64,000 nucleotides of DNA from a virus: IMG/VR virus record IMGVR_UViG_3300003322_000423, positions 1-64,000 of that record. One strand, given 5' to 3'. Each line of letters opens with the position of its first letter. Within the stretch, counting starts at the first letter, position 1. Of the stretch, positions 1 to 64,000 are shown piece after piece. The notes beneath the pieces were generated by a model that saw nothing but the letters and a program-made list of their open reading frames with translations, did not search any database and was not told the DNA's origin. The translations under genes and the position numbers were made by a program.

Positions 1-11
1 CGATCTTGAAA

Positions 12-31
12 AGCCCCTCCTGAGAGGGGCT
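12..31 (-). terminator. Rho-independent terminator of the first leftward unit
   Basis: A perfect 8-bp stem (12-19 with 24-31) encloses a 4-nt loop. Read leftward it is followed by TTTT. It lies 21 bases beyond the last gene of the unit that starts at 606. Confidence 0.75.
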
Positions 32-52
32 GATGATCTTGTGGTTGTCAGC

Positions 53-232
53 TCAGGTGCTGTCAGGGATGCGGGTTGCCGGGTACTCGATGCTGCCCAT
101 GTAGCCCTTGCAATCCCAGAACTGAATCTCCCCGTCACCGGAGATCTCGACAGCACGGCCGTCATGCAGCCACACTGTGAACGATTCGTCGTCCTTGGAC
201 AGGGTAACGTCTTCAATCTTCGCTGTTGCCAT
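53..232 (-). CDS. Small hypothetical protein (59 aa)
   Basis: This 59-residue acidic protein begins MATAKIEDVT and ends ATRIPDST. I do not recognise a family. It is supported by its start context: the ATG follows the sequence GAGTGACTGATCACC, a close variant of the GTGATCACC-ATG block before the neighbouring leftward genes. It is the last gene of a three-gene unit (promoter near 650-678, terminator at 12-31). It is short, soluble and without transmembrane segments or cysteine clusters, apart from one Cys in FWDCKGY. Its role is unknown. Its position at the left end suggests an early or accessory gene. Confidence 0.6.
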   Translation of the reverse strand: MATAKIEDVTLSKDDESFTVWLHDGRAVEISGDGEIQFWDCKGYMGSIEYPATRIPDST

Positions 233-241
233 GGTGATCAG

Positions 242-436
242 TCACTCTCCCTTGAGTTCGTCAAGGCTGAGGGCGGTTTCGGTGCTGTCGATGCCGTCAT
301 CCCAGCACACCGTGAACAGGGTCGTCCCGCTAGGACCGGTCGTGGTCCGCAGGATACGGCCATGGTTCGGTTCGTCTCCCCAGATGTTGTCAGGGACGAT
401 GTCTCCGACGCTGTATTTGCTCAGGCTCACTGCCAT
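242..436 (-). CDS. Small hypothetical protein (64 aa)
   Basis: The protein is MAVSLSKYSV..SLDELKGE, 64 residues. The ATG at 436 was chosen over an in-frame ATG nine bases upstream because it sits directly after TGATCACC, as in the sister genes. A short beta-rich stretch (HGRILRTT, LFTVCWDDG) is compatible with a small SH3-like fold, but that is only a guess. It is the middle gene of the unit transcribed from 650-678 and lies 5 bases from the stop of the upstream gene. Function unknown. Confidence 0.65.
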   Translation of the reverse strand: MAVSLSKYSVGDIVPDNIWGDEPNHGRILRTTTGPSGTTLFTVCWDDGIDSTETALSLDELKGE

Positions 437-441
437 GGTGA

Positions 442-606
442 TCACTTGCTCCCGAACGAGTTGGTGTGCCAGATCAGGTACCGCAGAGCCCTCAGGTCGT
501 TCTGTGCGAGGCGTCCGAGGTTCTCCCGGACCACTGTGTCGCGAGCTGTGGTGACTTCACCTGTGGTGAGGTTGATGCTGTCTCCGGCCTTGAGGACGGT
601 GCTCAT
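442..606 (-). CDS. Small hypothetical protein (54 aa)
   Basis: The protein is MSTVLKAGDS..HTNSFGSK, 54 residues. A longer in-frame reading to 771 exists, but it runs through the promoter at 650-678. The ATG at 606 carries the repeated start block GGGAGTGATCACC-ATG, so the short form is preferred. It is the first gene of the left unit, with a leader of about 37 nt. It is charged and probably helical (VVRENLGRLAQNDLRALRYL). No family recognised. Confidence 0.65.
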   Translation of the reverse strand: MSTVLKAGDSINLTTGEVTTARDTVVRENLGRLAQNDLRALRYLIWHTNSFGSK

Positions 607-649
607 GGTGATCACTCCCTGATCCGGTGTCTCGTTGCCTTGTGCTTTT

Positions 650-678
650 AATATACCCCGGGCGACGTGCTGTGTAAA
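650..678 (-). promoter_or_regulatory. Leftward sigma70/HrdB-type promoter
   Basis: Read leftward: TTTACA (673-678), a 17-bp spacer, then TATATT (650-655). It is followed by the start block at 606. A near-identical -10 context (GGGGTATATTA) recurs at 1244-1249. Confidence 0.75.
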
Positions 679-815
679 CAGATCAAGCTGATCTGTTTCA
701 AGATCTTCTGGACAGAGCAAGCGCTTATTCAGTTGATCATGGTCAAGGTCCAAAAATGATCGATCGTCCATTCAGCAAGCTAAATACACAAATGGCAGTA
801 CAAAGGGCAGTACAA

Positions 816-833
816 AGGGCCCTTTCGGGCCCT
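816..833 (-). terminator. GC-rich hairpin terminator
   Basis: A 7-bp stem AGGGCCC/GGGCCCT. Read leftward the loop is GAAA, a stable GNRA-type tetraloop, followed by TTTG. It sits just beyond the stop at 847 of the second leftward unit. Two copies of GGCAGTACAAA (794-804 and 807-817 area) flank it. Confidence 0.65.
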
Positions 834-846
834 GAGAGGAGATCGG

Positions 847-1029
847 TCACCGCCACCTGTAGGTGAACTCATGTACGTTTTCCCAGCCTCCCTCAGAGCG
901 CCTGCGGTGAGCGAAGAGGGTGGTGATGCCGTAGCGGTGATTCACGTCCCGGATGATGCGGTACAGGTTGCCGTTGACCTTGAGGTAGCGCTCATCGTCT
1001 GCGATCTCGAAGCGCTTCAGGGTGGCCAT
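847..1029 (-). CDS. Small hypothetical protein (60 aa)
   Basis: The protein is MATLKRFEIA..VHEFTYRWR, 60 residues, basic. The ATG at 1029 has the repeated GTGATCACC block directly upstream. That block overlaps the stop codon of the preceding gene (TGA at 1035-1037), so the two are probably translationally coupled. Alternating short strands (YLKVNGNLYRIIRDV, GITTLFAHRRR) suggest a small beta domain. No family recognised. Confidence 0.65.
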   Translation of the reverse strand: MATLKRFEIADDERYLKVNGNLYRIIRDVNHRYGITTLFAHRRRSEGGWENVHEFTYRWR

Positions 1030-1034
1030 GGTGA

Positions 1035-1205
1035 TCACTCACCTTCCGCGTAGAAGTAGATGCTGCCGTCACTGGCGTACTCGCCGACGATCACGCCGTC
1101 CTCGTTGCGGTAGTACTCGTCCCACGGGTCGTACGCGGTGAAGGGGACAGGCTCCGGGTCGTAAGTCTGGGTCTGGGTCTGGGTCTGGTTCTCGGTGCTG
1201 TTCAT
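1035..1205 (-). CDS. Small hypothetical protein with a TQ repeat (56 aa)
   Basis: The protein begins MNSTENQTQTQTQTYDPEP and ends YFYAEGE. It is 56 residues and acidic. The N-terminal TQ run is encoded by a tandem CAGACC repeat, which is prone to copy-number change. The start follows GGGAGTGATCAAG, close to the common start block. The stop overlaps the translation start block of the 847-1029 gene. The promoter is at 1244-1271. Function unknown. Confidence 0.6.
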   Translation of the reverse strand: MNSTENQTQTQTQTYDPEPVPFTAYDPWDEYYRNEDGVIVGEYASDGSIYFYAEGE

Positions 1206-1243
1206 CTTGATCACTCCCTGTCCTTGTTCTTCCTTATGCTTCT

Positions 1244-1271
1244 AATATACCCCGGTTCCGCGCGGATGCAA
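1244..1271 (-). promoter_or_regulatory. Leftward promoter
   Basis: Read leftward: TTGCAT (1266-1271), a 16-bp spacer, TATATT (1244-1249). The GGGGTATATTA context is the same as at 650-655. It drives the genes at 1035-1205 and 847-1029. Confidence 0.65.
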
Positions 1272-1273
1272 CC

Positions 1274-1310
1274 CCCTGGGCGAATCTTTTCCAAGATTCT
1301 TTTCCCAGGG
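1274..1310 (-). terminator. Extended hairpin between two leftward units
   Basis: An outer stem CCCTGGG/CCCAGGG (1274-1280 with 1304-1310) encloses a 7-bp inner stem GAATCTT/AAGATTC (1282-1288 with 1293-1299). It lies between the stop at 1346 and the next promoter. Leftward it lacks a long T run, so terminator function is less certain. Confidence 0.5.
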
Positions 1311-1345
1311 AGTGCGGCTGTCCAGGGGCGCTGTGCGCGTGCTGG

Positions 1346-1594
1346 CTACCGGGTGAACGCACCCTCTATGTAGTCCCCCGTGGAGGGCACATACACGTCC
1401 TTGTGGCCCAGCACGAGGTAGAAGCCGTTCGCTTCGTCCCAATCCCAGCACACGCTGTCTTTCTGGCCCTTCGTGCTGTCGCACCAGGACACGGACGGGT
1501 GGCGCTCAGGACGCGTCGTGTTCGCGTGGGAGGTGGCTGTGGAGAGTACCGCCAGGATCAGAGCTGCGATCGCGGTGGCTGTCTTCTTGATCAT
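1346..1594 (-). CDS. Small secreted protein with signal peptide (82 aa)
   Basis: The ATG at 1594 gives an N-terminus of typical export type: MIKKTATA, then a hydrophobic core AALILAVLSTA and a likely cleavage site after SHA (residue 24). A longer in-frame extension to 1666 was rejected because it would cross the promoter at 1625-1653. The mature part is about 58 residues with two cysteines (SWCDSTKG, SVCWDWD) that could form one disulphide. It is a one-gene unit with its own promoter. It may act in the envelope or outside the cell. I do not recognise the family. Confidence 0.7.
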   Translation of the reverse strand: MIKKTATAIAALILAVLSTATSHANTTRPERHPSVSWCDSTKGQKDSVCWDWDEANGFYLVLGHKDVYVPSTGDYIEGAFTR

Positions 1595-1624
1595 CGTCTT
1601 GCCTCTCCGTGTGTTCCTGGTTCT

Positions 1625-1653
1625 GTTATACCACTGTCCCTGTCCGGTGTAAA
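1625..1653 (-). promoter_or_regulatory. Leftward promoter of the secreted protein gene
   Basis: Read leftward: TTTACA (1648-1653), a 17-bp spacer, TATAAC (1625-1630). The predicted leader is about 25 nt before the ATG at 1594. Confidence 0.75.
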
Positions 1654-1819
1654 CACAGAATCTCAAGATCTTGCTGCGTGATCTTGCAATCGTTAGCTTT
1701 GCTCACAAAGGCAATTCGCCGGCTGTTCATGTTGATCTTGAAACGGGCTGCGAAACGATCTTGATACGAGTGATGATATGATGGGTCGTCAGCAGAACAC
1801 TTATGGAGTGGAACAGAGC

Positions 1820-2365
1820 ATGAACAAAGAACAGGAGTGGCACCGTAAGCAGCAAGCGTATGACATGCGATTACGCGGCAAGACGTACCGGGTGATAGCT
1901 GATGAACTCGGTGTCGGTGTCGGAACGGTTCACAGATGGGTGCAAGAGGTACTCGACTCCATCGTGCTGCCCACGGTCGAAGCTGTCCGCAAGCAAGAGG
2001 TCGACAGACTCATGCGCTATCTCGATGTGCTTGACACCAGGATAGAAGACGGCGACGACAAGGCAGTTGGTCTTGCGCTCAAGGTGTCCGAGAGACTCGC
2101 TAAGATGCTCGGCGTCGATATGCCCACACAGGTACAGGTCGAGCGTACCGAAGTCACTCAAGTGGATCTGGCCATACGGGACTTGATAAGCAGTCAGGCT
2201 GCTAAGAACCGTGCCCGTCTTGAGGCTGCGTCACATATCAGATCATCAGGTGACACACCATCACATGTTGATGTTTCAACTGATGACATGTCAACTGACT
2301 ACACATCAACTGATGTTGTCTCAACTGATGAGCTGTCAGTTGAACGTATCGTGTTCGACAACTGA
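1820..2365 (+). CDS. Helix-turn-helix protein, possible terminase small subunit
   Basis: From the ATG at 1820 the protein is 181 residues (an ATG at 1778 would add 14). Residues 5-45 form an HTH of the small-terminase/resolvase type (RLRGKTYRVIADELGVGVGTVHRWV). A central helical part ends in SERLAKMLGVDMP, a phrase common in phage small terminase subunits. The C-terminal tail has a 5-residue repeat (VSTD/MSTD/TSTD) encoded by a 15-bp tandem repeat. If it is TerS, it recognises packaging DNA for the large subunit at 9010. It lies about 6.6 kb from that gene, which is unusual. A plain DNA-binding regulator is the alternative. Confidence 0.55.
   Translation: MNKEQEWHRKQQAYDMRLRGKTYRVIADELGVGVGTVHRWVQEVLDSIVLPTVEAVRKQEVDRLMRYLDVLDTRIEDGDDKAVGLALKVSERLAKMLGVDMPTQVQVERTEVTQVDLAIRDLISSQAAKNRARLEAASHIRSSGDTPSHVDVSTDDMSTDYTSTDVVSTDELSVERIVFDN
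2276..2342 (+). repeat. 15-bp tandem repeat carrying TCAACTG
   Basis: TCAACTG occurs at 2276, 2291, 2306 and 2321, and its inverted form TCAGTTG at 2336, exactly 15 bp apart. Further copies lie downstream at 2389 and 2453, outside the coding region. The array codes for the (X)STD tail of the HTH protein and may double as a binding site. Confidence 0.7.
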
Positions 2366-2523
2366 CACAAGATCAAACTGATAGATCGTCAACTGGCGTT
2401 GTGCTGGCCAGGGTTGCGATTTGGACCAAGATCATTTGTAGCTGAAGGGCCGTCAACTGCCCGTTATATCACGCCCCTTTATGCAGGGGCCGTTGCACTG
2501 TAGATCATTTAGGAGGGGCTGTT

Positions 2524-2730
2524 ATGTCCACGCGCGTATCTGAACACACATCACCTGAGATCGACTCAGATCCGGTGCCGACCATGGCGGTTGTGGCTGA
2601 GGCCGATGATACGGCTGATACCGATGACGGCGTTTACATCTCCCACGCCCTCTTGAACCAGCTTGTACGTACGGCGTCTTACAACCGGGGCGTTCACTGC
2701 TCTTCCTGCCGCTGTACCCCGTCTGCCTAG
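2524..2730 (+). CDS. Small hypothetical protein with C-terminal cysteines (68 aa)
   Basis: The protein is MSTRVSEHTS..SCRCTPSA. A strong ribosome site (GGAGG, 8 nt before the ATG) supports it. Residues 1-40 are acidic and probably disordered. The C-terminus carries HCSSCRC, which could bind a metal. It lies between the HTH gene and the low-complexity region and is followed by a good terminator at 2752. Function unknown. Confidence 0.6.
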   Translation: MSTRVSEHTSPEIDSDPVPTMAVVAEADDTADTDDGVYISHALLNQLVRTASYNRGVHCSSCRCTPSA

Positions 2731-2751
2731 CCTTTGCCTTGCTCACCCTTC

Positions 2752-2787
2752 AAGCGCCTTTCCCACAGCGAGAGGCGCTTTCTCTTT
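2752..2787 (+). terminator. Rightward terminator
   Basis: An 8-bp stem AAGCGCCT/AGGCGCTT (2752-2759 with 2773-2780) followed by TCTCTTT, just after the stop at 2730. Confidence 0.7.
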
Positions 2788-2839
2788 GCCCCGTTCCCAG
2801 GGTTGCCATTGTCTTTGTGCACTTACCCCGCATTGCACT

Positions 2840-3045
2840 CACACCCCCTCTTGCATACACCTACACATATACACCTACCTGCATATACGTACATACACAT
2901 ATACGCATACATACACATACATACGTACATACATACACATATACATACATATACATATATACATACATACCTATACACATAGTGCATATACATACATATA
3001 CCATATACACATATACATATATACATAATAATACATTCATCAATT
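2840..3045. repeat. Alternating purine-pyrimidine low-complexity tract
   Basis: About 200 bases made almost only of ATACAT, ACATAT and ATACAC units. There is no credible gene: open frames here are by-products of the repeat (runs of Tyr, Ile, Thr, His). The base composition is unlike the rest of the window. It forms the first half of a 750-base gene-free stretch (2731-3481). Confidence 0.8.
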
Positions 3046-3084
3046 CACATTTCCAATTTCGTTTTGCCCGAAAAATTCAGAGTT

Positions 3085-3385
3085 GAGAAAAGGAAATGCG
3101 GTGATGAGAGATGATGGGATGACGAGTGGAGAGTGGTGGTGGCAGTGGAGTGGTGGTGGATGGACGGAGTGTGGTGATGGAGTGTCAGGGCAAGGAGTGA
3201 TGGACAGTCAGAGAGTGATGGGATGGAAGGTGACAGGGTGACAGAAGTGATGGTGAGTCAGATGTGATGGGATGTCAGGAGAGGAGAGGGACAGATGTGA
3301 TGGTGTGTCAGATGGTGACAGGGTGAGAGGTGATGAGCAGTCAGAGCTGACGGGGCATAAGCTGACGAGTGGTGAGAGGATCATG
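3085..3385. repeat. G/A-rich, C-poor degenerate repeat tract
   Basis: The + strand is nearly C-free and built from variants of GTGATGGGATG, GTCAGAGAG and GTGACAGG. No gene is credible here. The strand asymmetry is extreme. The tract ends at a perfect 7-bp hairpin ATACCCC/GGGGTAT (3389-3405) just before the leftward small-gene block. Confidence 0.7.
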
Positions 3386-3481
3386 GGCATACCCCTGGGG
3401 GGTATTTACGGGATCTTGATAGCGGGGGGAGAGCCGATTTTTGTGCGACCAAAATTTTGAAATGTTTGTGCTACGGTGTAA

Positions 3482-3682
3482 TTATATGCCGTCTCCGTTC
3501 ATCGCACATGTGAAGCATCCGTCGTCGCACGCGAACCCATGCCTGTGAGGTTCCTCATATCCGCATCCGGGGTCGTCGATGCAGTCCGGGTACGGGCACT
3601 CACATATCCAAGGGTAGTAGATCCCGCAGCTTCCGGGTACATCTATGAATTTTCTGTGTACGGGGCAGTCTTCAGCGTTCAT
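3482..3682 (-). CDS. Cysteine-rich small protein (66 aa)
   Basis: The protein MNAEDCPVHR..CAMNGDGI has nine cysteines in 66 residues, arranged in pairs such as CECPYPDC and CDDGCFTC. This is typical of small zinc-binding proteins, although no named family is recognised. It is the most distal gene of the leftward small-gene block and overlaps the upstream gene by 11 bases, pointing to coupled translation. No membrane segment or signal peptide is visible. Confidence 0.65.
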   Translation of the reverse strand: MNAEDCPVHRKFIDVPGSCGIYYPWICECPYPDCIDDPGCGYEEPHRHGFACDDGCFTCAMNGDGI

Positions 3683-3860
3683 CAGAGGGCTCTACTTTCA
3701 CAAGACAACGCCAGCAATAGGCACCGTATCCTCCGGACACCCAGTACTTGTGTCTGCACAGAATACCCCCTAGTACTACCATGTAAAAAGTCTTCCACCA
3801 GACTTGTTTTTCGAAATCTTCGACTTCCCCGCTCCGGGGGACTAGTATCTTTTTATTCAT
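3672..3860 (-). CDS. Small hypothetical protein with CxxC (62 aa)
   Basis: The protein MNKKILVPRS..VEPSDER has a moderately hydrophobic middle (FYMVVLGGILC) and a C-terminal YCWRCLV. It overlaps the genes on both sides by a few bases (4 upstream, 11 downstream), the packing seen throughout this block. It may be a weak membrane-associated or zinc-binding protein. No family recognised. Confidence 0.6.
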   Translation of the reverse strand: MNKKILVPRSGEVEDFEKQVWWKTFYMVVLGGILCRHKYWVSGGYGAYCWRCLVKVEPSDER

Positions 3861-4081
3861 TCGTTGTCCGTTGTGTCCAGGTTTCGGGCGATGTTGTCCA
3901 CAGCTTCGGTCACACGGTCTGTGGCATCAAGATATCCGGCTATGTAACATGCCCGGACAAGGTCCATGTGGTTTTCGATAAACAGTTCTTTGTTGTCCGT
4001 CCAGGCTGAGGGTATACCTTCATCCCATACAATAGCCAGATGACGGGATATTTCAGCCATGTGCTCTTCGAATTCAGTCAT
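3857..4081 (-). CDS. Small helical hypothetical protein (74 aa)
   Basis: The start MTEFEEHMAE at 4081 overlaps the end of the upstream gene and is preferred over an upstream in-frame ATG at 4132. The protein looks all-helical and acidic (EISRHLAIVW, MDLVRACYIAGYLDATDRVTEA). The stop overlaps the next gene by 4 bases. This is the least cysteine-rich member of the block. Function unknown. Confidence 0.65.
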   Translation of the reverse strand: MTEFEEHMAEISRHLAIVWDEGIPSAWTDNKELFIENHMDLVRACYIAGYLDATDRVTEAVDNIARNLDTTDNE

Positions 4082-4274
4082 CTTTATCCTTGGATTGTTT
4101 CTCCATACGGGGCCAGGTGAGTCCGCAGCCACAGGTCTTGCCGGAGTGGCACAGACACTCGCAATGCCCGATTACCACGCAGTCAGGGTTATCACATTCT
4201 TCATAATCGCAGTACCCCATCAAATACCCTCCGTAGCAGAGGTACACCTTGCAGTTCTCGTGATTATGGGTCAT
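4074..4274 (-). CDS. Cysteine-rich small protein (66 aa)
   Basis: The protein MTHNHENCKV..KQSKDKDD contains ten cysteines, including CDYEECDNPDC and CECLCHSGKTCGCG. It probably binds metal ions. The ATG at 4274 is chosen because AGGAAACTG precedes it and the upstream stop is 7 bases away. An ATG at 4301 would add nine residues. Cys spacing resembles that of neighbours, suggesting descent from a common ancestor, although identity is too low to prove by eye. Confidence 0.65.
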   Translation of the reverse strand: MTHNHENCKVYLCYGGYLMGYCDYEECDNPDCVVIGHCECLCHSGKTCGCGLTWPRMEKQSKDKDD

Positions 4275-4281
4275 CAGTTTC

Positions 4282-4413
4282 CTACTCTGGCCATGGCTCA
4301 TCTTCTACGTGACAGATGCAGTCACACCGGTATGGGTACAACACCTCTCCATCGTCGTCTATTATCATGTTACCCCACTGGCAGCAGTCATGAATTACAG
4401 TCATTACAGTCAT
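4282..4413 (-). CDS. Very small Cys-containing protein (43 aa)
   Basis: The protein is MTVMTVIHDCCQWG..DEPWPE. The ATG at 4413 has GGAG six bases upstream. The first codons are made by a 9-base repeat (ATGACTGTA), which in the other frame encodes the DCN repeats ending the gene at 4388-4747. The region is thus doubly coding for about 26 bases. CDCICH may bind a metal. Function unknown. Confidence 0.5.
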   Translation of the reverse strand: MTVMTVIHDCCQWGNMIIDDDGEVLYPYRCDCICHVEDEPWPE

Positions 4414-4747
4414 TACAGTCTCCACAGGCATCAAGGTCAGACGCGTCTACAGCTCCGCAAGTTTCCTCTACCTTACAACAGGATTTTGAGTTGGTGTAAC
4501 CTCCTGGGCCGCAGGAACACCAGACCGAGGGGCGGGCGCAGTCTGCTGGACCGGCAGGACATACGCAGGAGCCGCCTGGGGCGCAAGGGTCCACGGCTCC
4601 GCAAGTACCCCTGTGTGCTGCGAAGTGCTCCAGTCTCTCTACAAAACTTATGAGCACACTCATGGCGGATATACGGCCCTCGGGGGTTTTCCGACCTTCC
4701 CAGTCGCACACCATGGTCATGAACCTCATGCGCTGTTCAGGAGTCAT
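4388..4747 (-). CDS. Cysteine-rich protein with DCN repeats (119 aa)
   Basis: From the ATG at 4747 (overlapping the upstream gene by 11 bases) the first 45 residues are helical (MTPEQRMRFMTMVCDWEG). The rest holds about fifteen cysteines: CAPGGSCVCPAG, CSCGPGG, CGDCNDCNDC. The tail is a triple 9-base repeat coding Asp-Cys-Asn. Such density suggests either several metal sites or a disulphide-rich protein, but no signal peptide is present. The family is not recognised. It may be a fusion of a helical domain with a variable Cys-rich tail. Confidence 0.65.
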   Translation of the reverse strand: MTPEQRMRFMTMVCDWEGRKTPEGRISAMSVLISFVERLEHFAAHRGTCGAVDPCAPGGSCVCPAGPADCARPSVWCSCGPGGYTNSKSCCKVEETCGAVDASDLDACGDCNDCNDCNS

Positions 4748-4943
4748 TACACATGTCCTCTTCCCGGATGTATCTGAGGGATTCGTCCCCGCCACCACAA
4801 ACATCTTCGTCAGGGTCTTCCATTTGAGGGTCTCCGTGTTCCGGGCAGTCGGGGTGAGCATAGGCAATCCCGACATGACCGTATTCAGGGAATCCTATAT
4901 CGGCAGGGGTCAGACATAGACCATTGCACTCAGAGGTAATCAT
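4737..4943 (-). CDS. Small hypothetical protein (68 aa)
   Basis: The protein MITSECNGLC..EEDMCNDS has a conserved-looking core with histidines and cysteines (GIAYAHPDCPEHGDP) that could bind zinc. The C-terminal third is acidic. It overlaps the downstream gene by 11 bases. No family recognised. Confidence 0.6.
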   Translation of the reverse strand: MITSECNGLCLTPADIGFPEYGHVGIAYAHPDCPEHGDPQMEDPDEDVCGGGDESLRYIREEDMCNDS

Positions 4944-4952
4944 TGGTCCCCT

Positions 4953-5084
4953 TTATTTGTTCAGCAGCAGCGTCAGTACGACAACCTGTAGTATGACACC
5001 TGTCACAGCACAGAAAGTACGTAGAATCTCTGCCGCATGGCGGATGTTCTTGTTATGGATAACAGTTTCTAAGCGGTCATTCAT
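4953..5084 (-). CDS. Single-pass membrane peptide (43 aa)
   Basis: The ATG at 5084 follows AGGAGACCT, a good ribosome site. The protein MNDRLETVIH..LTLLLNK has a charged N-terminal half and one C-terminal hydrophobic helix of about 18 residues (CAVTGVILQVVVLTLLL). It is probably inserted in the inner membrane. Small membrane peptides like this are often toxic or regulatory in phages, but nothing here shows which. Confidence 0.6.
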   Translation of the reverse strand: MNDRLETVIHNKNIRHAAEILRTFCAVTGVILQVVVLTLLLNK

Positions 5085-5109
5085 AGGTCTCCTAGGGGTT
5101 GGTATGGGA

Positions 5110-5331
5110 TTAAAACCCACATTTAGGGCAAGGTTCAGTCTCCAGCTCGGCGCATTTGTCACAGCTCAGAGGTGTACCGGAGGGATGGTCTATACCTACA
5201 AGCCTGGCTCCGCATAACGCGTATGTTTCAAAAGGTATGTTTACCGGAAAACAAACCCAGCAGACTATGTGGACCGGTAATTCTGAGCCTGTGAGGGAAA
5301 TTTCTATGGCCTCAGCCAGTTCGGTGTTCAT
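5110..5331 (-). CDS. Zinc-ribbon-like small protein (73 aa)
   Basis: The protein MNTELAEAIE..PCPKCGF carries CWVC (residues 24-27 region), CDKC and a terminal CPKCGF, the layout of a rubredoxin/zinc-ribbon knuckle pair. It overlaps the upstream gene by 20 bases. Probably a metal-binding adaptor or nucleic-acid-binding protein. Target unknown. Confidence 0.6.
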   Translation of the reverse strand: MNTELAEAIEISLTGSELPVHIVCWVCFPVNIPFETYALCGARLVGIDHPSGTPLSCDKCAELETEPCPKCGF

Positions 5332-5500
5332 TCTGCTCCAGATACCGGGTTATCGCGTCTTGAATACACTCTTGCGAGGGTACACATGAGCCATGGCGAT
5401 TCAGCAGTGTCGGGTAGGCATTGGTCATAAGAAAGTTATCCACCGGGTCCGACCAGGACTTCGGCTCCCAGCCAGTCATGTTATCGTCTCGATTACACAT
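5312..5500 (-). CDS. Small hypothetical protein (62 aa)
   Basis: The protein MCNRDDNMTG..NEHRTG is soluble, with two cysteines and a helical C-terminus (SQECIQDAITRYLEQ). Its first base coincides with the last base of the upstream gene stop (TGATG type junction at 5500), a sign of coupled translation. No family recognised. Confidence 0.55.
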   Translation of the reverse strand: MCNRDDNMTGWEPKSWSDPVDNFLMTNAYPTLLNRHGSCVPSQECIQDAITRYLEQNEHRTG

Positions 5501-5688
5501 CAGGACTCCAGTTCGTCAATACAGTCCCAGCACAACAGCCATTTATCACCCCTGTGCCAGTCTGGGGAGTCCCGCCACTCGAACCCATTTGGGTTGGTGT
5601 CGGTACTATCGCTTACGTCCTCCGGATGAAACGATTTGCCCTCTTCACAATTGTCACAATGCACCCAGGCTTCAAACGAGATGCCCAT
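5500..5688 (-). CDS. Small protein with two CxxC motifs (62 aa)
   Basis: The protein MGISFEAWVH..CIDELES has CDNC near the N-terminus and CWDC near the C-terminus. That is the four-ligand layout of a small zinc ribbon, separated by an acidic loop (HPEDVSDSTDTNP). Neighbour genes on both sides are within 1-2 bases. Role unknown. Confidence 0.6.
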   Translation of the reverse strand: MGISFEAWVHCDNCEEGKSFHPEDVSDSTDTNPNGFEWRDSPDWHRGDKWLLCWDCIDELES

Positions 5689-5689
5689 G

Positions 5690-5830
5690 TCAATTACTTG
5701 AACTTTCGTAGCCTATAGGATAGTCGTCGGAATTATCGTGATCAAGGTCACCGGGATGGCTGTCTGTTCTGCATTCAATATGATCTGTATAACGATCGTG
5801 GTAAAAGCACCAGATTCGAGTTTCACACAT
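5690..5830 (-). CDS. Very small acidic protein (46 aa)
   Basis: The protein is MCETRIWCFY..YESSSN, rich in Asp and His (TDHIECRTDSHPGDLDHD). Its TGA is one base from the next ATG, the junction style of the block, which is the main support for calling it. The three cysteines and histidines could bind metal. No family recognised. Confidence 0.5.
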   Translation of the reverse strand: MCETRIWCFYHDRYTDHIECRTDSHPGDLDHDNSDDYPIGYESSSN

Positions 5831-5841
5831 TTGTCGCTCCG

Positions 5842-6048
5842 TCACCAGTTTTCATACTGTCGTACGCCCGCCCATCGTGACACATCACCCCATTTGTCTT
5901 CGAACCACTCACCTTGATCATCTATACTCTTGCCCGTGGCTATCCAGGTGAAAGGGCTGAGGACAATTAGAAACATTGCTCCTAGTAGCATAAATGGCAA
6001 TAGCAGGATATAAGCGATACGGCGAAATACAGCGTCAGTTTTCCTCAC
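5842..6048 (-). CDS. Small membrane protein (68 aa)
   Basis: The protein MRKTDAVFRR..RQYENW has one long or two short hydrophobic helices (IAYILLLPFMLLGAMFLIVLSP, residues 11-32) after a basic N-terminus, and a soluble tail with many Trp and Asp. Probably an inner-membrane protein with its tail in the cytoplasm or periplasm-like space. It overlaps the upstream gene by 14 bases. Function unknown. Confidence 0.65.
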   Translation of the reverse strand: MRKTDAVFRRIAYILLLPFMLLGAMFLIVLSPFTWIATGKSIDDQGEWFEDKWGDVSRWAGVRQYENW

Positions 6049-6244
6049 AAAGACGCTCCACTCTTATGGTTATCTTACTGTCTTCGGCTTCTTGGTATTG
6101 TTCCGACAGGAAGTGAGGCAAGTCAACCAGGTTGTTCTGGTCTATCTCAGCACCTTCCCAGGGATCGGTTGTGTCATAGTCCTTCTGAAGGGTTGTCTCG
6201 TCGACATCGTAGTAGTAGGTCACAGTCACATGAAAACGGTACAT
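6035..6244 (-). CDS. Small hypothetical protein (69 aa)
   Basis: The protein MYRFHVTVTY..RLCEEN alternates strands at both ends (FHVTVTYYYDV and SKITIRVERL) with a central helix (LPHFLSEQYQEA). It looks like a compact alpha/beta protein. Junctions with its neighbours overlap by 1 and 14 bases. No family recognised. Confidence 0.6.
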   Translation of the reverse strand: MYRFHVTVTYYYDVDETTLQKDYDTTDPWEGAEIDQNNLVDLPHFLSEQYQEAEDSKITIRVERLCEEN

Positions 6245-6435
6245 CAGGATTCCTCACGTAGTTTGCAGTCGGGGCAGAAAGCGGGCATCTCGGGATCATC
6301 CGACACCCACCAGTGTTGTTCTCTGGCTCGTATCGCTAGCTCGTCCCGACCAGGGGTGTACACCACACCCCGCCAATTAGCCAGAAACACCCCACAGTCG
6401 TCGCACACCAGGTATAGAGCCCTACGCGTTGTCAT
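6244..6435 (-). CDS. Zinc-ribbon-like small protein (63 aa)
   Basis: The protein MTTRRALYLV..KLREES has CDDCG at residues 11-15 and CPDC near the C-terminus, a four-Cys zinc site. An in-frame ATG at 6459 would add eight residues. The ATG at 6435 is closer to the upstream stop and is preferred, with moderate certainty. Role unknown. Confidence 0.6.
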   Translation of the reverse strand: MTTRRALYLVCDDCGVFLANWRGVVYTPGRDELAIRAREQHWWVSDDPEMPAFCPDCKLREES

Positions 6436-6622
6436 AGCTTGCCATTTTCTTGATTGCATAGGTGGTCATGTTCATCCGACATGGTATGCAAATATCCGTC
6501 GGTACCAAAGCTACAGTGTGGCCGTCATCATCCAAGTCAAAGGTCCATGGTGGACCCCCGTGCAACCCAAAACAGAGGCAGCATATGTCTTGGTCGAAGC
6601 CGAGACCCTGAAAGTGACGCAT
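6422..6622 (-). CDS. Small protein with two CxxC pairs (66 aa)
   Basis: The start MRHFQGLGFD at 6622 was chosen over 6655 because GGGAG lies six bases upstream and the ATG shares a base with the upstream TGA (TGATG). The sequence has CCLC and CIPC, again a four-ligand zinc layout, with an acidic strand pair between them (FDLDDDGHTVALV). Function unknown. Confidence 0.6.
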   Translation of the reverse strand: MRHFQGLGFDQDICCLCFGLHGGPPWTFDLDDDGHTVALVPTDICIPCRMNMTTYAIKKMASYDNA

Positions 6623-6963
6623 CAAAATCTCCCGTGTTTTACGTGATCGTTCCATCGTAAGACATAGTCATACCCCTTGTCGAACTCTTGGGTAACTTGA
6701 TTCGTGTAGCAGCTCTTCTGACCACAATTGCGCATGAGCCATACGTACTTCTGATTCTTTTTCCGGATGTTGCCCATATCTATCGAGAAATGACGTCCGA
6801 ACGACATATAGAACTCGAAGTTTCCTAGTTGTACGTTGATTGTCCAGTGGTCGGCATTCGTCGGGGTGGTGCCCCCGATGTAAACGCTGTACCACTTGAA
6901 ACAATCGGCCGTGGCGAACACCGTCCAGGTACCCAGGTTTCGGTTACGCTTGAAGAACTTCAC
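6622..6963 (-). CDS. Hypothetical protein (113 aa), GTG start
   Basis: The reading frame extends upstream, but that part lies inside the 6960-7292 gene. A GTG at 6963 overlaps the upstream stop as GTGA, so it is the likely start. The protein VKFFKRNRNL..KHGRF is mostly beta strands (WTVFATADCFKWYSVYIGG, WTINVQLGNFEFYMSFG) and basic at both ends. It resembles small jelly-roll-like phage proteins seen in many actinophage accessory regions, but I cannot name the family. Confidence 0.65.
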   Translation of the reverse strand: MKFFKRNRNLGTWTVFATADCFKWYSVYIGGTTPTNADHWTINVQLGNFEFYMSFGRHFSIDMGNIRKKNQKYVWLMRNCGQKSCYTNQVTQEFDKGYDYVLRWNDHVKHGRF

Positions 6964-7292
6964 TCGGGCTTCCGTTTCTTGGACCAGTAACGGTCCCGGG
7001 ACTTCGTCTTGTAGTACTCCCGGAGACTCTCGTTCTCCTTGTACCGCTGGTTCTGGTACTCGTTCCACGCGGCCGTACACGGCTCACAGCGGCAATTCCA
7101 GTTGGCGTACGTGGATTTCCTGCCATGTCGGTCTTCAGGGAGCGTAGAGGGGTCTCTCTGCCTTCTCCTGCGGTCGCAGCGCCTTGCGTTGGCAGCCTTG
7201 CATACCTCACACCGGCATCCGTGATGGGAGTAGCAGGTTCCCGAGGCTTTTCGTGGGCAATCCGGATCACACCGGAATGTGTCGTCAGTCAT
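6960..7292 (-). CDS. Tandem CRCxxC zinc-finger protein (110 aa)
   Basis: The protein has two copies of one module: YSHHGCRCEVCKAANARR (about residues 21-38) and a second around residues 56-75 with HGRKSTY, NCRCEPC and AWNEY. The pattern HG..Y....CRC..C binds zinc and contacts nucleic acid in other phage proteins. It recurs at the C-terminus of the HNH nuclease at 58639-59064. A DPDCPRK knuckle precedes it, and the C-terminal 35 residues are strongly basic (KSRDRYWSKKRK), as expected of a DNA- or RNA-binding protein. It overlaps the next gene by 4 bases. Confidence 0.7.
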   Translation of the reverse strand: MTDDTFRCDPDCPRKASGTCYSHHGCRCEVCKAANARRCDRRRRQRDPSTLPEDRHGRKSTYANWNCRCEPCTAAWNEYQNQRYKENESLREYYKTKSRDRYWSKKRKPE

Positions 7293-7304
7293 GCTTATAC
7301 TGTA

Positions 7305-7439
7305 TCACTCACAATCGCACGTGTCAAGGTCGGATTCACAGAATCCGTCACATGCACCCGAGTTGTTGTTTACATGGTCTTCTTTACAGCAACGGCAGCA
7401 ATCGCAGTCGAGAAAATCCCATGACAGTTCTTCACGCAC
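7305..7439 (-). CDS. Very small Cys-rich protein (44 aa), GTG start
   Basis: The frame reads VREELSWDFL, then CDCCRCCKED, CDGFCESD and CDCE before a TGA. It has ten cysteines in 44 residues. The GTG at 7439 and its ribosome site (GGGGTGG) fall inside the right side of a 15-bp inverted repeat (7438-7487), so translation could be controlled by that hairpin. Support is the Cys pattern shared with neighbours. The start remains uncertain. Confidence 0.5.
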   Translation of the reverse strand: MREELSWDFLDCDCCRCCKEDHVNNNSGACDGFCESDLDTCDCE

Positions 7440-7487
7440 ACAAACCACCCCTATTGGCCACACGGCTTTGACAGGGGTGGTTTGTGT
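7438..7487. terminator. 15-bp perfect inverted repeat (terminator or RNA switch)
   Basis: ACACAAACCACCCCT (7438-7452) pairs with 7473-7487 around a 20-nt loop. Leftward, it could end transcription from the 7505 gene. It also buries the ribosome site and start of the 7305-7439 gene. Confidence 0.6.
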
Positions 7488-7504
7488 TTAAACGACAGGC
7501 TAAG

Positions 7505-7726
7505 TCAGTCAAGATCGGCTCCATGAATACGGTTCCAAAGGACGTCATCCAGGATGAGCCACAACAGCTTGGTTTCCCGGGGTATGAACCCTGTCTCCCG
7601 CCAGTTCATGAACGTCGTGGGTGTCATACCCATGTGCTTGTACAGATCATCCCTGGTCAGGTTGTCGGTGGCCAACCACTCATCAAGCTTGGCCAACAGG
7701 TATTTCTGCCAGTCTTCGTCCGTCAT
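7505..7726 (-). CDS. Small HTH protein (73 aa)
   Basis: The protein MTDEDWQKYL..RIHGADLD has a Cro/XRE-like helix-turn-helix at residues 26-50 (NLTRDDLYKHMGMTPTTFMNWRETG). It probably binds DNA as a small repressor or activator. The ATG at 7726 is preferred over 7762, which would add 12 residues. It overlaps the upstream Cys-rich gene by 44 bases, more than usual, so one of the two boundaries may be wrong. It is a candidate local regulator of the block. Confidence 0.6.
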   Translation of the reverse strand: MTDEDWQKYLLAKLDEWLATDNLTRDDLYKHMGMTPTTFMNWRETGFIPRETKLLWLILDDVLWNRIHGADLD

Positions 7727-7892
7727 GGGTCCAGCATACACGCATATGACGCCCGTGAACACACTCCCAGTCTATGTCACATGTGCAACCCATCACATTT
7801 CCGTCACAGTCCCAGCACCCTTTGCAGTTGCATGGGCTGAAGGGTCCGTGAGACACACCTTTACAGAACAATGGCTCATCACTGGTTGACAT
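7683..7892 (-). CDS. Cysteine-rich small protein (69 aa)
   Basis: The protein MSTSDEPLFC..PVGQA contains CNCKGCWDCDG and CTCDIDWEC, plus HGRHMRVCWTH. That is about nine Cys and several His, a clear metal-binding candidate. The ATG at 7892 overlaps the end of the next gene by 14 bases. Function unknown. Confidence 0.6.
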   Translation of the reverse strand: MSTSDEPLFCKGVSHGPFSPCNCKGCWDCDGNVMGCTCDIDWECVHGRHMRVCWTHDGRRLAEIPVGQA

Positions 7893-8370
7893 TACCTGTC
7901 CAATCCAGATCACCTTCGTAGGACATACCTGGGGAGGGTTCATCCCAGGGCTGCCCGGGGCCAGTTTCGCAACCTTCCCCGCCAGGACAGTAAGGATCTT
8001 CAGGACACTTGGTATACCCGTCGGTTGTCACCGGACAGGTGGATCTGTCAGAGGGAGCAGTCTGTTTGGGCTGGCAGGGGGCTCCGTCACTACAAAACGA
8101 GGGTTTACCCGGACACTTCACCATGCCCGAGGTCGATATCAAACAATTCGAGGAATTGTCGCTGGATTTTGACGGTGAAGTCAATGTCGGCGGGGCTGTA
8201 GGGCTTGAGGAATCCGTATCGTCTATCGTAGTAGGTGTCACGGACGGTACGACCTGTGGGCGAGAATTGCTTCCCGCAATCAGCGCAACTCCAGCCACCA
8301 CTGTTATTGCGCCTAAAAGTAGAATGGCTACTGCAAACAGATTCTTCGGATTCAGATCCGGCAATTTCAT
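7879..8370 (-). CDS. Membrane-anchored Thr/Pro/Ser-rich protein (163 aa)
   Basis: After MKLPDLNPKN comes a transmembrane helix (about residues 11-33, FAVAILLLGAITVVAGVALIAG). A flexible S/T/P linker follows (about 35-70), then a C-terminal part with paired cysteines (NCLIS..VKCPG, CPVTTDGYTKCPED, YCPGGEGC). The layout is of a type II membrane protein with an extracellular, probably disulphide-bonded or calcium-binding head. GGAAG lies 8 bases before the ATG. An overlapping frame is discussed under rejected items. It may be a surface protein made during infection. Confidence 0.7.
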   Translation of the reverse strand: MKLPDLNPKNLFAVAILLLGAITVVAGVALIAGSNSRPQVVPSVTPTTIDDTDSSSPTAPPTLTSPSKSSDNSSNCLISTSGMVKCPGKPSFCSDGAPCQPKQTAPSDRSTCPVTTDGYTKCPEDPYCPGGEGCETGPGQPWDEPSPGMSYEGDLDWTGNVNQ

Positions 8371-8391
8371 CAGACATACTTCCTGCTATAA

Positions 8392-8613
8392 TTACTTTTT
8401 GTTCCACGGACGGTTTACATCTGTACGCCATGCGTCAGGGTCATGCTTGACAGGTACTTCGTCGGGAGAGACACCTACTGGCAAGAGGATCATCAGGAGG
8501 GACAGGGCTGCCATAGGTAGAAGTATCCATATGAACAAACCTAGCAAACCCCAGATCACTGCCCACAAACAACAGAACTGTACCCACATCTGACGCTTCT
8601 TGTTGTTGTTCAT
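8392..8613 (-). CDS. Two-helix membrane protein (73 aa)
   Basis: The ATG at 8613 follows GGAGCCCCA. The protein MNNNKKRQMW..NRPWNKK has a basic start, two hydrophobic helices (CLWAVIWGLLGLFIWILL and LSLLMILLPVGV) and a soluble charged tail. It is the first gene of the leftward small-gene block and lies next to the divergent promoter. Possible roles include superinfection exclusion or membrane remodelling, but nothing specific is visible. Confidence 0.65.
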   Translation of the reverse strand: MNNNKKRQMWVQFCCLWAVIWGLLGLFIWILLPMAALSLLMILLPVGVSPDEVPVKHDPDAWRTDVNRPWNKK

Positions 8614-8653
8614 TGGGGCTCCAAGAGACACAGGCGATCTTGCCTGAACCTTA

Positions 8654-8682
8654 ACTGTAGCACTAAGGAGAAGGACAATCAA
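8654..8682 (-). promoter_or_regulatory. Candidate promoter for the small-gene block
   Basis: Read leftward: TTGATT (8677-8682), a 17-bp spacer, TACAGT (8654-8659), 41 bases before the first ATG. Matches are partial (4/6 each). No other good promoter is seen up to the 3482 end, although short ones could be hidden. Confidence 0.45.
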
Positions 8683-8821
8683 CCCCCAGGATTACTGCGT
8701 AGATGGTGGCCCTCACGGCTGGGACACCATAGGAGAGTGTGTAAACGGCTGTGATGACGGCAACTGCTGTGTCGAGTGTGCCGAGTGCGGTGTAAACGAC
8801 TGTTATTGCGAGGATATGTAA
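8678..8821 (+). CDS. Cys-rich small protein with near-cognate ATC start (47 aa)
   Basis: The frame reads NPQDYCVDGGP, then GECVNGCDDGNCCVEC, AECG and CYCEDM, with a TAA that shares a base with the ATG of the next gene (TAATG). The amino-acid pattern matches the other Cys-rich proteins here. No ATG, GTG or TTG exists in frame. The best start is ATC at 8678, with AGGAG seven bases upstream. Either an unusual start codon is used or a base is wrong. It opens the rightward transcription unit. Confidence 0.45.
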   Translation: MNPQDYCVDGGPHGWDTIGECVNGCDDGNCCVECAECGVNDCYCEDM

Positions 8822-9009
8822 TGTATTACAGTTGCGATATATGCGGGGCAATGGTCGCCCATGACGACACAGGAAAACACGCTGATTACCATCAAATGGT
8901 GATGGAGTCCTTTGTAGGCTTCGTGGAAATAATCAAGCAGATGGCAGGGCCGGAATTCCAGGTTGTGATAGATCGCCTAGAAGGCAGGGAAACAGAAGAG
9001 GACGAGTAA
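8821..9009 (+). CDS. Zinc-finger-like protein upstream of terminase (62 aa)
   Basis: The protein MYYSCDICGA..RETEEDE starts with a C2H2-like finger (CDICGAMVAHDDTGKHADYH), followed by a helix (SFVGFVEIIKQM) and an acidic tail. GAGG precedes the ATG by 7 bases and the stop abuts the terminase start. Its position makes it a candidate packaging accessory or DNA-binding protein acting with the terminase, but this is inferred only from context. Confidence 0.65.
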   Translation: MYYSCDICGAMVAHDDTGKHADYHQMVMESFVGFVEIIKQMAGPEFQVVIDRLEGRETEEDE

Positions 9010-10566
9010 ATGTCCATAACGGTAGATTTAGGCTATACAGTTGAAAACTGGCAAGACCGAGTCGCAGAAATAGATCCCAGATTACTGGAAACCACTGAAG
9101 GTCGGAAAGCTTTATGCGAAACCGATCCCTTTTTGTTTGCTCTCATATACTTTGCAGATCACCTGAAAGACGACGACGGTAATATCACCTTCGGTGAAAA
9201 CCATTTTTCCTGGGTCAATCTTGCATGCAACTGGATGCACCCGAAACCTCAGCCACGGCAGTTCAGGGATGCGTTTCTGGCCCCCCGAGCTTCAGGTAAA
9301 TCTACCTTTTGGTTTACAATCATCCCTTGCTGGTTCGCCGCGTTCGGTTATTCCAAGTTTCTTGCGGCTTTTGCGGACTCTGCTGAACAGGCGGAACGTC
9401 ACTTGGCCACTTTTAAGCAAGAGCTTGAAGAAAATGAACTCCTGAACGAGGATTTCCCGGAATTGTGCCGCCCTGGTACACGTAAACGTGGTACGGTCAA
9501 GGGTGACGCAAAGAACATGCGCTGGTGTGCCAATGGATTTGTGTTCATTGCTAAGGGTATTGACTCTCAGTCCCTCGGTATGAAGGTCGGTAAAACTCGT
9601 CCTGACACCCTTCTTTTTGATGATATTGAGCCCGATGAATCCAACTACTCGATTTATCAGATGGAACAGCGTCTGATGACCATTCAGGATGCTGTTTTAC
9701 CTCTTAATGAACGTGCGAGAGTGGTTTTATCCGGGACTGTCACCATGCCTGGGTCCATTACCCACCAGTTGGTAAAACATGCAGCAGGTATCGAAGATCC
9801 TGACGGTGAACGTAAGTGGATTGATGAAGAAAACTTCAAGGTTCACCACCAGTTACCTATTATAGACAATGGTGATGGTACCGAACGGTCTATGTGGCCT
9901 GCCAAATGGCCTCTTGAGTATTTGCAGAAATATCGTCACACCCGTGGGTACCAGAAGAACTTTCTTAACGACCCTATGGCCGCTGACGGTGAATACTGGA
10001 CTAAAGATGACTTCACGGTGGGAGATCTGGATTGTACATACACAATCTTATCTATCGATGGTGCCGTAACGACAACCAAGGAATCTGACTATTCTGGTAT
10101 ATCCGTAGTGGGGTATCAACCTGCACAGTTTAAAGAGGGTAAAAGGGTGTCTCCCGCCCGATGTGTGGTCAAGTATGCCAGAGCTGTGAAACTCAAGGGT
10201 GATCCGTTACGAAAATTCATCCACACCGTACTGGATTCGTTTCCAGAAGTCAACGCTATTCTGGTTGAAACCAATCAAGGTGGAGACCATTGGTATGACG
10301 TTCTGCACGGTATGCCTGTCAAAATTATGACCGTAAACAATACAGAGAAAAAAGAGTCCCGAGCCGGACGTTTGTTAAACCTCTATCAGTTGATCCCTAC
10401 TCGTGTTCTGCATCAGCAACAGTTGTATGCGCTGGAAGAACAAATGGTCAGCTTTCCTAATGGGCTGAATGATGACCTCGTGGACTCTGTAGGCAATGCG
10501 GTACTGCGGTTCCTGAGTCCACTCAGAAAACAAAAGGTCAAAACAAAGACACTGACACCGCGTTAA
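9010..10566 (+). CDS. terL: Terminase large subunit
   Basis: This 518-residue protein is the packaging motor ATPase and nuclease. The Walker A motif is PRASGKST (about residues 92-99) and Walker B is LLFDD followed by IEPDE (201-209). The C-terminal RNase H-like nuclease has Asp in LSIDG (about 350), Glu in LVETNQGG (about 420) and Asp in NDDLVDS (about 489-492). Length is normal for the family. It starts directly at the stop of the zinc-finger gene and precedes the portal gene, the usual order. It works at the portal to pump DNA into proheads and cut it. Confidence 0.95.
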   Translation: MSITVDLGYTVENWQDRVAEIDPRLLETTEGRKALCETDPFLFALIYFADHLKDDDGNITFGENHFSWVNLACNWMHPKPQPRQFRDAFLAPRASGKSTFWFTIIPCWFAAFGYSKFLAAFADSAEQAERHLATFKQELEENELLNEDFPELCRPGTRKRGTVKGDAKNMRWCANGFVFIAKGIDSQSLGMKVGKTRPDTLLFDDIEPDESNYSIYQMEQRLMTIQDAVLPLNERARVVLSGTVTMPGSITHQLVKHAAGIEDPDGERKWIDEENFKVHHQLPIIDNGDGTERSMWPAKWPLEYLQKYRHTRGYQKNFLNDPMAADGEYWTKDDFTVGDLDCTYTILSIDGAVTTTKESDYSGISVVGYQPAQFKEGKRVSPARCVVKYARAVKLKGDPLRKFIHTVLDSFPEVNAILVETNQGGDHWYDVLHGMPVKIMTVNNTEKKESRAGRLLNLYQLIPTRVLHQQQLYALEEQMVSFPNGLNDDLVDSVGNAVLRFLSPLRKQKVKTKTLTPR

Positions 10567-10654
10567 ACGTGTTGCCTAAAATAGGGTGCATGTTTATTGA
10601 TATACTTTTGGATTAGTATGTACTTACCACGGATTTTAAGGAGGGCGGGCACAA

Positions 10655-12544
10655 ATGGCTGATATTGTCCCAGATGACTTAGTTAGAGGCTATCAAGAGC
10701 TTTTAGCTGCCCGTCCAGCGTATGAACGTGCAGCAGCTTTTTATGAGGGAACTGTAGATGAAGTATATGCATCGGCCAAGGTTACACGTCTGCTGACAAA
10801 ATTCGGCCTTGATGCTATTGACAGCTTCAATTTTGCCCACATTCCCGTGGATGCCATTGCTAATAAGCTGCACATCAATGCCGTGACCGTAGACGACGGC
10901 ATGGAAGACCCGTCTCAACTATTGTCTGCAAAAGCAGCTCAAGCGTCAAAGCAAGGGCAATTTACCCCTCCTCAAAACACTTTTAAAAAGCCAGGTTCTA
11001 CAGACAATTCAACACCGGGGGCCTCTTCAGAGAAAGCTCAATCTGTAAGCAAGCCTACAGATATTCCTGTAAAGAAGCCAGGCCCTAACTTTGCCCGCCC
11101 ACAAGACACTTTTAACAAGACGGCTAACCCTGTCAACCAGATTATTGAAGATCTGTGGGAATACAACGAACTTGGGGAAGAACTTCCAAACCTTCACCGT
11201 AACATCGGTAAGTACGGTGATTATTACATGCTGGTCTGGCCCGTCGTTGGTGATGACGAGTCAGATAAGGGTAAGGCTTACGACCCTAAAACCACAGCAG
11301 CCGCTCTAAGTGGGGTATCTGTACCGAGTGAAGAGCAGTCAGACCCCCTAGAAGACCCTGCTACTAGTCCAAGTAAGAGTATAGTAGCTGTGGACATGAT
11401 TTGTCATGATCCGTTGACTACTCGTGCATTTTACGACACGGAAAACCCAAGAAAGATGCTTTACGTGCTCAGATCTTGGGAAGAAAATGAAGGTCAAAAT
11501 CTAATAGTACGGGCTAATCTTTACTACAAAGATCGCATTGAGCGTTGGATGCATAAAGGACGTCCTCCGAAGCGCAGAAATTCACAAAACAAGTGGATAC
11601 CTTACGTTGAGGATGGTTCCCAGGCAGTATTGCCCAACCCGTTCGATCAGATTCCGTTTTTCCACTACCGTACAGACCGTACATACGGAAAGCCTGACCA
11701 TCTGTATGCCTATGGCCCCCAGCTAGCTATCAATAAGCTCGTAACCAGCCACTTGGCAACTGTTGATTATCAGTCATTCCCCCAGCGATATGCACTTACA
11801 GATCCTACAGCAGATCCGTCATCCCTACAGGGCGTGGACAATGATCCATTCTCTCCAGAAGACGACGGAGACCCTGAGGACGACAACTTTACACGTCTTG
11901 ATGCTGACCCATCATCTGTATGGACGCTTCAAGGTTTCAAATCCGTAGGACAATTCCAGGCAGCCGATCCTAAGGCATACCTAGACCCGTTTGACAGATA
12001 TGTCAAAGCCATGTCTCAGGTTACTGGAATTCCTCTCCACATGTTTGATAAGACCGGTGAACGTCCTCCAAGTGGGGAGAACATTCGTCAGGTCAACGAA
12101 CAGATGAACTCCAAGGCTGAGACACGTCAGCTAGGAGTCGGTGCAACGCACCGAAATGCCTTCACATTTGCTCTTAACCTTCTAGGTCAAGAAGTAGAGC
12201 GTGTGAAAATAACCTGGCGCCCTCTTGAGGTTGTTACTGACCTTGCAGGATGGCAGGCGATTAATGAGAAGCAGCTAGCGGGTGTTCCTGCTGAGGTGAC
12301 TCTTATTGAGGCTGGCTACCTTCCCGAAGAAGTGGCTCCGTGGAAGGACGAGTGGGATCGTCAGGCTATTGAGGCTCAGAAAATTGAGCAGCAACAGCTT
12401 GAGATTCAGCAAAGCCAGATTTCTTCATCAAACGTGGTTCGTTATTCAGGCGCTCGTAAAAACGTTCGTCAGGCAACCACATCTAATGGCACACCACGTC
12501 CCGGATCTAATGGAGCGGGCAATCAAAATGGTGGCAAAAAGTAA
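10655..12544 (+). CDS. Portal protein
   Basis: This 629-residue protein matches phage portals in order and sequence style: the N-terminus MADIVPDDLVRGYQELLAARPAYERAAAFYEG, the middle PFDQIPFFHYR, and the helical region VTGIPLHMFDKTGERPPSGENIRQVNEQM. It would form the dodecameric ring through which DNA passes. Residues about 88-150 are a low-complexity insertion (Ser, Pro, Lys, Gln) with two related units (PPQNTFKK and RPQDTFNK), and a second acidic insertion lies near 205-245. Both are extra relative to compact portals. A ribosome site AAGGAGGGCGG precedes the ATG. Confidence 0.9.
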   Translation: MADIVPDDLVRGYQELLAARPAYERAAAFYEGTVDEVYASAKVTRLLTKFGLDAIDSFNFAHIPVDAIANKLHINAVTVDDGMEDPSQLLSAKAAQASKQGQFTPPQNTFKKPGSTDNSTPGASSEKAQSVSKPTDIPVKKPGPNFARPQDTFNKTANPVNQIIEDLWEYNELGEELPNLHRNIGKYGDYYMLVWPVVGDDESDKGKAYDPKTTAAALSGVSVPSEEQSDPLEDPATSPSKSIVAVDMICHDPLTTRAFYDTENPRKMLYVLRSWEENEGQNLIVRANLYYKDRIERWMHKGRPPKRRNSQNKWIPYVEDGSQAVLPNPFDQIPFFHYRTDRTYGKPDHLYAYGPQLAINKLVTSHLATVDYQSFPQRYALTDPTADPSSLQGVDNDPFSPEDDGDPEDDNFTRLDADPSSVWTLQGFKSVGQFQAADPKAYLDPFDRYVKAMSQVTGIPLHMFDKTGERPPSGENIRQVNEQMNSKAETRQLGVGATHRNAFTFALNLLGQEVERVKITWRPLEVVTDLAGWQAINEKQLAGVPAEVTLIEAGYLPEEVAPWKDEWDRQAIEAQKIEQQQLEIQQSQISSSNVVRYSGARKNVRQATTSNGTPRPGSNGAGNQNGGKK

Positions 12545-12584
12545 ATGGGCAGTAAGCCCTATAATATGAAAAGGATAACCGGTA

Positions 12585-13322
12585 ATGGTTGAGTCAGGCT
12601 TAGACATAGACGAAAACGACATTGTAGACGACGACGAACTTGACGATGATGTTGAGGAAGTTGAAGACGACTGGACTCCTCCTACTAAGGAAGAGTACGA
12701 GAAGCTACTAGCTGGAAAGCAAAAGGCCGATAGTGAGGCCGCTGCTCGTAAACGTTGGATGAGAGAAGCAGGACTAGACCCTAAGACTGGTAAGCCTGTG
12801 GCAAAGCGGGAAGTCAAGTTGGACTTTAATGCTGATACCACAGATGATGAAGATGAGACGGACGAAAGTGCATCAGACAATGCACGCGCTATGGCCGCTG
12901 CTGTTAAGCAGCAAAAAGCCGATATAGCTCGTTCACAGCGCGAATTACAGCGTCAGCTTGAACGTGAAGTCGCTAAGACAGAACAAAGCGAACGCGCAAG
13001 AGCAGCCGTTCTTATTGCTGCCGTACCTGCGGCTTTAAATGATGCAGGATTCAATGGACGCAACATGGAACGAATGCTACGACTCATGGACCTAGATGCC
13101 GTAGAAATTGATTCTGACGGTGAAATCGAAGGTCTTACCGAACAGGTTGAAGAACTTAAGAAGGATTTCCCTGAATTCTTCAAGCGTTCGCGCATGAAAG
13201 ATGCAGCCGAAAAGGTTGCTGACACAAAAACGGTGAGTGGCAGTAAAAAAGCCGCTCCTGCATCGGAAGAAAACCTAGATTTCGCTACCCGATTGAGAAA
13301 CCAACTTTATCGTGGTAAGTGA
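12585..13322 (+). CDS. Capsid scaffolding protein
   Basis: The 245-residue protein is highly acidic at the N-terminus (DENDIVDDDELDDDVEEVEDD). It is strongly helical and coiled-coil-like in the middle (MAAAVKQQKADIARSQRELQRQLEREVAKTEQ) and ends in a basic, conserved-type tail (LDFATRLRNQLYRGK). That composition and its place between portal and major capsid are typical of scaffolding proteins, which bind capsid subunits through the basic C-terminus and leave the mature head. No protease motif is visible. Confidence 0.85.
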   Translation: MVESGLDIDENDIVDDDELDDDVEEVEDDWTPPTKEEYEKLLAGKQKADSEAAARKRWMREAGLDPKTGKPVAKREVKLDFNADTTDDEDETDESASDNARAMAAAVKQQKADIARSQRELQRQLEREVAKTEQSERARAAVLIAAVPAALNDAGFNGRNMERMLRLMDLDAVEIDSDGEIEGLTEQVEELKKDFPEFFKRSRMKDAAEKVADTKTVSGSKKAAPASEENLDFATRLRNQLYRGK

Positions 13323-13412
13323 CGCAAATTTCAACTTTGTTGAATGGGCCTTGTGCCCGAGGCTTGCCGAGTAAGGCATTAATTTCGTAAACTCTATGAA
13401 AGGTTTGGCACA

Positions 13413-14348
13413 ATGGCCATAGTTGGATCACTCACCAGTTATCAGGATGACTGGATTCCCATTGAGTGGGACTCCGAAGTCATCATGCGTGTTCTCCGTG
13501 CTTCTGCTGTTGAGGCATTAGGTGAGCGCCACGACATGAATACCTCTACAAAGCGTATTCTCCGTCAGCAGGGATACCTTGTCACTGCGGGTAAGACATA
13601 CACCCGTGATGACAGCGACCTTGACTACGTCACTCTGACAGCCCGTCGCTTCATGGGTATGTCAGTACTCGATGAGGACGACACAGCCGACGCAAACATG
13701 ATCGTGGACACTGTTTCACGTCGTGCGGCTGACTGGGCAGTTTCTTACGCAACAGCGTTCGACAATGCTTGTCTCGGTGTCACAGCGGCAGAGAACGGTA
13801 CAACTGCTCCGTTCACATCCGTTTACAAGGCAATTCGTACAGCCGACACAAACGCAGGCTACACAGCAAACGCAAACTACGTCAACCACGCCGGTGCTGC
13901 TTCCGCGTTCTACGACGACGCTTCTGCGACACTCCGTCTCGTAGAGACAAGCGACTACTGGGACGGCAACAACGCGCTTATCATTGCGCACCCTGCCTTC
14001 CGTGACGTTCTACGCCGTACCAAGGACACAGTAGGTACACCTATCTTCGTTCAGGGTCAGGGCGGTGACTCAGGTCAGCCTGACACTCTGTTCGGTGTAG
14101 AGATCTTCTGGAGCCGTGGTGCTAAGACAGCCCCTGCCATGGATTCAGCCCCTTCTGGTAACCCACTTCTTATCTTCGTGGGTAACCGTAACTTCCTGAA
14201 GCTAGGTGTTCGTTCAGGTCCTGAGACCCGCATGGACGTAGCCGATGCCCACAGCGACGTCGACGACATTGCGGTCAAGTTCCGCTCACGTCGTGGATTC
14301 CAGCTTGGACACGTAAAGGCGTTCAGCGTACTGGAGAAGACTGCGTAA
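13413..14348 (+). CDS. Major capsid protein (HK97 fold)
   Basis: The 311-residue protein MAIVGSLTSY..VLEKTA follows the scaffold gene and precedes connectors. Motifs expected of HK97-type capsid proteins are present: an N-terminal arm and helix, a central P-domain, and near the C-terminus the phrases LFGVEIFWSRGA and VKFRSRRGFQLGHVKAFSVLE. No long propeptide is evident. Its codon use is more GC-rich than its neighbours, as usual for a highly expressed gene, and it ends at a strong terminator (14365-14408). Confidence 0.9.
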   Translation: MAIVGSLTSYQDDWIPIEWDSEVIMRVLRASAVEALGERHDMNTSTKRILRQQGYLVTAGKTYTRDDSDLDYVTLTARRFMGMSVLDEDDTADANMIVDTVSRRAADWAVSYATAFDNACLGVTAAENGTTAPFTSVYKAIRTADTNAGYTANANYVNHAGAASAFYDDASATLRLVETSDYWDGNNALIIAHPAFRDVLRRTKDTVGTPIFVQGQGGDSGQPDTLFGVEIFWSRGAKTAPAMDSAPSGNPLLIFVGNRNFLKLGVRSGPETRMDVADAHSDVDDIAVKFRSRRGFQLGHVKAFSVLEKTA

Positions 14349-14364
14349 TAGCAGTATAAAACGA

Positions 14365-14408
14365 CCCCCACCAGGCACTGTCCGCCCTCCCGTGCCTGGT
14401 GGGGGTTT
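14365..14408 (+). terminator. Strong terminator after the major capsid gene
   Basis: A 14-bp perfect stem (14365-14378 with 14392-14405) followed by TTT. It may lower transcription of downstream connector genes relative to capsid. Confidence 0.85.
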
Positions 14409-14429
14409 CTCCTTGAAAGAGGTGATTTT

Positions 14430-14921
14430 ATGTCTGCATGGGCAACCATCTCGGAAACGCTTGCGTATACACGTATAAACGTAGAACAGGAAGATATAGA
14501 CGCTGCACAGGTCATGATCGAAATTTTTGTCGATTGTGTCTATAACCAGACTGTTGATGCTTCTGGTTCACCCTTAATAGGTTCCAAAAACCTCAGACTA
14601 TTAAAAATGGCTGTAGCGTATCAGGCAGCCTGGATGACTCAACACCCTGACCTGTTTACACACACAGATATTCAGTCTATCAACCAAGACGGTATTTTCT
14701 ATGTACATCAGCACGAAAACTCTTATCTATTAGCTCCTATGGCTCGAAGAGCTATAAAGAGACTCAGTTGGAACAGGAACAAGAGTATTCGTGTTCGTCC
14801 TGGTACTAACAGGGTTGTACGTAAATACTATGTGCAAGATGATTCGTCTATACAGAGAAATGTAAGTTACTGGGGTCTAACCGCAGAACAAGAAGACAAC
14901 ATCCCTTGGGAGTCGATGTGA
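14430..14921 (+). CDS. Head-tail adaptor protein
   Basis: A 163-residue, mostly helical protein (MSAWATISET..NIPWESM) in the position of the HK97 gp6/SPP1 gp15 adaptor that attaches under the portal. Segments such as LRLLKMAVAYQAAWMTQHPDL fit the helical bundle of that family. The gene has a GAGGTGA ribosome site and overlaps the next gene by 4 bases. The assignment rests on order and general fold, as sequence motifs are weak in this family. Confidence 0.75.
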   Translation: MSAWATISETLAYTRINVEQEDIDAAQVMIEIFVDCVYNQTVDASGSPLIGSKNLRLLKMAVAYQAAWMTQHPDLFTHTDIQSINQDGIFYVHQHENSYLLAPMARRAIKRLSWNRNKSIRVRPGTNRVVRKYYVQDDSSIQRNVSYWGLTAEQEDNIPWESM

Positions 14922-15253
14922 TATCAAGGGCTACTACAGTTGTCACAATATATAGAGGTGAAGGGGTTGACGAATACGGAGACCCGATAGATTCGGATAC
15001 CGTAGTAGTCCGTCATCTACCTGTTTCTATACTGGAACAGACGGTAAAGGCGTGGACAGAAGTAACTACTATTCCTCGTAATTTTCGCTGGGCCAAAATG
15101 AGAATAACTCAAGGTTATGACATCCAACAGAATGATCGAGTGTACGACGAACGCACAGGTGATATATGGACAATTGTCCAGATAAGTCGTAGAGCAAACC
15201 CTGTCAGAGGGACGGATGTGCGTGTCGACTTGGAGATGATGAACTCTACGTGA
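14918..15253 (+). CDS. Head-tail stopper protein, GTG start
   Basis: The GTG at 14918 forms a GTGA overlap with the upstream stop and has GGGAG five bases before it. A TTG at 14906 would add four residues but lacks such a site. The 111-residue product is beta-rich (TTVVTIYRGEGVDEYGDP, WAKMRITQGYDIQQNDRVYDE, GDIWTIVQISRR), typical of SPP1 gp16-like stoppers that close the head exit. It is consistent with its position after the adaptor. Confidence 0.75.
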   Translation: MISRATTVVTIYRGEGVDEYGDPIDSDTVVVRHLPVSILEQTVKAWTEVTTIPRNFRWAKMRITQGYDIQQNDRVYDERTGDIWTIVQISRRANPVRGTDVRVDLEMMNST

Positions 15254-15339
15254 TCCAGTATAATTCCATATACAGCGAGTAGAGATTTAAACTGCCCGAA
15301 AACGGCAGGTCTCGAAAACTCTTGATCTCGAAAAGGGAG

Positions 15340-15390
15340 AAGGACCGTAAAGCCCGTGCTCCCTCGGCATGTCTGCTTACGGTCCTTTTT
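15340..15390 (+). terminator. Hairpin with T run in the connector module
   Basis: An 11-bp stem AAGGACCGTAA/TTACGGTCCTT (15340-15350 with 15377-15387) followed by TTT. It sits between the stopper gene and the gp10-like gene and may attenuate read-through. Confidence 0.7.
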
Positions 15391-15404
15391 CATTTGGAGA
15401 TGTC

Positions 15405-15752
15405 ATGGCGCGAATTGTATGGCATGAAGCGGGTTTTGCAGGAATTGACGCTGAAATAGTCAAGTTTATGCACAAGCTGGGTGAACGGGTTCAAAAGGCG
15501 GCCAAAGCCTTGGCGCCTGTCCATACAGGGGCTCTTCGAGCGTCCATAGAGCTTGAGATGGCCGGGAAAACTGCATATGTAAGTGCGAACACCTTTTATG
15601 CACTTTACCAGGAACTCGGTACAGGCCCGCATGAAATCACGGGTAATCCTTGGTTGAGCATTGATGGGGGCCACCCGGTTCATTCTGTTCAACATCCAGG
15701 TAACCCGGCAGTACATTATCTATTACAGGCTCTAATGGCGGCAGGTGGCTAA
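15405..15752 (+). CDS. HK97 gp10-like tail completion protein
   Basis: The ATG at 15405 has GGAGATGTC upstream. An in-frame start at 15369 was rejected because it lies inside the hairpin at 15340-15390. The 115-residue product has the family hallmarks: a helix with LGERVQKAAKALAPVHTGALRASIE, then YALYQELGTGPHEITG and a C-terminal HYLLQALMA. This family sits at the head-tail interface and helps tail attachment. It overlaps the next gene by 1 base. Confidence 0.8.
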   Translation: MARIVWHEAGFAGIDAEIVKFMHKLGERVQKAAKALAPVHTGALRASIELEMAGKTAYVSANTFYALYQELGTGPHEITGNPWLSIDGGHPVHSVQHPGNPAVHYLLQALMAAGG

Positions 15753-16255
15753 TGGCTCCAAAACACAATAACTCGGAGCAAGTAGCTATAGCTTGGCTCA
15801 GAGCGCAAACAGACTTGGCGGGGGTAGGCATAGGAACCACCCTTCCACAAGATCAGTCCACTTGGGCTGACAAAGGCTTCATACAAGTATCCATAACAGG
15901 ACGTGGTCATTCAAGGGACGACATCGGATACAGATGTCCCGTAGTCACAGCACATTGCTGGGCAACAAACCAGAACAAGCAAAGACCCCCATGGGGTAAG
16001 GCCAACGACCTTGCCGAGATAGTGTGGACTTGTTGTCTGGGTCCTAATGGACTTAATGGCCACAATGGCATGGAAAATGTTACTACTGCATTATCAGGTG
16101 CACCTAAGGTAAGGATACTTCAGGTATGGGGAGTACAAGAACCTAGGCGGCACAAATGGGGATTCCCCACAATGGACACCGGAGCGGTAATCAATCCGGG
16201 AAATATGGCTCACTATACAGTTGAGTTCGAGTTAGCTTGGGCGGAGCTTACCTAA
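15752..16255 (+). CDS. Tail terminator protein
   Basis: A 167-residue protein in the usual position of the tail terminator (lambda gpU/SPP1 gp17 type), which caps the tube and joins it to the head. Visible features are an N-terminal helix (EQVAIAWLRAQTDLAGV) with a central strand set (FIQVSITGRGHSRDD) and a C-terminal strand MAHYTVEFELAWAELT, a common ending in this family. It is linked to its neighbours by 1-base overlaps. Confidence 0.75.
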   Translation: MAPKHNNSEQVAIAWLRAQTDLAGVGIGTTLPQDQSTWADKGFIQVSITGRGHSRDDIGYRCPVVTAHCWATNQNKQRPPWGKANDLAEIVWTCCLGPNGLNGHNGMENVTTALSGAPKVRILQVWGVQEPRRHKWGFPTMDTGAVINPGNMAHYTVEFELAWAELT

Positions 16256-16479
16256 TGATTTACGTTATAGTCGGACAGAAGACAGGCGAACCCCTGACGT
16301 ATAAAGGTCAGGTCATAGTGCATACAAGCAAAGCAGAGTTTGAATATCTGTTTCCTGAGTCTCGTATAGAGCCTGCACCAGGGTGGGTGCTGTCAAGCCC
16401 GACGATAAAACTGGAAGACCATCCAGATATGAATGCGGTTCAATTTCCTATCGTAGATCATATGAATCAATTCAGATAG
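16255..16479 (+). CDS. Small hypothetical protein in tail module (74 aa)
   Basis: The ATG at 16255 overlaps the upstream TAA (TAATG). The protein MIYVIVGQKT..HMNQFR is alpha/beta with an early strand (IYVIVGQ), and a second one in GQVIVHTSKAEFEYLFP. It may be a minor structural or assembly protein by position. No family recognised. Confidence 0.6.
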   Translation: MIYVIVGQKTGEPLTYKGQVIVHTSKAEFEYLFPESRIEPAPGWVLSSPTIKLEDHPDMNAVQFPIVDHMNQFR

Positions 16480-16486
16480 GGTGAAA

Positions 16487-16831
16487 ATGAAATCTAAGAT
16501 CAAAATACTTATTATGTCTAGCATAATAGGTACTCTGGCTTTATTTATCATGCCTTATACGTCTACAGCTAGTTCGGGGGACGTTGTATATCAAAGTTGT
16601 TCCACGGCGCATGCAGTAACAACAGATGATAACGACATAACAGTAATCTGTGAAGACTGGCCTAAATTTGCCGGAAATAAGTGGATGCCCAAGTTAACCC
16701 CTTCTGGTGGATTACCTACAGTGTCTTTATGGGGTACATGTTCAGTTCCCGGGTTGCAGGCGAAAATTTCTGGAGGATCTACTGTTACATGTGTCAGAGC
16801 ATTTAGCGATTATGCATGGTTTATGTATTAA
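16487..16831 (+). CDS. Secreted small protein within the tail module (114 aa)
   Basis: From the ATG at 16487 the protein starts MKSKIKILIMSSIIGTLALF, a clear signal peptide with likely cleavage after TSTAS (about residue 29). The mature part has four or five cysteines (QSCSTAHA, VICEDW, GTCSVPG, VTCVRAF), fit for two disulphides. It is a secreted or cell-surface protein expressed with virion genes but not expected in the virion itself. It may be a foreign insertion (moron). Its base use is AT-richer than the major tail gene beside it. No family recognised. Confidence 0.65.
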   Translation: MKSKIKILIMSSIIGTLALFIMPYTSTASSGDVVYQSCSTAHAVTTDDNDITVICEDWPKFAGNKWMPKLTPSGGLPTVSLWGTCSVPGLQAKISGGSTVTCVRAFSDYAWFMY

Positions 16832-16946
16832 ACTTCCTTCACTTGTGGAGGTAGAGGGCGATTTACCCTCACCAAGGGATTTCCTTTCGGTGAGTACATC
16901 TAGATGAAAATAGAAATTATAATTACTCACAGTAAGGAGATACACC

Positions 16947-17522
16947 ATGGCTGTGACCGTGGCGAACCTCGTACAGGGTCCCGCAACCCTCTACATCGGA
17001 GCTTTTCAGGCTACTGAGCCTGCGGACAACGCAGTAAACACTGCACCTTCTTCAGCCGTTTGGACAGACCTCGGCGGTACTGTTGATGGGGCTGAGCTTA
17101 CAATCAAGCAGGAGTACAAGGAACTTGAGGTTGACCAGGTTGTAGACATTCCTGGTCGTCGTCTCACCAAGCGCGACATGCTTGTAAAGACAAAGCTTGC
17201 TGAGCCTACCTTCCAGAACCTCGTATATGCTCTTAACGACGGTACAACTGCTACCGGTACTGGCTACAAGAACTTCACACCTGCGTTCACCGACTCTGCT
17301 ACTCAGCCTACATACCGTGCTCTCATCCTTCACGGATGGGCTGCGGCGGCTGGTGGCGGTGGTCAGAGCAAGCGTCGTATGGTTATTCTTCGTCGTGTTC
17401 TGTCTTCTGACGACGTTGAAATGAGCTACATGAAGGACAAGCAGACACTTCTGACTGTCACATGGTCTGTCCACTACGTAGACAACGCCACAGCTCCATT
17501 CAAGATCATCGACGAAGCCTAA
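16947..17522 (+). CDS. Major tail tube protein
   Basis: A 191-residue protein preceded by a strong ribosome site (AAGGAGATACACC) and placed just before the tail chaperones, the standard position of the tail tube subunit. The sequence is beta-rich (ATLYIGAFQATEP, GAELTIKQEYKELEVDQ, LLTVTWSVHYVDNATAPFKIIDE). Codon use is optimised as in the capsid gene, fitting high copy number. A related domain appears at 49051-49905. Confidence 0.85.
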   Translation: MAVTVANLVQGPATLYIGAFQATEPADNAVNTAPSSAVWTDLGGTVDGAELTIKQEYKELEVDQVVDIPGRRLTKRDMLVKTKLAEPTFQNLVYALNDGTTATGTGYKNFTPAFTDSATQPTYRALILHGWAAAAGGGGQSKRRMVILRRVLSSDDVEMSYMKDKQTLLTVTWSVHYVDNATAPFKIIDEA

Positions 17523-17531
17523 TTTTATCTG

Positions 17532-17560
17532 AAAGACCCCTCAACTTGAGGGGTCTTTTA
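17532..17560 (+). terminator. Strong terminator after tail tube gene
   Basis: An 11-13 bp stem AAAGACCCCTCA paired with 17547-17558, followed by T residues. Confidence 0.85.
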
Positions 17561-17627
17561 CATTTTCACAGAAAAAATGCTATAATCAGAGTAATTTGTT
17601 TCCTAGCCACAGAGGGTGGTTTTTAAA

Positions 17628-17978
17628 ATGGCAAAGACAGACACAGTGAGCAACTCACAGCCTGGCGGCGATGTTCTCAAGTTCGAAACACCTAAGGATA
17701 AGACCGAAGACCGTGTGGTGTTGTTCACAATTGACGACAAAGAGTTTGACGTCCCTAAAAAGCCGGGCATGAAAGTTATTATGCGATACCTTAACGTATC
17801 CCGAAAGACCGGCAGTGATCTATTCGCTGCTCAGAAGCTTGTTGAGGACATGTTAGGTGAGGAAAAGTGGGAAGAGTTCCTCGCGTGGGACGGCCTTACA
17901 GATGAGATTGTTAGCACAGTTATTTCTAAGTGCATCACAATCGCTACAGAGTCTGTTGAGGAAGAAGCAAAAAACTAA
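17628..17978 (+). CDS. Tail assembly chaperone, short form (G-like)
   Basis: The 116-residue zero-frame product MAKTDTVSNS..EEEAKN begins at the ATG 17628 (GAGGGTGG upstream; GTG 17616 would add four residues). It has acidic and beta features (RVVLFTIDDKEFDVPKKPG) followed by a helical part, as in gpG-type chaperones that coat the tape measure protein during tail assembly. It ends at a TAA directly after a slippery heptamer, where some ribosomes shift to make the longer form. Confidence 0.85.
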   Translation: MAKTDTVSNSQPGGDVLKFETPKDKTEDRVVLFTIDDKEFDVPKKPGMKVIMRYLNVSRKTGSDLFAAQKLVEDMLGEEKWEEFLAWDGLTDEIVSTVISKCITIATESVEEEAKN

Positions 17979-18343
17979 GTGAGCGAACCGGACAATACCT
18001 GTGGTTTCCCGACTATATAAATGAAATTGAAACAGATTTTGCAGCTATATACGGGATTAGGGATATGTGGGAATTAGATTCCTCCTACTTTGTCCGGTTT
18101 GCATCTCGTTTACCCTATTATTCAGGTGCAGTGCATTCTAAGATAAAGACGGATTATCAAGATCACCTGGATGAAAACGGCAATGCAGTTATCAAGGATT
18201 CGGCGGTTGAGAAGACTGTAAAAATGAAATTGTCGGACGCTATAAGTCAAACAGTTTCTGATGATTTTTCAGCTCTTAACCATGAATCTCAAATGTCCGG
18301 TATGGGTGACTTGTTCGAAAGGGTAAGTGTGCCCGGAAATTAA
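17628..18343 (+). CDS. Tail assembly chaperone, -1 frameshift product (GT-like)
   Basis: The heptamer A AAA AAC at 17969-17975 lets ribosomes slip back one base. Reading then continues CTA AGT GAG (LSERTGQYLWFPDYINEIE) without a stop to 18343, giving about 238 residues. The T part ends ERVSVPGN. Two overlapping chaperone products made this way are a hallmark of long-tailed phages. The T part has no ribosome site or suitable start of its own at the junction, which supports frameshifting rather than a separate gene. Confidence 0.85.
17969..17975 (+). promoter_or_regulatory. Programmed -1 ribosomal frameshift site
   Basis: The sequence A AAA AAC follows the X XXY YYZ rule in the zero frame and is followed by the zero-frame TAA. 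It joins the two tail chaperone frames. Confidence 0.85.
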
Positions 18344-18371
18344 ACTCTAGACCTCGGAAGGAGGTTGCACT

Positions 18372-21300
18372 ATGCCAGCAGGTTTTCACGTAGCTTCAGC
18401 GTATGTAGATATCCATGCTGAAGACGCAGGCTTACGCGGAGAGATTCGTTCCGCCATTGAAAGTGCTGTAGCAGGTCAAAACGGCAAGGTAAAACTTGAT
18501 GTTGATACAAGTGCTTTAAGAGCTAAGATCGAATCTGCTGTAAAAAGTGCAGCCGCAGGGGCAAAAGGGGAAGTAAAGCTAGATCTTGATGCAGGGGCAT
18601 TACGTGCAAAAGTAGAAGAAGCTGTTAAAGCTGCTGCTGCCGGTGCGCGAGGCAAGGTCGGACTAGAGCTAGATGAAGCAGGATTACGCTCTAGGGTATC
18701 CGCTGCTGTAGCAGCGGCGGGGGCTGGACAGAGAATCCGTGTCGGTATAGATGTAGATAACCGACCCTTGGGGACTTTAGGTAATGCATTACGAGGTGTA
18801 AATAGAGACACTAACAATGCATCAAACTCGACACGCAGACTATCTCGTGATTTTGACGGCCTCACAGGTTCAACAGGTCATTGGGCAACTATTGCTGCTG
18901 CGGCATTTGTGGCGGTTAACCCGCTAGCTGCGGCATCTTATCAGCTCATAAAGACTACAGCGCCTGCTATGGGTGTTCTGGCATCTGCAACAGTAGCAGC
19001 CGGTTTGGCCTTTGCCGCAGTAGCCGTTGGAGCCGACGGCGTGGGTAAAGCGTTAAAGGAACAAGCCAAGGGTGGTGAAAAATATTATGAAGCCTTGGGT
19101 AAGTTGACCCCTGCTGCCCAAGATTTTGTGGGGGCTATAGGGGAACAGAGAACTGCTATGCAGGGTCTCAAAGCTGCCACACAAGAAAGTCTATTCCAAG
19201 GCTTTGGAAATGCCATGCGTGAGATGGGACAGGCTACTATGCCTGCTGTCACCGCAGGGCTTACAGGCATGGCCGGTGTTCTTAACAAAATGGGCACAGG
19301 TGTCATGCAAACACTTACTGACCTAGGTAAATCTGGCACCTTGATGCAGTTGTTCACAGGTGCTACACAGGCTATGAAGCCTCTTCAGAACATACCTGGT
19401 CAGTTTACCGATGTATTTGCCAAAATTGCTACAGCTAGCATGCCTCTGTTTGAGCGCATGAATACAGCCATGGGCAACAGTATGTCCCGTCTGTCTGATC
19501 GTGTAAACACAGCATTCGAAACAGGTGCATTGCAGGGTAGGATTTCTGCTGCCGGAGATACAATCAGCGGATTCTTTAAGAGACTGGGTGACAACCCTGA
19601 AATTCAGCAGTTCCGTAGCAATATGAAAGCTATGGGACCAGAAATGGCGAGCACCCTTGGGAATATAGGTAACGCCACCCTAGGTCTTGTTAATGCTATG
19701 CAGCCTGTAGCAGGTGCAGGTACAAAGGTTATGAATAGCCTGGCATCCGCAATCAACACCATTCCTGCCCCTATCCTGACAGCCGGGCTAGGTCTGATGA
19801 CGTTCGGTAAAGCAGGACAGTGGGTAGCAGGTCGTGTAACAGCTTTACGAGGGCTGGCAGCAACCTCGGGAATAGCTATTGGTAGACTAGGTGCTACTGC
19901 TGCTACAAGCGCTGGTTTTGTCAACCTATTGGGTATGAATGCCACTAATGCTGGTCTTGCTGCCAGAGTGTCTACAGGATCAGTAATTGCCATGGGCGCA
20001 GGTATGACCCGAGGTGCTGCCGCTGGTACATTGCTTAAGACTTCCCTGGGAGCAGTAGGTGCAGCGCTAGCCGTTAAACCTATGGTTGACTGGATGCTAG
20101 GTATTGACAAGTCAGTACCTTCCACTCAGAACATGACACAACAGATTCAGAAGTTAACTGCTCAGGGTCAGAATGCTCAGCAAATCCTGGGCAAAATGGA
20201 CTTCGGTGGTATCTTTGGTGCAGGTAAAAAAGACCTAGGTGACGCCCTACAGCAGATCTACAAGCCAAGTAACATGGATCAGTTCAAGCATGCCATGGAT
20301 GCCGTAGGTTTGGGTGGTAATAAGCTAAAAGACTCAAACAAGTTCATTAATAACTTGGATAAGTCTCTAGCTGAACTAGTACGCGGAGGCAATGGGGACA
20401 CTGCTGCTCAAATCATGGGACAGATTAGCCAGAAGGCTGCTCAAATGGGCATCCCTGTTGGCAATGTAACTAAGAAGTTCAACGACTACAAGACTGCTCT
20501 CAAGGAACAAGCTGTAGCCCAGCAAGCTGCGGAACAGGCATGGATCAGAACTCAGGGTGCTTTCGGTGCACAGGCATTAACCACCCAAAAGAATATCCAG
20601 TCTCAGATGCAAGGTGTGCAAGGACTACAAAATTCTTATGCCGCTCTAAACCAGATACAGCAAACTGGTATAGGGGGTCAGATTGCTACAGCCGCTGCTA
20701 TTTCAGCCGGTACTGCCATCCTGAAGGATCACGGCGGAACGCTGAAGATGGTTGGCGGCCAGATGCAGTTGAACACTGTAAAGTCCCAGGAATCCGCAGG
20801 TGCTCTACTTCAGATTGCTCAGGCTGCAAACCAGGCGGCACCTGCTGTACTTGCGGCTACAGGAAGCGCCAAGCAGACTGCGGCTGTTTACAATTCAGCT
20901 CGTGACGCTGTTGTTAAGCAGGGTCAGGCTTTCGGTCTTACAAAGTCACAGGCCCAGGAATACGCCAACACTGTTATCCGTATGCCCCCTATGCAGCAAC
21001 TTCTAGGTGAGCAGTTCAAACAAGCAGTGCCTAATATTCAGGCTGTGGGTCAGTCTCTTAAAAACTTCGGGCAGATCATACCTGGCATTAAAATGCCTAA
21101 TCTCAAGGTGGATATGCCTCGCGCAAGCATGCCGTCAATTCAGGCTCTGAAGGATCTAGGTCTAGGTGTAGGTACCAACAAGGACGGTACCTTCAACATC
21201 AAGTTTAACGTACAAGGTGCTGAAAACCTGAAGAATCTTCAGGGCATCATTGGTGGTTTGGGCAAGGGTAAGCCCATCCAGCTCAAGACAGATCAGGCCA

Positions 21301-24300
21301 ACATGGATAAAACCGTTGCGGCTGCTAAAGAACTCGGGATGACCGTAACAAAGGGTGCTACTGGTGTTTACACCTTCAAGACTCCTGATGGTCAGACTGT
21401 AGAAGTTTCTATGGGTAAGACTCAAAAGGCCGTAGAAAAGACAAACAAAGAAGTCAGCAAACTTCAGAATACTCCTATGGCCTCTAAGAGTGTTGCTGAT
21501 CAAAAAGCTCAACAATTTGAGGACTCCCTTAAAAGAGCCGGTGTCGCAGCGGAGCAAGCCGGTAAGGGTCAAAAGGAACTTAACGCAGCCGTTGATGAGT
21601 TCTCTAAGAATCCTCTTATTAAAAACGGGCAGGGTTTCAACAACTTCATGCCTAAGAATCAAGACCTTGCCAAATTCCAGCAGTTTGCTGATATGTTTGG
21701 TGGTATGGGGGCGGGTAAAGGTCAAATAGGTGTATCTGTGATGATCTCAGGTACAGAACAGATCGATAAGCTTCAAGCGCTTAACGCTGTCAATAACAAG
21801 ATCATACAAGTGTCTGTAAACATCTCGGGTACAGAACAGATCGAAAAACTACAAGCATTGAATGCTGTTAACAATAAGATCGTTCAGGTATCTGTAAACA
21901 TTTCAGGCACTGAGCAGATAGAAAAGCTTCAGGCACTCAACGCTGTAAACAACAAAATTGTTCAGGTATCTGTAAACATTTCAGGTACTGAACAAATTGA
22001 CAAGTTGAAGGCTCTTAACGAAGTCAACAACAAGATGGTACTGGTAAACGTCAGTATCTCTGGTGTTGAGCAGATAGAAAAGTTGAAGACTCTTAACCAG
22101 GTCAACAATAAGAGCGTCATTGTCAATGTGTCCATTACGGGTGCGGACCAGGTAGAAAAGCTCAAGACGCTGAATCAGGTCAACAACAAGAGTGTTACAG
22201 TAAATGTAAGTGTTACAGGCGCCGATCAAGTTGAGAAACTCAAGACTCTTAACCAGGTCAGCAATAAGAGCATTACAGTAGCTGTAAACATCTCAGGACA
22301 GATTGACAAGATTGACAAGCTTAAAGAGCTTAACTCTGTATCTAACAAGAGTCTAAATGTCTCCGTTAACATTTCGGGTAATATAGATAAACTTAGCGAA
22401 TTGAAGAGCATTCCAGCTAGCAAATCTGTTTCAGTTTCTGTTTCAGTTTCTGGAGCCGCAAGCCTGGATAAAATTAAAAGTATTCCATCAAGCAAGGCTG
22501 TAAGAGTAACGGTCACTGCGTCTGGAGTAGAATCTGTCGTTTCTAAGATCAATAGTATTCATTCCAAGAGTGTCACTGTCACTGTGTCAGAAAGTGGCAC
22601 AGCCGCAGTTCAGTCAAAGATTGATGCTATTCATGGTAAGACAGTTACTATCCAGGTACAACAGCAAGGTGCTGAAGCTGCTCAGGCTGCTATTGACGCC
22701 ATTCACGGCAAAACAGTTACTGTCACAGTCAACGTGGTCAAGGTAGGTTCTGTAGCAACCGGCGGATTCCCCGATTCTTCTGCAATTCCCGGGTTTGCGT
22801 CAGGTGGTAGCAGTGGTCGCCGCTACCCTTCTGGTGGAAGCGTAGTGGGGCCTGGTAGCGGTACTTCGGACAGTATTCTTGCACGTATTTCAAATGGTGA
22901 GTTCATCATTCGTGAAGCCATGGTAAAGAAATATGGTCCTGAATTCTTGGCTGCTATTAACCATGGGGTGTACAACCCGATGGCATCAGCAATTTTCGGC
23001 AATAAAACATTACGTAAAATGCTGCCTCATTTTGCGAGTGGAGGGTCTGTAAGTTTAGGGAACGTTCAGCCAGGTGCTCAGAACAATGAAGTTCTTCTGA
23101 TTCAGAAAGCCCTAAAACAACTATTCCCTAACTTTGATTACTCTTCAGGGCCAGGTATATTCGGCCCACGTACCACAGCAACGTATGCTCAATTCCAGAG
23201 ATCTCTGGGATTCTCTGGTTCCGATGCTGATGGTGCACCGGGAATGCAGTCACTCTTGGCTCTTCAGAATCGCACCAACGAATTCACTATTAAGGCAAGT
23301 ACTGCTACAACCAAGTACATCATTCAATGGGGTGACACTCTTACCAGTATCGCTCGAAAGTTTGGTACTTCTGTAGACGCACTTGTCAAGCTGAACAACA
23401 TCAAGAACCCTAACTTGATATATGCTGGTGCTACTCTGAAGATCCCCGGTTTAGGTGGAGGGGGATCTACAACTCCTAAGCCTCCTCCGGGTGTAATTCC
23501 AGGTACAAAGCCTGGTGACTGGAATTACCTTGTCAAACCTAAGTTTGGTAAACTTGCAGTCAATACCGAAAAGGACGGCGATAAGAAGGTAAAGCCTGTT
23601 CCTGAGGTAGAAGGTCTGCGAGAGCTTGCAGGATTCAGCCTTACCAAGACCAACCATTTCTTTGCCAACATGACTGGTACTAACGCTGCTAGTCTTGTAA
23701 ACAAGATCAAGGACGCTACAGATAAAGCCGCTCTGGCAGGCGTTCTTGATGAAATGCGAGGCGGAGTATATAACGCGTTCAAACCCGGCAAGGGGCGGGA
23801 TCAACTTCAAGATTACCTTTACAAGGGTGCGAAGATCGAGCTGGAATACCAGAAGCGGTTGGAGGACACTAAAAAGAGTCTTGAAGATGCTCAAAAAGAG
23901 TTGGATGATGTAAACAGCAACTTCAAGCAGCTCAAAGAAAGCATTCAGCAGAATGTCTCTCAGTTTGCAACCTTGACAAAGACAGGTAAAGCCGGTGCTA
24001 GCACCGAAACCATGATCCGTCAGTTGACTAAGGATACTGGGACTGTACAGGCGTTCTCCCAGGGTATCGATGCTCTTAAAGGACGCGGTCTTAATGGCAC
24101 CACCCTGGGTCAGATTGCTGCTCTTGATCCTGTAGAAGGTCTGCGCACCATCAACTCTCTGGTGAAAGCAACGCCAGAACAGTTGAAGCAGATCAATGAT
24201 CTTCAGACGCAGATTGACAAGGCCGGTACTGCTGCCGGTACTACAGCGGCTGAGACAATGTATCGTGCAGGTATTCAAGCGTCTCAAGGTCTTGTCGATG

Positions 24301-24743
24301 GTCTGAAAGCTAATCAGTCTGCTATCGAAAGCCAGATGAAGCTTATTGCTGAGGCAATGAAAACAGCTATCATTCAGGCTCTCGGTATCAAGTCGCCTTC
24401 ACGAGTGATGCATGGTTATGGTGTAAACACCATGCAGGGTCTCATTCAGGGTATGCAGGTTCAGGGTCGTGACATTGGTCCTGTGGTACGTAGTCTTGTC
24501 TCCCAGATCACAGACAATGCGCAGAATGTACCTGTAGGCGCGAATGCTGTTCCTGTACCTGGAACTGCTGGGGCACAGAGCAATTCACAGGGTGGTGGAG
24601 ATATTCACATTGGTAATATTCACATCACTATCAAGTGTGATGCGGATACTGTCAAGAACCCGGAAAACGCCGAAGCCTTCGCACGTAAGTTAGTACCTTA
24701 CATGATGGAAGAAATCCGCCGCGAGAACAATAAGAGGAAGTAG
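18372..24743 (+). CDS. Tape measure protein with wall-binding domains (2123 aa)
   Basis: The gene follows the chaperones and is the longest in the window. The N-terminus has three related 30-residue units ([17 protein letters not shown] type), followed by hydrophobic helices (about residues 170-230) and long helical parts. Residues about 1119-1456 are 13 tandem beta-type repeats of 22-27 residues ([20 protein letters not shown]). Then come a peptidoglycan-binding domain (about 1560-1636, [22 protein letters not shown]) and a LysM domain (about 1647-1693, [18 protein letters not shown]). The C-terminus carries [13 protein letters not shown], usual in tape measure proteins. It sets tail length, upper bound near 300 nm at 0.15 nm per residue, and may breach the wall during DNA entry. 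Confidence 0.92.
21727..22740 (+). repeat. Coding repeats in the tape measure gene
   Basis: About 13 units of 66-81 bases encode variants of VSVNISG-EQI-KL-ALN-VNNK. The first three are nearly identical at protein level and later ones diverge and shorten toward the 3' end, indicating recent duplication at the 5' side. Confidence 0.85.
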
Positions 24744-24745
24744 AT

Positions 24746-25981
24746 ATGCCACATTCATCATCTGGCTATGGCGAGATACGGTTGAATCGTATCTACTTGG
24801 TCGAAAAGGAAAGCGCCAAAGAAGATATGGAGGGGAAACTGACTCTCTCAGGTCAGGAGAGCAGCCCTCCCACTACTGTCGCTATGGTGACAAATCTTCA
24901 CGGCCAGATCAGTTCTCTGCAAAAGGGTGTACCTATACCCGTCACGTTCAGAGACAAAAATGAGCGTGACGGGTACTACACCATTAACCGTGCGGATTCT
25001 GATCTTAAGAACTGGCAAAACGAGGTAGCTACATCAGACTGGACTTTAGATCTGCTGAGACGTGGTTCTCATACCGAATGTGACATACAGTCCCGTCTTA
25101 CCGGGGCTGTACGTCAGAACGATTTCAGTCAGACTGGTGAACGCTGGCACGCCCCGGCAATCGGTCACTACAGCTATCAGACAGGTCTTACTGACGTTTC
25201 TAGCTGGGTAGACCGTACAAGTGCTGACGGAACGGTTCGTGTATACAGGGGTATCCCGACAGGGACACACCCTAAATGGGGCTGTACACCAACTAACTAT
25301 TTCGGCGGGCGTGTACGTGTTACAGACACGCTAGAAGTCTCTACAGAAAATGAATTAGAAGGTATCAACCGTCAGATGTCTGCTTCGGGCTGGTCTATGT
25401 CAAATGGGCTTGTAAACGTGACAGCAACTGCTTCAGCAGGTATAATTGACGTACAGTCATACGATCCAGATGTATCGGCATACAGAAGCACTCAATGGAA
25501 AATACAACGTAACGGCGTTAACGTACAGACTTGGAGTTCTGTAACTGTTGTACGTAATACTTTTGAACATTGCATAATTCGTCTTACAGCAAATATTGTG
25601 AGCGCTCCTGGACGTGTAACTGTAGATCTCAGCCTTAAACGAGGCTCTAGATTTGTTGAAGGCTATTTTCAGAGTAGTTCCAGTACCACTTTGAAAATAG
25701 TGCAGAACAACACTACAGCGAGCACTACAGGCACAGGTTATGTCATAGCAACATCTAACGATGCAAACGGCAATAAACCTATAGTCGGAAGTGCTCGTTC
25801 TTTCACAGCGGATACAACAAATGGTGGTTTATCCAAAGCGTCTACCACCTCTCTAGATTTTTACATAGGTGCAGTTATTCAGCCTGGTGGGGGTGCAGCC
25901 GCATCAGGTGATGCAGCAGCAGACTTGCAAAACCAATACATAGGCACTCTTCCAGAATCAACGTACATCGTAAGGCGGTAA
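24746..25981 (+). CDS. Distal tail protein (Dit-like)
   Basis: The 411-residue protein follows the tape measure gene by 2 bases. Residues 1-120 hold the usual Dit N-terminal domain feel: an early strand (GEIRLNRIYLVEKES) and IPVTFRDKNERDGYYTINRADSDLKNW. The C-terminal two thirds (about 160-411) are extra, with a beta-sandwich look (SVTVVRNTFEHCIIRLTANIV), possibly carbohydrate-binding. The protein would form the hub ring at the tail tip. Confidence 0.75.
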   Translation: MPHSSSGYGEIRLNRIYLVEKESAKEDMEGKLTLSGQESSPPTTVAMVTNLHGQISSLQKGVPIPVTFRDKNERDGYYTINRADSDLKNWQNEVATSDWTLDLLRRGSHTECDIQSRLTGAVRQNDFSQTGERWHAPAIGHYSYQTGLTDVSSWVDRTSADGTVRVYRGIPTGTHPKWGCTPTNYFGGRVRVTDTLEVSTENELEGINRQMSASGWSMSNGLVNVTATASAGIIDVQSYDPDVSAYRSTQWKIQRNGVNVQTWSSVTVVRNTFEHCIIRLTANIVSAPGRVTVDLSLKRGSRFVEGYFQSSSSTTLKIVQNNTTASTTGTGYVIATSNDANGNKPIVGSARSFTADTTNGGLSKASTTSLDFYIGAVIQPGGGAAASGDAAADLQNQYIGTLPESTYIVRR

Positions 25982-25983
25982 AG

Positions 25984-28900
25984 ATGACAGTCTCAGAGGT
26001 CAAGGAGGCGTTAGGTACTTTCAGTTTGAAACTGAAACCTAACGTCCCTCGCGATGTACTGGACCAGATAGAATACTTTGGTCACATTGCTGTCATCCCC
26101 GGACGTATGGATGCCCGCACCTATGGTGATGGCACACTGGATTCTGCCAGATACGTTGGTGTCGTGCGTAAGAAAAGAATTACGGACAATGGTACCTTCG
26201 GAGCTGAAACCTCTGAGACTGCTGTCACCCTAGAGGGTGTCGGGATGAACTTCTGGCTAGGGGATGAAAATGATAAAGGTACAGTCATTGAGGATGAGAT
26301 ACAGCTTACTGCTGTGAACTTCTCTGCGGCTGTCTCAGCCCTTCTACCCCCTGCGGTGACAATAGGTACCGTCGGAGGTGTTTCAGGTTCTTACAGTGGC
26401 TTCCACCAGTGGCAGACACCTCGTAAAGCTATTCAGTACGTGTGTCAGACAATGACACAACCGGCTGAACCCACCAACCTCATTTCTGCCGCAAACTCGT
26501 CTTTTGAGACTTCAGGGGGTGTGGGGGGCTGGACTGCTGTAAGCAACTGTGCTATTGCCGCCACAGGGGCATACTCTTATCTCGGTACACAGTCCATGCA
26601 GGTGACACCCTCATCTGTCGGCGCCATGGTGGCAAAGACAAACGGTACGGCAAATGCTGCTAACGTCACTGCTGGAGATACCTACGTCGTTTATTACTGG
26701 GTGCTGGCTACTGGCACATCCTGCTACGGACGAATAGGCGTGGACTACAGAGATGGCACGTATACTCAGCAAGGCTCAGCTTCGGCAGACACTTTCCTCG
26801 CGCTACCTCAGAATGCGTGGACACAAGTTTCTCGTACTATCACTGTGCCTACAGGGGCGGGGATCACACAGGCTGACTTCCTGGTCAACCTTCAGAGCAA
26901 TGCATCCGGGGACAAATTCTATGTGGACAATGTCTGGGTGTACAAATCTCAGGTAGCGACCCCCGTGTCTTTCCGTGTAAACAACCGAGGTGCTATAGAC
27001 GCAGGGCCTGAAAGCAATCTTTACGTTACAAACCCTACATGTATTCTTGTACGTCAGGGAAGTATCAACGGCGAAGATCTGCGTATAAGAGCTGTACCTG
27101 GAACCGTGGGCCTGGATCAGGACATGGAAGACTTCGCAACTCGCGTTGTTCTTCTTGCCGGATCTGACGGACAACAGTTCAGCACTGGACAATCAGACAT
27201 CGGTACCATTTCTCCTGGTACAAATATTTACAAAGACATTCACGGTAACCCGCTCAATCTGACAAAGCTCATGAGCGAGTCAGAAACAAGTGACGACAAC
27301 GCAGACACCAGAGCTGAATTGGCGTTAAGAGATCTTATCACCCCTCACCGTGAGATAACACTCAATACAGACGACTATGACATTTACGGGTCTTTCAGCG
27401 TAGGTGACTATGTCTATTGCTATGACCCTGATGGCAATCTGACCGACACGGCTAACGAAGTCACAGTACGGGGTATCCGTATCAATCCCATAAAGCTTCA
27501 GGTTACTGAGGCGGAGTGGCCTGTAACTGATGATTATTCTATTGGGTACAGAGCTGCTGATGGTACTTGGTATGACCTGACAGACTATGTTGCATTTGAA
27601 GACGACCGTGCTACCCGAGTCGTTATCGGGGACTTCAAGCGCACTCTTGACAACGGTCTTACCAGTGTCACTGCCCGTCTAGGGACAAATATCGCCCCGG
27701 ACAATCTGACACCCGATCAGACTGACTGGATAGTGGGTTCATTTCAGGCTGTAGCGTATCTGGACAGAACAGGCATGGCCCGAGCACAGCAAAAGGTGGC
27801 TTGGTCTACACCTAACAACACAGATGGTAGTGCCATCACAGATGGGTCTCATTATGAGATTCAGTTCAAGCTAAGTGTGGGGCATTTGTACTCCCAGACG
27901 TGGGGAGCTGTGGCTAATATCCACTGGGCGGACATGTTCACCTGGGATCAGCCTGTACAGCCATCCACAGTCCACTGGGAGACTCGTATGGTGACATGGG
28001 GTACAAATACCCTTGTCATCAACGATCTTGCCTGCGGTACTGCGTATGATTTCCGCATTCGGGCCATTGACAAGAGCAACAATATAGGTGCTTGGTCTGC
28101 TGTAGAGATTATCACGACGGCAGAAGATGACATTCCACCGTCTCAGCCCGCCTCCCCTGAAGTAGCTAGTTCTTTGATTGCCGTACAAGTTACACATCAT
28201 CTAGGTAAAAGTTCTGGCGGTACATTCAACTTAGAGCGAGACTTGGCATACCTTGAGGTACATGCTGAATACGAGCCAGGTTACACCCCGGTAGAATCTA
28301 CAAAGCTCGGTAACCTAATTGCCAACGCCGGACTTCTTGATGCCCAGACACCGGCTGTGGGGACATTCCCTATTGCCGATACTACCAATGTGTACATCAA
28401 GGTTGTAGCTGTAGATCAGTCGGGTAACAGATCTCAACCTTCACCGGCTGTTCAGGCAAGTGCACAACTGATCGACGATGCCCACATTTCGGATCTGACG
28501 GTATCAAAAGTCACTGCTGGAACCATTACAGCAGACTGGCTGTTGTCCGGAAATATCAGTACAGGAGTCGATGGACAGCGTGTAACTCTAAGCCCCACAG
28601 GTATCCAGACGTATAACGTTGACGGAGATCTGACTACAAACATTTCATCCGATCCGTCACAAACTAACGACTTCATCACGTGGCGAGGAACAGATGGAAC
28701 TGTGTTGGCGTCTGTCAACAGTCTAGGTCAAGGGGCTTTTCAGGATGTCAGCGTCACAAATGACCTGGTTGTACAAGGTACAGATATTCTCGATGAGTTG
28801 CTGACACGACCTAAAGGTGTTGTAGCGTACGGATCGTCAAGCTCTGCCACATTTGATATCTCCATGATTTCAGATGCCACCGCTGAATATGGATACATGG

Positions 28901-29811
28901 AAGTGTCTTTTGTTGCCGAAGCCGGTCGTATGTACAAACTGAGCCTTTCAGGTCAGATCAGTAATACTCAGCCTGATGCACGTAGCAAATGGAGTATCAG
29001 GTATACCCAAGATGGGTCAAGACCTCTTGTCACGAGTACTTTGATTGCCAGTGAGTACAACTATTCTGGGTCCGCTAGTGGTGACCGAACAAACCATTAC
29101 CAGTCGTTCTACACTACGTTCAATCCAGGGTACACCCGACTTTTGTGGACCCTAGATGGTTCCGCAGGTCGCCAGACCATTTACGCCTCTACAGGTCCCA
29201 GCCAATTCACTGTAGAGGATGCTGGAGACATCAGCTTGTTCGACAATGTGGCAGTTCTGAACGATGGTCAGGCAGATGATACAACAGGTACTCCGGGAAC
29301 CGGAGGTGTGGTGTCATTCGTGCGCACTTATGGTGCAACATGGACACGCACTTATATATATGACGATTCTTTGCGAGCTGTCAATGGAACCTCTTTGCTT
29401 TACCAGGGTAGATATGACGGTAATTTAGGTCAGCAAAAGAGTCTCATTGGATTTGATTACAATTCCATTAAATCTGATTTGTCTACCGCAACCGTAAAAA
29501 AGGTGGAAGTGTATCTGTATGCCGAACACTGGTATTACGACTACGGTACAGCTCTGATAGGTACACACAACTTTAGTAGCTCCCCGGGCACCTGGTCTTC
29601 TGGATCGGTTAACGCTATTAGAAAGCAGGTATCGTCTTGGAACAGAGCTACAGGTAAATGGGTGGATATCGGTACAACTATAGGTAATGAGTTTAAAGCA
29701 GGTACCACAAAGGGTATAGCTCTCGGTCCTACTAGCAATACAAACCAGCTCTACTACGGCTATTTCACCGGAGGTTCAAGCCCGAAGCTCCGTATTACAT
29801 ACACTAAGTAA
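25984..29811 (+). CDS. Large minor tail protein with lectin-like and fibronectin III domains (1275 aa)
   Basis: The position right after Dit and the length fit a tail-associated hub protein. Residues about 160-330 resemble a carbohydrate-binding jelly roll (NSSFETSGGVGGWTAV, SMQVTPSSVGAMV, FYVDNVWVYKS). At about 590-720 is a fibronectin type III domain (TDGSHYEIQFK, LACGTAYDFRIRAIDKSNN). Later comes the phrase LTVSKVTAGTITADWLLSGNI, common in baseplate proteins of actinophages. The C-terminal 180 residues (WTRTYIYDDSLRAV..SSPKLRITYTK) form another beta sandwich. No catalytic motif is obvious. Role: hub and host attachment. Confidence 0.8.
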   Translation: MTVSEVKEALGTFSLKLKPNVPRDVLDQIEYFGHIAVIPGRMDARTYGDGTLDSARYVGVVRKKRITDNGTFGAETSETAVTLEGVGMNFWLGDENDKGTVIEDEIQLTAVNFSAAVSALLPPAVTIGTVGGVSGSYSGFHQWQTPRKAIQYVCQTMTQPAEPTNLISAANSSFETSGGVGGWTAVSNCAIAATGAYSYLGTQSMQVTPSSVGAMVAKTNGTANAANVTAGDTYVVYYWVLATGTSCYGRIGVDYRDGTYTQQGSASADTFLALPQNAWTQVSRTITVPTGAGITQADFLVNLQSNASGDKFYVDNVWVYKSQVATPVSFRVNNRGAIDAGPESNLYVTNPTCILVRQGSINGEDLRIRAVPGTVGLDQDMEDFATRVVLLAGSDGQQFSTGQSDIGTISPGTNIYKDIHGNPLNLTKLMSESETSDDNADTRAELALRDLITPHREITLNTDDYDIYGSFSVGDYVYCYDPDGNLTDTANEVTVRGIRINPIKLQVTEAEWPVTDDYSIGYRAADGTWYDLTDYVAFEDDRATRVVIGDFKRTLDNGLTSVTARLGTNIAPDNLTPDQTDWIVGSFQAVAYLDRTGMARAQQKVAWSTPNNTDGSAITDGSHYEIQFKLSVGHLYSQTWGAVANIHWADMFTWDQPVQPSTVHWETRMVTWGTNTLVINDLACGTAYDFRIRAIDKSNNIGAWSAVEIITTAEDDIPPSQPASPEVASSLIAVQVTHHLGKSSGGTFNLERDLAYLEVHAEYEPGYTPVESTKLGNLIANAGLLDAQTPAVGTFPIADTTNVYIKVVAVDQSGNRSQPSPAVQASAQLIDDAHISDLTVSKVTAGTITADWLLSGNISTGVDGQRVTLSPTGIQTYNVDGDLTTNISSDPSQTNDFITWRGTDGTVLASVNSLGQGAFQDVSVTNDLVVQGTDILDELLTRPKGVVAYGSSSSATFDISMISDATAEYGYMEVSFVAEAGRMYKLSLSGQISNTQPDARSKWSIRYTQDGSRPLVTSTLIASEYNYSGSASGDRTNHYQSFYTTFNPGYTRLLWTLDGSAGRQTIYASTGPSQFTVEDAGDISLFDNVAVLNDGQADDTTGTPGTGGVVSFVRTYGATWTRTYIYDDSLRAVNGTSLLYQGRYDGNLGQQKSLIGFDYNSIKSDLSTATVKKVEVYLYAEHWYYDYGTALIGTHNFSSSPGTWSSGSVNAIRKQVSSWNRATGKWVDIGTTIGNEFKAGTTKGIALGPTSNTNQLYYGYFTGGSSPKLRITYTK

Positions 29812-29822
29812 GGTGACAACAA

Positions 29823-31022
29823 ATGTCTAGTACAACCTCACGTATGGCTATGTACAAGCCTGCAAGCGGTGAAAACGTAAATGTTGTCACCGACCTTAAC
29901 AACAACCTTGACAGTCTCGATTTAAACATGAACTTTCGTACGTGTACTTCCAGTACACGTCCGTCAGTTAAATGGGATGGTATGACTATCCATGAGACTG
30001 ACACACGAAAGTCATATGTTTGGAATGCTACACCAGCCGTCTCAGGATGGTATGAAATCTTCACCGCAGAAACACCGTTGACTCAGGTGAATTTAGCACA
30101 GTCTGCCACGGGATCATTTACATTGACAAGTAAAATCAACACCGACACAACTTCCCGTTTACAGGTTAGAGGTGATGGACGTCTGGAATGGGGTCCGGGA
30201 GGTGCAGCCGCCACAGATACATTTTTAAGTAGATCTGGCTCCAACGCTTTAAGTACAGCCGGAGATTTCACTGTTACAGGTAATACCACTATCTCCAGTA
30301 CTACAGAGTCTACAGCCCTTAACGTTTCTGGTGGAGGCACTATCTCAAAGAGTCTCACGATTGGAGGTTCTGCATCATTGGGAAGCGGACAGGGTGTACT
30401 TACTCTTCGCAACGCCACAACACCTCCCACAGCCAACCCCACAGATGGTGCTATTAACTGGGTGTCTTCCGACAGACTATTTTTCAGATCCTCTAAAGGT
30501 ATGCAACTTGTAGGTGTTGGGGCTCAATCAGTGGTAGCTGACTCTACCAAAACAAACCCTTCCACCGAAACTCTTATGTACACTTTTACTATTCCTGCCA
30601 ATGACTCGACAACAGGTTCTACATATAGAATTCGCGCATGGGGTACTTTTAACTCTAATGGGGCTGCTACCGCCACCTTTAAAGGTTATATTGGTGGCAC
30701 GGGTGGTACATTGCTTGTAAACAACGGAGGTATAGCTTCTACAGGTACCGTTTCTAACCGTATCTGGAACGCAGAAATTTTTGTAGTCAATACTTCTGGA
30801 GGGGCATCAGGTAAATGTAATATGCACGGTATCTGGTTTACTAACATATCCACTAATGGTTTGGGTACTGCCACACCGGATTCTCGTATGAGCGGTTTTA
30901 CGGAAGCTTCTAACATTAACTGGACAGCAAATCAGGACATTGCGTTAACTATACAAATAACACCCTCAAACGCAAGCAATAACTTAAGAATAATGGGCGC
31001 TATAGCTGAGCGATGTAACTAG
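29823..31022 (+). CDS. Minor tail/fibre protein (399 aa)
   Basis: The N-terminus MSSTTSRMAMYKPASGENVNVVTDLNNNLDSLD is a common opening of baseplate-upper-type proteins in actinophages. The middle is Thr/Ser-rich and repetitive (ADTFLSRSGSN, TVTGNTTISSTTEST). The C-terminal 160 residues look like a beta-sandwich head (TLMYTFTIPANDSTTGSTYRIRAWG). It is the last gene of the rightward virion block, stopped by the bidirectional terminator at 31026. Probably part of the tail tip. Confidence 0.75.
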   Translation: MSSTTSRMAMYKPASGENVNVVTDLNNNLDSLDLNMNFRTCTSSTRPSVKWDGMTIHETDTRKSYVWNATPAVSGWYEIFTAETPLTQVNLAQSATGSFTLTSKINTDTTSRLQVRGDGRLEWGPGGAAATDTFLSRSGSNALSTAGDFTVTGNTTISSTTESTALNVSGGGTISKSLTIGGSASLGSGQGVLTLRNATTPPTANPTDGAINWVSSDRLFFRSSKGMQLVGVGAQSVVADSTKTNPSTETLMYTFTIPANDSTTGSTYRIRAWGTFNSNGAATATFKGYIGGTGGTLLVNNGGIASTGTVSNRIWNAEIFVVNTSGGASGKCNMHGIWFTNISTNGLGTATPDSRMSGFTEASNINWTANQDIALTIQITPSNASNNLRIMGAIAERCN

Positions 31023-31025
31023 AAA

Positions 31026-31053
31026 AACCCCCGTCGATTTGACGGGGGTTCTT
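31026..31053. terminator. Bidirectional terminator between convergent operons
   Basis: A 10-bp stem AACCCCCGTC/GACGGGGGTT (31026-31035 with 31041-31050) with CTTTT on the right and, on the other strand, TTTTTCT. It ends both the virion block and the leftward glycosylation operon. Confidence 0.85.
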
Positions 31054-31329
31054 TTAATCCTCATCTCTTTCTACAACTTCGCCTTGAATAACAGAGGGGG
31101 TTGCTTCATTCATTTTGTCCAGTAGTTCAATGATTCTTTCATCTTGGTTGTTTATTTTGCGCTTCAGTGTTTCATTTTCTTCCGCAAGGGTCTGATTACT
31201 GTCTCTCTGACTTTTCAGTTCAGATTCCAGCATCTCAAGAGCTGCATCCCTGACAATCACATCGTGTGTGCGATTTGCCAAAAGTTCTTTATACCTGTCA
31301 AGTATTTTCTGGTTGGGTACTTCAGTCAT
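31054..31329 (-). CDS. Coiled-coil protein (91 aa)
   Basis: MTEVPNQKIL..VVERDED is predicted to be one long coiled coil (about residues 8-72: AALEMLESELKSQRDSNQTLAEENETLKRKI). It is the last gene of the leftward operon and overlaps the glycosyltransferase gene by 8 bases. It could serve as an oligomeric scaffold, but no partner is indicated. Confidence 0.65.
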   Translation of the reverse strand: MTEVPNQKILDRYKELLANRTHDVIVRDAALEMLESELKSQRDSNQTLAEENETLKRKINNQDERIIELLDKMNEATPSVIQGEVVERDED

Positions 31330-31924
31330 TTAAAGCATCTCCCTTGTCCGGCCGTCCTGAGGTATTACCACCGTCTATATTCCAAATGAACGTCTCCTTG
31401 AGAATATGGTGGAATTTTGCTCCCTCGTCAAGCATCCTGTTGTAGAAACCCCAGTCATCATAGGCTCCGTTAGGGTCTTGTTTAAACTGAAAACCCCCAC
31501 ACGCTTGAGCAAGTTCTGTTCTCACAAGCGACACAACAGGTATATATGACTTCTGGCGCAACAGCTCTGGATCAAATATGTCAGGCCCTCCGGCCTCGAA
31601 AAACCGCTGACATACCTGACCTTGTGCGTTCACTATACGGGGCAACCCGTAAACAACATCTGCCCCGCTGTCTACATGACCCACAATCAGGTCTCGGACA
31701 CCCGTCGAAAGTAACTGGTCATCATCGTCCAGGAACACCGTGAACTCTGTCTGAGATGCCATAAGAGCCCTGTTACGGGTAACCGCAGAACCTTGGCCCC
31801 AACGGTCTACAGCGATGCTGACAGAAGCTACAGGATATTCCTGAGCCATCACACTGGCTACAGCTTTTCTCAGTTTACCCTTACGAGCGGGAATGGTAGG
31901 TATGGCGACTGTTATGTCATACAT
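31322..31924 (-). CDS. Family 2 (GT-A) glycosyltransferase
   Basis: From MYDITVAIPTIP at 31924 the protein is 200 residues. Residues 3-15 are the nucleotide-sugar-binding strand and loop. TEFTVFLDDDDQL holds the metal-binding DxD, and EAGGPDIFDPELL with DDWGFYNRML supplies acidic residues for the acceptor side. It lacks a membrane anchor. It shares layout and phrases (LVRTELAQ, WN-DGGNTSG/WNMHGRNSGG) with the gene at 32151, so the two are paralogues. It would transfer a sugar from a nucleotide donor in the cytoplasm. Confidence 0.85.
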   Translation of the reverse strand: MYDITVAIPTIPARKGKLRKAVASVMAQEYPVASVSIAVDRWGQGSAVTRNRALMASQTEFTVFLDDDDQLLSTGVRDLIVGHVDSGADVVYGLPRIVNAQGQVCQRFFEAGGPDIFDPELLRQKSYIPVVSLVRTELAQACGGFQFKQDPNGAYDDWGFYNRMLDEGAKFHHILKETFIWNIDGGNTSGRPDKGDALND

Positions 31925-32147
31925 CCTGATTTTCTTCCCTGCATTCTGAGATGGGTTGGGGCAGACCCAACATAGGAACATCTACTGTACACAATTTACA
32001 GTAACAGCCTTGAATAGTGAGATCAACAATTTCATCTGATGCAAAACCTGACACATCGTTGACCATCAGGGGTTCGTGTCTTGTAGGGCTGCCGCCATCA
32101 GATTTGATGTCCGGGTAATCCCAGTAAAGATGTAAATACCGCGCCAT
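31917..32147 (-). CDS. Small hypothetical protein in glycosylation operon (76 aa)
   Basis: MARYLHLYWD..CREENQDV is placed between two glycosyltransferase genes, overlapping one by 8 bases and 3 bases from the other. It holds CYCKLC in the middle, a possible metal site, and N-terminal short strands. No family recognised. Its constant placement suggests a helper role, which is an inference. Confidence 0.6.
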   Translation of the reverse strand: MARYLHLYWDYPDIKSDGGSPTRHEPLMVNDVSGFASDEIVDLTIQGCYCKLCTVDVPMLGLPQPISECREENQDV

Positions 32148-32150
32148 TAT

Positions 32151-32753
32151 TCAGTCTCCGTATCCGGGAGGTGGTGCATCTCCCTGACCGGGAACCCCTC
32201 CGCTATTACGGCCGTGCATATTCCACAGCCAAGTCTTATAGGGACAGTGTACTATCTTTGCACCTAAATTCATACACCCCAGAGTAAAGCGCATATCCTC
32301 ATCTGAAACCCCGTAAGTTCCTGGCCTCGGGGTGTTGTAGTCAAGAAACCCCACTTGTTGGGCCAGTTCTGTACGTACAAGTGTGGTGATGGTGGTATGC
32401 CTTGGGTTGTCGTTGTCCCACGGTTTTCCGAAATCTGCTTCGAATGGATTGTAACCTCCCCAGGTGATCGGGTGGGAAAATACGAAATCCGCGTTCTCTT
32501 CTAGAGCTGTTCCATACAAGAGTTCTAAGTGTTGAGGGTACAGACTATCATCACTATCCAGAAAGGCTACATAGGGTGTAATAACCTTCATAAGTCCCTT
32601 GTGGCGTGTCCGTGCAGCACCTAAGCGTTCGGTGTCTATTTCAACGATAACCGCCGAAGGCGGTAGGGTTTGCTCGAAAGCACTTCCTACCGCCTTGGCC
32701 GTCATACCGTTGGTCAGACGCTCACCATGTGTAGGTATGACTACGGAGATCAC
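32151..32753 (-). CDS. Family 2 (GT-A) glycosyltransferase
   Basis: A 200-residue protein starting MISVVIPTHGERL, the donor-binding strand. The DxD motif is in YVAFLDSDDSLYP (about residues 66-78). The C-terminal half has GVSDEDMRFTLGC with acidic catalytic-type residues. It is soluble and short, as minimal GT2 domains are. Its start overlaps the stop of the upstream gene by one base. Together with 31322-31924 and 35233-35874 there are three such enzymes, enough to build an oligosaccharide. Confidence 0.85.
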   Translation of the reverse strand: MISVVIPTHGERLTNGMTAKAVGSAFEQTLPPSAVIVEIDTERLGAARTRHKGLMKVITPYVAFLDSDDSLYPQHLELLYGTALEENADFVFSHPITWGGYNPFEADFGKPWDNDNPRHTTITTLVRTELAQQVGFLDYNTPRPGTYGVSDEDMRFTLGCMNLGAKIVHCPYKTWLWNMHGRNSGGVPGQGDAPPPGYGD

Positions 32754-32980
32754 TATTGAACCTGTATTATCTGCTGAATAGTGCTGTAAGGAATAAAGAC
32801 CTTAGCCGTTTGGCCAGGTTCGTTAGGATAGATAACTGTAACCCCTGCCGGGTGGCTAAAGTCTATATCCGTTATACCTGTAAAATCCCACGTACTAGAC
32901 CCACCCAAGGTGGTGTACATACGTACGATTATGCTATTACCGGTCTCTCTAAAATCTAGAGCTGATATATTAGTACTCAT
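32753..32980 (-). CDS. Small beta-rich protein A (75 aa)
   Basis: MSTNISALDF..IQQIIQVQ is beta-rich and ends AKVFIPYSTIQQIIQV. The neighbour at 32981-33187 ends VRVFFPYEAVESIWQV and also begins MSTN, so the two are diverged tandem copies. Their position between transferase and dehydrogenase genes suggests a role in the pathway, but no catalytic motif is visible. Confidence 0.65.
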   Translation of the reverse strand: MSTNISALDFRETGNSIIVRMYTTLGGSSTWDFTGITDIDFSHPAGVTVIYPNEPGQTAKVFIPYSTIQQIIQVQ

Positions 32981-33187
32981 TTAGAGCACCTGCCAAATAG
33001 ACTCTACAGCCTCGTAAGGGAAGAACACTCTAACGTCATTGTTTACGTCATCTGTGTACTCTACAAACACACCGTCTGTCTGCCAGTCTATAGCATCTAC
33101 TGTTACTGTAGGCGCTCCTGACAACACTCTCTTCAAATAGGTTGTTTTAGTCGGGTCTAAAACAATCTGCTTCACATTTGTCGACAC
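32981..33187 (-). CDS. Small beta-rich protein B (68 aa)
   Basis: MSTNVKQIVL..ESIWQVL shares its beginning and its C-terminal strand-helix (VFFPYEAVESIW) with protein A next door, a tandem duplication. Strands at WQTDGVFVEYTDD fit a small barrel. The gap to the upstream gene is 10 bases. Function unknown. Confidence 0.65.
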   Translation of the reverse strand: MSTNVKQIVLDPTKTTYLKRVLSGAPTVTVDAIDWQTDGVFVEYTDDVNNDVRVFFPYEAVESIWQVL

Positions 33188-33197
33188 GTTGTCTCCT

Positions 33198-34487
33198 TCA
33201 ATTTTTACGTCCCAGACGAATAGTGGTCACTCCATCTTTATCCGGCATGTATCCGAAAGGGTCTATAACGATAGACCCGGGAGGGAATGTCAAGTCTTTA
33301 TGATCTTCATGTTTAGCCCCTATGAAAAACACAGAAGCAGGTATGTTTTCAAAGTCATGTGATGTATCTGAATACACATGGGGGTCGTATACCGAGTGAA
33401 TCACATTCTTATCAACAAGTTGATTCTTGAGCAGTAACGCCGGAGACCCCAAAGTTAAATTGCTTTCCGGCTTGTAGGCCACACCTAAAATAACCACTGG
33501 GAGACTTGTAAGCTCTTGCCAGTCCTGCAACAGCTCTGCCAGCCACAGTGATTGATCCGTACGAGCCTGGGTGACAAACTCAAACGGGTTGGCGTGAAGT
33601 CTCAAGTCCTGTGCAAGCTGCTGCATAGCGATGTTGTCTCTTGGGTGACAACCTCCGCCATCCCCCATACCCCCATGCATGTAAGCACCGGAGGCAATCC
33701 GCTGGTCTGCGGCAGCAAGAGCCTGTGTGACTTCGTCTACATCAGCACCGGTCTTGTGGGCAATCTCCATAAGAGTATTGGCGAATACAATCTTCATGGA
33801 AATGAAGGTGTTGTAGCTGACTTTTGTAAGCTCAGCCGATTCCACGGACATTGGCCGTACGGGTCTGTCGTGAACAGTTCTATACAGATTTGTTACGGTT
33901 TCCAGTGCTTCTTCATCGCTGCCCCCGAGCAAAACAAATTCTGGATTTATGAAATCCCAATAAGTTGTCCCCATAGCGATAAAGAATGGGTTATATACAA
34001 ACTTGACATACTCATTGGTAAGCGGAAGGAGATGTTTATGCGAAGTACCTGGTAGCACAGTAGATATGACTACTAAGGTTATAGGTTTTTTAAGAGACTT
34101 AGCAGCATTACAGACGTCTCGTACAGCATTTACCAGATAGCTGTATTCAAAATCTCTGTACTCCCAGGCAGGGGGTTCTGTCTCTCCACCGAATTTAGGG
34201 CTGTGCGGGGTTTGGGCGGAAACAAAGACAACCGAACCGGACTGAAGCTGTGTGATTGCACCCATAACAGACCCATTCAAATTGATCCTGGGATCATCAT
34301 GATTTCGTTGTAACAGGCTTTGAATGTTGGCCTCCTGAAAAGGATCTACATCCCCGGACAAAATCTGTCCTGGTCTGTCAGATACATCATAGCCCTCAAT
34401 TACAATGTCTTCAGAGCTGTCATGAGCCAACGCTAATGCACAGGTCAAACCTAGTTTGCCAAGACCTATCCAACCTACGGTTGTCAT
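33198..34487 (-). CDS. Nucleotide-sugar 6-dehydrogenase family protein (UDP-Glc/GDP-Man type)
   Basis: The 429-residue protein starts MTTVGWIGLGKLGLTCALAL, a Rossmann NAD site. The middle has YNTFISMKIVFANTLMEIA, with the conserved Lys of the family, and GGMGDGGGCHPRDNIAM, holding the catalytic Cys of the GGxCxPxD motif. The C-terminal domain (VVILGVAYKPESNLTLGSPALLL) binds the nucleotide sugar. Known members oxidise UDP-glucose, UDP-ManNAc or GDP-mannose to uronic acids in two NAD-dependent steps. The exact substrate cannot be read here. It overlaps the methyltransferase gene by 4 bases. Confidence 0.88.
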   Translation of the reverse strand: MTTVGWIGLGKLGLTCALALAHDSSEDIVIEGYDVSDRPGQILSGDVDPFQEANIQSLLQRNHDDPRINLNGSVMGAITQLQSGSVVFVSAQTPHSPKFGGETEPPAWEYRDFEYSYLVNAVRDVCNAAKSLKKPITLVVISTVLPGTSHKHLLPLTNEYVKFVYNPFFIAMGTTYWDFINPEFVLLGGSDEEALETVTNLYRTVHDRPVRPMSVESAELTKVSYNTFISMKIVFANTLMEIAHKTGADVDEVTQALAAADQRIASGAYMHGGMGDGGGCHPRDNIAMQQLAQDLRLHANPFEFVTQARTDQSLWLAELLQDWQELTSLPVVILGVAYKPESNLTLGSPALLLKNQLVDKNVIHSVYDPHVYSDTSHDFENIPASVFFIGAKHEDHKDLTFPPGSIVIDPFGYMPDKDGVTTIRLGRKN

Positions 34488-35236
34488 AGTTCCTTCTTCC
34501 TAAGCACTGCGGCTAGATATCTAGAGTCATCCGTTATGTATTCGAATCTTTCTATAGTGAAAAGATCCCCAAACATTGTATCTAACTTTTCTCGGTTGTA
34601 CCAGTCTGCATAGAGTCCCACGGCATCAAACGCGCGGACAAAAGACATAAAGTTGGGATCAGCTTTTGTATTTGAGGGTGGCTCTGTGCCAACGTACTTA
34701 CGCCATCCTGTATCTGAGTACACCATTAGCCGGACTTCTCCACCCTTCCTAAGAAGTTCGTGTGCCCGTTCCATTATGTCTCGTGCCCATTCTATATGGT
34801 GAAGAACCCCATTACAGTAAAACACATCGAAAGACCTTTTTCGTGCGTTTAAAAACGGAGCCTCTCCAGATACTAAATAAGTTTGAACAGGGTTTTTCCC
34901 ATAGAGACCTAGGACTCTTGTACCTAGTTTAAGATTGTCTGTGCTCAAGTCTGCCAAGGATACTCTATTACCTGCAAGGGCTAATTCTAGAGAATCTACA
35001 GACATGCCGCAACCGAAGTCTAATATATCCTTGTCTGTTAAACTGTCCAGCCCCATGACTTCACGCCACAAGTTATTGTGGTTTCTCCAACCTGTATAGC
35101 GAGTCTCTCTCATGTTATCAACCATGATTTTAAAGTCTCGCTCTTCCATGTTCACCAACATAGAAGATCTGAAGTAGCCTACATCATCTACAGGCGGTGA
35201 TGACCACTCATGAACATGTCTCTCCCAAGAACTCAT
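34484..35236 (-). CDS. SAM-dependent methyltransferase (class I)
   Basis: The 250-residue protein has motif I DILDFGCGMSVDSLELAL (about residues 75-92), the acidic end of strand 2 in VSLADLST, and motif IV DVFYCNGVLHHIEWARD. The pattern matches small-molecule methyltransferases of the Methyltransf_11/25 type, frequent in sugar operons, where they O- or C-methylate sugars. DNA or protein substrates are less likely because there is no target-recognition domain. It overlaps both neighbours by 4 bases. Confidence 0.85.
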   Translation of the reverse strand: MSSWERHVHEWSSPPVDDVGYFRSSMLVNMEERDFKIMVDNMRETRYTGWRNHNNLWREVMGLDSLTDKDILDFGCGMSVDSLELALAGNRVSLADLSTDNLKLGTRVLGLYGKNPVQTYLVSGEAPFLNARKRSFDVFYCNGVLHHIEWARDIMERAHELLRKGGEVRLMVYSDTGWRKYVGTEPPSNTKADPNFMSFVRAFDAVGLYADWYNREKLDTMFGDLFTIERFEYITDDSRYLAAVLRKKEL

Positions 35237-35874
35237 AGATTTAGACCTCGTATCGTTTCCGTGTCTTTGTTTATCAAATTCTGAATCATGGGGCTGTAGT
35301 ACGACTGAGTGGTGTAATTAGATTGCCCCTCGTTCCAGATAGAATCGTTGTTCTGCCCGGATAGATCATATCTTCTATGGTCTATGTACGCTGGGACAGA
35401 CTGTATTGTGCCTGAGGCCCTCCCTATATCTTGCCAATACGTATCGCAGTGATTAGTGTATAAAGAAAAACCACCCACAGCATTTACAGCTTTTCGGCGT
35501 ACAGCCGGGAAACAGCATAAACCGGGAGAGTGTTGAGATTGCATATCTGCAACCATGACCGATGAATCAAGACCCTCTATAAGACGGTCCCAACCCACTG
35601 TGGTCATAATGGCGTCATCATTCCAAAGGAATAACCAGTCTCCGGTGGATCTTTCAGCTAATGCATTGTAATATAGATGTAAATTTCTGTACCCATATCG
35701 TTCTGGAGCGATCCAACAGGTGTTTGGATCTACTAGTCCTTCATATGTGTCTACGTCATCAGGGTCTAAACCTACACACACTTCAAATTGAGAGAGGGCT
35801 GTATTTCTTAAGGACGCTAAAGATTCTTGATATAAAGCGGGTCTACCACGAGTCGGAAGCAGAACTGAAATCAT
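35233..35874 (-). CDS. Family 2-like glycosyltransferase
   Basis: The ATG at 35874 overlaps the upstream TGA (ATGA), so MISVLLPTRGRPALYQES is taken as the start (213 residues). Residues 2-15 form the donor-site strand, and GDWLFLWNDDAIMTTVGW carries the acidic metal site (NDD in place of DxD). A central phrase HYLRR/YTNHCDTYWQDIG fits the acceptor side. It is soluble. It probably transfers one sugar of the product made by this operon. Confidence 0.8.
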   Translation of the reverse strand: MISVLLPTRGRPALYQESLASLRNTALSQFEVCVGLDPDDVDTYEGLVDPNTCWIAPERYGYRNLHLYYNALAERSTGDWLFLWNDDAIMTTVGWDRLIEGLDSSVMVADMQSQHSPGLCCFPAVRRKAVNAVGGFSLYTNHCDTYWQDIGRASGTIQSVPAYIDHRRYDLSGQNNDSIWNEGQSNYTTQSYYSPMIQNLINKDTETIRGLNL

Positions 35875-36887
35875 AATAACCACTCCGGGTGCTCTCTGGT
35901 CCAAAATACAGTCTTTGCTAGAGAGTCTTCAAAAGGCATAGGGTGATGCCAGTAAAGCTCTCTACGTATTTTGCTTCCGTCCAGCGCATATCTGAGGTCG
36001 TGACCCGGTCTGGACGAATGAAAATCCACCCGGTTTATAAGGGGCTGTACCCCAAGTATGTTAGCTATTATTTCCACCATTTCATCGTTGGCCACTTCCC
36101 TTTCACCAACGATGTTGTACCTGTCCGGCCGCTCAAATCCAGCTTTGTACTTAGCAGGTAAATGGTTGTTAGAAAGAGTCAGCCACGCATCTGCTAAATT
36201 ACGAGCATGCAAATAAAACCTAGAACCTGCCACACCTTCGGGACTTGCATGTACTTTAACAGATTTGCCAGCAAGTAGGTTTTTTATAATCAATGGGATG
36301 AACTTTTCTGAAGACTGCATCTCTCCAAAAATGTTCATGGTGTTGGTGATGACAACAGGAATATCATACGTACGCCAGTAACTATATGCTATGGCTTCCT
36401 GAGCTGCCTTGCTGGCACTGTACGGGTTGGATGGTTGTATGGTAGACCATTCGGTGTGTTGTACACCTTCAGAAGCCGGACCGTATACTTCATCTGTAGA
36501 CATTTGTAGAAACAAGGTAGGACCGACCTGACGGGCAAAGTCCAGAAGATTAGTCATAAGGGATACATTATTTTGAATGAATGGTCCGGGTTCGTATATA
36601 GACCGGTCCACGTGAGACTCTGAGGCTACATTCCAGATCTCATCTATACGGCCTATCCGGGAAGTAGTAGGCTGGTCTATGGGGGCTGTCAAATCCAGCA
36701 TGATGACGGATACACGCCTTGCCCAATCTTCGTTACCTTCCAGGGCGGAGGCTATACGGTCGTTTTTACCCTGGTGTGTAAACGTTACAGGGCAAATCAG
36801 TTCCCAGTCGGTGTTTACCAGGACATGTCGCAAGACGTGGGAGCCTACGAATCCCCCGGCCCCTGTCAGGAAAATTCGTTTAGTCAC
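35871..36887 (-). CDS. NAD-dependent nucleotide-sugar dehydratase/epimerase (RmlB-like)
   Basis: A 338-residue extended SDR enzyme. The NAD motif is FLTGAGGFVGSHVLRHVL. The catalytic region has MSTDEVYG and the YSASKAAQE (YxxxK) motif. ESHVDRSIYEPGPFIQNN and RPGHDLRYALDGSKIRREL are strongly reminiscent of dTDP-glucose 4,6-dehydratase, including the STDE segment with its catalytic Asp-Glu. It would make a 4-keto-6-deoxy sugar nucleotide. No RmlA, C or D is seen, so other steps must use host enzymes or genes outside the window. Confidence 0.85.
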   Translation of the reverse strand: MTKRIFLTGAGGFVGSHVLRHVLVNTDWELICPVTFTHQGKNDRIASALEGNEDWARRVSVIMLDLTAPIDQPTTSRIGRIDEIWNVASESHVDRSIYEPGPFIQNNVSLMTNLLDFARQVGPTLFLQMSTDEVYGPASEGVQHTEWSTIQPSNPYSASKAAQEAIAYSYWRTYDIPVVITNTMNIFGEMQSSEKFIPLIIKNLLAGKSVKVHASPEGVAGSRFYLHARNLADAWLTLSNNHLPAKYKAGFERPDRYNIVGEREVANDEMVEIIANILGVQPLINRVDFHSSRPGHDLRYALDGSKIRRELYWHHPMPFEDSLAKTVFWTREHPEWLL

Positions 36888-37908
36888 TGAAAAGTACCTT
36901 TTCCCACTCGCCTATGTGATCCTCTAGAATCTGAGTCCTGGCCCATGCCTTGGCATTCTGACCTATCTCATTTCTCATGGCCTCATCGTTGACAAGGGCA
37001 TTAAGATACTTGGCCCATTCGTGGTCCCGCTTTACAAGGAATCCTGTCTCGCCGTGTTTAATAATACGAGCATAAGGGCCAGAGTCAGCGGCGACTGTAG
37101 GTATTCCGAGTGCAGAGTTTTCGAGGAATTTAAGATGAGACTTAGATTGATTGAAGAGGTGGTGCCGCAGGGGGATGACTCCGATGTCATAATCAATCGC
37201 CTTCCAGTATTCTTCTACACTAGGAATCCAGCCAGCAGCGCTCACCTGGTCCACAGGAAGCCCTAATTGGACCTGGGCCTGAGCTAGGTGACCACCTATG
37301 AGACGGAACGGCATACCGCTACGCTTCAGGTATCGGGAGATATGTGGGCCGTCAGCAGCCCAGTCCATTCCATGTGTACCTGATCCACCCCAACCAATTG
37401 TGAGTTCATCCCTGTGCGGGCGCTCCCAGTCCAGCACCCACCTAGGGATGTAGTTTGGAACGACGTGAACGTTATCGTTCCACTTACCCAAAAGATCTGC
37501 CAGAGGCTCTGTAGAACATGTAACAGCGTCGGCTAGAGCAATGTTGCGCCGTAAATTGGACTGTACATTGTGACGGTGGCCCTCATCATCTATACCATTG
37601 ATGAACCAGCGGAAAGCATCCCCGTTTGTTACATCTATGTTCCATAGATCGTCGTCCAGCTCAAAAACCATACGAGGACGTTCCTTTTTTACTCCGATGT
37701 AAAACCAGAGATCCGATGGACCGTCCTTGCATACTCGCTGCCCTATTAAAGTTTTAGGGAGTTTACTTTCATCAGATGATAACTTGACATCATGTCCGGT
37801 TACATAGCCTAGTTCGGAAGCCAGTGCGTCAAGAGGTTGCATTATACGTAGAGTGCCACACCCTGTCTTATCTGCTAACCAGCCGAATGCGTCGAGTTTT
37901 TCAGTCAT
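36880..37908 (-). CDS. GT-B fold glycosyltransferase (family 4-like)
   Basis: 342 residues. The C-terminal half has the family 4 signature: YDIGVIPLRHHLFNQSKSHLKFLENSALGIPTVAADSGPYARIIKHGETGFLV, with two Glu residues about seven apart at the donor site (split here as KFLE and HGE). The N-terminus CGTLRIMQPLDAL fits an acceptor domain. Unlike the other three, it uses the GT-B fold and probably another donor. It overlaps both neighbours by 8 bases. Confidence 0.85.
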   Translation of the reverse strand: MTEKLDAFGWLADKTGCGTLRIMQPLDALASELGYVTGHDVKLSSDESKLPKTLIGQRVCKDGPSDLWFYIGVKKERPRMVFELDDDLWNIDVTNGDAFRWFINGIDDEGHRHNVQSNLRRNIALADAVTCSTEPLADLLGKWNDNVHVVPNYIPRWVLDWERPHRDELTIGWGGSGTHGMDWAADGPHISRYLKRSGMPFRLIGGHLAQAQVQLGLPVDQVSAAGWIPSVEEYWKAIDYDIGVIPLRHHLFNQSKSHLKFLENSALGIPTVAADSGPYARIIKHGETGFLVKRDHEWAKYLNALVNDEAMRNEIGQNAKAWARTQILEDHIGEWEKVLFSD

Positions 37909-38440
37909 TTAGAAGCCATTTCTGAAAGTGTTCATCTGAATATTCCTGACCAGGTTTCCAGTCTTTTAATCGGTCACGGTGGTATCGAAACTTCTTAGAC
38001 TCGACGTCATATACGTTGGGTAGAGTTTGTAAGAGATCGAAATTATAGGCGGAAATATCCCGGTCATGTCCTGCCCCTGCCCCAGACCTGATATTTTCCG
38101 GTATACCTCCCCATACCCCATAGCGCTCCTTGGAAGCGCATGCAAACTCAAGACATTGGAGACGGATCGGACAGTCAAAACAAACGTCAGCAGCGATAGC
38201 AGACGGCTTGGTATCTCCGGGACAGTGCCATAGATCTTTGGACAGCTCACCTGCTTTTACCTTCTTTGCGCATAGAGCTTCCGACCAATCCACATCGACC
38301 GCAGAGCCTTTTATGAATCTCTCCATAAGTCTGGAGATTTCACGTTCAACTCTGCGGCGGTTTTCTTCTGGGCCTACGTATTCAACTAGGTCATCAAAGA
38401 ATACGTCTTCCCCATACTCCAGCTCATCCCAATCTGACAT
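37901..38440 (-). CDS. whiB-like: WhiB-like iron-sulfur transcription factor
   Basis: The start MSDWDELEYG at 38440 overlaps the primase stop (TGATG) and has GAGG upstream. The 179-residue protein carries the Wbl pattern: Cys in SEALCAKK, then CFDCPIRLQC (C-x2-C-x5-C) and the GVWGG turn with following basic PENIR. Four Cys would hold a 4Fe-4S cluster, and such proteins bind the primary sigma factor. It is longer than typical WhiB (about 90-130), with N-terminal acidic and C-terminal basic extensions. It may switch host or phage promoters during infection. Confidence 0.88.
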   Translation of the reverse strand: MSDWDELEYGEDVFFDDLVEYVGPEENRRRVEREISRLMERFIKGSAVDVDWSEALCAKKVKAGELSKDLWHCPGDTKPSAIAADVCFDCPIRLQCLEFACASKERYGVWGGIPENIRSGAGAGHDRDISAYNFDLLQTLPNVYDVESKKFRYHRDRLKDWKPGQEYSDEHFQKWLLND

Positions 38441-40830
38441 CAGATCCTCAGCATGTTCGTGATCTCGATATCCAGGAATGTCATACGTCCGCGTTCCATG
38501 TCCCAACGCCAGCGGTCCTTGTACTTGCCTTCACGCACATCGGTCCATATGGACTTGGACGACGGAGGACGACCGCTTGAATAATGATCGTCATACCAGT
38601 CGCGGAATGCCTTGTAGAGTACCGTTCCGTCTTTCTTGCCCCCCACAGATTCCTCTGTGCACTGGTTCATGAAGATAAGGAAAGGGTCGTTCTCTTCCAA
38701 CATCATAATGGCATCGAGAGCCAGATCAATAGGCACATCGAGACCGTTTTCAAGATAGTCACGAGTACCCTCTAATATCCAGTTAAGGATACCGGATGAT
38801 TCTCTTTTGGTCAAGTAGTTGAATGGTGTCGAATGGTGGGGTGATGTAAATGAGTCCCATTGTTCTGAAGTAGGCTCCACAGACCATCTAACCGGTCGGA
38901 ACCTTCTAACGATTGAACGATCTGTAGGCAAATCGGGCATGTGGTTGGTTCTAAAATGGAGAGTAAATTTTGGGGTGTATTCCCAGGGGTTGACATTCTT
39001 GGCCTCCGCCTTGATGGCACCACCACCAGTCACATCCTTTAGTAGGGCCGTGTCCATCTTCTGATTGTCATTCAGCTCGTCAACTAGGACGATTCGTTTT
39101 CCTTCGAACGATGCGATGTCTGCCGGAATTCGGTTGCTGTTGCTCTTGCGTACGAACGAATCACGCTGACCGGTGGTAGAGTATTCCCCCAGTACATGAG
39201 CGCAACAATCCAGGAACACACCCTTACCGTTACCACCAGAACCAATATGAAGCGCGAAAATCTGGTCACGGACTTCTCCAATCATTGTAAGACCCATGAG
39301 CCGCTGTAGATACCTACGGTGCTCGGGATTGGGCTGAGTCATTTCCAGAAAACGTAGCCATTCCGGACATTGAGCTGTCGGGTCATAGGTCACGTTGGAA
39401 ATGTTGGTACACATATAGGTGCGGTTGTGTGGGTGTAAAGCGCCTGTACGTATATCTACTACACCGTTTGCTACATTCAGAATATACGGGTCGATATCAA
39501 AATCGTCACCGGTTGTCCAGAGTGCCTCACGGCCCTTTAGAATCAAAGAGGTGGCAGTAATTTTTCCTGCAAATCGCTGCTTGGCTGACCATTCGAGGAA
39601 GACTTGCCGATAAGTTTTCGGAGTTGATTTTGATTTGCTAAGCTCAGCAGGAGGGCAAGTGCCAGGGTTGTAAAACAAAGCTTCCGTGTTAGGGATTTTA
39701 GTGATGACATCTTCTACCAGACTTAGAATTCGGCCCTCTCGGGCTGGTACCCATTTCTTTTTGTCAAAGGTGTAAAACTTTTCCCGGTCGGGATCATAGC
39801 GAATGTCTGATCCTTTCCAGAACACGACCCGGTTGGCGTTACCGATGTCGTCCATCTGGAACGTCTCGATAATGTCTCTGTCATCTGACAGGGCATCGTC
39901 TAGCGGATCGGGGTTTTCATCTGCTGCTCGTCGTCCGCTATCGATAGCCAGTATGGCTCGGTCACGGGGATGATGTCCGGCTGTTGCAGCGTCTTCCAGA
40001 AGTCTCTGGGCTTCGTCATCGTCCAAGACGCCATGGAAGCACAAAGAGAACAGAACACGTGCAGCCGTGTACAGATAAGTGTTCTGGTGCCCGTTGGGGG
40101 CTGTACGGATTTTTCCTGTCCAATAGTCGACAGTCTTTTGAATCTGTTCGCTAAGAGGTTCTGAAATGGCCTCGGGGTTGTAGTCCTGTCGCTCTACTTG
40201 ACGAAGATTGCGGCTTCCCTCTGACCACTTGAACTGGGCCTGGTGATTGAAGATGGCGTCTCTGAGCCACTTAGGTGCAGGCTTGGCGTCTTGAGTATCT
40301 TCAAAATCATAACCAGGGGTTGGAGGGACAAGGTGGTATCCACCTTCACCTTTGATATCGATACCGGGCCATAGGCGCCCTGAAATAGCGTGAACATCAA
40401 AGTTAGGCAGTTCAAATATGAAGTGCTTGCCACCCGCAGGGGTGGTGTTGGTTTCCGTGTCCAGCGGGTCATCAGGGTACTGCTCTGACAATTCTTGAAA
40501 AGACACATCCCCGCCATTACGGGGATCATAATCGAACACAAAAACCCCGCTGGTGCGGCCAGTGGCCACAGCGAGGTGCATATCTGGGGTTTCTCTAACC
40601 CACTGCTCTATGACACCTAAATCATCCGTAGCGGCGTAGAAGCCATGACAACGGGAGTACGGGTCATTCATGCATGCACAATTGGAGCGATGTTCTGGAG
40701 AACTCTCTCCCCGGCAAGCGTCACAGTTGGGGAAGGGTATTTTGTTAGAGGAAATGCCGAAGACCTTACGCCCGCGAGCGATAAGGTCTCTAGCAGCCTC
40801 TACTAATGCTTCCTGGTAGTCACTACTCAC
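38440..40830 (-). CDS. Primase-polymerase/D5-like helicase
   Basis: 796 residues from a GTG at 40830 (AAAGG upstream). The N-terminal AEP-type primase has VFVFDYDPRNGG (metal DxD), PAGGKHFIFEL and GIDIKGEGGYHLVPP. Cys residues near the start (CDACRGE, CACM, C) may bind zinc. The C-terminal half is the D5_N region plus an SF3 helicase: Walker A HIGSGGNGKGVFLD, Walker B KRIVLVDELND, and sensor-type FRTNHMPDLP with an arginine finger in RSIVRRFRPVRW. It initiates replication by unwinding and priming. It heads the leftward operon, so replication and sugar genes share a transcript. Confidence 0.92.
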   Translation of the reverse strand: MSSDYQEALVEAARDLIARGRKVFGISSNKIPFPNCDACRGESSPEHRSNCACMNDPYSRCHGFYAATDDLGVIEQWVRETPDMHLAVATGRTSGVFVFDYDPRNGGDVSFQELSEQYPDDPLDTETNTTPAGGKHFIFELPNFDVHAISGRLWPGIDIKGEGGYHLVPPTPGYDFEDTQDAKPAPKWLRDAIFNHQAQFKWSEGSRNLRQVERQDYNPEAISEPLSEQIQKTVDYWTGKIRTAPNGHQNTYLYTAARVLFSLCFHGVLDDDEAQRLLEDAATAGHHPRDRAILAIDSGRRAADENPDPLDDALSDDRDIIETFQMDDIGNANRVVFWKGSDIRYDPDREKFYTFDKKKWVPAREGRILSLVEDVITKIPNTEALFYNPGTCPPAELSKSKSTPKTYRQVFLEWSAKQRFAGKITATSLILKGREALWTTGDDFDIDPYILNVANGVVDIRTGALHPHNRTYMCTNISNVTYDPTAQCPEWLRFLEMTQPNPEHRRYLQRLMGLTMIGEVRDQIFALHIGSGGNGKGVFLDCCAHVLGEYSTTGQRDSFVRKSNSNRIPADIASFEGKRIVLVDELNDNQKMDTALLKDVTGGGAIKAEAKNVNPWEYTPKFTLHFRTNHMPDLPTDRSIVRRFRPVRWSVEPTSEQWDSFTSPHHSTPFNYLTKRESSGILNWILEGTRDYLENGLDVPIDLALDAIMMLEENDPFLIFMNQCTEESVGGKKDGTVLYKAFRDWYDDHYSSGRPPSSKSIWTDVREGKYKDRWRWDMERGRMTFLDIEITNMLRI

Positions 40831-40876
40831 ACAACCAGCCTTTCAGAGTAGAGGCATTAATCAAGTCAGATGGATC

Positions 40877-40905
40877 ATCTTAGCATGGTTCCCGATAGTT
40901 TGCAA
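40877..40905 (-). promoter_or_regulatory. Promoter of the primase-WhiB-glycosylation operon
   Basis: Read leftward: TTGCAA (40900-40905), a 17-bp spacer, TAAGAT (40877-40882) with TG at the extended -10 position. It is the only good promoter seen before the overlapping genes from 40830 to 31054. Confidence 0.75.
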
Positions 40906-41523
40906 CTAGAAGATTAAACACCAGTAACCGCCGTATCCACCTATACCCACTCTGTTTACACCTGTAGGAATCATGGAAGGGTCTGGCTGTCCGCTGGCTG
41001 ACATGGAACACACCGGATCTCCGACAACTCCCCTAGCAGCCATCCTTTGGGCAGCAAGTACCGCTGTACGTGAGGTATACCACTCAGTGGTTGCACCTGT
41101 CGCACTCGCAGGAGGCGTGGTAGAGGTGGTCGGTACCGAAGTCGTAGGTGTCGATTTCGGGATTGCAGTCGGTACAGGCACCGCAGGCGTCCCAGTCTTC
41201 GGGGTCGACGGCGCCACAGGTTTCGGAGAGACAGGTGAAGTAGTAGGTGTCACAGACACAGGGCTCTTCGTGGGTTTCGGCTTGTGAGGCTTCTTCGTTG
41301 CTGATGGCTTCACCTGCTTGGGTAAAAGATCGTGAGGTATAAACGGATCAGGGGCCTGACCTGAATACGTCGGGCGTTCAGGTTTGTCCGCCTTGACCTG
41401 AACAGTAGCACCTGCTACCACAAACGCCAATAGGGACCCGGCAAATAGAACCAAGGTCCCTACTGCGGCTATGATCTTAGGAAAGACCTGGACCCGCAGT
41501 GGCTTGCGGTAATGTGGCTGCAT
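40906..41523 (-). CDS. Membrane-anchored Thr/Pro-rich surface protein (205 aa)
   Basis: MQPHYRKPLR is followed by a transmembrane helix (about residues 15-40, IIAAVGTLVLFAGSLLAFVVAGATV). A long Pro/Thr/Lys linker follows (KPHKPKPTKSP..PTTSVPTTSTT), then a C-terminal small domain (MAARGVVGDPVCSMSASGQ..GGYGGYWCLIF) with two Cys. The layout suggests display outside the membrane across the thick wall. The C-terminal phrase resembles small secreted actinobacterial domains, but I cannot name it. The start overlaps the upstream gene by 47 bases, so it may lie further in. Confidence 0.65.
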   Translation of the reverse strand: MQPHYRKPLRVQVFPKIIAAVGTLVLFAGSLLAFVVAGATVQVKADKPERPTYSGQAPDPFIPHDLLPKQVKPSATKKPHKPKPTKSPVSVTPTTSPVSPKPVAPSTPKTGTPAVPVPTAIPKSTPTTSVPTTSTTPPASATGATTEWYTSRTAVLAAQRMAARGVVGDPVCSMSASGQPDPSMIPTGVNRVGIGGYGGYWCLIF

Positions 41524-41860
41524 AATTTATCACTACCGTGTCATCATTAGAGGTTATGAGAGATATCAAATCATCGGCCATCACATTGTTTCGGGAGTCT
41601 ATTATCTCTCCGGTGAAAGACCCGGCTTCTTTGTGCATCTGAACAAACAAGGGTTTGGGGGCCGTCTTCAGCCATTGGACTATGTTGGTTCGCAGAGTGT
41701 ATTCAGGGTCGGACTCGGAAAAGAAATCGCTTTCAGGTACTTCCACCCGAGCGAGTTTGAATGTCTGGGTCACTTTGATACCGAAGCCAAGATCGAGAAT
41801 TGCTGTGACCGTGTTGGTGTTTAGAAGGCGGGTTACTTTTTCCACGCGATAATAGTACAT
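41477..41860 (-). CDS. Hypothetical protein on a leaderless transcript (127 aa)
   Basis: MYYYRVEKVT..TAGPGLS is beta-rich with strands such as TVTAILDLGFGIKVTQTFKLARVEV and an acidic middle. The predicted -10 box (41867-41872) ends only 7 bases before this ATG, so the mRNA would begin at or next to the start codon. No ribosome site is present, in line with leaderless translation, which actinobacteria use often. Similar small proteins are frequent in actinophages near DNA metabolism genes. Function unknown. Confidence 0.65.
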   Translation of the reverse strand: MYYYRVEKVTRLLNTNTVTAILDLGFGIKVTQTFKLARVEVPESDFFSESDPEYTLRTNIVQWLKTAPKPLFVQMHKEAGSFTGEIIDSRNNVMADDLISLITSNDDTVVINYAATLPQATAGPGLS

Positions 41861-41866
41861 AGTCGG

Positions 41867-41896
41867 ATTATACCTAAACAACAGGGTCCCAGTCAA
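41867..41896 (-). promoter_or_regulatory. Promoter giving a leaderless mRNA
   Basis: Read leftward: TTGACT (41891-41896), an 18-bp spacer, TATAAT (41867-41872). The -35 box lies inside the terminator hairpin of the upstream gene (41883-41911). Confidence 0.7.
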
Positions 41897-41911
41897 AGCG
41901 ACTGGGACCCT
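41883..41911 (-). terminator. Terminator of the Rpf-M23 gene
   Basis: A 12-bp perfect stem AGGGTCCCAGTC/GACTGGGACCCT with a 5-nt loop, 15 bases beyond the stop at 41927. Confidence 0.85.
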
Positions 41912-41926
41912 TCTATTCTTTATCTA

Positions 41927-43297
41927 TTACAGGGAAACACCCTTGCCTGCCATATAGCTGACAGGGTTGAGGAAGTTACCTACATAGAACTGGGTGGCGT
42001 TGAAACGGATCTCGAAGTGCAAATGAGGACCACTTGCGTTACCTGTTGATCCCACCTTTCCTACTTCCTGTCCGGCTGCAACACTCTGGCCTTCTGAAAC
42101 AGAACGGCTCTGAAGGTGAGCGTACAGCGCATACTTTCCATCCGGAAGCTTTATGGTCACATAGTTTCCATAGGCAGATCCGGCACCACCTGAACCTGTA
42201 TCGACAACAGTTCCGGCCGCAATCGCACGTGCGCTTGTACCCGCATTTGCGATCATGTCCAGTCCACTGTGGCCACCACAGCTACGGCTGATGCAACCAC
42301 TTCCCACGATGATGTTGTCACCTAGATAATATGTTCCCTTTGCAAGGGGTGATACATAACCCTGAGAATTTGAAGGTGGTGTAGGTGTTGTAGGTGTTGT
42401 AGGTGTTGTAGGTGTTGTAGGAGTGCTAGGTGTTGATGACACACCTGAAACCACTAACACCGTACCCACTGTGATCTTGTCCGGGTTAGACCCGATGACT
42501 GACTTATTGGTGTTGTACAGTGCCTGCCATCCACCAGAAACCTTAAGGTTTGTGGCGATGCTTGACAGAGTGTCCCCCTTCTTAACTGTGTACTTGACAA
42601 CAGCACGAGGAAGGGTGAGCTTCTGTCCAGGATAGATCAGGTCAGGATTAGATCCAATTACGCCCTTGTTAGCGTTGTAGAGCGCCTGCCACCCGCCGTT
42701 CACCTTGTTGGCAACAGCAATAGCTGAAAGAGTGTCTCCGCTCTTCACAGTGTACTTTGTACCGCCGCTAGGGGTTGTAGGAGGTGTAGGTGTTACAGGG
42801 GGCTTGGGTGTACTTGGGGGGTTGGGTACGGTTGGAGTTGATGGTGTAGAAGCGTATGGATTAGGTCCACCACGGAACATGGAATCTGAGCTACTACGGA
42901 GAGGGTACCCCACCATAGAGTTACATGCCCACGCGTCTGGTCCCTGCATAGCTAGCAAAGCTTCCCCGGCTAAAATCTGCTGCTGCTTTGTAGCTGAACC
43001 TAGGTTATCCCAGCTAGGATAAGCTGAGGTGTCAAAACCTTTGTCTCTTAAATACTGAAGTGCTTCATTCCATGAAGCACGCTGAAACTGGAGACCACCC
43101 TTTGAGCGTCCGTTGTCTCCATAGTTGATGCTCCAGTTGCCGTTACTTTCACACTGGGCAATTCGGTCCCATTGGTTTACGGTTGCTGCGTTTGCCATTC
43201 CCGAACTGAGGACGGGAACAACCATAGCAGCACTCAATACGACCATAGTCGCAATTGCAGTGTTTACGCCCTTCTTGTTCTTGTTTTCCAATGACAT
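41927..43297 (-). CDS. Secreted Rpf-like/LysM/LysM/M23 peptidoglycan hydrolase (456 aa)
   Basis: A signal peptide (residues 1-38, IATMVVLSAAMVVPVLSSG then NAA) precedes an Rpf/transglycosylase-like domain (about 39-115: WDRIAQCESNGNWSINYGDNGRSKGGLQF, with the catalytic Glu in CESNGNW). Two LysM domains follow (about 178-225 and 232-278, YTVKSGDTLSAIA and YTVKKGDTLSSIA), then a Pro/Thr linker and an M23 peptidase domain (about 325-450) with GGHSGLDM, YALYAHLQSRS and GPHLHFEIRF as zinc and catalytic motifs. It would cut both glycan and peptide bonds outside the membrane. Its own extended -10 promoter and distance from the lysis genes suggest a separate role. Confidence 0.9.
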   Translation of the reverse strand: MSLENKNKKGVNTAIATMVVLSAAMVVPVLSSGMANAATVNQWDRIAQCESNGNWSINYGDNGRSKGGLQFQRASWNEALQYLRDKGFDTSAYPSWDNLGSATKQQQILAGEALLAMQGPDAWACNSMVGYPLRSSSDSMFRGGPNPYASTPSTPTVPNPPSTPKPPVTPTPPTTPSGGTKYTVKSGDTLSAIAVANKVNGGWQALYNANKGVIGSNPDLIYPGQKLTLPRAVVKYTVKKGDTLSSIATNLKVSGGWQALYNTNKSVIGSNPDKITVGTVLVVSGVSSTPSTPTTPTTPTTPTTPTPPSNSQGYVSPLAKGTYYLGDNIIVGSGCISRSCGGHSGLDMIANAGTSARAIAAGTVVDTGSGGAGSAYGNYVTIKLPDGKYALYAHLQSRSVSEGQSVAAGQEVGKVGSTGNASGPHLHFEIRFNATQFYVGNFLNPVSYMAGKGVSL

Positions 43298-43379
43298 TTT
43301 ACTCGCATCCCTTGGGGTTTAGGGAGCTGACATGCCCTCCAAAGGCAACTCACTAGATATTGTTTAAACGTGAAGGACC

Positions 43380-43388
43380 ATTATACCA
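43380..43388 (-). promoter_or_regulatory. Extended -10 promoter of the Rpf-M23 gene
   Basis: Read leftward: TGGTATAAT, a perfect extended -10. The -35 region is poor (GTTAAG at 17 bp). The leader is about 75 nt. Confidence 0.65.
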
Positions 43389-43432
43389 TTCTTTAGACAT
43401 CTCTTAACTACTAGCTCAAAGTGATCAGTTGT

Positions 43433-43464
43433 AAAAGCCAGGCACCCCGTTTTGGATGCCTGGC
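43433..43464 (-). terminator. Terminator after the HAD gene
   Basis: An 8-bp stem GCCAGGCA/TGCCTGGC (43437-43444 with 43457-43464). Read leftward it is followed by TTTT. Confidence 0.8.
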
Positions 43465-43466
43465 AC

Positions 43467-43985
43467 TTAATCTTCCCACCCTGGAACTACAAATACATAG
43501 ATTCCTAGATCTTGCCATAGACGAACAATACTTGGGTTGTCGTCTATGGCATAAACGACCTTCCATCTGTTTCTATCTTGTATCTCTTTGTATATGTCTC
43601 TCTTTACATCTACGTCAGCCCTGTAATCCTTTTCTTTTCTCATGAAAAGCTCGGTACAGGGAACTGCGTATTTTTCCAGCCACTTTTCAGTGGTCTTTCT
43701 GTAAGGTTCTCCACGAGCTGTGACAATTAGAATATCACAACGTTCCATGGACCAGAAAGAATGTACCTTGTCCAGGGTGGACCAGATGGCAGGACAGTCA
43801 ATACTTTCTTTGTGGAAAGCATCAAAGTTCTTTTTGGTGTATGTGCCGTCAGGTTTCAACGCTTTTCTAACATGATGCCGAATAGAGGATACGTTGACCA
43901 ACGTACCGTCCACATCGACAATGACAGCTTTTTTCAAGCCCTCTTTCAAAACGATCCCCACTGCCGTTTCCGTCTCTTTCCCCAT
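43467..43985 (-). CDS. HAD-superfamily phosphatase (polynucleotide kinase 3'-phosphatase-like)
   Basis: The protein has HAD motif I VIVDVDGTLVN (about residues 21-31), motif II LIVTARGEPYR with a conserved Thr, and motif IV YAIDDNPSIVRLW. The cap is small and helical. This arrangement is close to the phosphatase half of T4 Pnkp-like proteins (DVDGT..TAR..DDN), without a kinase part. Likely reaction: removal of a phosphate from nucleic acid ends or a nucleotide. Starts at 43985 (ATG) or possibly 43961 (GTG). The former overlaps the upstream gene by 40 bases. Confidence 0.8.
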   Translation of the reverse strand: MGKETETAVGIVLKEGLKKAVIVDVDGTLVNVSSIRHHVRKALKPDGTYTKKNFDAFHKESIDCPAIWSTLDKVHSFWSMERCDILIVTARGEPYRKTTEKWLEKYAVPCTELFMRKEKDYRADVDVKRDIYKEIQDRNRWKVVYAIDDNPSIVRLWQDLGIYVFVVPGWED

Positions 43986-44167
43986 TTACCGCAGCAGAAG
44001 CAATGGGATTTCAGTTTGACATCTCGCCACTGCACATCACATTTATGGCACATGAAATCACGTAACCGTCCGTCTTCTACTTCTTTCGGTTCCTTAACCG
44101 CTTTAGGTTCTATCACAAGTGGTGCACTAGGTATACCTAAGAGTGTCTGAATATAGGCTCCATACAT
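43946..44167 (-). CDS. Zinc-ribbon protein on a leaderless-type transcript (73 aa)
   Basis: MYGAYIQTLL..RQWGSF has CHKC and CFCC pairs around residues 40 and 57, a zinc ribbon, followed by a basic tail (GKWGKRRKRQW) suited to nucleic acid binding. Its -10 box TAGGGT ends about 7 bases before the ATG. It overlaps the HAD gene, so the two may work together on nucleic acids. That is an inference. Confidence 0.65.
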   Translation of the reverse strand: MYGAYIQTLLGIPSAPLVIEPKAVKEPKEVEDGRLRDFMCHKCDVQWRDVKLKSHCFCCGKWGKRRKRQWGSF

Positions 44168-44173
44168 CCTTCT

Positions 44174-44202
44174 ACCCTACACTGTTTAGACTATACAGTC
44201 AA
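44174..44202 (-). promoter_or_regulatory. Leftward promoter, leaderless type
   Basis: Read leftward: TTGACT (44197-44202), a 17-bp spacer, TAGGGT (44174-44179). TAGGGT is a common actinobacterial -10 form. It is divergent from and overlaps the lysis promoter. Confidence 0.55.
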
Positions 44203-44220
44203 GACCCTAGCTGGTATAAT
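44192..44220 (+). promoter_or_regulatory. Promoter of the lysis cassette
   Basis: TATACA (44192-44197), a 17-bp spacer, TATAAT (44215-44220) with TG at the extended -10 position. The first lysis gene starts at 44261. Confidence 0.75.
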
Positions 44221-44260
44221 CAATATCTGACTGTCTCCTGACCTTCGAACGGACTGATCC

Positions 44261-44707
44261 ATGGGTGAGCCTTACTTTATACCTGGCGCAAAAAGAATAG
44301 CGGCTGCCCTGAAACTAGCAGGGTTCAAGGACTCTGAACTAGTCACCATGGTGGCCATCCACGGACAGGAAACCTCCGGAAACGTCTGGGTCAAGGGTGG
44401 TCCTAACAAGGATGGTACTTACGACTTTGGAGCCTTCCAGATCAACTCTAACAGCCCCGACGGTCCGCAGAACTGGAAAGACTACTGCCAGAATGCCAAG
44501 TACGCTAGGGATATCTATCTGCGCCAGGGTTACAAAGCCTGGTATGCATATGCTAAAGGTCGCTTGACCAACAAGCCAGGTTTTGTAAAGCACAGTAATT
44601 GGAATTGGCTGGACTGGGCACAAGATGGTGTGAACCAGATGAATGCTGACCTCAAGCGAGGCTACAGCTTAGAGCGTATAGCGTCATTCTATGGTCTGGA
44701 AGGTTAA
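44261..44707 (+). CDS. Endolysin A: lysozyme/transglycosylase-like (148 aa)
   Basis: The protein is a compact goose-lysozyme/SLT-type domain: LVTMVAIHGQETSGNVWVKGG with the catalytic Glu (about residue 36), followed by YDFGAFQINSNSP, the substrate-cleft signature, and helices up to IASFYGLEG. It would cleave the glycan strand of peptidoglycan. No signal peptide is present, so it needs the holin encoded 1.8 kb downstream. It abuts the next endolysin gene, indicating a split lytic activity carried by two proteins. Confidence 0.85.
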   Translation: MGEPYFIPGAKRIAAALKLAGFKDSELVTMVAIHGQETSGNVWVKGGPNKDGTYDFGAFQINSNSPDGPQNWKDYCQNAKYARDIYLRQGYKAWYAYAKGRLTNKPGFVKHSNWNWLDWAQDGVNQMNADLKRGYSLERIASFYGLEG

Positions 44708-46018
44708 ATGAGAACCACAGCGGCTAAAGTCATAAACCAGTGCGCTTCACAAGAGGGTTATCGTGAAGGTGCCGATAACTACAATAAGTACGCCCCTATT
44801 GCTGGCCACGCCAATCACGAGGCTTGGTGTGCGACCTTCCTTGTTGCAGAATTCAAGGTAGCAGGTCAGGAATTACCACCCGGTGCGGACACAGCGGGAT
44901 GCTGGGAGAATGTACAGGCTTTCAAAAGAGCTGGGCGATTCTCCGTATACCCTGCCGTAGGTGCTATTTTCTTCATCGGGGATTCTGGTGATGAACACAC
45001 CGGATTAGTGTACAAATACGATGGCTCGAATATCTATACAATAGAGGGTAATACAAATACCGATGGTTCCGCCAACGGTAACGGTGTCTATAAACGGGTA
45101 CGTGAACGTAGCTCTATCTACGGGTACGGATATCCTAATTATTCAGATGCCATAGTGTCAGCAGACCCCAAGTGGGGTGGTACAGCCACTCCTCCCTCAA
45201 CCACACCCCCGTCTGGAGGTTCTACAGTGCCTAGCATCAGGTTAACAGATGTACAGCCGGGAGACAACAACAGTTCCGTTCTTCTGGTACAGAAAGCTCT
45301 CAAAAAGGTGTACCCCGACTTTGACTATTCGTCAGGGCCCGGAGTGTTCGGCCCCCGGACAACAGCCGCTTATGCCAGGTACCAGCGCTCATTGGGGTTC
45401 TCAGGTGCGGACGCTTCCGGTACGCCCGGGAACACTTCTCTTGTTGCGTTGGGTAAGCAAACAGGGTTGTTCACCGTGTCGGGTGCCACTTCAACACCTG
45501 CGCCCTCTATACCTAGCACACCGTCCCAGCCTTCAGGGCCTACAACAGGGTCTAACTACGAGACGCGTCCTGAACCCTCTATGGACATGACCCGGACCAC
45601 TTACGGTGGACGTACTGTCAACCAGAGAACAAAGGTTTTGTTGCAGCGTGCTGCCGAAATCTACGGATCTCCGTTCTATCTGGTTCAGGGTTCGTACAAC
45701 CGAGGCGGCGTGTCTGCCTCTGCCGGTACCCACGACGGTGGCGGAGTTGTTGACGTCGATGTGTCAAATATGAATACAAGTCAGCGTCTAAACGCTGTAC
45801 AGGCTCTACGTAAGGCAGGTTTCGCAGCCTGGCTTCGCACTCCTGCCGAAGGGTTCTCCTACCACATCCACGCATGTGCGATAGGGGATAGAGAAATGGC
45901 TTATGTTGCCAAGGATCAGGTACAAAGCTATTTCAATGGCCGTAATGGTTTGGTGTCAAATGCACGTGTAACTGACGCCCTTCACTGGCCGAATTGGGCA
46001 GACAAGTACAATTACTGA
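44708..46018 (+). CDS. Endolysin B: CHAP-PG-binding-M15-like (436 aa)
   Basis: Residues 1-155 are a CHAP-type amidase/peptidase: Cys in NHEAWCATFLVAEF, His in GDEHTGLVYKY, acidic residue in YTIEGNTN. Residues about 175-255 are a peptidoglycan-binding domain (VLLVQKALKKVYP..FGPRTTAAYARYQ) that closely matches the one in the tape measure protein. After a Pro/Thr linker, residues about 290-436 look like an M15-type D,D-carboxypeptidase or endopeptidase (QGSYNRGGVSASAGTHDGGG, VVDVDVS, SYHIHACAIG). Three modules would cut the peptide moiety at two places. Confidence 0.88.
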   Translation: MRTTAAKVINQCASQEGYREGADNYNKYAPIAGHANHEAWCATFLVAEFKVAGQELPPGADTAGCWENVQAFKRAGRFSVYPAVGAIFFIGDSGDEHTGLVYKYDGSNIYTIEGNTNTDGSANGNGVYKRVRERSSIYGYGYPNYSDAIVSADPKWGGTATPPSTTPPSGGSTVPSIRLTDVQPGDNNSSVLLVQKALKKVYPDFDYSSGPGVFGPRTTAAYARYQRSLGFSGADASGTPGNTSLVALGKQTGLFTVSGATSTPAPSIPSTPSQPSGPTTGSNYETRPEPSMDMTRTTYGGRTVNQRTKVLLQRAAEIYGSPFYLVQGSYNRGGVSASAGTHDGGGVVDVDVSNMNTSQRLNAVQALRKAGFAAWLRTPAEGFSYHIHACAIGDREMAYVAKDQVQSYFNGRNGLVSNARVTDALHWPNWADKYNY

Positions 46019-46056
46019 TATCAGATTGGGCAACAGCCCAGAAAGAAGTTAAACAC

Positions 46057-46254
46057 ATGTTCAGTCGTGAATTTTTATTGAAGGTCGCCAAGGAGGCCGT
46101 TCTTACATTCGTCGGCACTGCCGGGTCTGTATTCCTGGCCTTCGGGGATGGCCTTGAGAAGGCTGCTGTAGTCGGTGGCGTCGTTGCGGGTGTCCGTGCG
46201 GTTGTAGGTGTCATCGTCAAGAACGTTGGTACACCTAACTCACCTCACCTCTAA
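46057..46254 (+). CDS. Holin (65 aa)
   Basis: The start MFSREFLLKV at 46057 (GAAG upstream) gives a small protein with hydrophobic helices (LTFVGTAGSVFLAFG and AAVVGGVVAGVRAVVGVIV), residues about 14-56. Size, membrane nature and location next to two endolysins fit a holin that opens the membrane at lysis time. An in-frame earlier start at 45994 would overlap the endolysin gene and is less likely. Confidence 0.75.
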   Translation: MFSREFLLKVAKEAVLTFVGTAGSVFLAFGDGLEKAAVVGGVVAGVRAVVGVIVKNVGTPNSPHL

Positions 46255-46265
46255 AGATAAAATCC

Positions 46266-46300
46266 ATAGGGGGTGCATGGCACCCCCACGTACCCCCTAT
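46266..46300 (+). promoter_or_regulatory. Two mutually exclusive hairpins before a fibre gene
   Basis: GGGGGTGC (46269-46276) can pair with GCACCCCC (46280-46287). Alternatively ATAGGGGGT (46266-46274) can pair with ACCCCCTAT (46292-46300). The second covers the area just before the ribosome site of the gene at 46312. Confidence 0.45.
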
Positions 46301-46311
46301 CGGAGTTACAC

Positions 46312-46863
46312 ATGCAAGAAGACGGCATCAAGTGGCACCCCAAGGTGCGTATAGACAAGTACTCCCCGGAACAAATCAAAGTATGGACTGAATTTCTGGG
46401 TCACGAGCCCACAAGCGTGGATTTTGCAGACTGGGAGATCGAACCAGAGTCTGTAACCGAACTAGATGGAAATCAATTGGTGTCTGTAGGTCTCACACGT
46501 ATCAGGGATCTGATTCTGGGCACTGGAGCAACAGGTATCACATCCACATCCGCACGTATCGGAGTAGGTAACGGTACAGCGGGTTTTTCTGCTGCCCATG
46601 TAGATCTGCAAGGTGCATCCAAGAGATTCAACATTCTCGATTCGCTCACCCCTGGAACAAGTAAGTTCACCGCAGTTGCCACCTTTGGCACGGGTGATGC
46701 CAACTTTGCCTGGGAGGAGTGGTGCATAGACATCAAGAATACCGGGTCAGCCACCTCAGGTAATACTATTAATGATGTATTGCTGAACCGAAAAGTCGGC
46801 TCTCAGGGAACTAAAGCTTCCGGTGCCGTCTGGGTATTCACTGTAGATGTGACTATCTCATAA
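46312..46863 (+). CDS. Fibre-associated protein (183 aa)
   Basis: The start MQEDGIKWHP at 46312 has GGAG six bases upstream. The N-terminus is charged (VRIDKYSPEQIKVWTEFLG). The rest is beta-rich with Gly/Thr (TGATGITSTSARIGVGNGTAGF, GTSKFTAVATFGTGDANFAWEEW), typical of tail-appended fibre heads. This C-terminal type (lDIKN.GSATSG..I.L.RKV) is common in actinophage minor tail proteins. It follows the lysis cassette. Confidence 0.7.
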   Translation: MQEDGIKWHPKVRIDKYSPEQIKVWTEFLGHEPTSVDFADWEIEPESVTELDGNQLVSVGLTRIRDLILGTGATGITSTSARIGVGNGTAGFSAAHVDLQGASKRFNILDSLTPGTSKFTAVATFGTGDANFAWEEWCIDIKNTGSATSGNTINDVLLNRKVGSQGTKASGAVWVFTVDVTIS

Positions 46864-46916
46864 AGACTTAGAGTAAGGGCAACGTTATGTTGCCCTTATA
46901 GTTTATTGGAGAGGGT

Positions 46917-49022
46917 ATGGCTAAGGACTTATTCAACAACAACGCTACCACAACCGTGACTTCTGGTGGAACCACAGCCCCTGCACAGGGCACCACTCAA
47001 ACATGGACAGTGGCTAGCTCTTCATCTTTTCCTGCGGCCAGCAACTCCAGCAGTCCTGCTACACAGTTCTATGTGTGCGATCCAGCATTGTCAACGGAGC
47101 TGATACTTGTCACTAATGTCTCTGGTAGTACCTGGTCTGTTACTCGCGGAGCAGATGGTACAACACCTGTCGCACACACGTCAGGCTTTACGGTACGCCA
47201 GATTGTTCCTGCTGCGTTTTTGAACAAGATAGAAACACAGGATGATGGTGTATTCAATGTCAAGCTCTACGGAGCTTTAGGGGATGCCAGTACGGATGAC
47301 ACATCCGCTTTCAACGCATGTATAAGCGCAGCAGAAACCTACGCGGCATCAAATGGCATGGCCAAAGTTGTAGTGCCTCCGGACTCCTACAAAATCAATG
47401 GTCCTGTAACTGTCAAGGGCGATATAACATATGATTTCCGTGGGGCTTATATATTCAACGGCAACACTTTTTCAAGCAGTGGTAGTGGTTGGCACATGTT
47501 CAACTACACAGCCGCTTCAGGCTACGCCGGAGAAAGTAATGTAACTGTTCTCGGGGGTGTGTTTGATGCCAAAGGGCAGAATGCCGCCACGTGGACCAGT
47601 GGTGGAGATATCGCAAAGAACATTTTCCTTATCGGAGATGGCCGTAACTACCGGTTTGAGAGCTGCACTTTTAGAAATGTACCCAGCTATCACGCCTTGG
47701 ATGTAAATGGTATTGACGGACTTGTCGTCAATAACTGTCGTTTTGAAGGATTCACAGACAACAACAGCCCGTCCAGACGTAGCAACTCAGAGGCTATTCA
47801 GCTTGAAAACGGTACTGGTGGAAGTCCTTGCAAGAACGTCAAAGTGACTAACTGTTATATGGGTCCTGCGGTTGACGGTTCAGGCTTAGGTGGATTTGGC
47901 AGACTGGTGGGATCTCATACTGATACAAACGGTACGTATCTGTCAAACATTGTTGTCACAGGAAACACTATCGAATCACCTTTGTCTCACGGGGTGGGCT
48001 TCTATTCCGTTACAGACAGCGTGATAGCCAACAACGTCATCACCGGGGCGGGTAAAGACGGCATCAAGCTGACAGCCGGAAACACTTCCAGCACAAATCA
48101 AAATTTCAACGTAACAATAGCTAACAACATAATTCGGGACTGTACTCTTGCTGGCATCAACCTAGAGGCATCCAAGAAATGTGTTGTGACTGGTAATTTT
48201 ATTTATGATACAGATCAACAAGGTATAAATCTGTCTAAGCCACCTACCGGGTCTGATAACCCTGGCGGTAATGCTCAGCCTTGCCCAGACAATATTATCA
48301 CCAATAACACCATCATCGGTGTATGCCGAAGTGCTGGCACCTTAGGGGCTATCAATATTTCAGGAGATAACAATACCAAAAACTACATAGTAGGTAACAG
48401 CTTCAGACAGTACGGGTCGGGTACTGAAGCTGCTGCACCTATCCGTATTGAAGGTACAGGTGCAGGCAATAACTATTTTGTAGGCAATATCTTTGGTCAA
48501 GACTGGTTTGCTAACTACGACAGCAATATAGTAACAAGCAATGCAGCTTTCTGGGATAATGAAAGATGGCACACTAAGGTAAAAACTGCGGATCAGGCTG
48601 TTACTAGCGGTACTCTGACGGACGCTACAGATCTGGTATTCAGGGCAGATGGGAACGCTGTATATGAAATTGAGTTTTGTATACGTTTCTCCACAAATGC
48701 CACGGGAACACTATTCCGAAGCTCCTGGACAGTGCCTGCGTCCACTACAGGTATAAGACTAATTACAAGCCCCACAAATAATACAGCCACCTTTACAGGC
48801 AACCAGGACACCAATGCTAGGTTTGAGGGTAGATCCTATACCAGTAATATGGATACAGCGGGTGCAGGTAACTCCAATGTTGATCAGTTAATCCTAGAAA
48901 GAACTATATTGACCACATCGTCAACTGCGGGTAATGTTCAGTACCAGTTCTGCAATGTAAATGCCACTACCGCCACTTTAAAGACTGGTTCTTATGTAAG
49001 ATGGCGTAAACTAGAGGCATAG
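46917..49022 (+). CDS. Tail fibre/depolymerase with right-handed beta-helix (701 aa)
   Basis: The first 110 residues are a Thr/Ser-rich attachment part (TQTWTVASSSSFP..TRGADGTTPVAHTSG, a common actinophage fibre motif). Residues about 115-545 have the pectate-lyase-like beta-helix pattern: FNVKLYGALGDASTDDTSAFNACI, the typical start, followed by many short coils such as NVTVLGGVFDAKG, GLVVNNCRFEGF, NIVVTGNTIESP and SVIANNVITGAGKDGI. The C-terminal 150 residues are a beta head. Such proteins bind and often cut surface polysaccharide. Catalytic residues cannot be read reliably. Confidence 0.82.
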   Translation: MAKDLFNNNATTTVTSGGTTAPAQGTTQTWTVASSSSFPAASNSSSPATQFYVCDPALSTELILVTNVSGSTWSVTRGADGTTPVAHTSGFTVRQIVPAAFLNKIETQDDGVFNVKLYGALGDASTDDTSAFNACISAAETYAASNGMAKVVVPPDSYKINGPVTVKGDITYDFRGAYIFNGNTFSSSGSGWHMFNYTAASGYAGESNVTVLGGVFDAKGQNAATWTSGGDIAKNIFLIGDGRNYRFESCTFRNVPSYHALDVNGIDGLVVNNCRFEGFTDNNSPSRRSNSEAIQLENGTGGSPCKNVKVTNCYMGPAVDGSGLGGFGRLVGSHTDTNGTYLSNIVVTGNTIESPLSHGVGFYSVTDSVIANNVITGAGKDGIKLTAGNTSSTNQNFNVTIANNIIRDCTLAGINLEASKKCVVTGNFIYDTDQQGINLSKPPTGSDNPGGNAQPCPDNIITNNTIIGVCRSAGTLGAINISGDNNTKNYIVGNSFRQYGSGTEAAAPIRIEGTGAGNNYFVGNIFGQDWFANYDSNIVTSNAAFWDNERWHTKVKTADQAVTSGTLTDATDLVFRADGNAVYEIEFCIRFSTNATGTLFRSSWTVPASTTGIRLITSPTNNTATFTGNQDTNARFEGRSYTSNMDTAGAGNSNVDQLILERTILTTSSTAGNVQYQFCNVNATTATLKTGSYVRWRKLEA

Positions 49023-49050
49023 TAAGTATCATACCTTTGGGAGGTGAACC

Positions 49051-49905
49051 ATGGCTCAGCACACATCACAACCCGGCTTGGCTCAGCCTGGTTTGCTTAT
49101 TCCGGGTTTTCCGGGAGACTGGACCACTTCTGACAGTGAATCCATGTCCTTGGTGGATTCCTCTGTAGTAGCCCTCAACAGTACTGATTCAGTGAGTTTC
49201 ACCGATCTGTCCACTCTGACGCTGACCTCTTCCGACGGTCTTACCCTGACGGACACTGAGACGCCTGCCGCTGCTGTATTGTTCAACTCTGATTCTATAT
49301 TCATTGTTGATACTTCTGTGCGTCTGGCCACTGACAGTCAGGCGGGCAGAGATCTTGTACAAGGCCCGGCTCTTGTATATGTGGCTGATTACGGAACCCC
49401 GGAGCCGACAGATATGTCATCCCTTAATCCTGCGGTATGGACATCCCTGGGAGGCACGCTAGGAGGGGTGGAAATAGTTATAAGTCAGACCCTAGAGGAC
49501 AAGGCAAAGACTGTACAACAGCCTGATTCATCCATGGGACGATACGTAAAACGGTCTATGACAGCAAAGATGAATTTGGCTGAAGTGACATTACAGAATC
49601 TTTTATATGCCGCAAATGTGGGCTCTGTAACTTCAGGTGCAGGTTACTCCTATTTCTTGCCAGGAACCGTTGACAGAGCAACACCCTTGACGTACAAAAC
49701 CGTGATCATAGACGGTTGGGCACCTGCCAAGGATGTAAACAGTCAGGTGACAAAAAGACGTAGACTCATAATGAGGAAATGCCTGTCGACGGATTCTTCA
49801 GTTGTCTCGTATTCCAAAGAAAAGCAGACTACCCAATCTGTGCTCTGGACAGTTCACGGCATTTCGGATTCCGTGACCCCGTTCAAGATAATAGATGAAG
49901 AGTAG
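49051..49905 (+). CDS. Fusion of Ser/Thr repeat region and a second tail-tube-like domain (284 aa)
   Basis: Residues about 25-95 are degenerate repeats (SMSLVDSSVVALNSTDS, LTLTSSDGLTLTDTE). Residues about 100-284 align by eye with the major tail protein at 16947-17522: DLVQGPALVYVADYGTPEP against NLVQGPATLYIGAFQATEP, VWTSLGGTLGG, MTAKMNLAEVTLQNLLYA against MLVKTKLAEPTFQNLVYA, and both end TPFKIIDEE/APFKIIDEA. It is thus a paralogue located among fibre genes. It may be a decorated tube subunit or a tip protein. Confidence 0.82.
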   Translation: MAQHTSQPGLAQPGLLIPGFPGDWTTSDSESMSLVDSSVVALNSTDSVSFTDLSTLTLTSSDGLTLTDTETPAAAVLFNSDSIFIVDTSVRLATDSQAGRDLVQGPALVYVADYGTPEPTDMSSLNPAVWTSLGGTLGGVEIVISQTLEDKAKTVQQPDSSMGRYVKRSMTAKMNLAEVTLQNLLYAANVGSVTSGAGYSYFLPGTVDRATPLTYKTVIIDGWAPAKDVNSQVTKRRRLIMRKCLSTDSSVVSYSKEKQTTQSVLWTVHGISDSVTPFKIIDEE

Positions 49906-49979
49906 GTGGAACGGCTTTTAAACAGATTTATGCGGTATACTTGTAGGGCCATAAACATACTACAGAAGACGGAGCGCGT

Positions 49980-50318
49980 ATGTCTGCCTTTTATCTCATA
50001 ATCGAACAGGGCACTACATCGCAGTACGCGTGGCCTGTCTATGATGATGACAACAATTCCGTAGCCGTTTCAGGTTACACAGCAAAAGCCCAGGTAAGAC
50101 GGTCTGTCAGTGACTCAACGGTACTGCATGAGTGGTCTACAGCCAGCGGAACAATACTCCTGCAAGGAAACCTCGTAATCCTCGTAACCCCGCCTGCTAC
50201 ATCTCTGGCGTGGACGTGGACCAAGGGGGTTTATGACATTCTCATAACTGCACCAGACACAACGGTCAGCCGAGTTGCTGAAGGAGTAATAGAGGTCAGC
50301 CGGAGCGTCACAAGATGA
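49980..50318 (+). CDS. Baseplate/fibre accessory protein (112 aa)
   Basis: MSAFYLIIEQ..SRSVTR reads as a compact beta sandwich: FYLIIEQGTTSQYAWPVYDD, YTAKAQVRRSVSD, GVYDILITAPDTTVSRVAEGVIEVS. This pattern is common in BppU-like N-terminal domains, which attach receptor-binding proteins. It is preceded by TATACT near 49936 and overlaps the next gene by 4 bases. Confidence 0.7.
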   Translation: MSAFYLIIEQGTTSQYAWPVYDDDNNSVAVSGYTAKAQVRRSVSDSTVLHEWSTASGTILLQGNLVILVTPPATSLAWTWTKGVYDILITAPDTTVSRVAEGVIEVSRSVTR

Positions 50319-50530
50319 AAATACGTCCTCCTGTGAACCTGACACCTGTACATACCGGCGAGCCGGTATCTTTGACTGACCCTGAACCTTTACCAGGAGT
50401 GGTTATCTATGATCGATCACTCTGGTTCCAGGGTGAGGGTACACCACCTAATCCGGATACTATCGGGGCTAAAGATGGCGATTGCTATCTAGACACCCTG
50501 ACAGGTGATGTCTATCGCTTGGAGGTCTGA
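50315..50530 (+). CDS. Small fibre-region protein (71 aa)
   Basis: MKIRPPVNLT..VYRLEV overlaps the upstream gene as ATGA and abuts the next. Its C-terminus GAKDGDCYLDTLTGDVYRLE is a motif often seen in collagen-like or fibre connector proteins (DGDxYLDTxTGDVY). It probably links fibre segments. Confidence 0.65.
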   Translation: MKIRPPVNLTPVHTGEPVSLTDPEPLPGVVIYDRSLWFQGEGTPPNPDTIGAKDGDCYLDTLTGDVYRLEV

Positions 50531-50776
50531 ATGGGTTGGGTGTATATAGCAAACATACGCGGGCCTCAAGGAGCATCAGGCGGAGATATTTTTGAGTTCG
50601 AGCAAGTCGGCCCGTTATTTGATTGGACTATCAATCACAATCTGGGCAGGTATCCAGAAATCACAATTATCGGGGTAGATGGCAATCAGTTGGTTACTGA
50701 CGTAGAACATGTCAGTAAGAACACGGCCATTCTCCACTTTGGAATAGCAACTAGCGGGAAGGCTGTGTGTAACTAA
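50531..50776 (+). CDS. Short collagen-like/fibre tip protein (81 aa)
   Basis: MGWVYIANIRGPQGASG has one collagen-type GPQGASG stretch. The rest, IFEFEQVGPLFDWTINHNLGRYPEITII and HVSKNTAILHFG, is a beta domain widely found at ends of phage fibres (TINHNLGRYP). It overlaps the next gene by 1 base. Probably part of the same fibre as 50315-50530. Confidence 0.7.
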   Translation: MGWVYIANIRGPQGASGGDIFEFEQVGPLFDWTINHNLGRYPEITIIGVDGNQLVTDVEHVSKNTAILHFGIATSGKAVCN

Positions 50777-51774
50777 TGGCATTGAAAATCGGTAATGGTC
50801 TAGATCTACTAAACCAGAGAATTGTTAACGTAGGTGACCCTACAGGTGCTGCTGATGCAGCTAACAAACAATATGTTGACAACGTAGCACGCGGCTTAAA
50901 CTGGAAAGAAGAAGTCAAGGCTGCCACTACAACAACTCTTGCAGCAAACACCTACAGCGCTGGAGGTAAGACTCTTACAGCCAACGCCAACGGGGCTCTG
51001 TCTACAATTGACGGTGTAAGCTTAAGTGTCAATGACCGTGTATTAGTCAAAGATGAAGCAACTGGCTCTAATAACGGCATTTACACTGTAACCTCTCTCG
51101 GCAGTGGTGCTGCACCTTGGGTATTCACCCGAGCGGTAGATGCTGATACTACAGCAGAATTTGCCAAGGGTTGTACTGTAACCGTAATGGCTGGTACTGC
51201 AAACGGCGACAAGGCGTTTACTCTTACCAACGATACGGCCCCAACGCTTGATTCAAGTTCTCTTACCTTTGGTGTTGTAGGCGGTGGACAGACCTATACC
51301 GCAGGAAACGGTCTGACAGGAAGCACAACATTTTCCGTGTTGGCTAATGGTACATCTATAGATGTATCTTCCTCAGGTATTAAGATTGCGGATGCCGCAG
51401 CCGGTAACGGTCTGGGTGTTTCAGCCGGTATTCTTAGCGTAAACGCTGGGACAGGTCTGGAAATAAACACAGATAACCTCAGAATTGCTACAACTGCTGC
51501 TGGTACAGGTCTTACAGGTGGTGGTGGTTCCGCATTAAGTATTGACACTACCCTGACTTGCCGCAGGTATTCCACACTTATTGGTAATGGTTCTTCTACA
51601 GCTATCACCGTAACCCATAACCTTAATACCAAGGATATAACGTGGAGCATCCGAGACACAGCAGATGACTCTTTTGTGTTTGCAGATGTAGTAGCTACAA
51701 GCTCTACTCAGGCTACATTTACCTTTGCTACAGCTCCGGCCAGCAATAAATACAGCGTCACAATTACAGGCTAA
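50776..51774 (+). CDS. Tail fibre protein (332 aa)
   Basis: The N-terminus MALKIGNGLDLLNQRIVNVGDPTGAADAANKQYVDNV is the classical fibre start with a trimerisation-type phrase (DAANKQYVD). The middle has RVLVKDEATGSNNGIYTV and repeated short Thr/Gly segments. The C-terminus (STAITVTHNLNTKDITWSIRD..KYSVTITG) is a beta head like that of the protein at 50531. It would form a trimeric fibre that contacts the host surface. Confidence 0.82.
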   Translation: MALKIGNGLDLLNQRIVNVGDPTGAADAANKQYVDNVARGLNWKEEVKAATTTTLAANTYSAGGKTLTANANGALSTIDGVSLSVNDRVLVKDEATGSNNGIYTVTSLGSGAAPWVFTRAVDADTTAEFAKGCTVTVMAGTANGDKAFTLTNDTAPTLDSSSLTFGVVGGGQTYTAGNGLTGSTTFSVLANGTSIDVSSSGIKIADAAAGNGLGVSAGILSVNAGTGLEINTDNLRIATTAAGTGLTGGGGSALSIDTTLTCRRYSTLIGNGSSTAITVTHNLNTKDITWSIRDTADDSFVFADVVATSSTQATFTFATAPASNKYSVTITG

Positions 51775-51793
51775 TAGCTAAGGGAGGGCAGCT

Positions 51794-53554
51794 ATGCCTA
51801 AAAATGTAATGCCGGATAAAACTCTAGAGGCGTTTACAACTCAGGCATTTGCCTCTGTCTTTACTCCGGATATCTCCAATGCGAGTATGGTGCAGGTCAC
51901 TCTGACAGGTTTGATGTCTCAGGTAAATTCACCTACGGGTAGAACCTTTGGGGTATTCACCCTGTCGTTTGTCCAGAATGCCACTGGGGGCAACCTTGTA
52001 GGTTGGAACACCACAGACTACCCTGATTTCTCTGGAAGCGGGTGGACCCCCAATTTGGCCGCTAACTCTGTGTCCAGCATATCCTTTTACTATGATTCTA
52101 ACTCAAGTAAATGGCGCCCTTTCGCCTCTTTCAATGGGGATGTGTGGGCGTTCCAAAGCTCTGGCACAGCTAACGGTAACAACGTTCTCCGGGTGGGTAA
52201 CAAAAGTCTAGGGTCAGATGCTAATGGTATAACCACCAGTACCCTTACAGCGTCAACGGTTTTGCAAAGCCCCACTATACAAGGGAGTACCTCTTCTGGC
52301 GGTACTCTGACTCTTACATCTACAAGCAATGCCACAAAGGGGAAAATCCTTTTCGGTACATCAGCCTACGATCAAGTCAACAACCGACTCGGTATCGGCA
52401 ACAACGCCCCGGGTGTAGAGCTTGATGTAACTGGTTCTGCTGCTGTAAGCACTGCTGTCACCTCCCCCACCCATAGAGGAGCTACTACCTCGGGTGGAAA
52501 CATGACGTTGCAATCAACGTCAAATGCCACCAAGGGGAAGATTCTTTTTGGTACCTCGGCATACGATGAAGTAAACAACAGGCTGGGTATAGCCAACAGC
52601 GCTCCTGGTGTTGCCCTAGATGTCACCGGCGCTGCCGCCGTTAGTACCAGCGTTACTACCCCGACTGTCAGCGGTTCATCCTCTGCCTCGGGGACTCTGA
52701 CACTTGGTTCTACCTCTAATGCCACTAAAGGGAAAATCCTATTCGGCACGTCAGCCTATGATGAGGTCAACAACCGCCTAGGTGTTTCAAATGCAAGCCC
52801 TGCCGTAGCCTTAGATGTAACTGGCTCAGGCAATATAACTTCTGACTTGACTGTTCCTACCATTCAGGGAAGTTCTAGTTCGGGCGGTACGTTAACCCTC
52901 AAATCCACTACAAACGCGACTAAGGGCAAGGTGCTGTTCGGAACCTCTGCTTACGATGAGGTCAACAACAGGCTAGGTATCGCTAACTCGTCCCCCACGG
53001 CACCTCTGGACGTTACAGGGGCAGGAGTATTCTCCAGCACTGTGACTGCTGCTGACCCTACAGCTTCTACTCACCTGGCCACAAAGAACTATGTAGATCA
53101 ACGGCAATTAGGGTCTTTGGTTAGTAGCGCAACAGCTATTGGTACTACTATTACAGCTACAGGTATGAGCATCTCTAGTGTCCCAGCAGGTTCCTGGACT
53201 TTATATGCTTATATACCTGTAGTAACTGTCGGTACTACCATGTCTTGTACCATAACACTATCCCCTAGTAGTGGGCCCACAGTAACTTCTTTGTTTTATA
53301 ACTGGAATAGAACCACACTTACTACTACTCTGGCTTCATCATCCCAAAACACCGTTATACCCTCATCACAGGCATTTAATCAAAGTCCTAGTATATATGG
53401 TACAACTAATACGGCAGGTACCTACCTAATAGAACTACAGGGGGGTATGGTATCCACCACTTCGGGAACCATCAGTATAAGTATGACTCGAACCGGGGGC
53501 ACTTCCATCACGGTACAACCGGGCTCCTACCTTAGACTTGAAAGAGTTGGTTAA
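51794..53554 (+). CDS. Tail fibre protein with four tandem repeats (586 aa)
   Basis: After an N-terminal domain (about residues 1-150) there are four 56-residue repeats (about 155-415) of the type GTLTLTSTSNATKGKILFGTSAYD followed by VNNRLGIANSAPGVALDVTG. This repeat is known in shaft regions of phage fibres. A short AADPTASTHLATKNYVDQRQL follows, a trimer-type phrase, and then a C-terminal beta head (about 440-586, TLYAYIPVVTVGTTMSCTITL). The repeat number may vary between strains. Confidence 0.82.
   Translation: MPKNVMPDKTLEAFTTQAFASVFTPDISNASMVQVTLTGLMSQVNSPTGRTFGVFTLSFVQNATGGNLVGWNTTDYPDFSGSGWTPNLAANSVSSISFYYDSNSSKWRPFASFNGDVWAFQSSGTANGNNVLRVGNKSLGSDANGITTSTLTASTVLQSPTIQGSTSSGGTLTLTSTSNATKGKILFGTSAYDQVNNRLGIGNNAPGVELDVTGSAAVSTAVTSPTHRGATTSGGNMTLQSTSNATKGKILFGTSAYDEVNNRLGIANSAPGVALDVTGAAAVSTSVTTPTVSGSSSASGTLTLGSTSNATKGKILFGTSAYDEVNNRLGVSNASPAVALDVTGSGNITSDLTVPTIQGSSSSGGTLTLKSTTNATKGKVLFGTSAYDEVNNRLGIANSSPTAPLDVTGAGVFSSTVTAADPTASTHLATKNYVDQRQLGSLVSSATAIGTTITATGMSISSVPAGSWTLYAYIPVVTVGTTMSCTITLSPSSGPTVTSLFYNWNRTTLTTTLASSSQNTVIPSSQAFNQSPSIYGTTNTAGTYLIELQGGMVSTTSGTISISMTRTGGTSITVQPGSYLRLERVG
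52270..53035 (+). repeat. Four 168-bp coding repeats in a fibre gene
   Basis: Each unit encodes SGGTLTL..S-NATKGKILFGTSAYD-VNNRLG followed by a variable LDVTG region. Synonymous differences between copies are frequent, so the duplication is not very recent. Confidence 0.8.
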
Positions 53555-53555
53555 C

Positions 53556-53789
53556 ATGGTATTAGGCTTAACACCTGAGGCATACATTGTATATTACTTA
53601 CCAGATCTGTTAAACAATCCTGTGGTAGCCTCAGTGAATGGCGGGCTGCTATTCTTCAGATCTTATTCAGATGCAAAACAAGCAGCAGAGATCTTTCTAG
53701 CATCTTTTACAGACCCTGAGCATTACGGACCACCTCCGTACGTATGGATACAACCAGCCTCTAAACTATGGATTAATGGAGTAGACTAA
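53556..53789 (+). CDS. Hypothetical protein after fibre genes (77 aa)
   Basis: MVLGLTPEAY..WINGVD starts one base after the fibre stop and overlaps the next ATG (TAATG). It is alpha/beta (AYIVYYLPDLLNN, FRSYSDAKQAAEIFLASF). It may be a fibre chaperone by position, as small genes after fibres often are, but no motif proves it. Confidence 0.6.
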   Translation: MVLGLTPEAYIVYYLPDLLNNPVVASVNGGLLFFRSYSDAKQAAEIFLASFTDPEHYGPPPYVWIQPASKLWINGVD

Positions 53790-54085
53790 TGTTTGAACCA
53801 AGTTACCCTGAAACCTTCAATAAACTCTACTGGTTCTATTACACTTCTATTGTTTATTGGGACGATTCTGGAGAAACTCAAGAAGCCTATCTGGTTCTAG
53901 CTTCTGGAATAGAGGATGATCTATATACACGTGCGGAAGAGGGGCACAATTTGCTGATGTCTGGAGAAGTACCATTTATCAGTCTCCCAGAAACGGGCGG
54001 TAGGTTTTTAAATATAAATTCTGTAATATCCATAGGGCCGATAGAATCTGTGTATAAAAACTACATTGCAACTATAGACGAGTAA
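53789..54085 (+). CDS. Hypothetical protein after fibre genes (98 aa)
   Basis: MFEPSYPETF..IATIDE has an early strand (KLYWFYYTSIVYWDD) and an acidic middle, with a C-terminal strand-turn-strand (GGRFLNINSVISIGPIE). It is coupled to the upstream gene by a one-base overlap and followed by a terminator. Role unknown, possibly fibre assembly. Confidence 0.6.
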   Translation: MFEPSYPETFNKLYWFYYTSIVYWDDSGETQEAYLVLASGIEDDLYTRAEEGHNLLMSGEVPFISLPETGGRFLNINSVISIGPIESVYKNYIATIDE

Positions 54086-54109
54086 TATTATCGTTAATGC
54101 CATATACTC

Positions 54110-54143
54110 AAAGGTGAGGTAAACTGCTACTTCACCTTTTTAT
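54110..54143 (+). terminator. Terminator of the fibre operon
   Basis: AAAGGTGA (54110-54117) pairs with TCACCTTT (54132-54139), followed by a T run. Confidence 0.8.
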
Positions 54144-54153
54144 TTAGTCGCCA

Positions 54154-54369
54154 TCACCAGAGGTGAAGAAACAGCCAGGTGAAGAACCCGGCAAACACAG
54201 CCTTACCCAGCTTGCTCTTCTTATGAACCCCCAGAACCTCCCGGAGATGGAAGCTCAGGGGCGCGTGGGGGTGCTTGGTGCGCAGAGCCTGCGTCTCAGC
54301 AGCAGCAAAGAACGTAGCCCACGCAATCCACACAAGTCTCCAGCGTTGTACATCAGAAAGCTTGTTCAT
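54154..54369 (-). CDS. Two-helix membrane protein, holin-like (71 aa)
   Basis: The ATG at 54369 has a perfect GGAGG six bases upstream. MNKLSDVQRWRLVWIAWATFFAAAETQAL contains the first helix and LGKAVFAGFFTWLFLHLW the second, with a basic loop between (FHLREVLGVHKKSK). This pattern (RLxWxAWxxxFxxxE...HLRxxLG) is widespread in actinophages, often labelled holin or membrane protein. It might be a second holin or an antiholin next to the tRNA array. Confidence 0.7.
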   Translation of the reverse strand: MNKLSDVQRWRLVWIAWATFFAAAETQALRTKHPHAPLSFHLREVLGVHKKSKLGKAVFAGFFTWLFLHLW

Positions 54370-54452
54370 GGTCCACCTCCGACTCAAGCGACTAATCTAA
54401 CTAAATTGTGGCACACGAAAGCCCCTTACGCAAGACGTAGGGGGCTTAAAAG

Positions 54453-54526
54453 TGGTGGCGCCGCCCCGAGTCGCACGGGGGTCAAAGGGTTATGAGCCCT
54501 TTATGGAACTCCTCCACTACAGCGCA
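54453..54526 (-). tRNA. tRNA-fMet (CAT), initiator type
   Basis: The anticodon arm is AAGGG-CTCATAA-CCCTT, with three consecutive G:C pairs next to the loop, the hallmark of initiator tRNA. Position 1:72 is a T-C mismatch, also an initiator trait. The CCA end is encoded. The T arm CCCCG-TGCGACT-CGGGG has an unusual loop. Confidence 0.8.
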
Positions 54527-54527
54527 G

Positions 54528-54601
54528 TAGTTCTGACGGGATTCGAACCCGTGATCTTCTCCTTATGAGGGAGCTGCCCTAAACCACTAGGCCACAGAAC
54601 T
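54528..54601 (-). tRNA. tRNA with CAT anticodon (Met or Ile-lysidine)
   Basis: Acceptor AGTTCTG/CAGAACT, anticodon loop CTCATAA. It lacks the initiator G:C triplet. Whether it is elongator Met or an AUA-reading Ile tRNA (after TilS modification) cannot be told from the sequence. Confidence 0.8.
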
Positions 54602-54672
54602 ATAGAAAGGAACAATGTCAGGTACAGCCGTGTCTCCTGATGTGGCCTGGCCCAGCTACTCATTGTTCCTTG

Positions 54673-54747
54673 TTCCACCGACGGGATTTGAACCCGTGAC
54701 CAACACATTATCAGTGTGTCACTCTTACCAGACTGAGTTACGGTGGA
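54673..54747 (-). tRNA. tRNA-Ile (GAT)
   Basis: Acceptor TCCACCG/CGGTGGA, anticodon stem ACACA/TGTGT, loop CTGATAA. T arm ACGGG-TTCAAAT-CCCGT. Confidence 0.88.
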
Positions 54748-54826
54748 GATGTGACGGTTTTCCTGAGGCCCTACTTAAAGGATGCTGCGCTCTTGCCCCT
54801 CAGAGGTCGAACCGTCAAACCTCGCG

Positions 54827-54899
54827 CGACCTAGACGGGGATCGAACCCGCGACTTCCACCTTGACAGGGTGGTGCTCTAACCACTGAACTACTAGGCC
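54827..54899 (-). tRNA. tRNA-Asp (GTC)
   Basis: Acceptor GGCCTAG/CTAGGTC, anticodon stem CCACC/GGTGG, loop CTGTCAA, discriminator G as usual for Asp. Confidence 0.9.
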
Positions 54900-55207
54900 A
54901 AAACCCTGCCCACAAGGAACAGGATGGGTTATAAATTATACACATATTTCGTAAGGTTCAAGAGACTTTCCCACCTGGTACAGAGGTGTTCTCCATTGCT
55001 ACTTACGATCCTTTATTACCCGTCTCTTTTCAGGGAGCGATTCCGTGTACCCGGCAGACGGAGCGTGATGTGTTTACGCCGCGTGGAGCTAGACCGAATT
55101 GCACGGTCCTCCGGAAGCCTCCGCATGCGGCCCTACTTCCGTCGAAACTAAATTAGCCCCTTGCCCGGTTTTTGTGTATACCTGAACCGTGGTGACAAAA
55201 CAGGTAG
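54900..55207. other. Gap in tRNA array with an inverted repeat
   Basis: No gene is seen in these 308 bases. AAGAGAC (54960-54966) pairs with GTCTCTT (55022-55028) and encloses a 5-bp hairpin with a 7-nt loop (54972-54988). Size (69 nt) and inner hairpin recall a tRNA, but no full cloverleaf can be drawn. Confidence 0.45.
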
Positions 55208-55280
55208 TGGAGATGACAGGACTCGAACCCGCCGCCTTCTGCGTGCAAAGCAGACGCTCTTCCCGATGAGCTACATCCCC
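55208..55280 (-). tRNA. tRNA-Ala (TGC)
   Basis: Acceptor GGGGATG/CATCTCC, anticodon stem TCTGC/GCAGA, loop TTTGCAC, T loop TTCGAGT. The identity pair G3:U70 is present, as expected for Ala. Confidence 0.9.
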
Positions 55281-55336
55281 AAACCAGGTTTTTGATAACG
55301 CAGAACCCCGTCTCCCGAAAACTGCGTGTCTAAGTG

Positions 55337-56452
55337 TTATTCGTTGCAATTACAGTCTAATTGTAGCGGAGGTTCCCAGATTTGTCCATCCCCTGGAACC
55401 TGCGATTTAGGCTGATAGTCCAGCGGACTGAACAACAGATTTGCATTCGTCTCGTTACGTGTACCAAGCCATAGATCTACACCTTGATATGGTACACCGT
55501 CGACCACGCTGACTGTTCTGGGCTGTCCGCCACATGAGGCCCCGTTGAAGATGCGACGCCCGTATACCGGCGCACCCCAACCGACGTTCCCGGGAGCTGT
55601 CCAGCCGCTGTAGAGACTGGAACTAGTGGCATATCCGATCGGGGTACCTGCACAGTAGCCGCATCCCTGATCAGAATATGTTATCACATATTCCTGTGAT
55701 CTTTCATCCCAGAAACCGCCGGGACCTTCCGTATGACTCAGACTTGCCACATTCGTGACACCTAGAGCCGTCCCCCCGCTACCCCAGTAATTCAATTGCT
55801 GGATATTCATTCCAGTATTGCCGGGAAGAGTGCAGATGATAGCTGGTGGTCCGGAGCGAGCCTGGATTATACCGAAGTCCCCGTTGCCCGTACAGATACT
55901 CAGATTAGGTTTGTTGTATGAGCCCCAGGGCTTTCCTGCATTAGGCCCACAAGGTCCGGCAGGCCCGTTGCATCCCATAACGTTATACCCGCTCTGGGCG
56001 CCGTCAGACTTGTGCCTAGGGGCGTTGAACCAGAGTATGAACGCGCCGTCGTTGTGGCCCCAGCCTGTACGCTGGATCATCCGAGGATTGAAACATCCCT
56101 GGCCGGTACCACCACACGTGGTCTGCCACGAAACCTTCTTGTACGGGTCCTGTTCGTTAGGGTTGAACAACAGCTTAGGTTCAGACCATGGACCCTCTAT
56201 GCTCTGGGAGGTGCTCACACCGAAGCCACAGAAAGGTGTGTTTTTGATACTCCACTGGAAACCACATTTGTACATGGTTCCGTACAGGTAATAGGTGTTC
56301 CCGAACTTGGCTAAATGTCCATCGTGAAGATCTACACCCTGAATGTTCAGAGGTCTAGGATCAGACTGAGTCTCGGCGTTTACAGGTCCGGAAAATAAAA
56401 ATACAGTTGCCGTTACGACAACTGCGACAAGTAATCTATATAGCCGTTTCAC
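55337..56452 (-). CDS. Secreted GH43-like glycoside hydrolase (371 aa)
   Basis: A GTG start (AGGAG six bases upstream) gives a signal peptide: KRLYRLLVAVVVTATVFLFSG with cleavage after VNA (residue 26). The mature protein shows the five-bladed propeller style of GH43 and related enzymes: GVDLHDGHLAKFGNTYYLYGTMYKCG (the N-terminal blade with its possible catalytic Asp), SIEGPWSEP, CFNPRMIQR, HNDGAFILWFN and WDERSQEYVITYSDQGC. It has about a dozen Cys, probably disulphide-bonded outside the cell. It would cut arabinan, galactan or a related glycan. It sits inside the tRNA array, unusual for such a gene. Confidence 0.75.
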   Translation of the reverse strand: MKRLYRLLVAVVVTATVFLFSGPVNAETQSDPRPLNIQGVDLHDGHLAKFGNTYYLYGTMYKCGFQWSIKNTPFCGFGVSTSQSIEGPWSEPKLLFNPNEQDPYKKVSWQTTCGGTGQGCFNPRMIQRTGWGHNDGAFILWFNAPRHKSDGAQSGYNVMGCNGPAGPCGPNAGKPWGSYNKPNLSICTGNGDFGIIQARSGPPAIICTLPGNTGMNIQQLNYWGSGGTALGVTNVASLSHTEGPGGFWDERSQEYVITYSDQGCGYCAGTPIGYATSSSLYSGWTAPGNVGWGAPVYGRRIFNGASCGGQPRTVSVVDGVPYQGVDLWLGTRNETNANLLFSPLDYQPKSQVPGDGQIWEPPLQLDCNCNE

Positions 56453-56473
56453 TGCCCTCTCCTAATAGATAAG

Positions 56474-56547
56474 TAGGCCCGTCGGGATTTGAACCCGCAT
56501 CACCTGTATATAAGACAGGCGCTCTTACCTGATTGAGCTACAGGCCC
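56474..56547 (-). tRNA. tRNA-Ile (TAT)
   Basis: Acceptor GGGCCTG/CGGGCCT, anticodon stem CCTGT/ACAGG, loop CTTATAT. The UAU anticodon reads AUA directly and is rare in bacteria, which normally use a lysidine-modified CAU tRNA. Confidence 0.8.
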
Positions 56548-56722
56548 ATTGACACTAACCAAGTCTAGGTGTCTGTCCGTGTCATCTGTCTCCGACTACC
56601 GGCTTGTCACTTGGAAATTCTCTCTGATCCGGATGACACTTCGTCCAGAGAACGGGCCTGTGTCGTGGCCCCAGTGCTTGCAGTATCTTACTGACAGATG
56701 GTGTTCAGACTTACAAGCAAAG

Positions 56723-56807
56723 CGGAAGCGGTGGGACTCGAACCCACAAGGATTGGTTACCCAGCCGCTTTCAAGGCGGTGTATCTCTCCCATGTGACAG
56801 CACTTCC
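56723..56807 (-). tRNA. tRNA-Ser (TGA)
   Basis: Acceptor GGAAGTG/CGCTTCC, loop CTTGAAA, long variable arm, discriminator G. Confidence 0.88.
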
Positions 56808-56810
56808 AGG

Positions 56811-57203
56811 TTACTTCTTAAATCTTTGCCATGTTCGTTCTCTGTGGCAATTAGAACAAACCAAATCACACTTAGCTATTTCGGCTTTGATATCTTCAAC
56901 TGTAGCATGTCTATAGGTGATACCTATGTTGAATAACTTAATCTCATCAGGTCTGTGATCAAAATCCATAACATAGTGGGGGTACTGAACGCCACAATCC
57001 ATACAGGGCTTACCCGCCTTGTAGTCTTGGATGAATTGACGCTTTTCACCCCGCCTAACATGCTGTCTCGATATATTCTTATTCTTTTGATCTACGCCAC
57101 AGTAGTAGGACACAGTGGATTTAGAACATCCTAGTTCCTTAGCTATAGCGTTGTACGTGTAGCCAGCTTCTCTTAACCTAAAGATATCTGCCTCATATGT
57201 CAT
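56811..57203 (-). CDS. HNH endonuclease with N-terminal HTH (130 aa)
   Basis: Residues 1-40 are an HTH (RLREAGYTYNAIAKELGCSKSTVSYYCG) and residues about 60-130 an HNH nuclease: zinc pairs CMDCG and CSNCHRERT, with catalytic MDFDHRPDE between. It is the free-standing type common in actinophages. It starts 24 bases from tRNA-Cys, and a -10 box TATACT (57210-57215) ends 7 bases before the ATG, giving a leaderless mRNA from inside the tRNA region. It may spread itself into tRNA arrays. Confidence 0.88.
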   Translation of the reverse strand: MTYEADIFRLREAGYTYNAIAKELGCSKSTVSYYCGVDQKNKNISRQHVRRGEKRQFIQDYKAGKPCMDCGVQYPHYVMDFDHRPDEIKLFNIGITYRHATVEDIKAEIAKCDLVCSNCHRERTWQRFKK

Positions 57204-57226
57204 GAGGCAAGTATATCAAAGGTTCG

Positions 57227-57300
57227 AGGCCATTACCAGGATCGAACTGGTCCAATGTAGATTTGCAGTCTACCGCTTACTTCCAGCAAGCTCAATGGCC
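57227..57300 (-). tRNA. tRNA-Cys (GCA)
   Basis: Acceptor GGCCATT/AATGGCC, anticodon stem GTAGA/TCTAC, loop CTGCAAA, discriminator T as expected for Cys. Confidence 0.9.
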
Positions 57301-57306
57301 ATTAGG

Positions 57307-57367
57307 TGCAGGTGCCGGGACTCGAACCCGGGAGTCATGACCTCCGACCGTCATCGCACCATTCCCA
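57307..57367 (-). pseudogene. tRNA remnant with intact T arm
   Basis: A perfect T arm (CCGGG-TTCGAGT-CCCGG), a 3' acceptor strand CACCTGC and a 5-bp ATGAC/GTCAT hairpin with an 8-nt loop are present. The 5' acceptor strand and D arm are missing or unrecognisable in the roughly 60 bases available. Confidence 0.5.
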
Positions 57368-57368
57368 G

Positions 57369-57453
57369 CGGAAATGACAGGATTCGAACCTGCGGACCTG
57401 TTACAGTCTCTGCTTTAGCAAAACAGTGCTTTCACCCACTCAGCCACATTTCC
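57369..57453 (-). tRNA. tRNA-Ser (GCT)
   Basis: Acceptor GGAAATG/CATTTCC, loop TTGCTAA, long variable arm, discriminator G. Confidence 0.88.
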
Positions 57454-57456
57454 ATG

Positions 57457-57527
57457 TTCGTCCTACGGATTTCGATACCGCATCTTCGGGCACGTTCCCC
57501 GACGTTCTACCTTTGAACTAAGAACGA
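57457..57527 (-). tRNA. Atypical tRNA, anticodon loop GAACGTG
   Basis: Acceptor TCGTTCT/AGGACGA, D stem GTTC/GAAC and anticodon stem TCGGG/CCCGA are sound, but position 33 is A, not T, and the T stem has a T-T pair. The nominal anticodon ACG would duplicate the normal Arg tRNA at 57684. Possibly a decaying or specialised tRNA. Confidence 0.5.
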
Positions 57528-57530
57528 ATG

Positions 57531-57612
57531 TGCTAGAGGCCGGATTTGCACCGACACAGCCTGAGGCGACACTTTTACAGAGTGCGGGGCTCCACTAATG
57601 CCCAGCTCTAGC
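57531..57612 (-). tRNA. tRNA-Tyr (GTA)
   Basis: Acceptor GCTAGAG/CTCTAGC, loop CTGTAAA, long variable arm typical of bacterial Tyr tRNA. Confidence 0.88.
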
Positions 57613-57683
57613 GTGTGGGACCTTTTAACCGGAGTCCCAGACGGAGCATCTTCGGACCTCGTCCCGGTATGTGCTATACCCCG

Positions 57684-57756
57684 TACACCTAGAGAGACTC
57701 GAACTCCCATCCCTGGTTCCGTAGACCAGTGCTCTAATCCTTTGAGCTATAGGTGC
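57684..57756 (-). tRNA. tRNA-Arg (ACG)
   Basis: Acceptor GCACCTA/TAGGTGT, anticodon stem CTGGT/ACCAG, loop CTACGGA. A34 would be deaminated to inosine by host TadA. Confidence 0.88.
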
Positions 57757-57874
57757 ATTGCCCTAAGCGCCTTGGTGGACGCCTTGCAAATCCGGGCCAG
57801 ACTCAGAGACTCTTGCTAGCTAGAATCTCACAGCGACGTGTCCGTATGAGGTAACAGCGGTCGACTGGCTTGCG

Positions 57875-57946
57875 TCCGGGTGGGGATAATCGAAATCCCT
57901 ATACGACTTCCCAAAAGTCGCGTGTTAACCATTACACTACACCCAG
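57875..57946 (-). tRNA. tRNA-Pro (TGG)
   Basis: Acceptor CTGGGTG/CACCCGG, anticodon stem CGACT/AGTCG, loop TTTGGGA. Confidence 0.88.
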
Positions 57947-57950
57947 TCAG

Positions 57951-58021
57951 AGCGATATAGGAGAATCGAACTCCTGTAGTCTGTTTGGAAGACAGAGGCT
58001 TTACCATTAAGCTAATATCGC
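57951..58021 (-). tRNA. tRNA-Gly (TCC)
   Basis: Acceptor GCGATAT/ATATCGC, anticodon stem TCTGT/ACAGA, loop CTTCCAA, discriminator T. Confidence 0.9.
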
Positions 58022-58071
58022 ATTGCTATTTTCGTCCACGTAGGCGCCCTGGAACCGGCATAGCTGCCTCG

Positions 58072-58143
58072 TACCCAGTAACAGATTCGAACTGTTGACA
58101 CGCGCGGTGTAAACGCGATGCTCTTCCCCTGAGCTAACCGGGT
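58072..58143 (-). tRNA. tRNA-Val (TAC)
   Basis: Acceptor ACCCGGT/ACTGGGT, loop TTTACAC on a 4-bp stem CGCG, T arm AACAG-TTCGAAT-CTGTT. Confidence 0.85.
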
Positions 58144-58193
58144 TTATGGGCCCCCGGAAAGTTTATAGTCTGTCGGTTCCAGCCCTAGACTTG

Positions 58194-58266
58194 AGCCCCC
58201 AGTACGATTTGAACGCACGACCTGCCGCTTACAAGGCGGCTGCTCTAACCCCTGAGCTATGGAGGC
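58194..58266 (-). tRNA. tRNA-Thr (TGT)
   Basis: Acceptor GCCTCCA/TGGGGGC, anticodon stem GCCGC/GCGGC, loop CTTGTAA. Confidence 0.9.
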
Positions 58267-58279
58267 ATGTATTTAGTTA

Positions 58280-58352
58280 TGTGACCACAGGGAATCGAAC
58301 CCTGATCTTGCGGACCACAACCGCGTGCACTAGCCATTGTGCTATGGTCACC
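58280..58352 (-). tRNA. tRNA-His (GTG)
   Basis: Acceptor GTGACCA/TGGTCAC with an extra 5' G encoded (58352), the His identity element. Loop TTGTGGT. Confidence 0.88.
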
Positions 58353-58353
58353 G

Positions 58354-58427
58354 CTCCCGATCTATGACTCGAACATAGAACCTCTGCGTCCAGAGCGCAG
58401 CGCAACTACCAATTGTGCTAATCGGGA
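58354..58427 (-). tRNA. tRNA-Gln (CTG)
   Basis: Acceptor TCCCGAT/ATCGGGA, anticodon stem CTGCG/CGCAG, loop CTCTGGA. Confidence 0.88.
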
Positions 58428-58441
58428 TTGATTCAGTTATA

Positions 58442-58544
58442 AGACCTTACTACCCGACGACCTCGTGCCGCCCTAACCTAACCATGAACGAGAGGGGTTG
58501 CAACCACTGTGACATCTCGTTCCCCTACTTTCCTCGTAAGGTCT
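58442..58544. other. Nested inverted repeats between tRNA-Gln and tRNA-Asn
   Basis: AGACCTTAC (58442-58450) pairs with GTAAGGTCT (58536-58544). Inside, GAACGAGA (58486-58493) pairs with TCTCGTTC (58515-58522), and the inner loop contains the palindrome GGTTGCAACC (58496-58505). No gene is present. Confidence 0.6.
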
Positions 58545-58546
58545 CG

Positions 58547-58633
58547 CTCAGGTGGCTGGAATTGAACCAGCGAAGGATTTCTCCGAAACGGTTAACAGCC
58601 GCACCCAACATCGCCAACGGTTGGCCCACCTGA
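58547..58633 (-). tRNA. tRNA-Asn (GTT) with class II-like variable arm
   Basis: Acceptor TCAGGTG/CACCTGA, anticodon loop CTGTTAA on a short stem, T arm GCTGG-TTCAATT-CCAGC, discriminator G. The variable region is about 15 nt with a GGA/TCC stem and the D arm is enlarged, unlike normal Asn tRNA. Confidence 0.7.
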
Positions 58634-58638
58634 TCGCT

Positions 58639-59064
58639 TTATGCAATTATATCTGAACCCGAGTACAACCCTGTTCGGTACAGACGCTTTGCGGTCTTAC
58701 ACCTATCACATCTACAGGTCATCTCGTGATACATTCTAGCAGTGCCGTGGTAGTATTCACCTCGAATACCTTTATTCCAAGGCGTGATGGCACCGTCTCT
58801 CCACTGCTGTTTAGTCTTTTCATCATGACAAGTTTTACACACTACTTCACACTTGTCAAGTTCTTCTAGAATACTTTTCCAGGATCTATCTAAACCCGCC
58901 CCGGATAAAGTAAACGACTTTGTAGTGGGGTCTTTGTGGTTAAGCTCTAAATCATCAGGACTGCCACAGTCTACGCATTCACTACCGGACAGGTCAAATA
59001 ATTTTTGTCGACGTGTTTTACGTCGATTGGCCATATAGGTCTTCATATATTCGTTAGTAGGCAT
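58639..59064 (-). CDS. HNH endonuclease with C-terminal CRCxxC module (141 aa)
   Basis: Residues about 25-90 are an HNH nuclease: CVDCGSPDDLELNHKDP with catalytic His, and CKTCHDEKTKQQW. The C-terminus (about 112-135) has HGTARMYHEMTCRCDRCKTAKR, the same zinc module found twice in the protein at 6960-7292, with a preceding TPWNKG segment typical of NUMOD/DNA-binding linkers. The promoter at 59071-59099 gives a leaderless mRNA. It is the second nuclease inside the tRNA array. Confidence 0.88.
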   Translation of the reverse strand: MPTNEYMKTYMANRRKTRRQKLFDLSGSECVDCGSPDDLELNHKDPTTKSFTLSGAGLDRSWKSILEELDKCEVVCKTCHDEKTKQQWRDGAITPWNKGIRGEYYHGTARMYHEMTCRCDRCKTAKRLYRTGLYSGSDIIA

Positions 59065-59070
59065 ACATTC

Positions 59071-59099
59071 ATTTTAACATGAAATGCTCTACCAGTAAA
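59071..59099 (-). promoter_or_regulatory. Leaderless promoter of the second HNH gene
   Basis: Read leftward: TTTACT (59094-59099), a 17-bp spacer, TAAAAT (59071-59076), which ends 7 bases before the ATG. Confidence 0.65.
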
Positions 59100-59102
59100 G
59101 AG

Positions 59103-59173
59103 CAGGCCCAGAAAGAGTCGAACTTTCCCTTTGAGACTTGGAAACTCATGTGCTTCCGATACACTATGGACCC
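59103..59173 (-). tRNA. tRNA-Trp (CCA)
   Basis: Acceptor GGGTCCA/TGGGCCT, loop TTCCAAG with T-T next to it, discriminator G as expected for Trp. Confidence 0.85.
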
Positions 59174-59217
59174 GTGAGAGACCATGATAACACATAGTCT
59201 CTGTTTTGTCTATTCTG

Positions 59218-59287
59218 CCGGGATACTGGGATTCGAACCCAGGTAGGGCTTCAGGGACCCGGTACTTGGCCGCTGTACGATACCCCT
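59218..59287 (-). tRNA. Atypical tRNA, anticodon uncertain
   Basis: T arm CTGGG-TTCGAAT-CCCAG and D stem GTAC/GTAC are good. The acceptor AGGGGTA/TATCCCG has a 1:72 A-G mismatch, the variable loop is only about 2 nt and position 33 is C. Read from the 5' side the anticodon would be CTG. Other alignments give TGA or CCT. Confidence 0.5.
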
Positions 59288-59484
59288 ACCCACAAGGTCG
59301 ACTTCTTGCGGGCTCCCCTCAGCGTTTCGAACCGCATTGAGGGGCAACAGAAAACGTGTCAGCTTTCGCTGATCAAACCGGGCACCGAGGATATCTTAAA
59401 CCAGACTTCTAATCCCGCAGGACGTTGTCACTGGCTCGGTGCGCCCCCTTGTGCACAGGGCGCTAAGGCGACCCAGGGGGTTTG

Positions 59485-59557
59485 CGCTCTTGGAGGGATT
59501 CGAACCCCCGACCTTGACGATAGAAGCGTCTTGCTCTTTCCACTGAGCTACAAGAGC
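59485..59557 (-). tRNA. tRNA-Arg (TCT)
   Basis: Acceptor GCTCTTG/CAAGAGC, anticodon stem GACG/CGTC, loop CTTCTAT. It reads AGA/AGG, rare codons in high-GC hosts. Confidence 0.9.
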
Positions 59558-59623
59558 TTGGAGCCTGCACGTTGCCCTCAATGGCAGGCTCTATTCAGTT
59601 GTATTGACCCATCCTAAGGTCAG

Positions 59624-59698
59624 TACCGGTGACGGGGCTCGAACCCGCGTTCTTCTGACTGAGAATCAGATGAGCTTTGCCAACAGCTCCACACCGGC
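59624..59698 (-). tRNA. tRNA-Glu (CTC)
   Basis: Acceptor GCCGGTG/CACCGGT, anticodon stem TCTGA/TCAGA, loop TTCTCAG. Confidence 0.88.
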
Positions 59699-59799
59699 AA
59701 GCCCACAGCTTTTATTTCGGTACCTTCGGGCTGGAGTTCCCAGGTCTTACTTAGGCTGTGGCGGTATTCCAGAGTTACTTCGAATAGCCTCTAGAACCG

Positions 59800-59876
59800 T
59801 ATCCGAGACCGGAATCGAACCGGCGTCTTCTCCTGATTGAAAGTCAGGGCACCCCTGCCAACAGAGTAACTCGGAC
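59800..59876 (-). tRNA. tRNA-Glu (TTC)
   Basis: Acceptor GTCCGAG/CTCGGAT, anticodon stem CCTGA/TCAGG, loop CTTTCAA. Confidence 0.9.
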
Positions 59877-59967
59877 TTGGACCGGTTTTTGTTTCTAACC
59901 AGAGCACTCCGGGGGCTACCCGGCACTATACTGGCCCTAATTCAGAACCCGTCCCCGAAACTGAACG

Positions 59968-60043
59968 TACCTGTGAAAGGACTCGAACCTTCAAACCTTC
60001 TGATCCTAAGTCAGACGCCTCTACCAAATTGGGCTACACAGGC
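59968..60043 (-). tRNA. tRNA-Leu (TAG)
   Basis: Acceptor GCCTGTG/CACAGGT, anticodon stem TCTGA/TCAGA, loop CTTAGGA. The variable arm is shorter than usual for Leu. Confidence 0.85.
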
Positions 60044-60048
60044 TTAAA

Positions 60049-60124
60049 ACCCTGGGCTGGAAGCATCCAGCAGTATGGAAACTTATAGTGGTTGACTTGT
60101 GAGGGAAAACGCACTACCCAGGGT
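60049..60124 (-). pseudogene. tRNA-like element of 76 nt (possible decayed tRNA)
   Basis: ACCCTGGG (60049-60056) pairs with CCCAGGGT (60117-60124), forming an acceptor-like stem at exact tRNA length. A 5-6 bp hairpin GCTGGA/TCCAGC sits where the T arm would be. No standard T loop or clear anticodon arm. Confidence 0.4.
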
Positions 60125-60127
60125 CAG

Positions 60128-60201
60128 TACTCCGACTCGGACTTGAACCGAGGACACGCGGATTAAGAGTCCGCTGCTACTACCAACTGAGCTACCGGAG
60201 C
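60128..60201 (-). tRNA. tRNA-Lys (CTT)
   Basis: Acceptor GCTCCGG/TCGGAGT, anticodon stem GCGGA/TCCGC, loop CTCTTAA, discriminator A. Confidence 0.9.
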
Positions 60202-60505
60202 GAGAAAAAACTATTCTAGCATACCCCGAAGGGTGGCGGGTGGGGTGATTTCCCACAACAGAGGGCAGGCCATTAGCCGATTTAATTACCTCTGAACCAC
60301 ACGTTAGCCGCTAAGCACGAATTCAGGCGCATCGCTAAATGCCCTTCCGTCAACTTCCTCACCGATTGGCTCTGGATAAAGGGGTGGCCCTTTGGGGTGC
60401 CCGCCCAAGCTTACGTTTGTCTTCCGCCGTGTGTACAATCCATCCCCCGATCTGCATAGGGGATCGTTTCTGTCACCGCCCACACTTCCCGTCGGAAGTG
60501 TGTTG
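60202..60505. other. Gap in tRNA array without a recognisable gene
   Basis: About 300 bases between tRNA-Lys and tRNA-Leu(CAA). I see no T-arm signature, coding frame with a ribosome site, or strong hairpin that defines a gene. Part may be a trailer of the tRNA transcript. Confidence 0.4.
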
Positions 60506-60585
60506 TACCCACAGAGGGATTCGAACCCTCACGCCATAAGGCATCGCTTTTGAGGCGACTGACTATACCGTTCGTCTATGCGGGC
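60506..60585 (-). tRNA. tRNA-Leu (CAA)
   Basis: Acceptor GCCCGCA/TGTGGGT, loop CTCAAAA, variable arm with a GCC/GGC stem, discriminator A. Confidence 0.87.
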
Positions 60586-60589
60586 CTCA

Positions 60590-60751
60590 CCCTTGATTGC
60601 GCTACCACGCTCAAGGGCTTACCTCAGCTCTAGGTGAGGTCACAACAGCTCTCTAAACCCGGAGCCAGGGCGCCTCACGGTTTATGGTAGCTCCGTGAGA
60701 ACTTCAAGCTTGTGTCACCCCTCTGCCGGGGGGAAAGGAAACTCGGCAGAG
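60590..60751 (-). other. Run of four hairpins after the 60760 gene
   Basis: CCCTTGA/TCAAGGG (60590-60617), ACCTCA/TGAGGT (60621-60640), CTCACGG/CCGTGAG (60674-60699) and CTCTGCCG/CGGCAGAG (60721-60751). The last probably ends transcription of the 60760 gene. The others could be a structured RNA or processing sites. Confidence 0.5.
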
Positions 60752-60759
60752 AGGGACGG

Positions 60760-61161
60760 CTAAAGGTCTTCCACCATTATATGGAAACCGTATGCATAGT
60801 AGAAAGGGTTCCCCGCTGACCAGCCAACATCAAGCTTGAGCACATCACCCATGTCGGCGTAAATGTGCCAAGTCTGGTATCCGTCAGTCGTACCCACGCC
60901 CGTGATAATGTGGTCAACCATTTCGGGGTGGAGCAGAAAACCTTCAAGTTCTGTATAGGCGCAACAGTCGCTCTCACCGACAAGGGTCACTGCTTTACCG
61001 TTGTCCAGTATGATCCGGCCTTCGGGTGACACGCTGACGATTTTGTGGCCTACGACAGCTTCAGCAAGAGCATTCTTGCTGTCAACCATTGTACCGTTGT
61101 CTGTTTCTTCGTCAAGGATTTCCTCTTTGTACAGACGTTTGTGCTTGTACTTTTTGGCCAT
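60760..61161 (-). CDS. Conserved actinophage hypothetical protein (133 aa)
   Basis: The ATG at 61161 (AAGGAG, 5 nt spacing) is chosen because the longer frame runs into tRNA-Phe. MAKKYKHKRL has a basic start. The rest carries the phrases GESDCCAYTELEGFLLHPEMVDHIITGVGTTDGYQTWHIYAD, which I remember from many actinophage proteins of a single DUF family (probably DUF7448). No catalytic role is established for it. It separates tRNA-Leu(CAA) from tRNA-Phe. Confidence 0.75.
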   Translation of the reverse strand: MAKKYKHKRLYKEEILDEETDNGTMVDSKNALAEAVVGHKIVSVSPEGRIILDNGKAVTLVGESDCCAYTELEGFLLHPEMVDHIITGVGTTDGYQTWHIYADMGDVLKLDVGWSAGNPFYYAYGFHIMVEDL

Positions 61162-61180
61162 GATAACTCCTTTCAAAAAG

Positions 61181-61252
61181 TAGCTCCCCGGAGACTCGAA
61201 CTCCGCACTCAGGCACTTCACGCCCGTGCTTTTCCTGATAAGCTAAAGAGCC
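61181..61252 (-). tRNA. tRNA-Phe (GAA)
   Basis: Acceptor GGCTCTT/GGGAGCT, anticodon stem CGGGC/GCCTG, loop GTGAAGT, T arm CGGAG-TTCGAGT-CTCCG. It is the first tRNA of the array in transcription order. Confidence 0.85.
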
Positions 61253-61430
61253 ATTTGGATGTCGCGCAAGACTTTATGATAGTCCCACCACATCCTCTGT
61301 CCCTGCCCGGAGGCAGGTGCAGCCGTTTCATGTACACGCTATTCACTAGTCAAAGTTCTCGGTTACAGCTTCTCCGGTTTCCCGTGTCCCGCTGTTGTGA
61401 GTACTAACTTACCTGATCTGTGGAGGTCTG

Positions 61431-61800
61431 TCAACCCCTGATTCGCTCTATCTCGAAGATTCCTTCATTGGTGGTGTAAACGACCTTCTTCACACCGGCC
61501 AGTAAGAGAGCGTTGTAGCAGGCTGGACAAGGTCTCGCCATGCGTGGGTCACCTGCCCGGTTGACCCGTGCAACGTAGATGGTCGCTCCCTTTGACCGAT
61601 AAAAGGCACTCCCGTAGGACGGCCATCTCCGCATGGGTGGTGGCGTTCATGTGGTCTATGTCGGGGCGGTTGCGGAAGCGGTTGGTGGACCAGCCGAGCA
61701 CGTTGCCGTTGTTGACTACAAGGGCGCCAAGCTGCCAGCGATATGTGGAAGTTGAGGCAACGTCAAGCGCCCTCTTGATATAGCGTCTATGGGTGTTCAT
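61431..61800 (-). CDS. Cytidine/dCMP deaminase family gene split by a frameshift
   Basis: The N-terminal frame (from the ATG at 61800) reads MNTHRRYIKRALDVA..ATTHAEMAVLREC, with the zinc-ligand and catalytic HAE motif. The second half, in another frame ending at 61431, has IYVARVNRAGDPRMARPCPACYNALLLAGV with the PCxxC zinc ligands. Together they make one complete deaminase of about 120 residues. The two frames must join by a +1 (or -2) shift near TGCCTTTTA (61601-61608). It is either a broken gene, a base error, or programmed frameshifting. Role when intact: deamination of dCMP or cytidine. Confidence 0.8.
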
Positions 61801-61820
61801 ATGTCTCCTGACATGTCAAA

Positions 61821-61856
61821 GGGCCGGATGCGGTTCTCACCTTGTCCATCCGGCCC
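61821..61856 (-). terminator. Leftward terminator
   Basis: A 9-bp stem GGGCCGGAT/ATCCGGCCC (61821-61829 with 61848-61856). Read leftward it is followed by TTT. It lies between the 61891 gene and the deaminase gene. Confidence 0.65.
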
Positions 61857-61890
61857 GTTCCCCGAGCTGTCCCCTCCTAGGCTCGGGAGA

Positions 61891-62118
61891 TCAGAGAGAC
61901 TTAGCCAACTTGCGGGCTTCCTCTAGCAGATCCACCTGTCGCTGACGGCGGTTGTCCACGTAGATCTCGCTCAGTACGGCCTCAAGTCGCTTGACCTTGG
62001 TGGCTCGGATAACCTTCCAGCCGTCCTTGGTCAAAGCCTTACGGACCTTGTCAGCCACGGCCTTGGTAGGACCCGAGGTGATGGCGGATGCAATGCTGGT
62101 GGTGGGTGTCTTAGACAC
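61891..62118 (-). CDS. Small basic protein (75 aa), GTG start
   Basis: The GTG at 62118 has AGGAG six bases upstream. The protein (M)SKTPTTSIAS..ARKLAKSL is basic and helical in its second half (RLEAVLSEIYVDNRRQRQVDLLEEARKL). It may bind nucleic acid. No family recognised. It lies between exonuclease and deaminase genes. Confidence 0.65.
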   Translation of the reverse strand: MSKTPTTSIASAITSGPTKAVADKVRKALTKDGWKVIRATKVKRLEAVLSEIYVDNRRQRQVDLLEEARKLAKSL

Positions 62119-62198
62119 TACCGACTCCTAATTAGTTTGATTAGCAGTGATCAAGTAGGTATAGATTAAGGATGTTTGACAGAAAGTTCAAGAGGGGG

Positions 62199-62960
62199 TC
62201 ATGAGATGCCTGTCACATCGATACCGGCAAGGCGATGCCTGCCTCTACCGTACTTAGCACATCCCCGGCACTGAAAACGCTGATACACACCTGTGGTGGT
62301 GTATGCCTTTCCATCGGGACGCAGATCAGTTCCCCCACAGTTTCCACAAGCGTCTAGGTCGCCCGTGTAAAGACCGAGGTGGGGGTGGGGTTGAATCCAG
62401 GGTAACAGTTTATCATAAAGTTTTTCCGTCAATACCACATCTTGCTTGTTGTATTGGCGCATCAACTTCCACGCGGAAGCTTTACCTGCCATACAATCCA
62501 GCCAGAGCTGGAATCCGTTATGACTGGTTTTACCACCTAATCCCAACTCACTGGCCACGTGGTCAAGTTTGTTGCTGGCGAACTTGAAGTTTTTACGGGC
62601 TACTTGAAGGAGATCAACTTGAGCATACGGCGCCGGAGGGTCCATATCCGCGAGAATGAATTCGCGATTAAGGTGTTTGACATCGAAACTCTTAGAATTA
62701 TAACCTACTACTATGTCAGCTTCAGAAAGAAGTTCATGTGCCGCACGTAACATGACAGGTTTACTGTCGTGATAAGTGGAATAGAACAATACTTTCTTGT
62801 CCCCATGCCATTTGGCCGCGAATGAGATCATTTCCACAGGTTCTACCAACTGTGTAAGACCTATGGACTGATCAAACAACCCCCATGTATATGCGAGGTT
62901 GGGCCGGTTTTCTATGTCCAGCGTCAGGATTCTCGGACCTGAATAACTTTTGGATTTCAC
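62199..62960 (-). CDS. DnaQ-like 3'-5' exonuclease with C-terminal zinc ribbon (253 aa)
   Basis: A GTG at 62960 overlaps the upstream TGA (GTGA). Exo I motif is ILTLDIENRP, Exo II VGYNSKSFDVKHL, and Exo III is NKQDVVLTEKLY, all typical of the DnaQ/RNase H-like predicted exonucleases (RNase_H_2 type). The C-terminus (about 205-240) has CGNCGG and CRGCAKYG, a zinc ribbon probably for DNA or RNA binding. It lies two small genes downstream of the polymerase and could provide proofreading, which that polymerase fragment does not show. Confidence 0.88.
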   Translation of the reverse strand: MKSKSYSGPRILTLDIENRPNLAYTWGLFDQSIGLTQLVEPVEMISFAAKWHGDKKVLFYSTYHDSKPVMLRAAHELLSEADIVVGYNSKSFDVKHLNREFILADMDPPAPYAQVDLLQVARKNFKFASNKLDHVASELGLGGKTSHNGFQLWLDCMAGKASAWKLMRQYNKQDVVLTEKLYDKLLPWIQPHPHLGLYTGDLDACGNCGGTDLRPDGKAYTTTGVYQRFQCRGCAKYGRGRHRLAGIDVTGIS

Positions 62961-63142
62961 GCTTTCTCGTCCTCCCAAAGATTGGGAGTGCTGAATTGCT
63001 TCTCCCACACCTCCGCCGGTTGGTGCATACAGGTGCAACCCTTACAACCCCAATGGGGGGATTGCCCGTGTTGTTCAGCCGAGCCGGATTCATATGCTTC
63101 GCGGTTGCTGTCAGCCATATCGGCACAATGACTACATATCAT
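62957..63142 (-). CDS. Cys/His-rich small protein (61 aa)
   Basis: From MICSHCADMA at 63142 the protein has CSHC and GCKGCTCMHQ, a four-Cys zinc site. It is coupled to both neighbours by overlaps (11 bases upstream, 4 downstream). A longer in-frame start at 63217 is less likely. Possibly a zinc-binding accessory of the replication proteins encoded around it. Confidence 0.65.
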   Translation of the reverse strand: MICSHCADMADSNREAYESGSAEQHGQSPHWGCKGCTCMHQPAEVWEKQFSTPNLWEDEKA

Positions 63143-63278
63143 TTTCGACGTCCTCTTCTGCACATAGATCACAGTCGGGGTACAACCTTCTGTGCCATTC
63201 GTCGGCTGTCTCCCCACCTACCGCAGAGAGGTTTTTCTCACTGGAAGTCCCAGGTTGTGTAATCTCGGGTTGGGTCAT
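63132..63278 (-). CDS. Small acidic protein with CxxC (48 aa)
   Basis: The ATG at 63278 has AGGG five bases upstream. MTQPEITQPG..DVENDM overlaps the polymerase gene by 41 bases and the next gene by 11. It has CDLC near the C-terminus and a helix ADEWHRRLYP. Such small coupled proteins between polymerase and exonuclease may be accessory factors. That is only context. Confidence 0.6.
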   Translation of the reverse strand: MTQPEITQPGTSSEKNLSAVGGETADEWHRRLYPDCDLCAEEDVENDM

Positions 63279-64000
63279 AACCGCCCTTTTCCTCATCACA
63301 CGCGTAGGCGTAATCCGGACCAATACCTGTGTCCACGAAGAACGGAGTGTCCGTCTCGACAGGAACGTCTGTCATGACTTCTTCAATCAGCTTCACAGCC
63401 TCATGAACCTTGTCCTTGTGGATAGAGAAAACAATAGAGTCGTGAACCGTGAGGAGCACGCGGCCATAATTCTTCTCTCTGAGCATCTTAGTCAACAAAA
63501 TCACTCTTGTCAAGCAGATGTCAGATCCAGTGGACTGACTCTTGAAGTTGGTGGCCTGATTCTCCACCTTCCAGAGGTTGTCAGCGGTGATGAGACTCCA
63601 GCGACGCTTACGGCCGAATTCTGTGGTCAGTACGCCGGTCCGTACGGCTTCCTGCTTCCACCCTTCCTTGACCTCATTCCAGACCTTGTAGCGGTTCCAG
63701 AAAGCGTCCAGCATCTCTTGGGCCTTCTCCTTACCACCACCGATTGTTTTACGGATGTCTGGATTCTTGGAGAGTTTGCCCGCTTTGATGTTGTAACCGG
63801 AAGCCAGTACCACCGGCTTAACTGCCTTACGTTCCTCCGCTGTGACCTCTTCGTACGCCTTTCGGAAGATGTCCTGCGCAGTAGCTTTATAGATGTCGCG
63901 CGTTGTGAGGTCTTCAAGAAGCTGTGCATCCTTAGTGAGGTGATGCGTGACGAACATTTCAAGAGCCTTATAGTCGGAGTTGACGATAAGGTCCCCGTCG
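63238..64000 (-). CDS. polA-like: DNA polymerase family A, C-terminal part (runs off the window)
   Basis: The frame stays open to the window end, so this is the C-terminal part only (about 254 residues). Motif A appears as IVNSDYKALEMFV at the edge (DYKALE in place of DYSQIELR). Motif B region has AVKPVVLASGYNIKAGKL and motif C is LLTVHDSIVFSIH with the catalytic His-Asp. The three polymerase acidic residues are thus present. It would replicate the phage DNA. The 5'-part, including any exonuclease domain, lies beyond 64000. Confidence 0.9.
   Translation of the reverse strand, partial: DGDLIVNSDYKALEMFVTHHLTKDAQLLEDLTTRDIYKATAQDIFRKAYEEVTAEERKAVKPVVLASGYNIKAGKLSKNPDIRKTIGGGKEKAQEMLDAFWNRYKVWNEVKEGWKQEAVRTGVLTTEFGRKRRWSLITADNLWKVENQATNFKSQSTGSDICLTRVILLTKMLREKNYGRVLLTVHDSIVFSIHKDKVHEAVKLIEEVMTDVPVETDTPFFVDTGIGPDYAYACDEEKGGYDPTRDYTTWDFQ

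Follow-up and report, generated by a model that had tools for sequence, protein, structure and literature searches.

A modular glycosyltransferase cassette docked beside a tail-fibre-like gene, a candidate virion-glycosylation locus of actinophages

The window, a 64,000-nucleotide stretch of viral DNA (positions 1 to 64,000 of IMG/VR record IMGVR_UViG_3300003322_000423), carries on its minus strand a block of genes running from 40830 to 31054. All thirteen open reading frames that the sequence-only reading had described were located at their places and in the order given, from primase-helicase to coiled coil, and the functional calls were upheld. The block and its borders comprise the following features.

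40877..40905, minus strand: proposed promoter TTGCAA-17-TAAGAT (8 of 12 consensus bases), missing from the scan list
38440..40830, minus strand: Prim-Pol/D5-type primase-helicase (PF09250, PF08706, PF19263, phrog_1156), an upstream neighbour outside the conserved cassette
37901..38440, minus strand: WhiB-like regulator (PF02467, E 6.7e-12)
36880..37908, minus strand: GT-B glycosyltransferase (PF13692, PF00534, phrog_7162), the conserved first gene in this cassette type
35871..36887, minus strand: RmlB-like NDP-hexose 4,6-dehydratase (TIGR01181, 216 bits; PDB dTDP-glucose 4,6-dehydratases, E 3e-44)
35233..35874, minus strand: GT-A glycosyltransferase 1 (phrog_14945, E 6e-13)
34484..35236, minus strand: SAM-dependent methyltransferase (PF08242, PF13649)
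33198..34487, minus strand: UDP-glucose/GDP-mannose dehydrogenase family (PF00984, PF03721; PDB UDP-glucose dehydrogenase, E 1.6e-28)
32981..33187, minus strand: small protein, paralogue 1, 32% identical to the neighbouring paralogue 2
32753..32980, minus strand: small protein, paralogue 2
32151..32753, minus strand: GT-A glycosyltransferase 2 (PF00535, phrog_14775), kept close to the tail-side end in cassettes of this type
31917..32147, minus strand: 76-aa protein with a CxCxxC motif, no family match
31322..31924, minus strand: GT-A glycosyltransferase 3 (PF00535, phrog_14775)
31054..31329, minus strand: small coiled-coil protein
31026..31050, no strand assigned: bidirectional intrinsic terminator between cassette and tail-fibre gene
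29823..31022, plus strand: tail-fibre-like protein; its gene closes the tail module and converges on the cassette

The genes are tightly packed. From the primase downward, the junction distances are -67, -8, -8, -34, -4, -4, +10, 0, -1, +3, -8 and -8, and two of them change with revised gene starts: that of WhiB moves from TTG 38506 to ATG 38440, which takes the junction with the primase from -67 to -1, and that of GT-A 1 moves to ATG 35874, which takes the junction with the dehydratase from -34 to -4. The WhiB start at ATG 38440 appears more likely because the start of its 66% identical homologue in L106, the closest relative, aligns there, at residue 22 of the longer reading frame; the new GT-A 1 start is probable. 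With both corrected, neighbours overlap or touch at nearly every junction, as had been claimed. No strong terminator separates the overlapping genes, and the terminator called at 31026 is real: a strong two-way hairpin with an 11-bp stem and a T-run on each strand, common to the cassette and the convergent tail gene. The promoter called at 40877-40905 cannot be told from chance: it falls below the scanner threshold, and the scan itself ran at chance level (16 sites above threshold, 15.7 expected). Beyond a gap of 75 bp upstream of the block lie three further minus-strand genes (40906-43297), the last of which is endolysin-like.

The block has four glycosyltransferases, one GT-B and three GT-A. 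The AF2 model of the GT-B (pLDDT 94.4) has BshA, PimA, TarM and SdgB as its nearest folds, the SdgB structure being a complex with an O-glycosylated SD peptide, and 136 related stretches were found in viral contigs. GT-A 1, recognised by its phage family only, is 38-48% identical to its counterparts in L052, L067 and L095. GT-A 2 is 54% identical to KimJongPhill gp107, and its AF2 model (pLDDT 90.9) is nearest to RmlT, TarS and TarP, the TarP/TarS-like match (Foldseek E ~1e-10, TM ~0.7) being to a generic GT-A core; GT-A 3 is related to it at 33% identity. The dehydratase carries the motifs GAGGFVG (GxxGxxG NAD site), STDEVYG (TDE) and YSASK (YxxxK), the last two retained in five of five aligned relatives, and since its 216 bits lie under the NCBIfam TIGR01181 equivalog cut-off of 365 we name it RmlB-like only. 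The dehydrogenase retains the catalytic-cysteine motif GGGCHPRDN and the central domain PF00984 (67.8 bits), and misses the curated cut-offs of TIGR03026 (173 vs 189.8 bits) and PF03720 (25.9 vs 30 bits). Searched alone against viral contigs it returned no relative; relatives were reached through the GT-A search instead, and in L052 a counterpart of the dehydrogenase is 53% identical. The methyltransferase, 46% identical in the L067 and L095 cassettes, would O-methylate a sugar. Family searches with the two small paralogues and the cysteine protein gave no match at a useful level.

Convincing membrane segments are absent from all proteins of the block (19-residue hydropathy 1.46 at most), so the earlier statement that an oligosaccharyl anchor and a polymerase are absent is correct. 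The cassette holds no flippase or polymerase, nor the membrane-bound GtrA/GtrB plus glucosyltransferase of Gtr-type O-antigen conversion. The claim that the enzymes of the block suffice for a modified sugar was an overstatement: nucleotidyltransferase, RmlC/RmlD, aminotransferase and decarboxylase are all missing from it. The sugar pathway is incomplete, and host NDP-sugars must be used. The 2OG-oxygenase of relatives' cassettes was not found here either.

The conserved partner of the cassette is the tail. We chose 50 public viral loci solely by homology to the tail-fibre gene at 29823-31022, and in 49 of them a convergent glycosyltransferase cassette lies just downstream of the fibre, against none on the tail side; in equal amounts of DNA, cassette gene matches numbered 180 downstream and 0 upstream. 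The fibres of these loci have a median pairwise identity of 41%, and their cassettes show about 15 different sets of genes; therefore, the location has outlasted the content. The outer genes (GT-B; a GT-A or other glycosyltransferase; the coiled coil) are more stable, while the interior is exchanged. Because the 50 loci belong to one broad phage group, common descent accounts for part of the linkage. Seen from the cassette, tail or head genes lie within 4 kb (<=4 kb) of its homologues in 54 of 137 contig groups. The fibre role of the 29823-31022 protein is suggested by its position and composition (Ser+Thr 27% vs a mean of 15%); among named phages, a fibre query from L005 had no match, and no nucleotide-level relatives were found.

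The primase and WhiB do not share this conservation. Of the 137 contig groups, only that of the closest relative, IMGVR 3300003322_000196 (L031/L106), has them ahead of the cassette, and in all other tail-linked relatives examined they lie away from it, with an endolysin in that place in many. Conservation of the gene neighbourhood, suggested earlier as a check, holds for the cassette beside the tail fibre and not for its primase/WhiB part; the idea of coupling to, and timing by, replication is not supported. A functional unit joining replication to glycan synthesis would fit the overlapping genes, the lack of a strong terminator between them and the identical order in L106, but we rejected it as highly improbable because the adjacency is not conserved; the primase and WhiB are chance neighbours of this lineage. 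L106 agrees with the window in the order of primase, WhiB, GT-B, RmlB-like gene, GT-A 2 and tail fibre, whereas its interior holds an epimerase-like protein, another glycosyltransferase-like protein and a glycosyltransferase with a DXD sugar-binding region in place of GT-A 1, the methyltransferase, the dehydrogenase and GT-A 3.

Based on these findings, we consider it fairly probable that the block is a modular actinophage virion-glycosylation cassette docked beside a tail-fibre gene. Capsid and tail proteins of the mycobacteriophages Che8, Corndog and Myrna are glycosylated by phage glycosyltransferases (Freeman 2023, as relayed in PMC12363180), and by analogy the product of the cassette would coat the virion, probably on tail proteins. 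Virion proteins had been named earlier as one possible target of a glycan cassette, and that part of the proposal stands. We propose that the soluble enzymes act in the host cytoplasm late in infection: the dehydratase would convert a host NDP-sugar to a 4-keto-6-deoxy NDP-sugar and the dehydrogenase a host NDP-sugar to an NDP-uronate, the GT-B and up to three GT-As would assemble a short chain, whose carrier among the virion proteins is most likely a tail protein rich in Ser/Thr (O-linkage being a guess), and this chain would be modified by the methyltransferase. Replacement of interior genes would then give a different sugar type, and the exchanged inner genes at a fixed site next to the tail fibre suggest that these phages vary their surface glycan, a changeable sugar coat on their own particles. 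More tentatively, the locus might serve glycotype exchange, the tail fibre, its coiled-coil partner and the GT-B forming a fixed dock that takes up different sugar pathways by recombination; in this way related Streptomyces phages could switch the sugar of the receptor-binding apparatus much as bacteria switch serotype. Actinophage glycosyltransferases are common and their target is mostly unassigned; since this cassette stays with the tail-fibre gene across diverged phages, its target, that is, which tail protein, is directly testable. The cassette is also a source of soluble sugar-modifying enzymes and of protein-glycosylation candidates.

Several observations count against virion glycosylation: in the tail-type layout the cassette is antisense to the tail genes, homologues also lie near a DNA polymerase in some contigs, the best fold matches of GT-A 2 are wall-teichoic-acid transferases, and the sequence matches listed include no mycobacteriophage glycosyltransferase. 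The main rival, a form of the host-surface masking suggested earlier, we hold to be unlikely. Here the enzymes would work in the cytoplasm on a wall polymer of the host (wall teichoic or teichulosonic acid), and the decoration would keep other phages from adsorbing or progeny from re-adsorbing. TarP is a prophage-encoded gene in Staphylococcus; RmlT, TarS and TarP are the closest folds to GT-A 2, TarM is among those of the GT-B, and such transferases are soluble cytosolic enzymes. However, these are generic GT-A and GT-B folds (TM ~0.7, ~20% identity). Relatives sit in Streptomyces genome assemblies, tail-linked ones from Streptomyces strains being L020 and L022-L024, and the tail-type cassette is transcribed against the flanking late genes, as morons are, but no tyrosine or serine integrase was found in the genome record (which may be partial). 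In nine other contig groups, moreover, homologous or similar genes run in the direction of the terminase gene and directly ahead of it, as they do in Zuko, Microbacterium phage Magritte and KimJongPhill (gp4-6); two groups have them on the opposite strand. A small molecule or secreted host product as acceptor, rather than a polymer, is the least probable target. In Streptomyces, antibiotics too are glycosylated with the help of RmlB-like dehydratases and sugar methyltransferases, but no aglycone pathway lies nearby, several glycosyltransferases stand in series and the cassette is linked to tail genes.

Modified DNA bases had been another suggested target; sugars on the bases of the phage, the arrangement of T-even phages and SP-15, are very unlikely here. 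The base cluster of Bacillus phage SP-15 likewise combines glycosyltransferases with a UDP-glucose dehydrogenase, related to ours, for a glucuronyl base, UDP-GlcA being thought to be used in base modification (PMC5977210); the primase next to the cassette and a dCMP deaminase match in the record would also fit. SP-15, however, has a hydroxymethyldeoxyuridine synthase, whereas no member of the thymidylate-synthase/hydroxymethylase family PF00303 was found in our whole record (the control was positive in 9 of 14 genomes), on which ground DNA hypermodification was rejected. The sole thymidylate synthase found is ThyX, and hence a hydroxymethyl handle on the bases is not in evidence; PurZ-type 2-aminoadenine synthesis was not found, and the primase adjacency is not conserved.

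Compared with known systems, the cassette shares actinophage glycosyltransferases and a virion protein target (here proposed) with Che8, Corndog and Myrna, and differs in that several genes, those of sugar-modifying enzymes included, are grouped in one cassette next to a tail fibre. A Che8 glycosyltransferase appears as a distant fold match only (TM 0.57), and the 38 records matched by the second half of the cassette include no mycobacteriophage. Closer homologues occur in the Streptomyces phages KimJongPhill and Zuko (Zukovirus), namely the dehydratase (47%), GT-B (39-42%) and GT-A (49-54%), plus methyltransferases; unlike here, their glycan genes are split between gp4-6, just before the terminase, and gp107-110 near the genome end, and a UDP-Glc/GDP-Man-type dehydrogenase was not seen. 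The Arthrobacter phages Mimi, Racecar, Atuin and Talia1610 have a 56% identical dehydratase (annotated 'UDP-glucose dehydrogenase') and GT-B and GT-A homologues, dispersed among tRNA and repair genes; over the 30 kb read, none of them adjoins a tail gene. Chloroviruses glycosylate their capsids in the cytoplasm, and PBCV-1, like the present virus, codes for glycosyltransferases and nucleotide-sugar enzymes (PMC7019647), but it is an unrelated eukaryotic virus with a known N-linked capsid glycan.

Of additional note is the small coiled-coil protein: most relatives have a counterpart in the same position, separating the cassette from the tail fibre. Its HMM matches 27 contig groups and 45 of the 50 loci selected by tail fibre, with the window's own copy matching weakly (E 0.075); it might serve to bring the transferases to the fibre.

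The 13 packed minus-strand ORFs (40830 down to 31054) lie where the sequence-only reading placed them and are arranged as it described. With the starts of WhiB and GT-A 1 corrected to 38440 and 35874, on the basis of a relative's sequence and start codons, 11 of the 12 junctions overlap, touch or leave a gap of at most 3 bases, and the remaining gap is 10. The predicted 3' terminator was confirmed as a strong stem at 31026-31050 with T-runs on both strands, shared by the block with the convergent tail gene. The promoter proposed at 40877-40905 did not hold up: it is only an 8/12 match, and the promoter scan was at chance level. Since further minus-strand genes lie 75 bp upstream of the block, the transcription unit may begin further upstream. 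A protein similar to sigma-70 regions 2 and 4 (genome record 79529-80575; minus strand, 15529-16575, in L015, a later stretch of the record) is a candidate phage sigma factor, from which the absence of consensus promoters might possibly follow.

The GT-B model (36880-37908) has a confident GT4-like fold, with BshA, PimA, TarM and SdgB as nearest structures; that of GT-A 2 (32151-32753) is a compact GT-A domain nearest to RmlT, TarS and TarP. GT-A 3 is a relative of GT-A 2, and GT-A 1 has its match in a phage GT family. In the dehydratase the TDE and YxxxK motifs are intact, but its score lies under the RmlB equivalog cut-off; the dehydrogenase has the catalytic Cys motif but misses family cut-offs. 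The 13-ORF block contains neither a sugar nucleotidyltransferase nor RmlC, RmlD or a decarboxylase, so the NDP-sugars must be host-supplied, which prevents the final sugar from being named. None of the cassette proteins has a convincing membrane segment. In several related cassettes, a 2OG-Fe(II) oxygenase (PF13640, E 6e-14; L005 12227-12880, matching position in L004, L044, L061, L077, L081 and L084) could hydroxylate a residue or sugar ahead of glycosylation; it was not found in the studied genome. The public name "UDP-glucose dehydrogenase" looks wrong for genes of Arthrobacter phages Mimi, Racecar, Atuin and Talia1610 (e.g. 11801-12865 of the Arthrobacter phage stretch L018) and Streptomyces phage JustBecause (gp156), because their matches are RmlB-like dehydratases or epimerase-like proteins.

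Homologues of GT-B and GT-A 2, gathered from viral contigs and genomes with neighbourhoods annotated by tblastn, fell into 137 contig groups. Tail or head genes lie within 4 kb in at least 54, the cassette is convergent with a tail gene in at least 36, and a replication gene is nearby in at least 5; these are lower bounds, limited by reference-protein sensitivity. Primase, WhiB, GT-B, dehydratase, GT-A 2 and tail fibre are also found in the sister contig L106, around a different interior. At the cassettes of the remaining tail-linked relatives primase and WhiB are absent, and many have an endolysin there. The coupling of glycan genes to replication, as first read from primase and WhiB, is thus an association that is not conserved beyond L106. 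GT-A 1 recurs with GT-A 2 and with dehydrogenase, methyltransferase and/or dehydratase in the related contigs L052, L067 and L095; a portal protein is also encoded near the L095 genes. Elsewhere, homologues stand directly before terminase on the same strand (KimJongPhill, Zuko and nine contig groups) or the opposite strand (two contig groups), similar genes directly precede it in Microbacterium phage Magritte, and homologues lie near DNA polymerase in some contigs or scattered in Arthrobacter phage Mimi.

The tail-fibre family (29823-31022) was also used as the sole query, making the selection independent of glycosyltransferases. Convergent cassette genes lie downstream of the fibre at 49 of 50 loci, the GTs of the 50th being on the other strand, and a small coiled-coil gene separates cassette and fibre at 45. 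Cassette gene matches numbered 180 downstream versus 0 upstream, over about 440 kb on each side. The fibres have diverged, with a median of 41% identity between pairs, and about 15 combinations of cassette content occur. The linkage is partly inheritance, because the 50 loci are one broad group; that glycosylation genes persist at the tail fibre despite changing identity is not explained by inheritance alone. The fibre had no match among named phages of the collection searched.

Gene content, packing, location, turnover and the absence of membrane segments are direct observations. We propose that a short, possibly methylated chain including a deoxy and/or uronic sugar would be assembled in the cytosol and attached to a protein of the virion, probably one of the tail. 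The block is real and well described, its meaning appearing to move from replication to the virion, with a testable target. Ser and Thr make up 27% of the tail-fibre protein against a genome mean of 15%, a weak hint at a glycan carrier, since phage fibres are often Ser/Thr-rich anyway. Away from the main tail module there is a beta-helix tail spike (PF13229, phrog_2234; 46917-49022, plus strand), and more Ser/Thr-rich fibre-like proteins come after it, up to 53554; all are further candidate carriers. The serious alternative is that the cassette decorates a host wall polymer: the GT folds resemble teichoic-acid transferases, the cassette is oriented against its late neighbours like a moron, and some relatives are located in bacterial genomes. 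Glycosylation of DNA would call for an enabling enzyme, and none was found in the whole record. For glycosylation of the virion, a precedent is described as experimentally established in mycobacteriophages (PMC12363180).

The virus record of which the window forms part (98,589 bases; G+C 50%) is an actinophage genome, with terminase identity of about 50% to Streptomyces phages, Yara among them, and about 46% to Zukovirus. It encodes ThyX as well as sigma-like and SNF2-like proteins, and neither a tyrosine nor a serine integrase was found in it; the phage is probably virulent, its host probably Streptomyces or a relative. Members of alignment A1 (mostly genome record 64-98 kb) had no match to PurZ and matched a dATP/dGTP diphosphohydrolase N-terminal domain, MazG, dCMP deaminase and Lsr2. 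Other features of the window are:

41927-43297, minus strand: putative cell-wall lysis module 1, with LysM and peptidase similarity
44261-46018, plus strand, opposite to module 1: putative cell-wall lysis module 2, from sequence reading alone
54453-61252, minus strand: cluster of 25 tRNA genes, with odd anticodons among them, e.g. Cys(aca)
55337-56452, minus strand, inside the tRNA cluster: candidate secreted protein with weak, below-cut-off similarity to GH family 43
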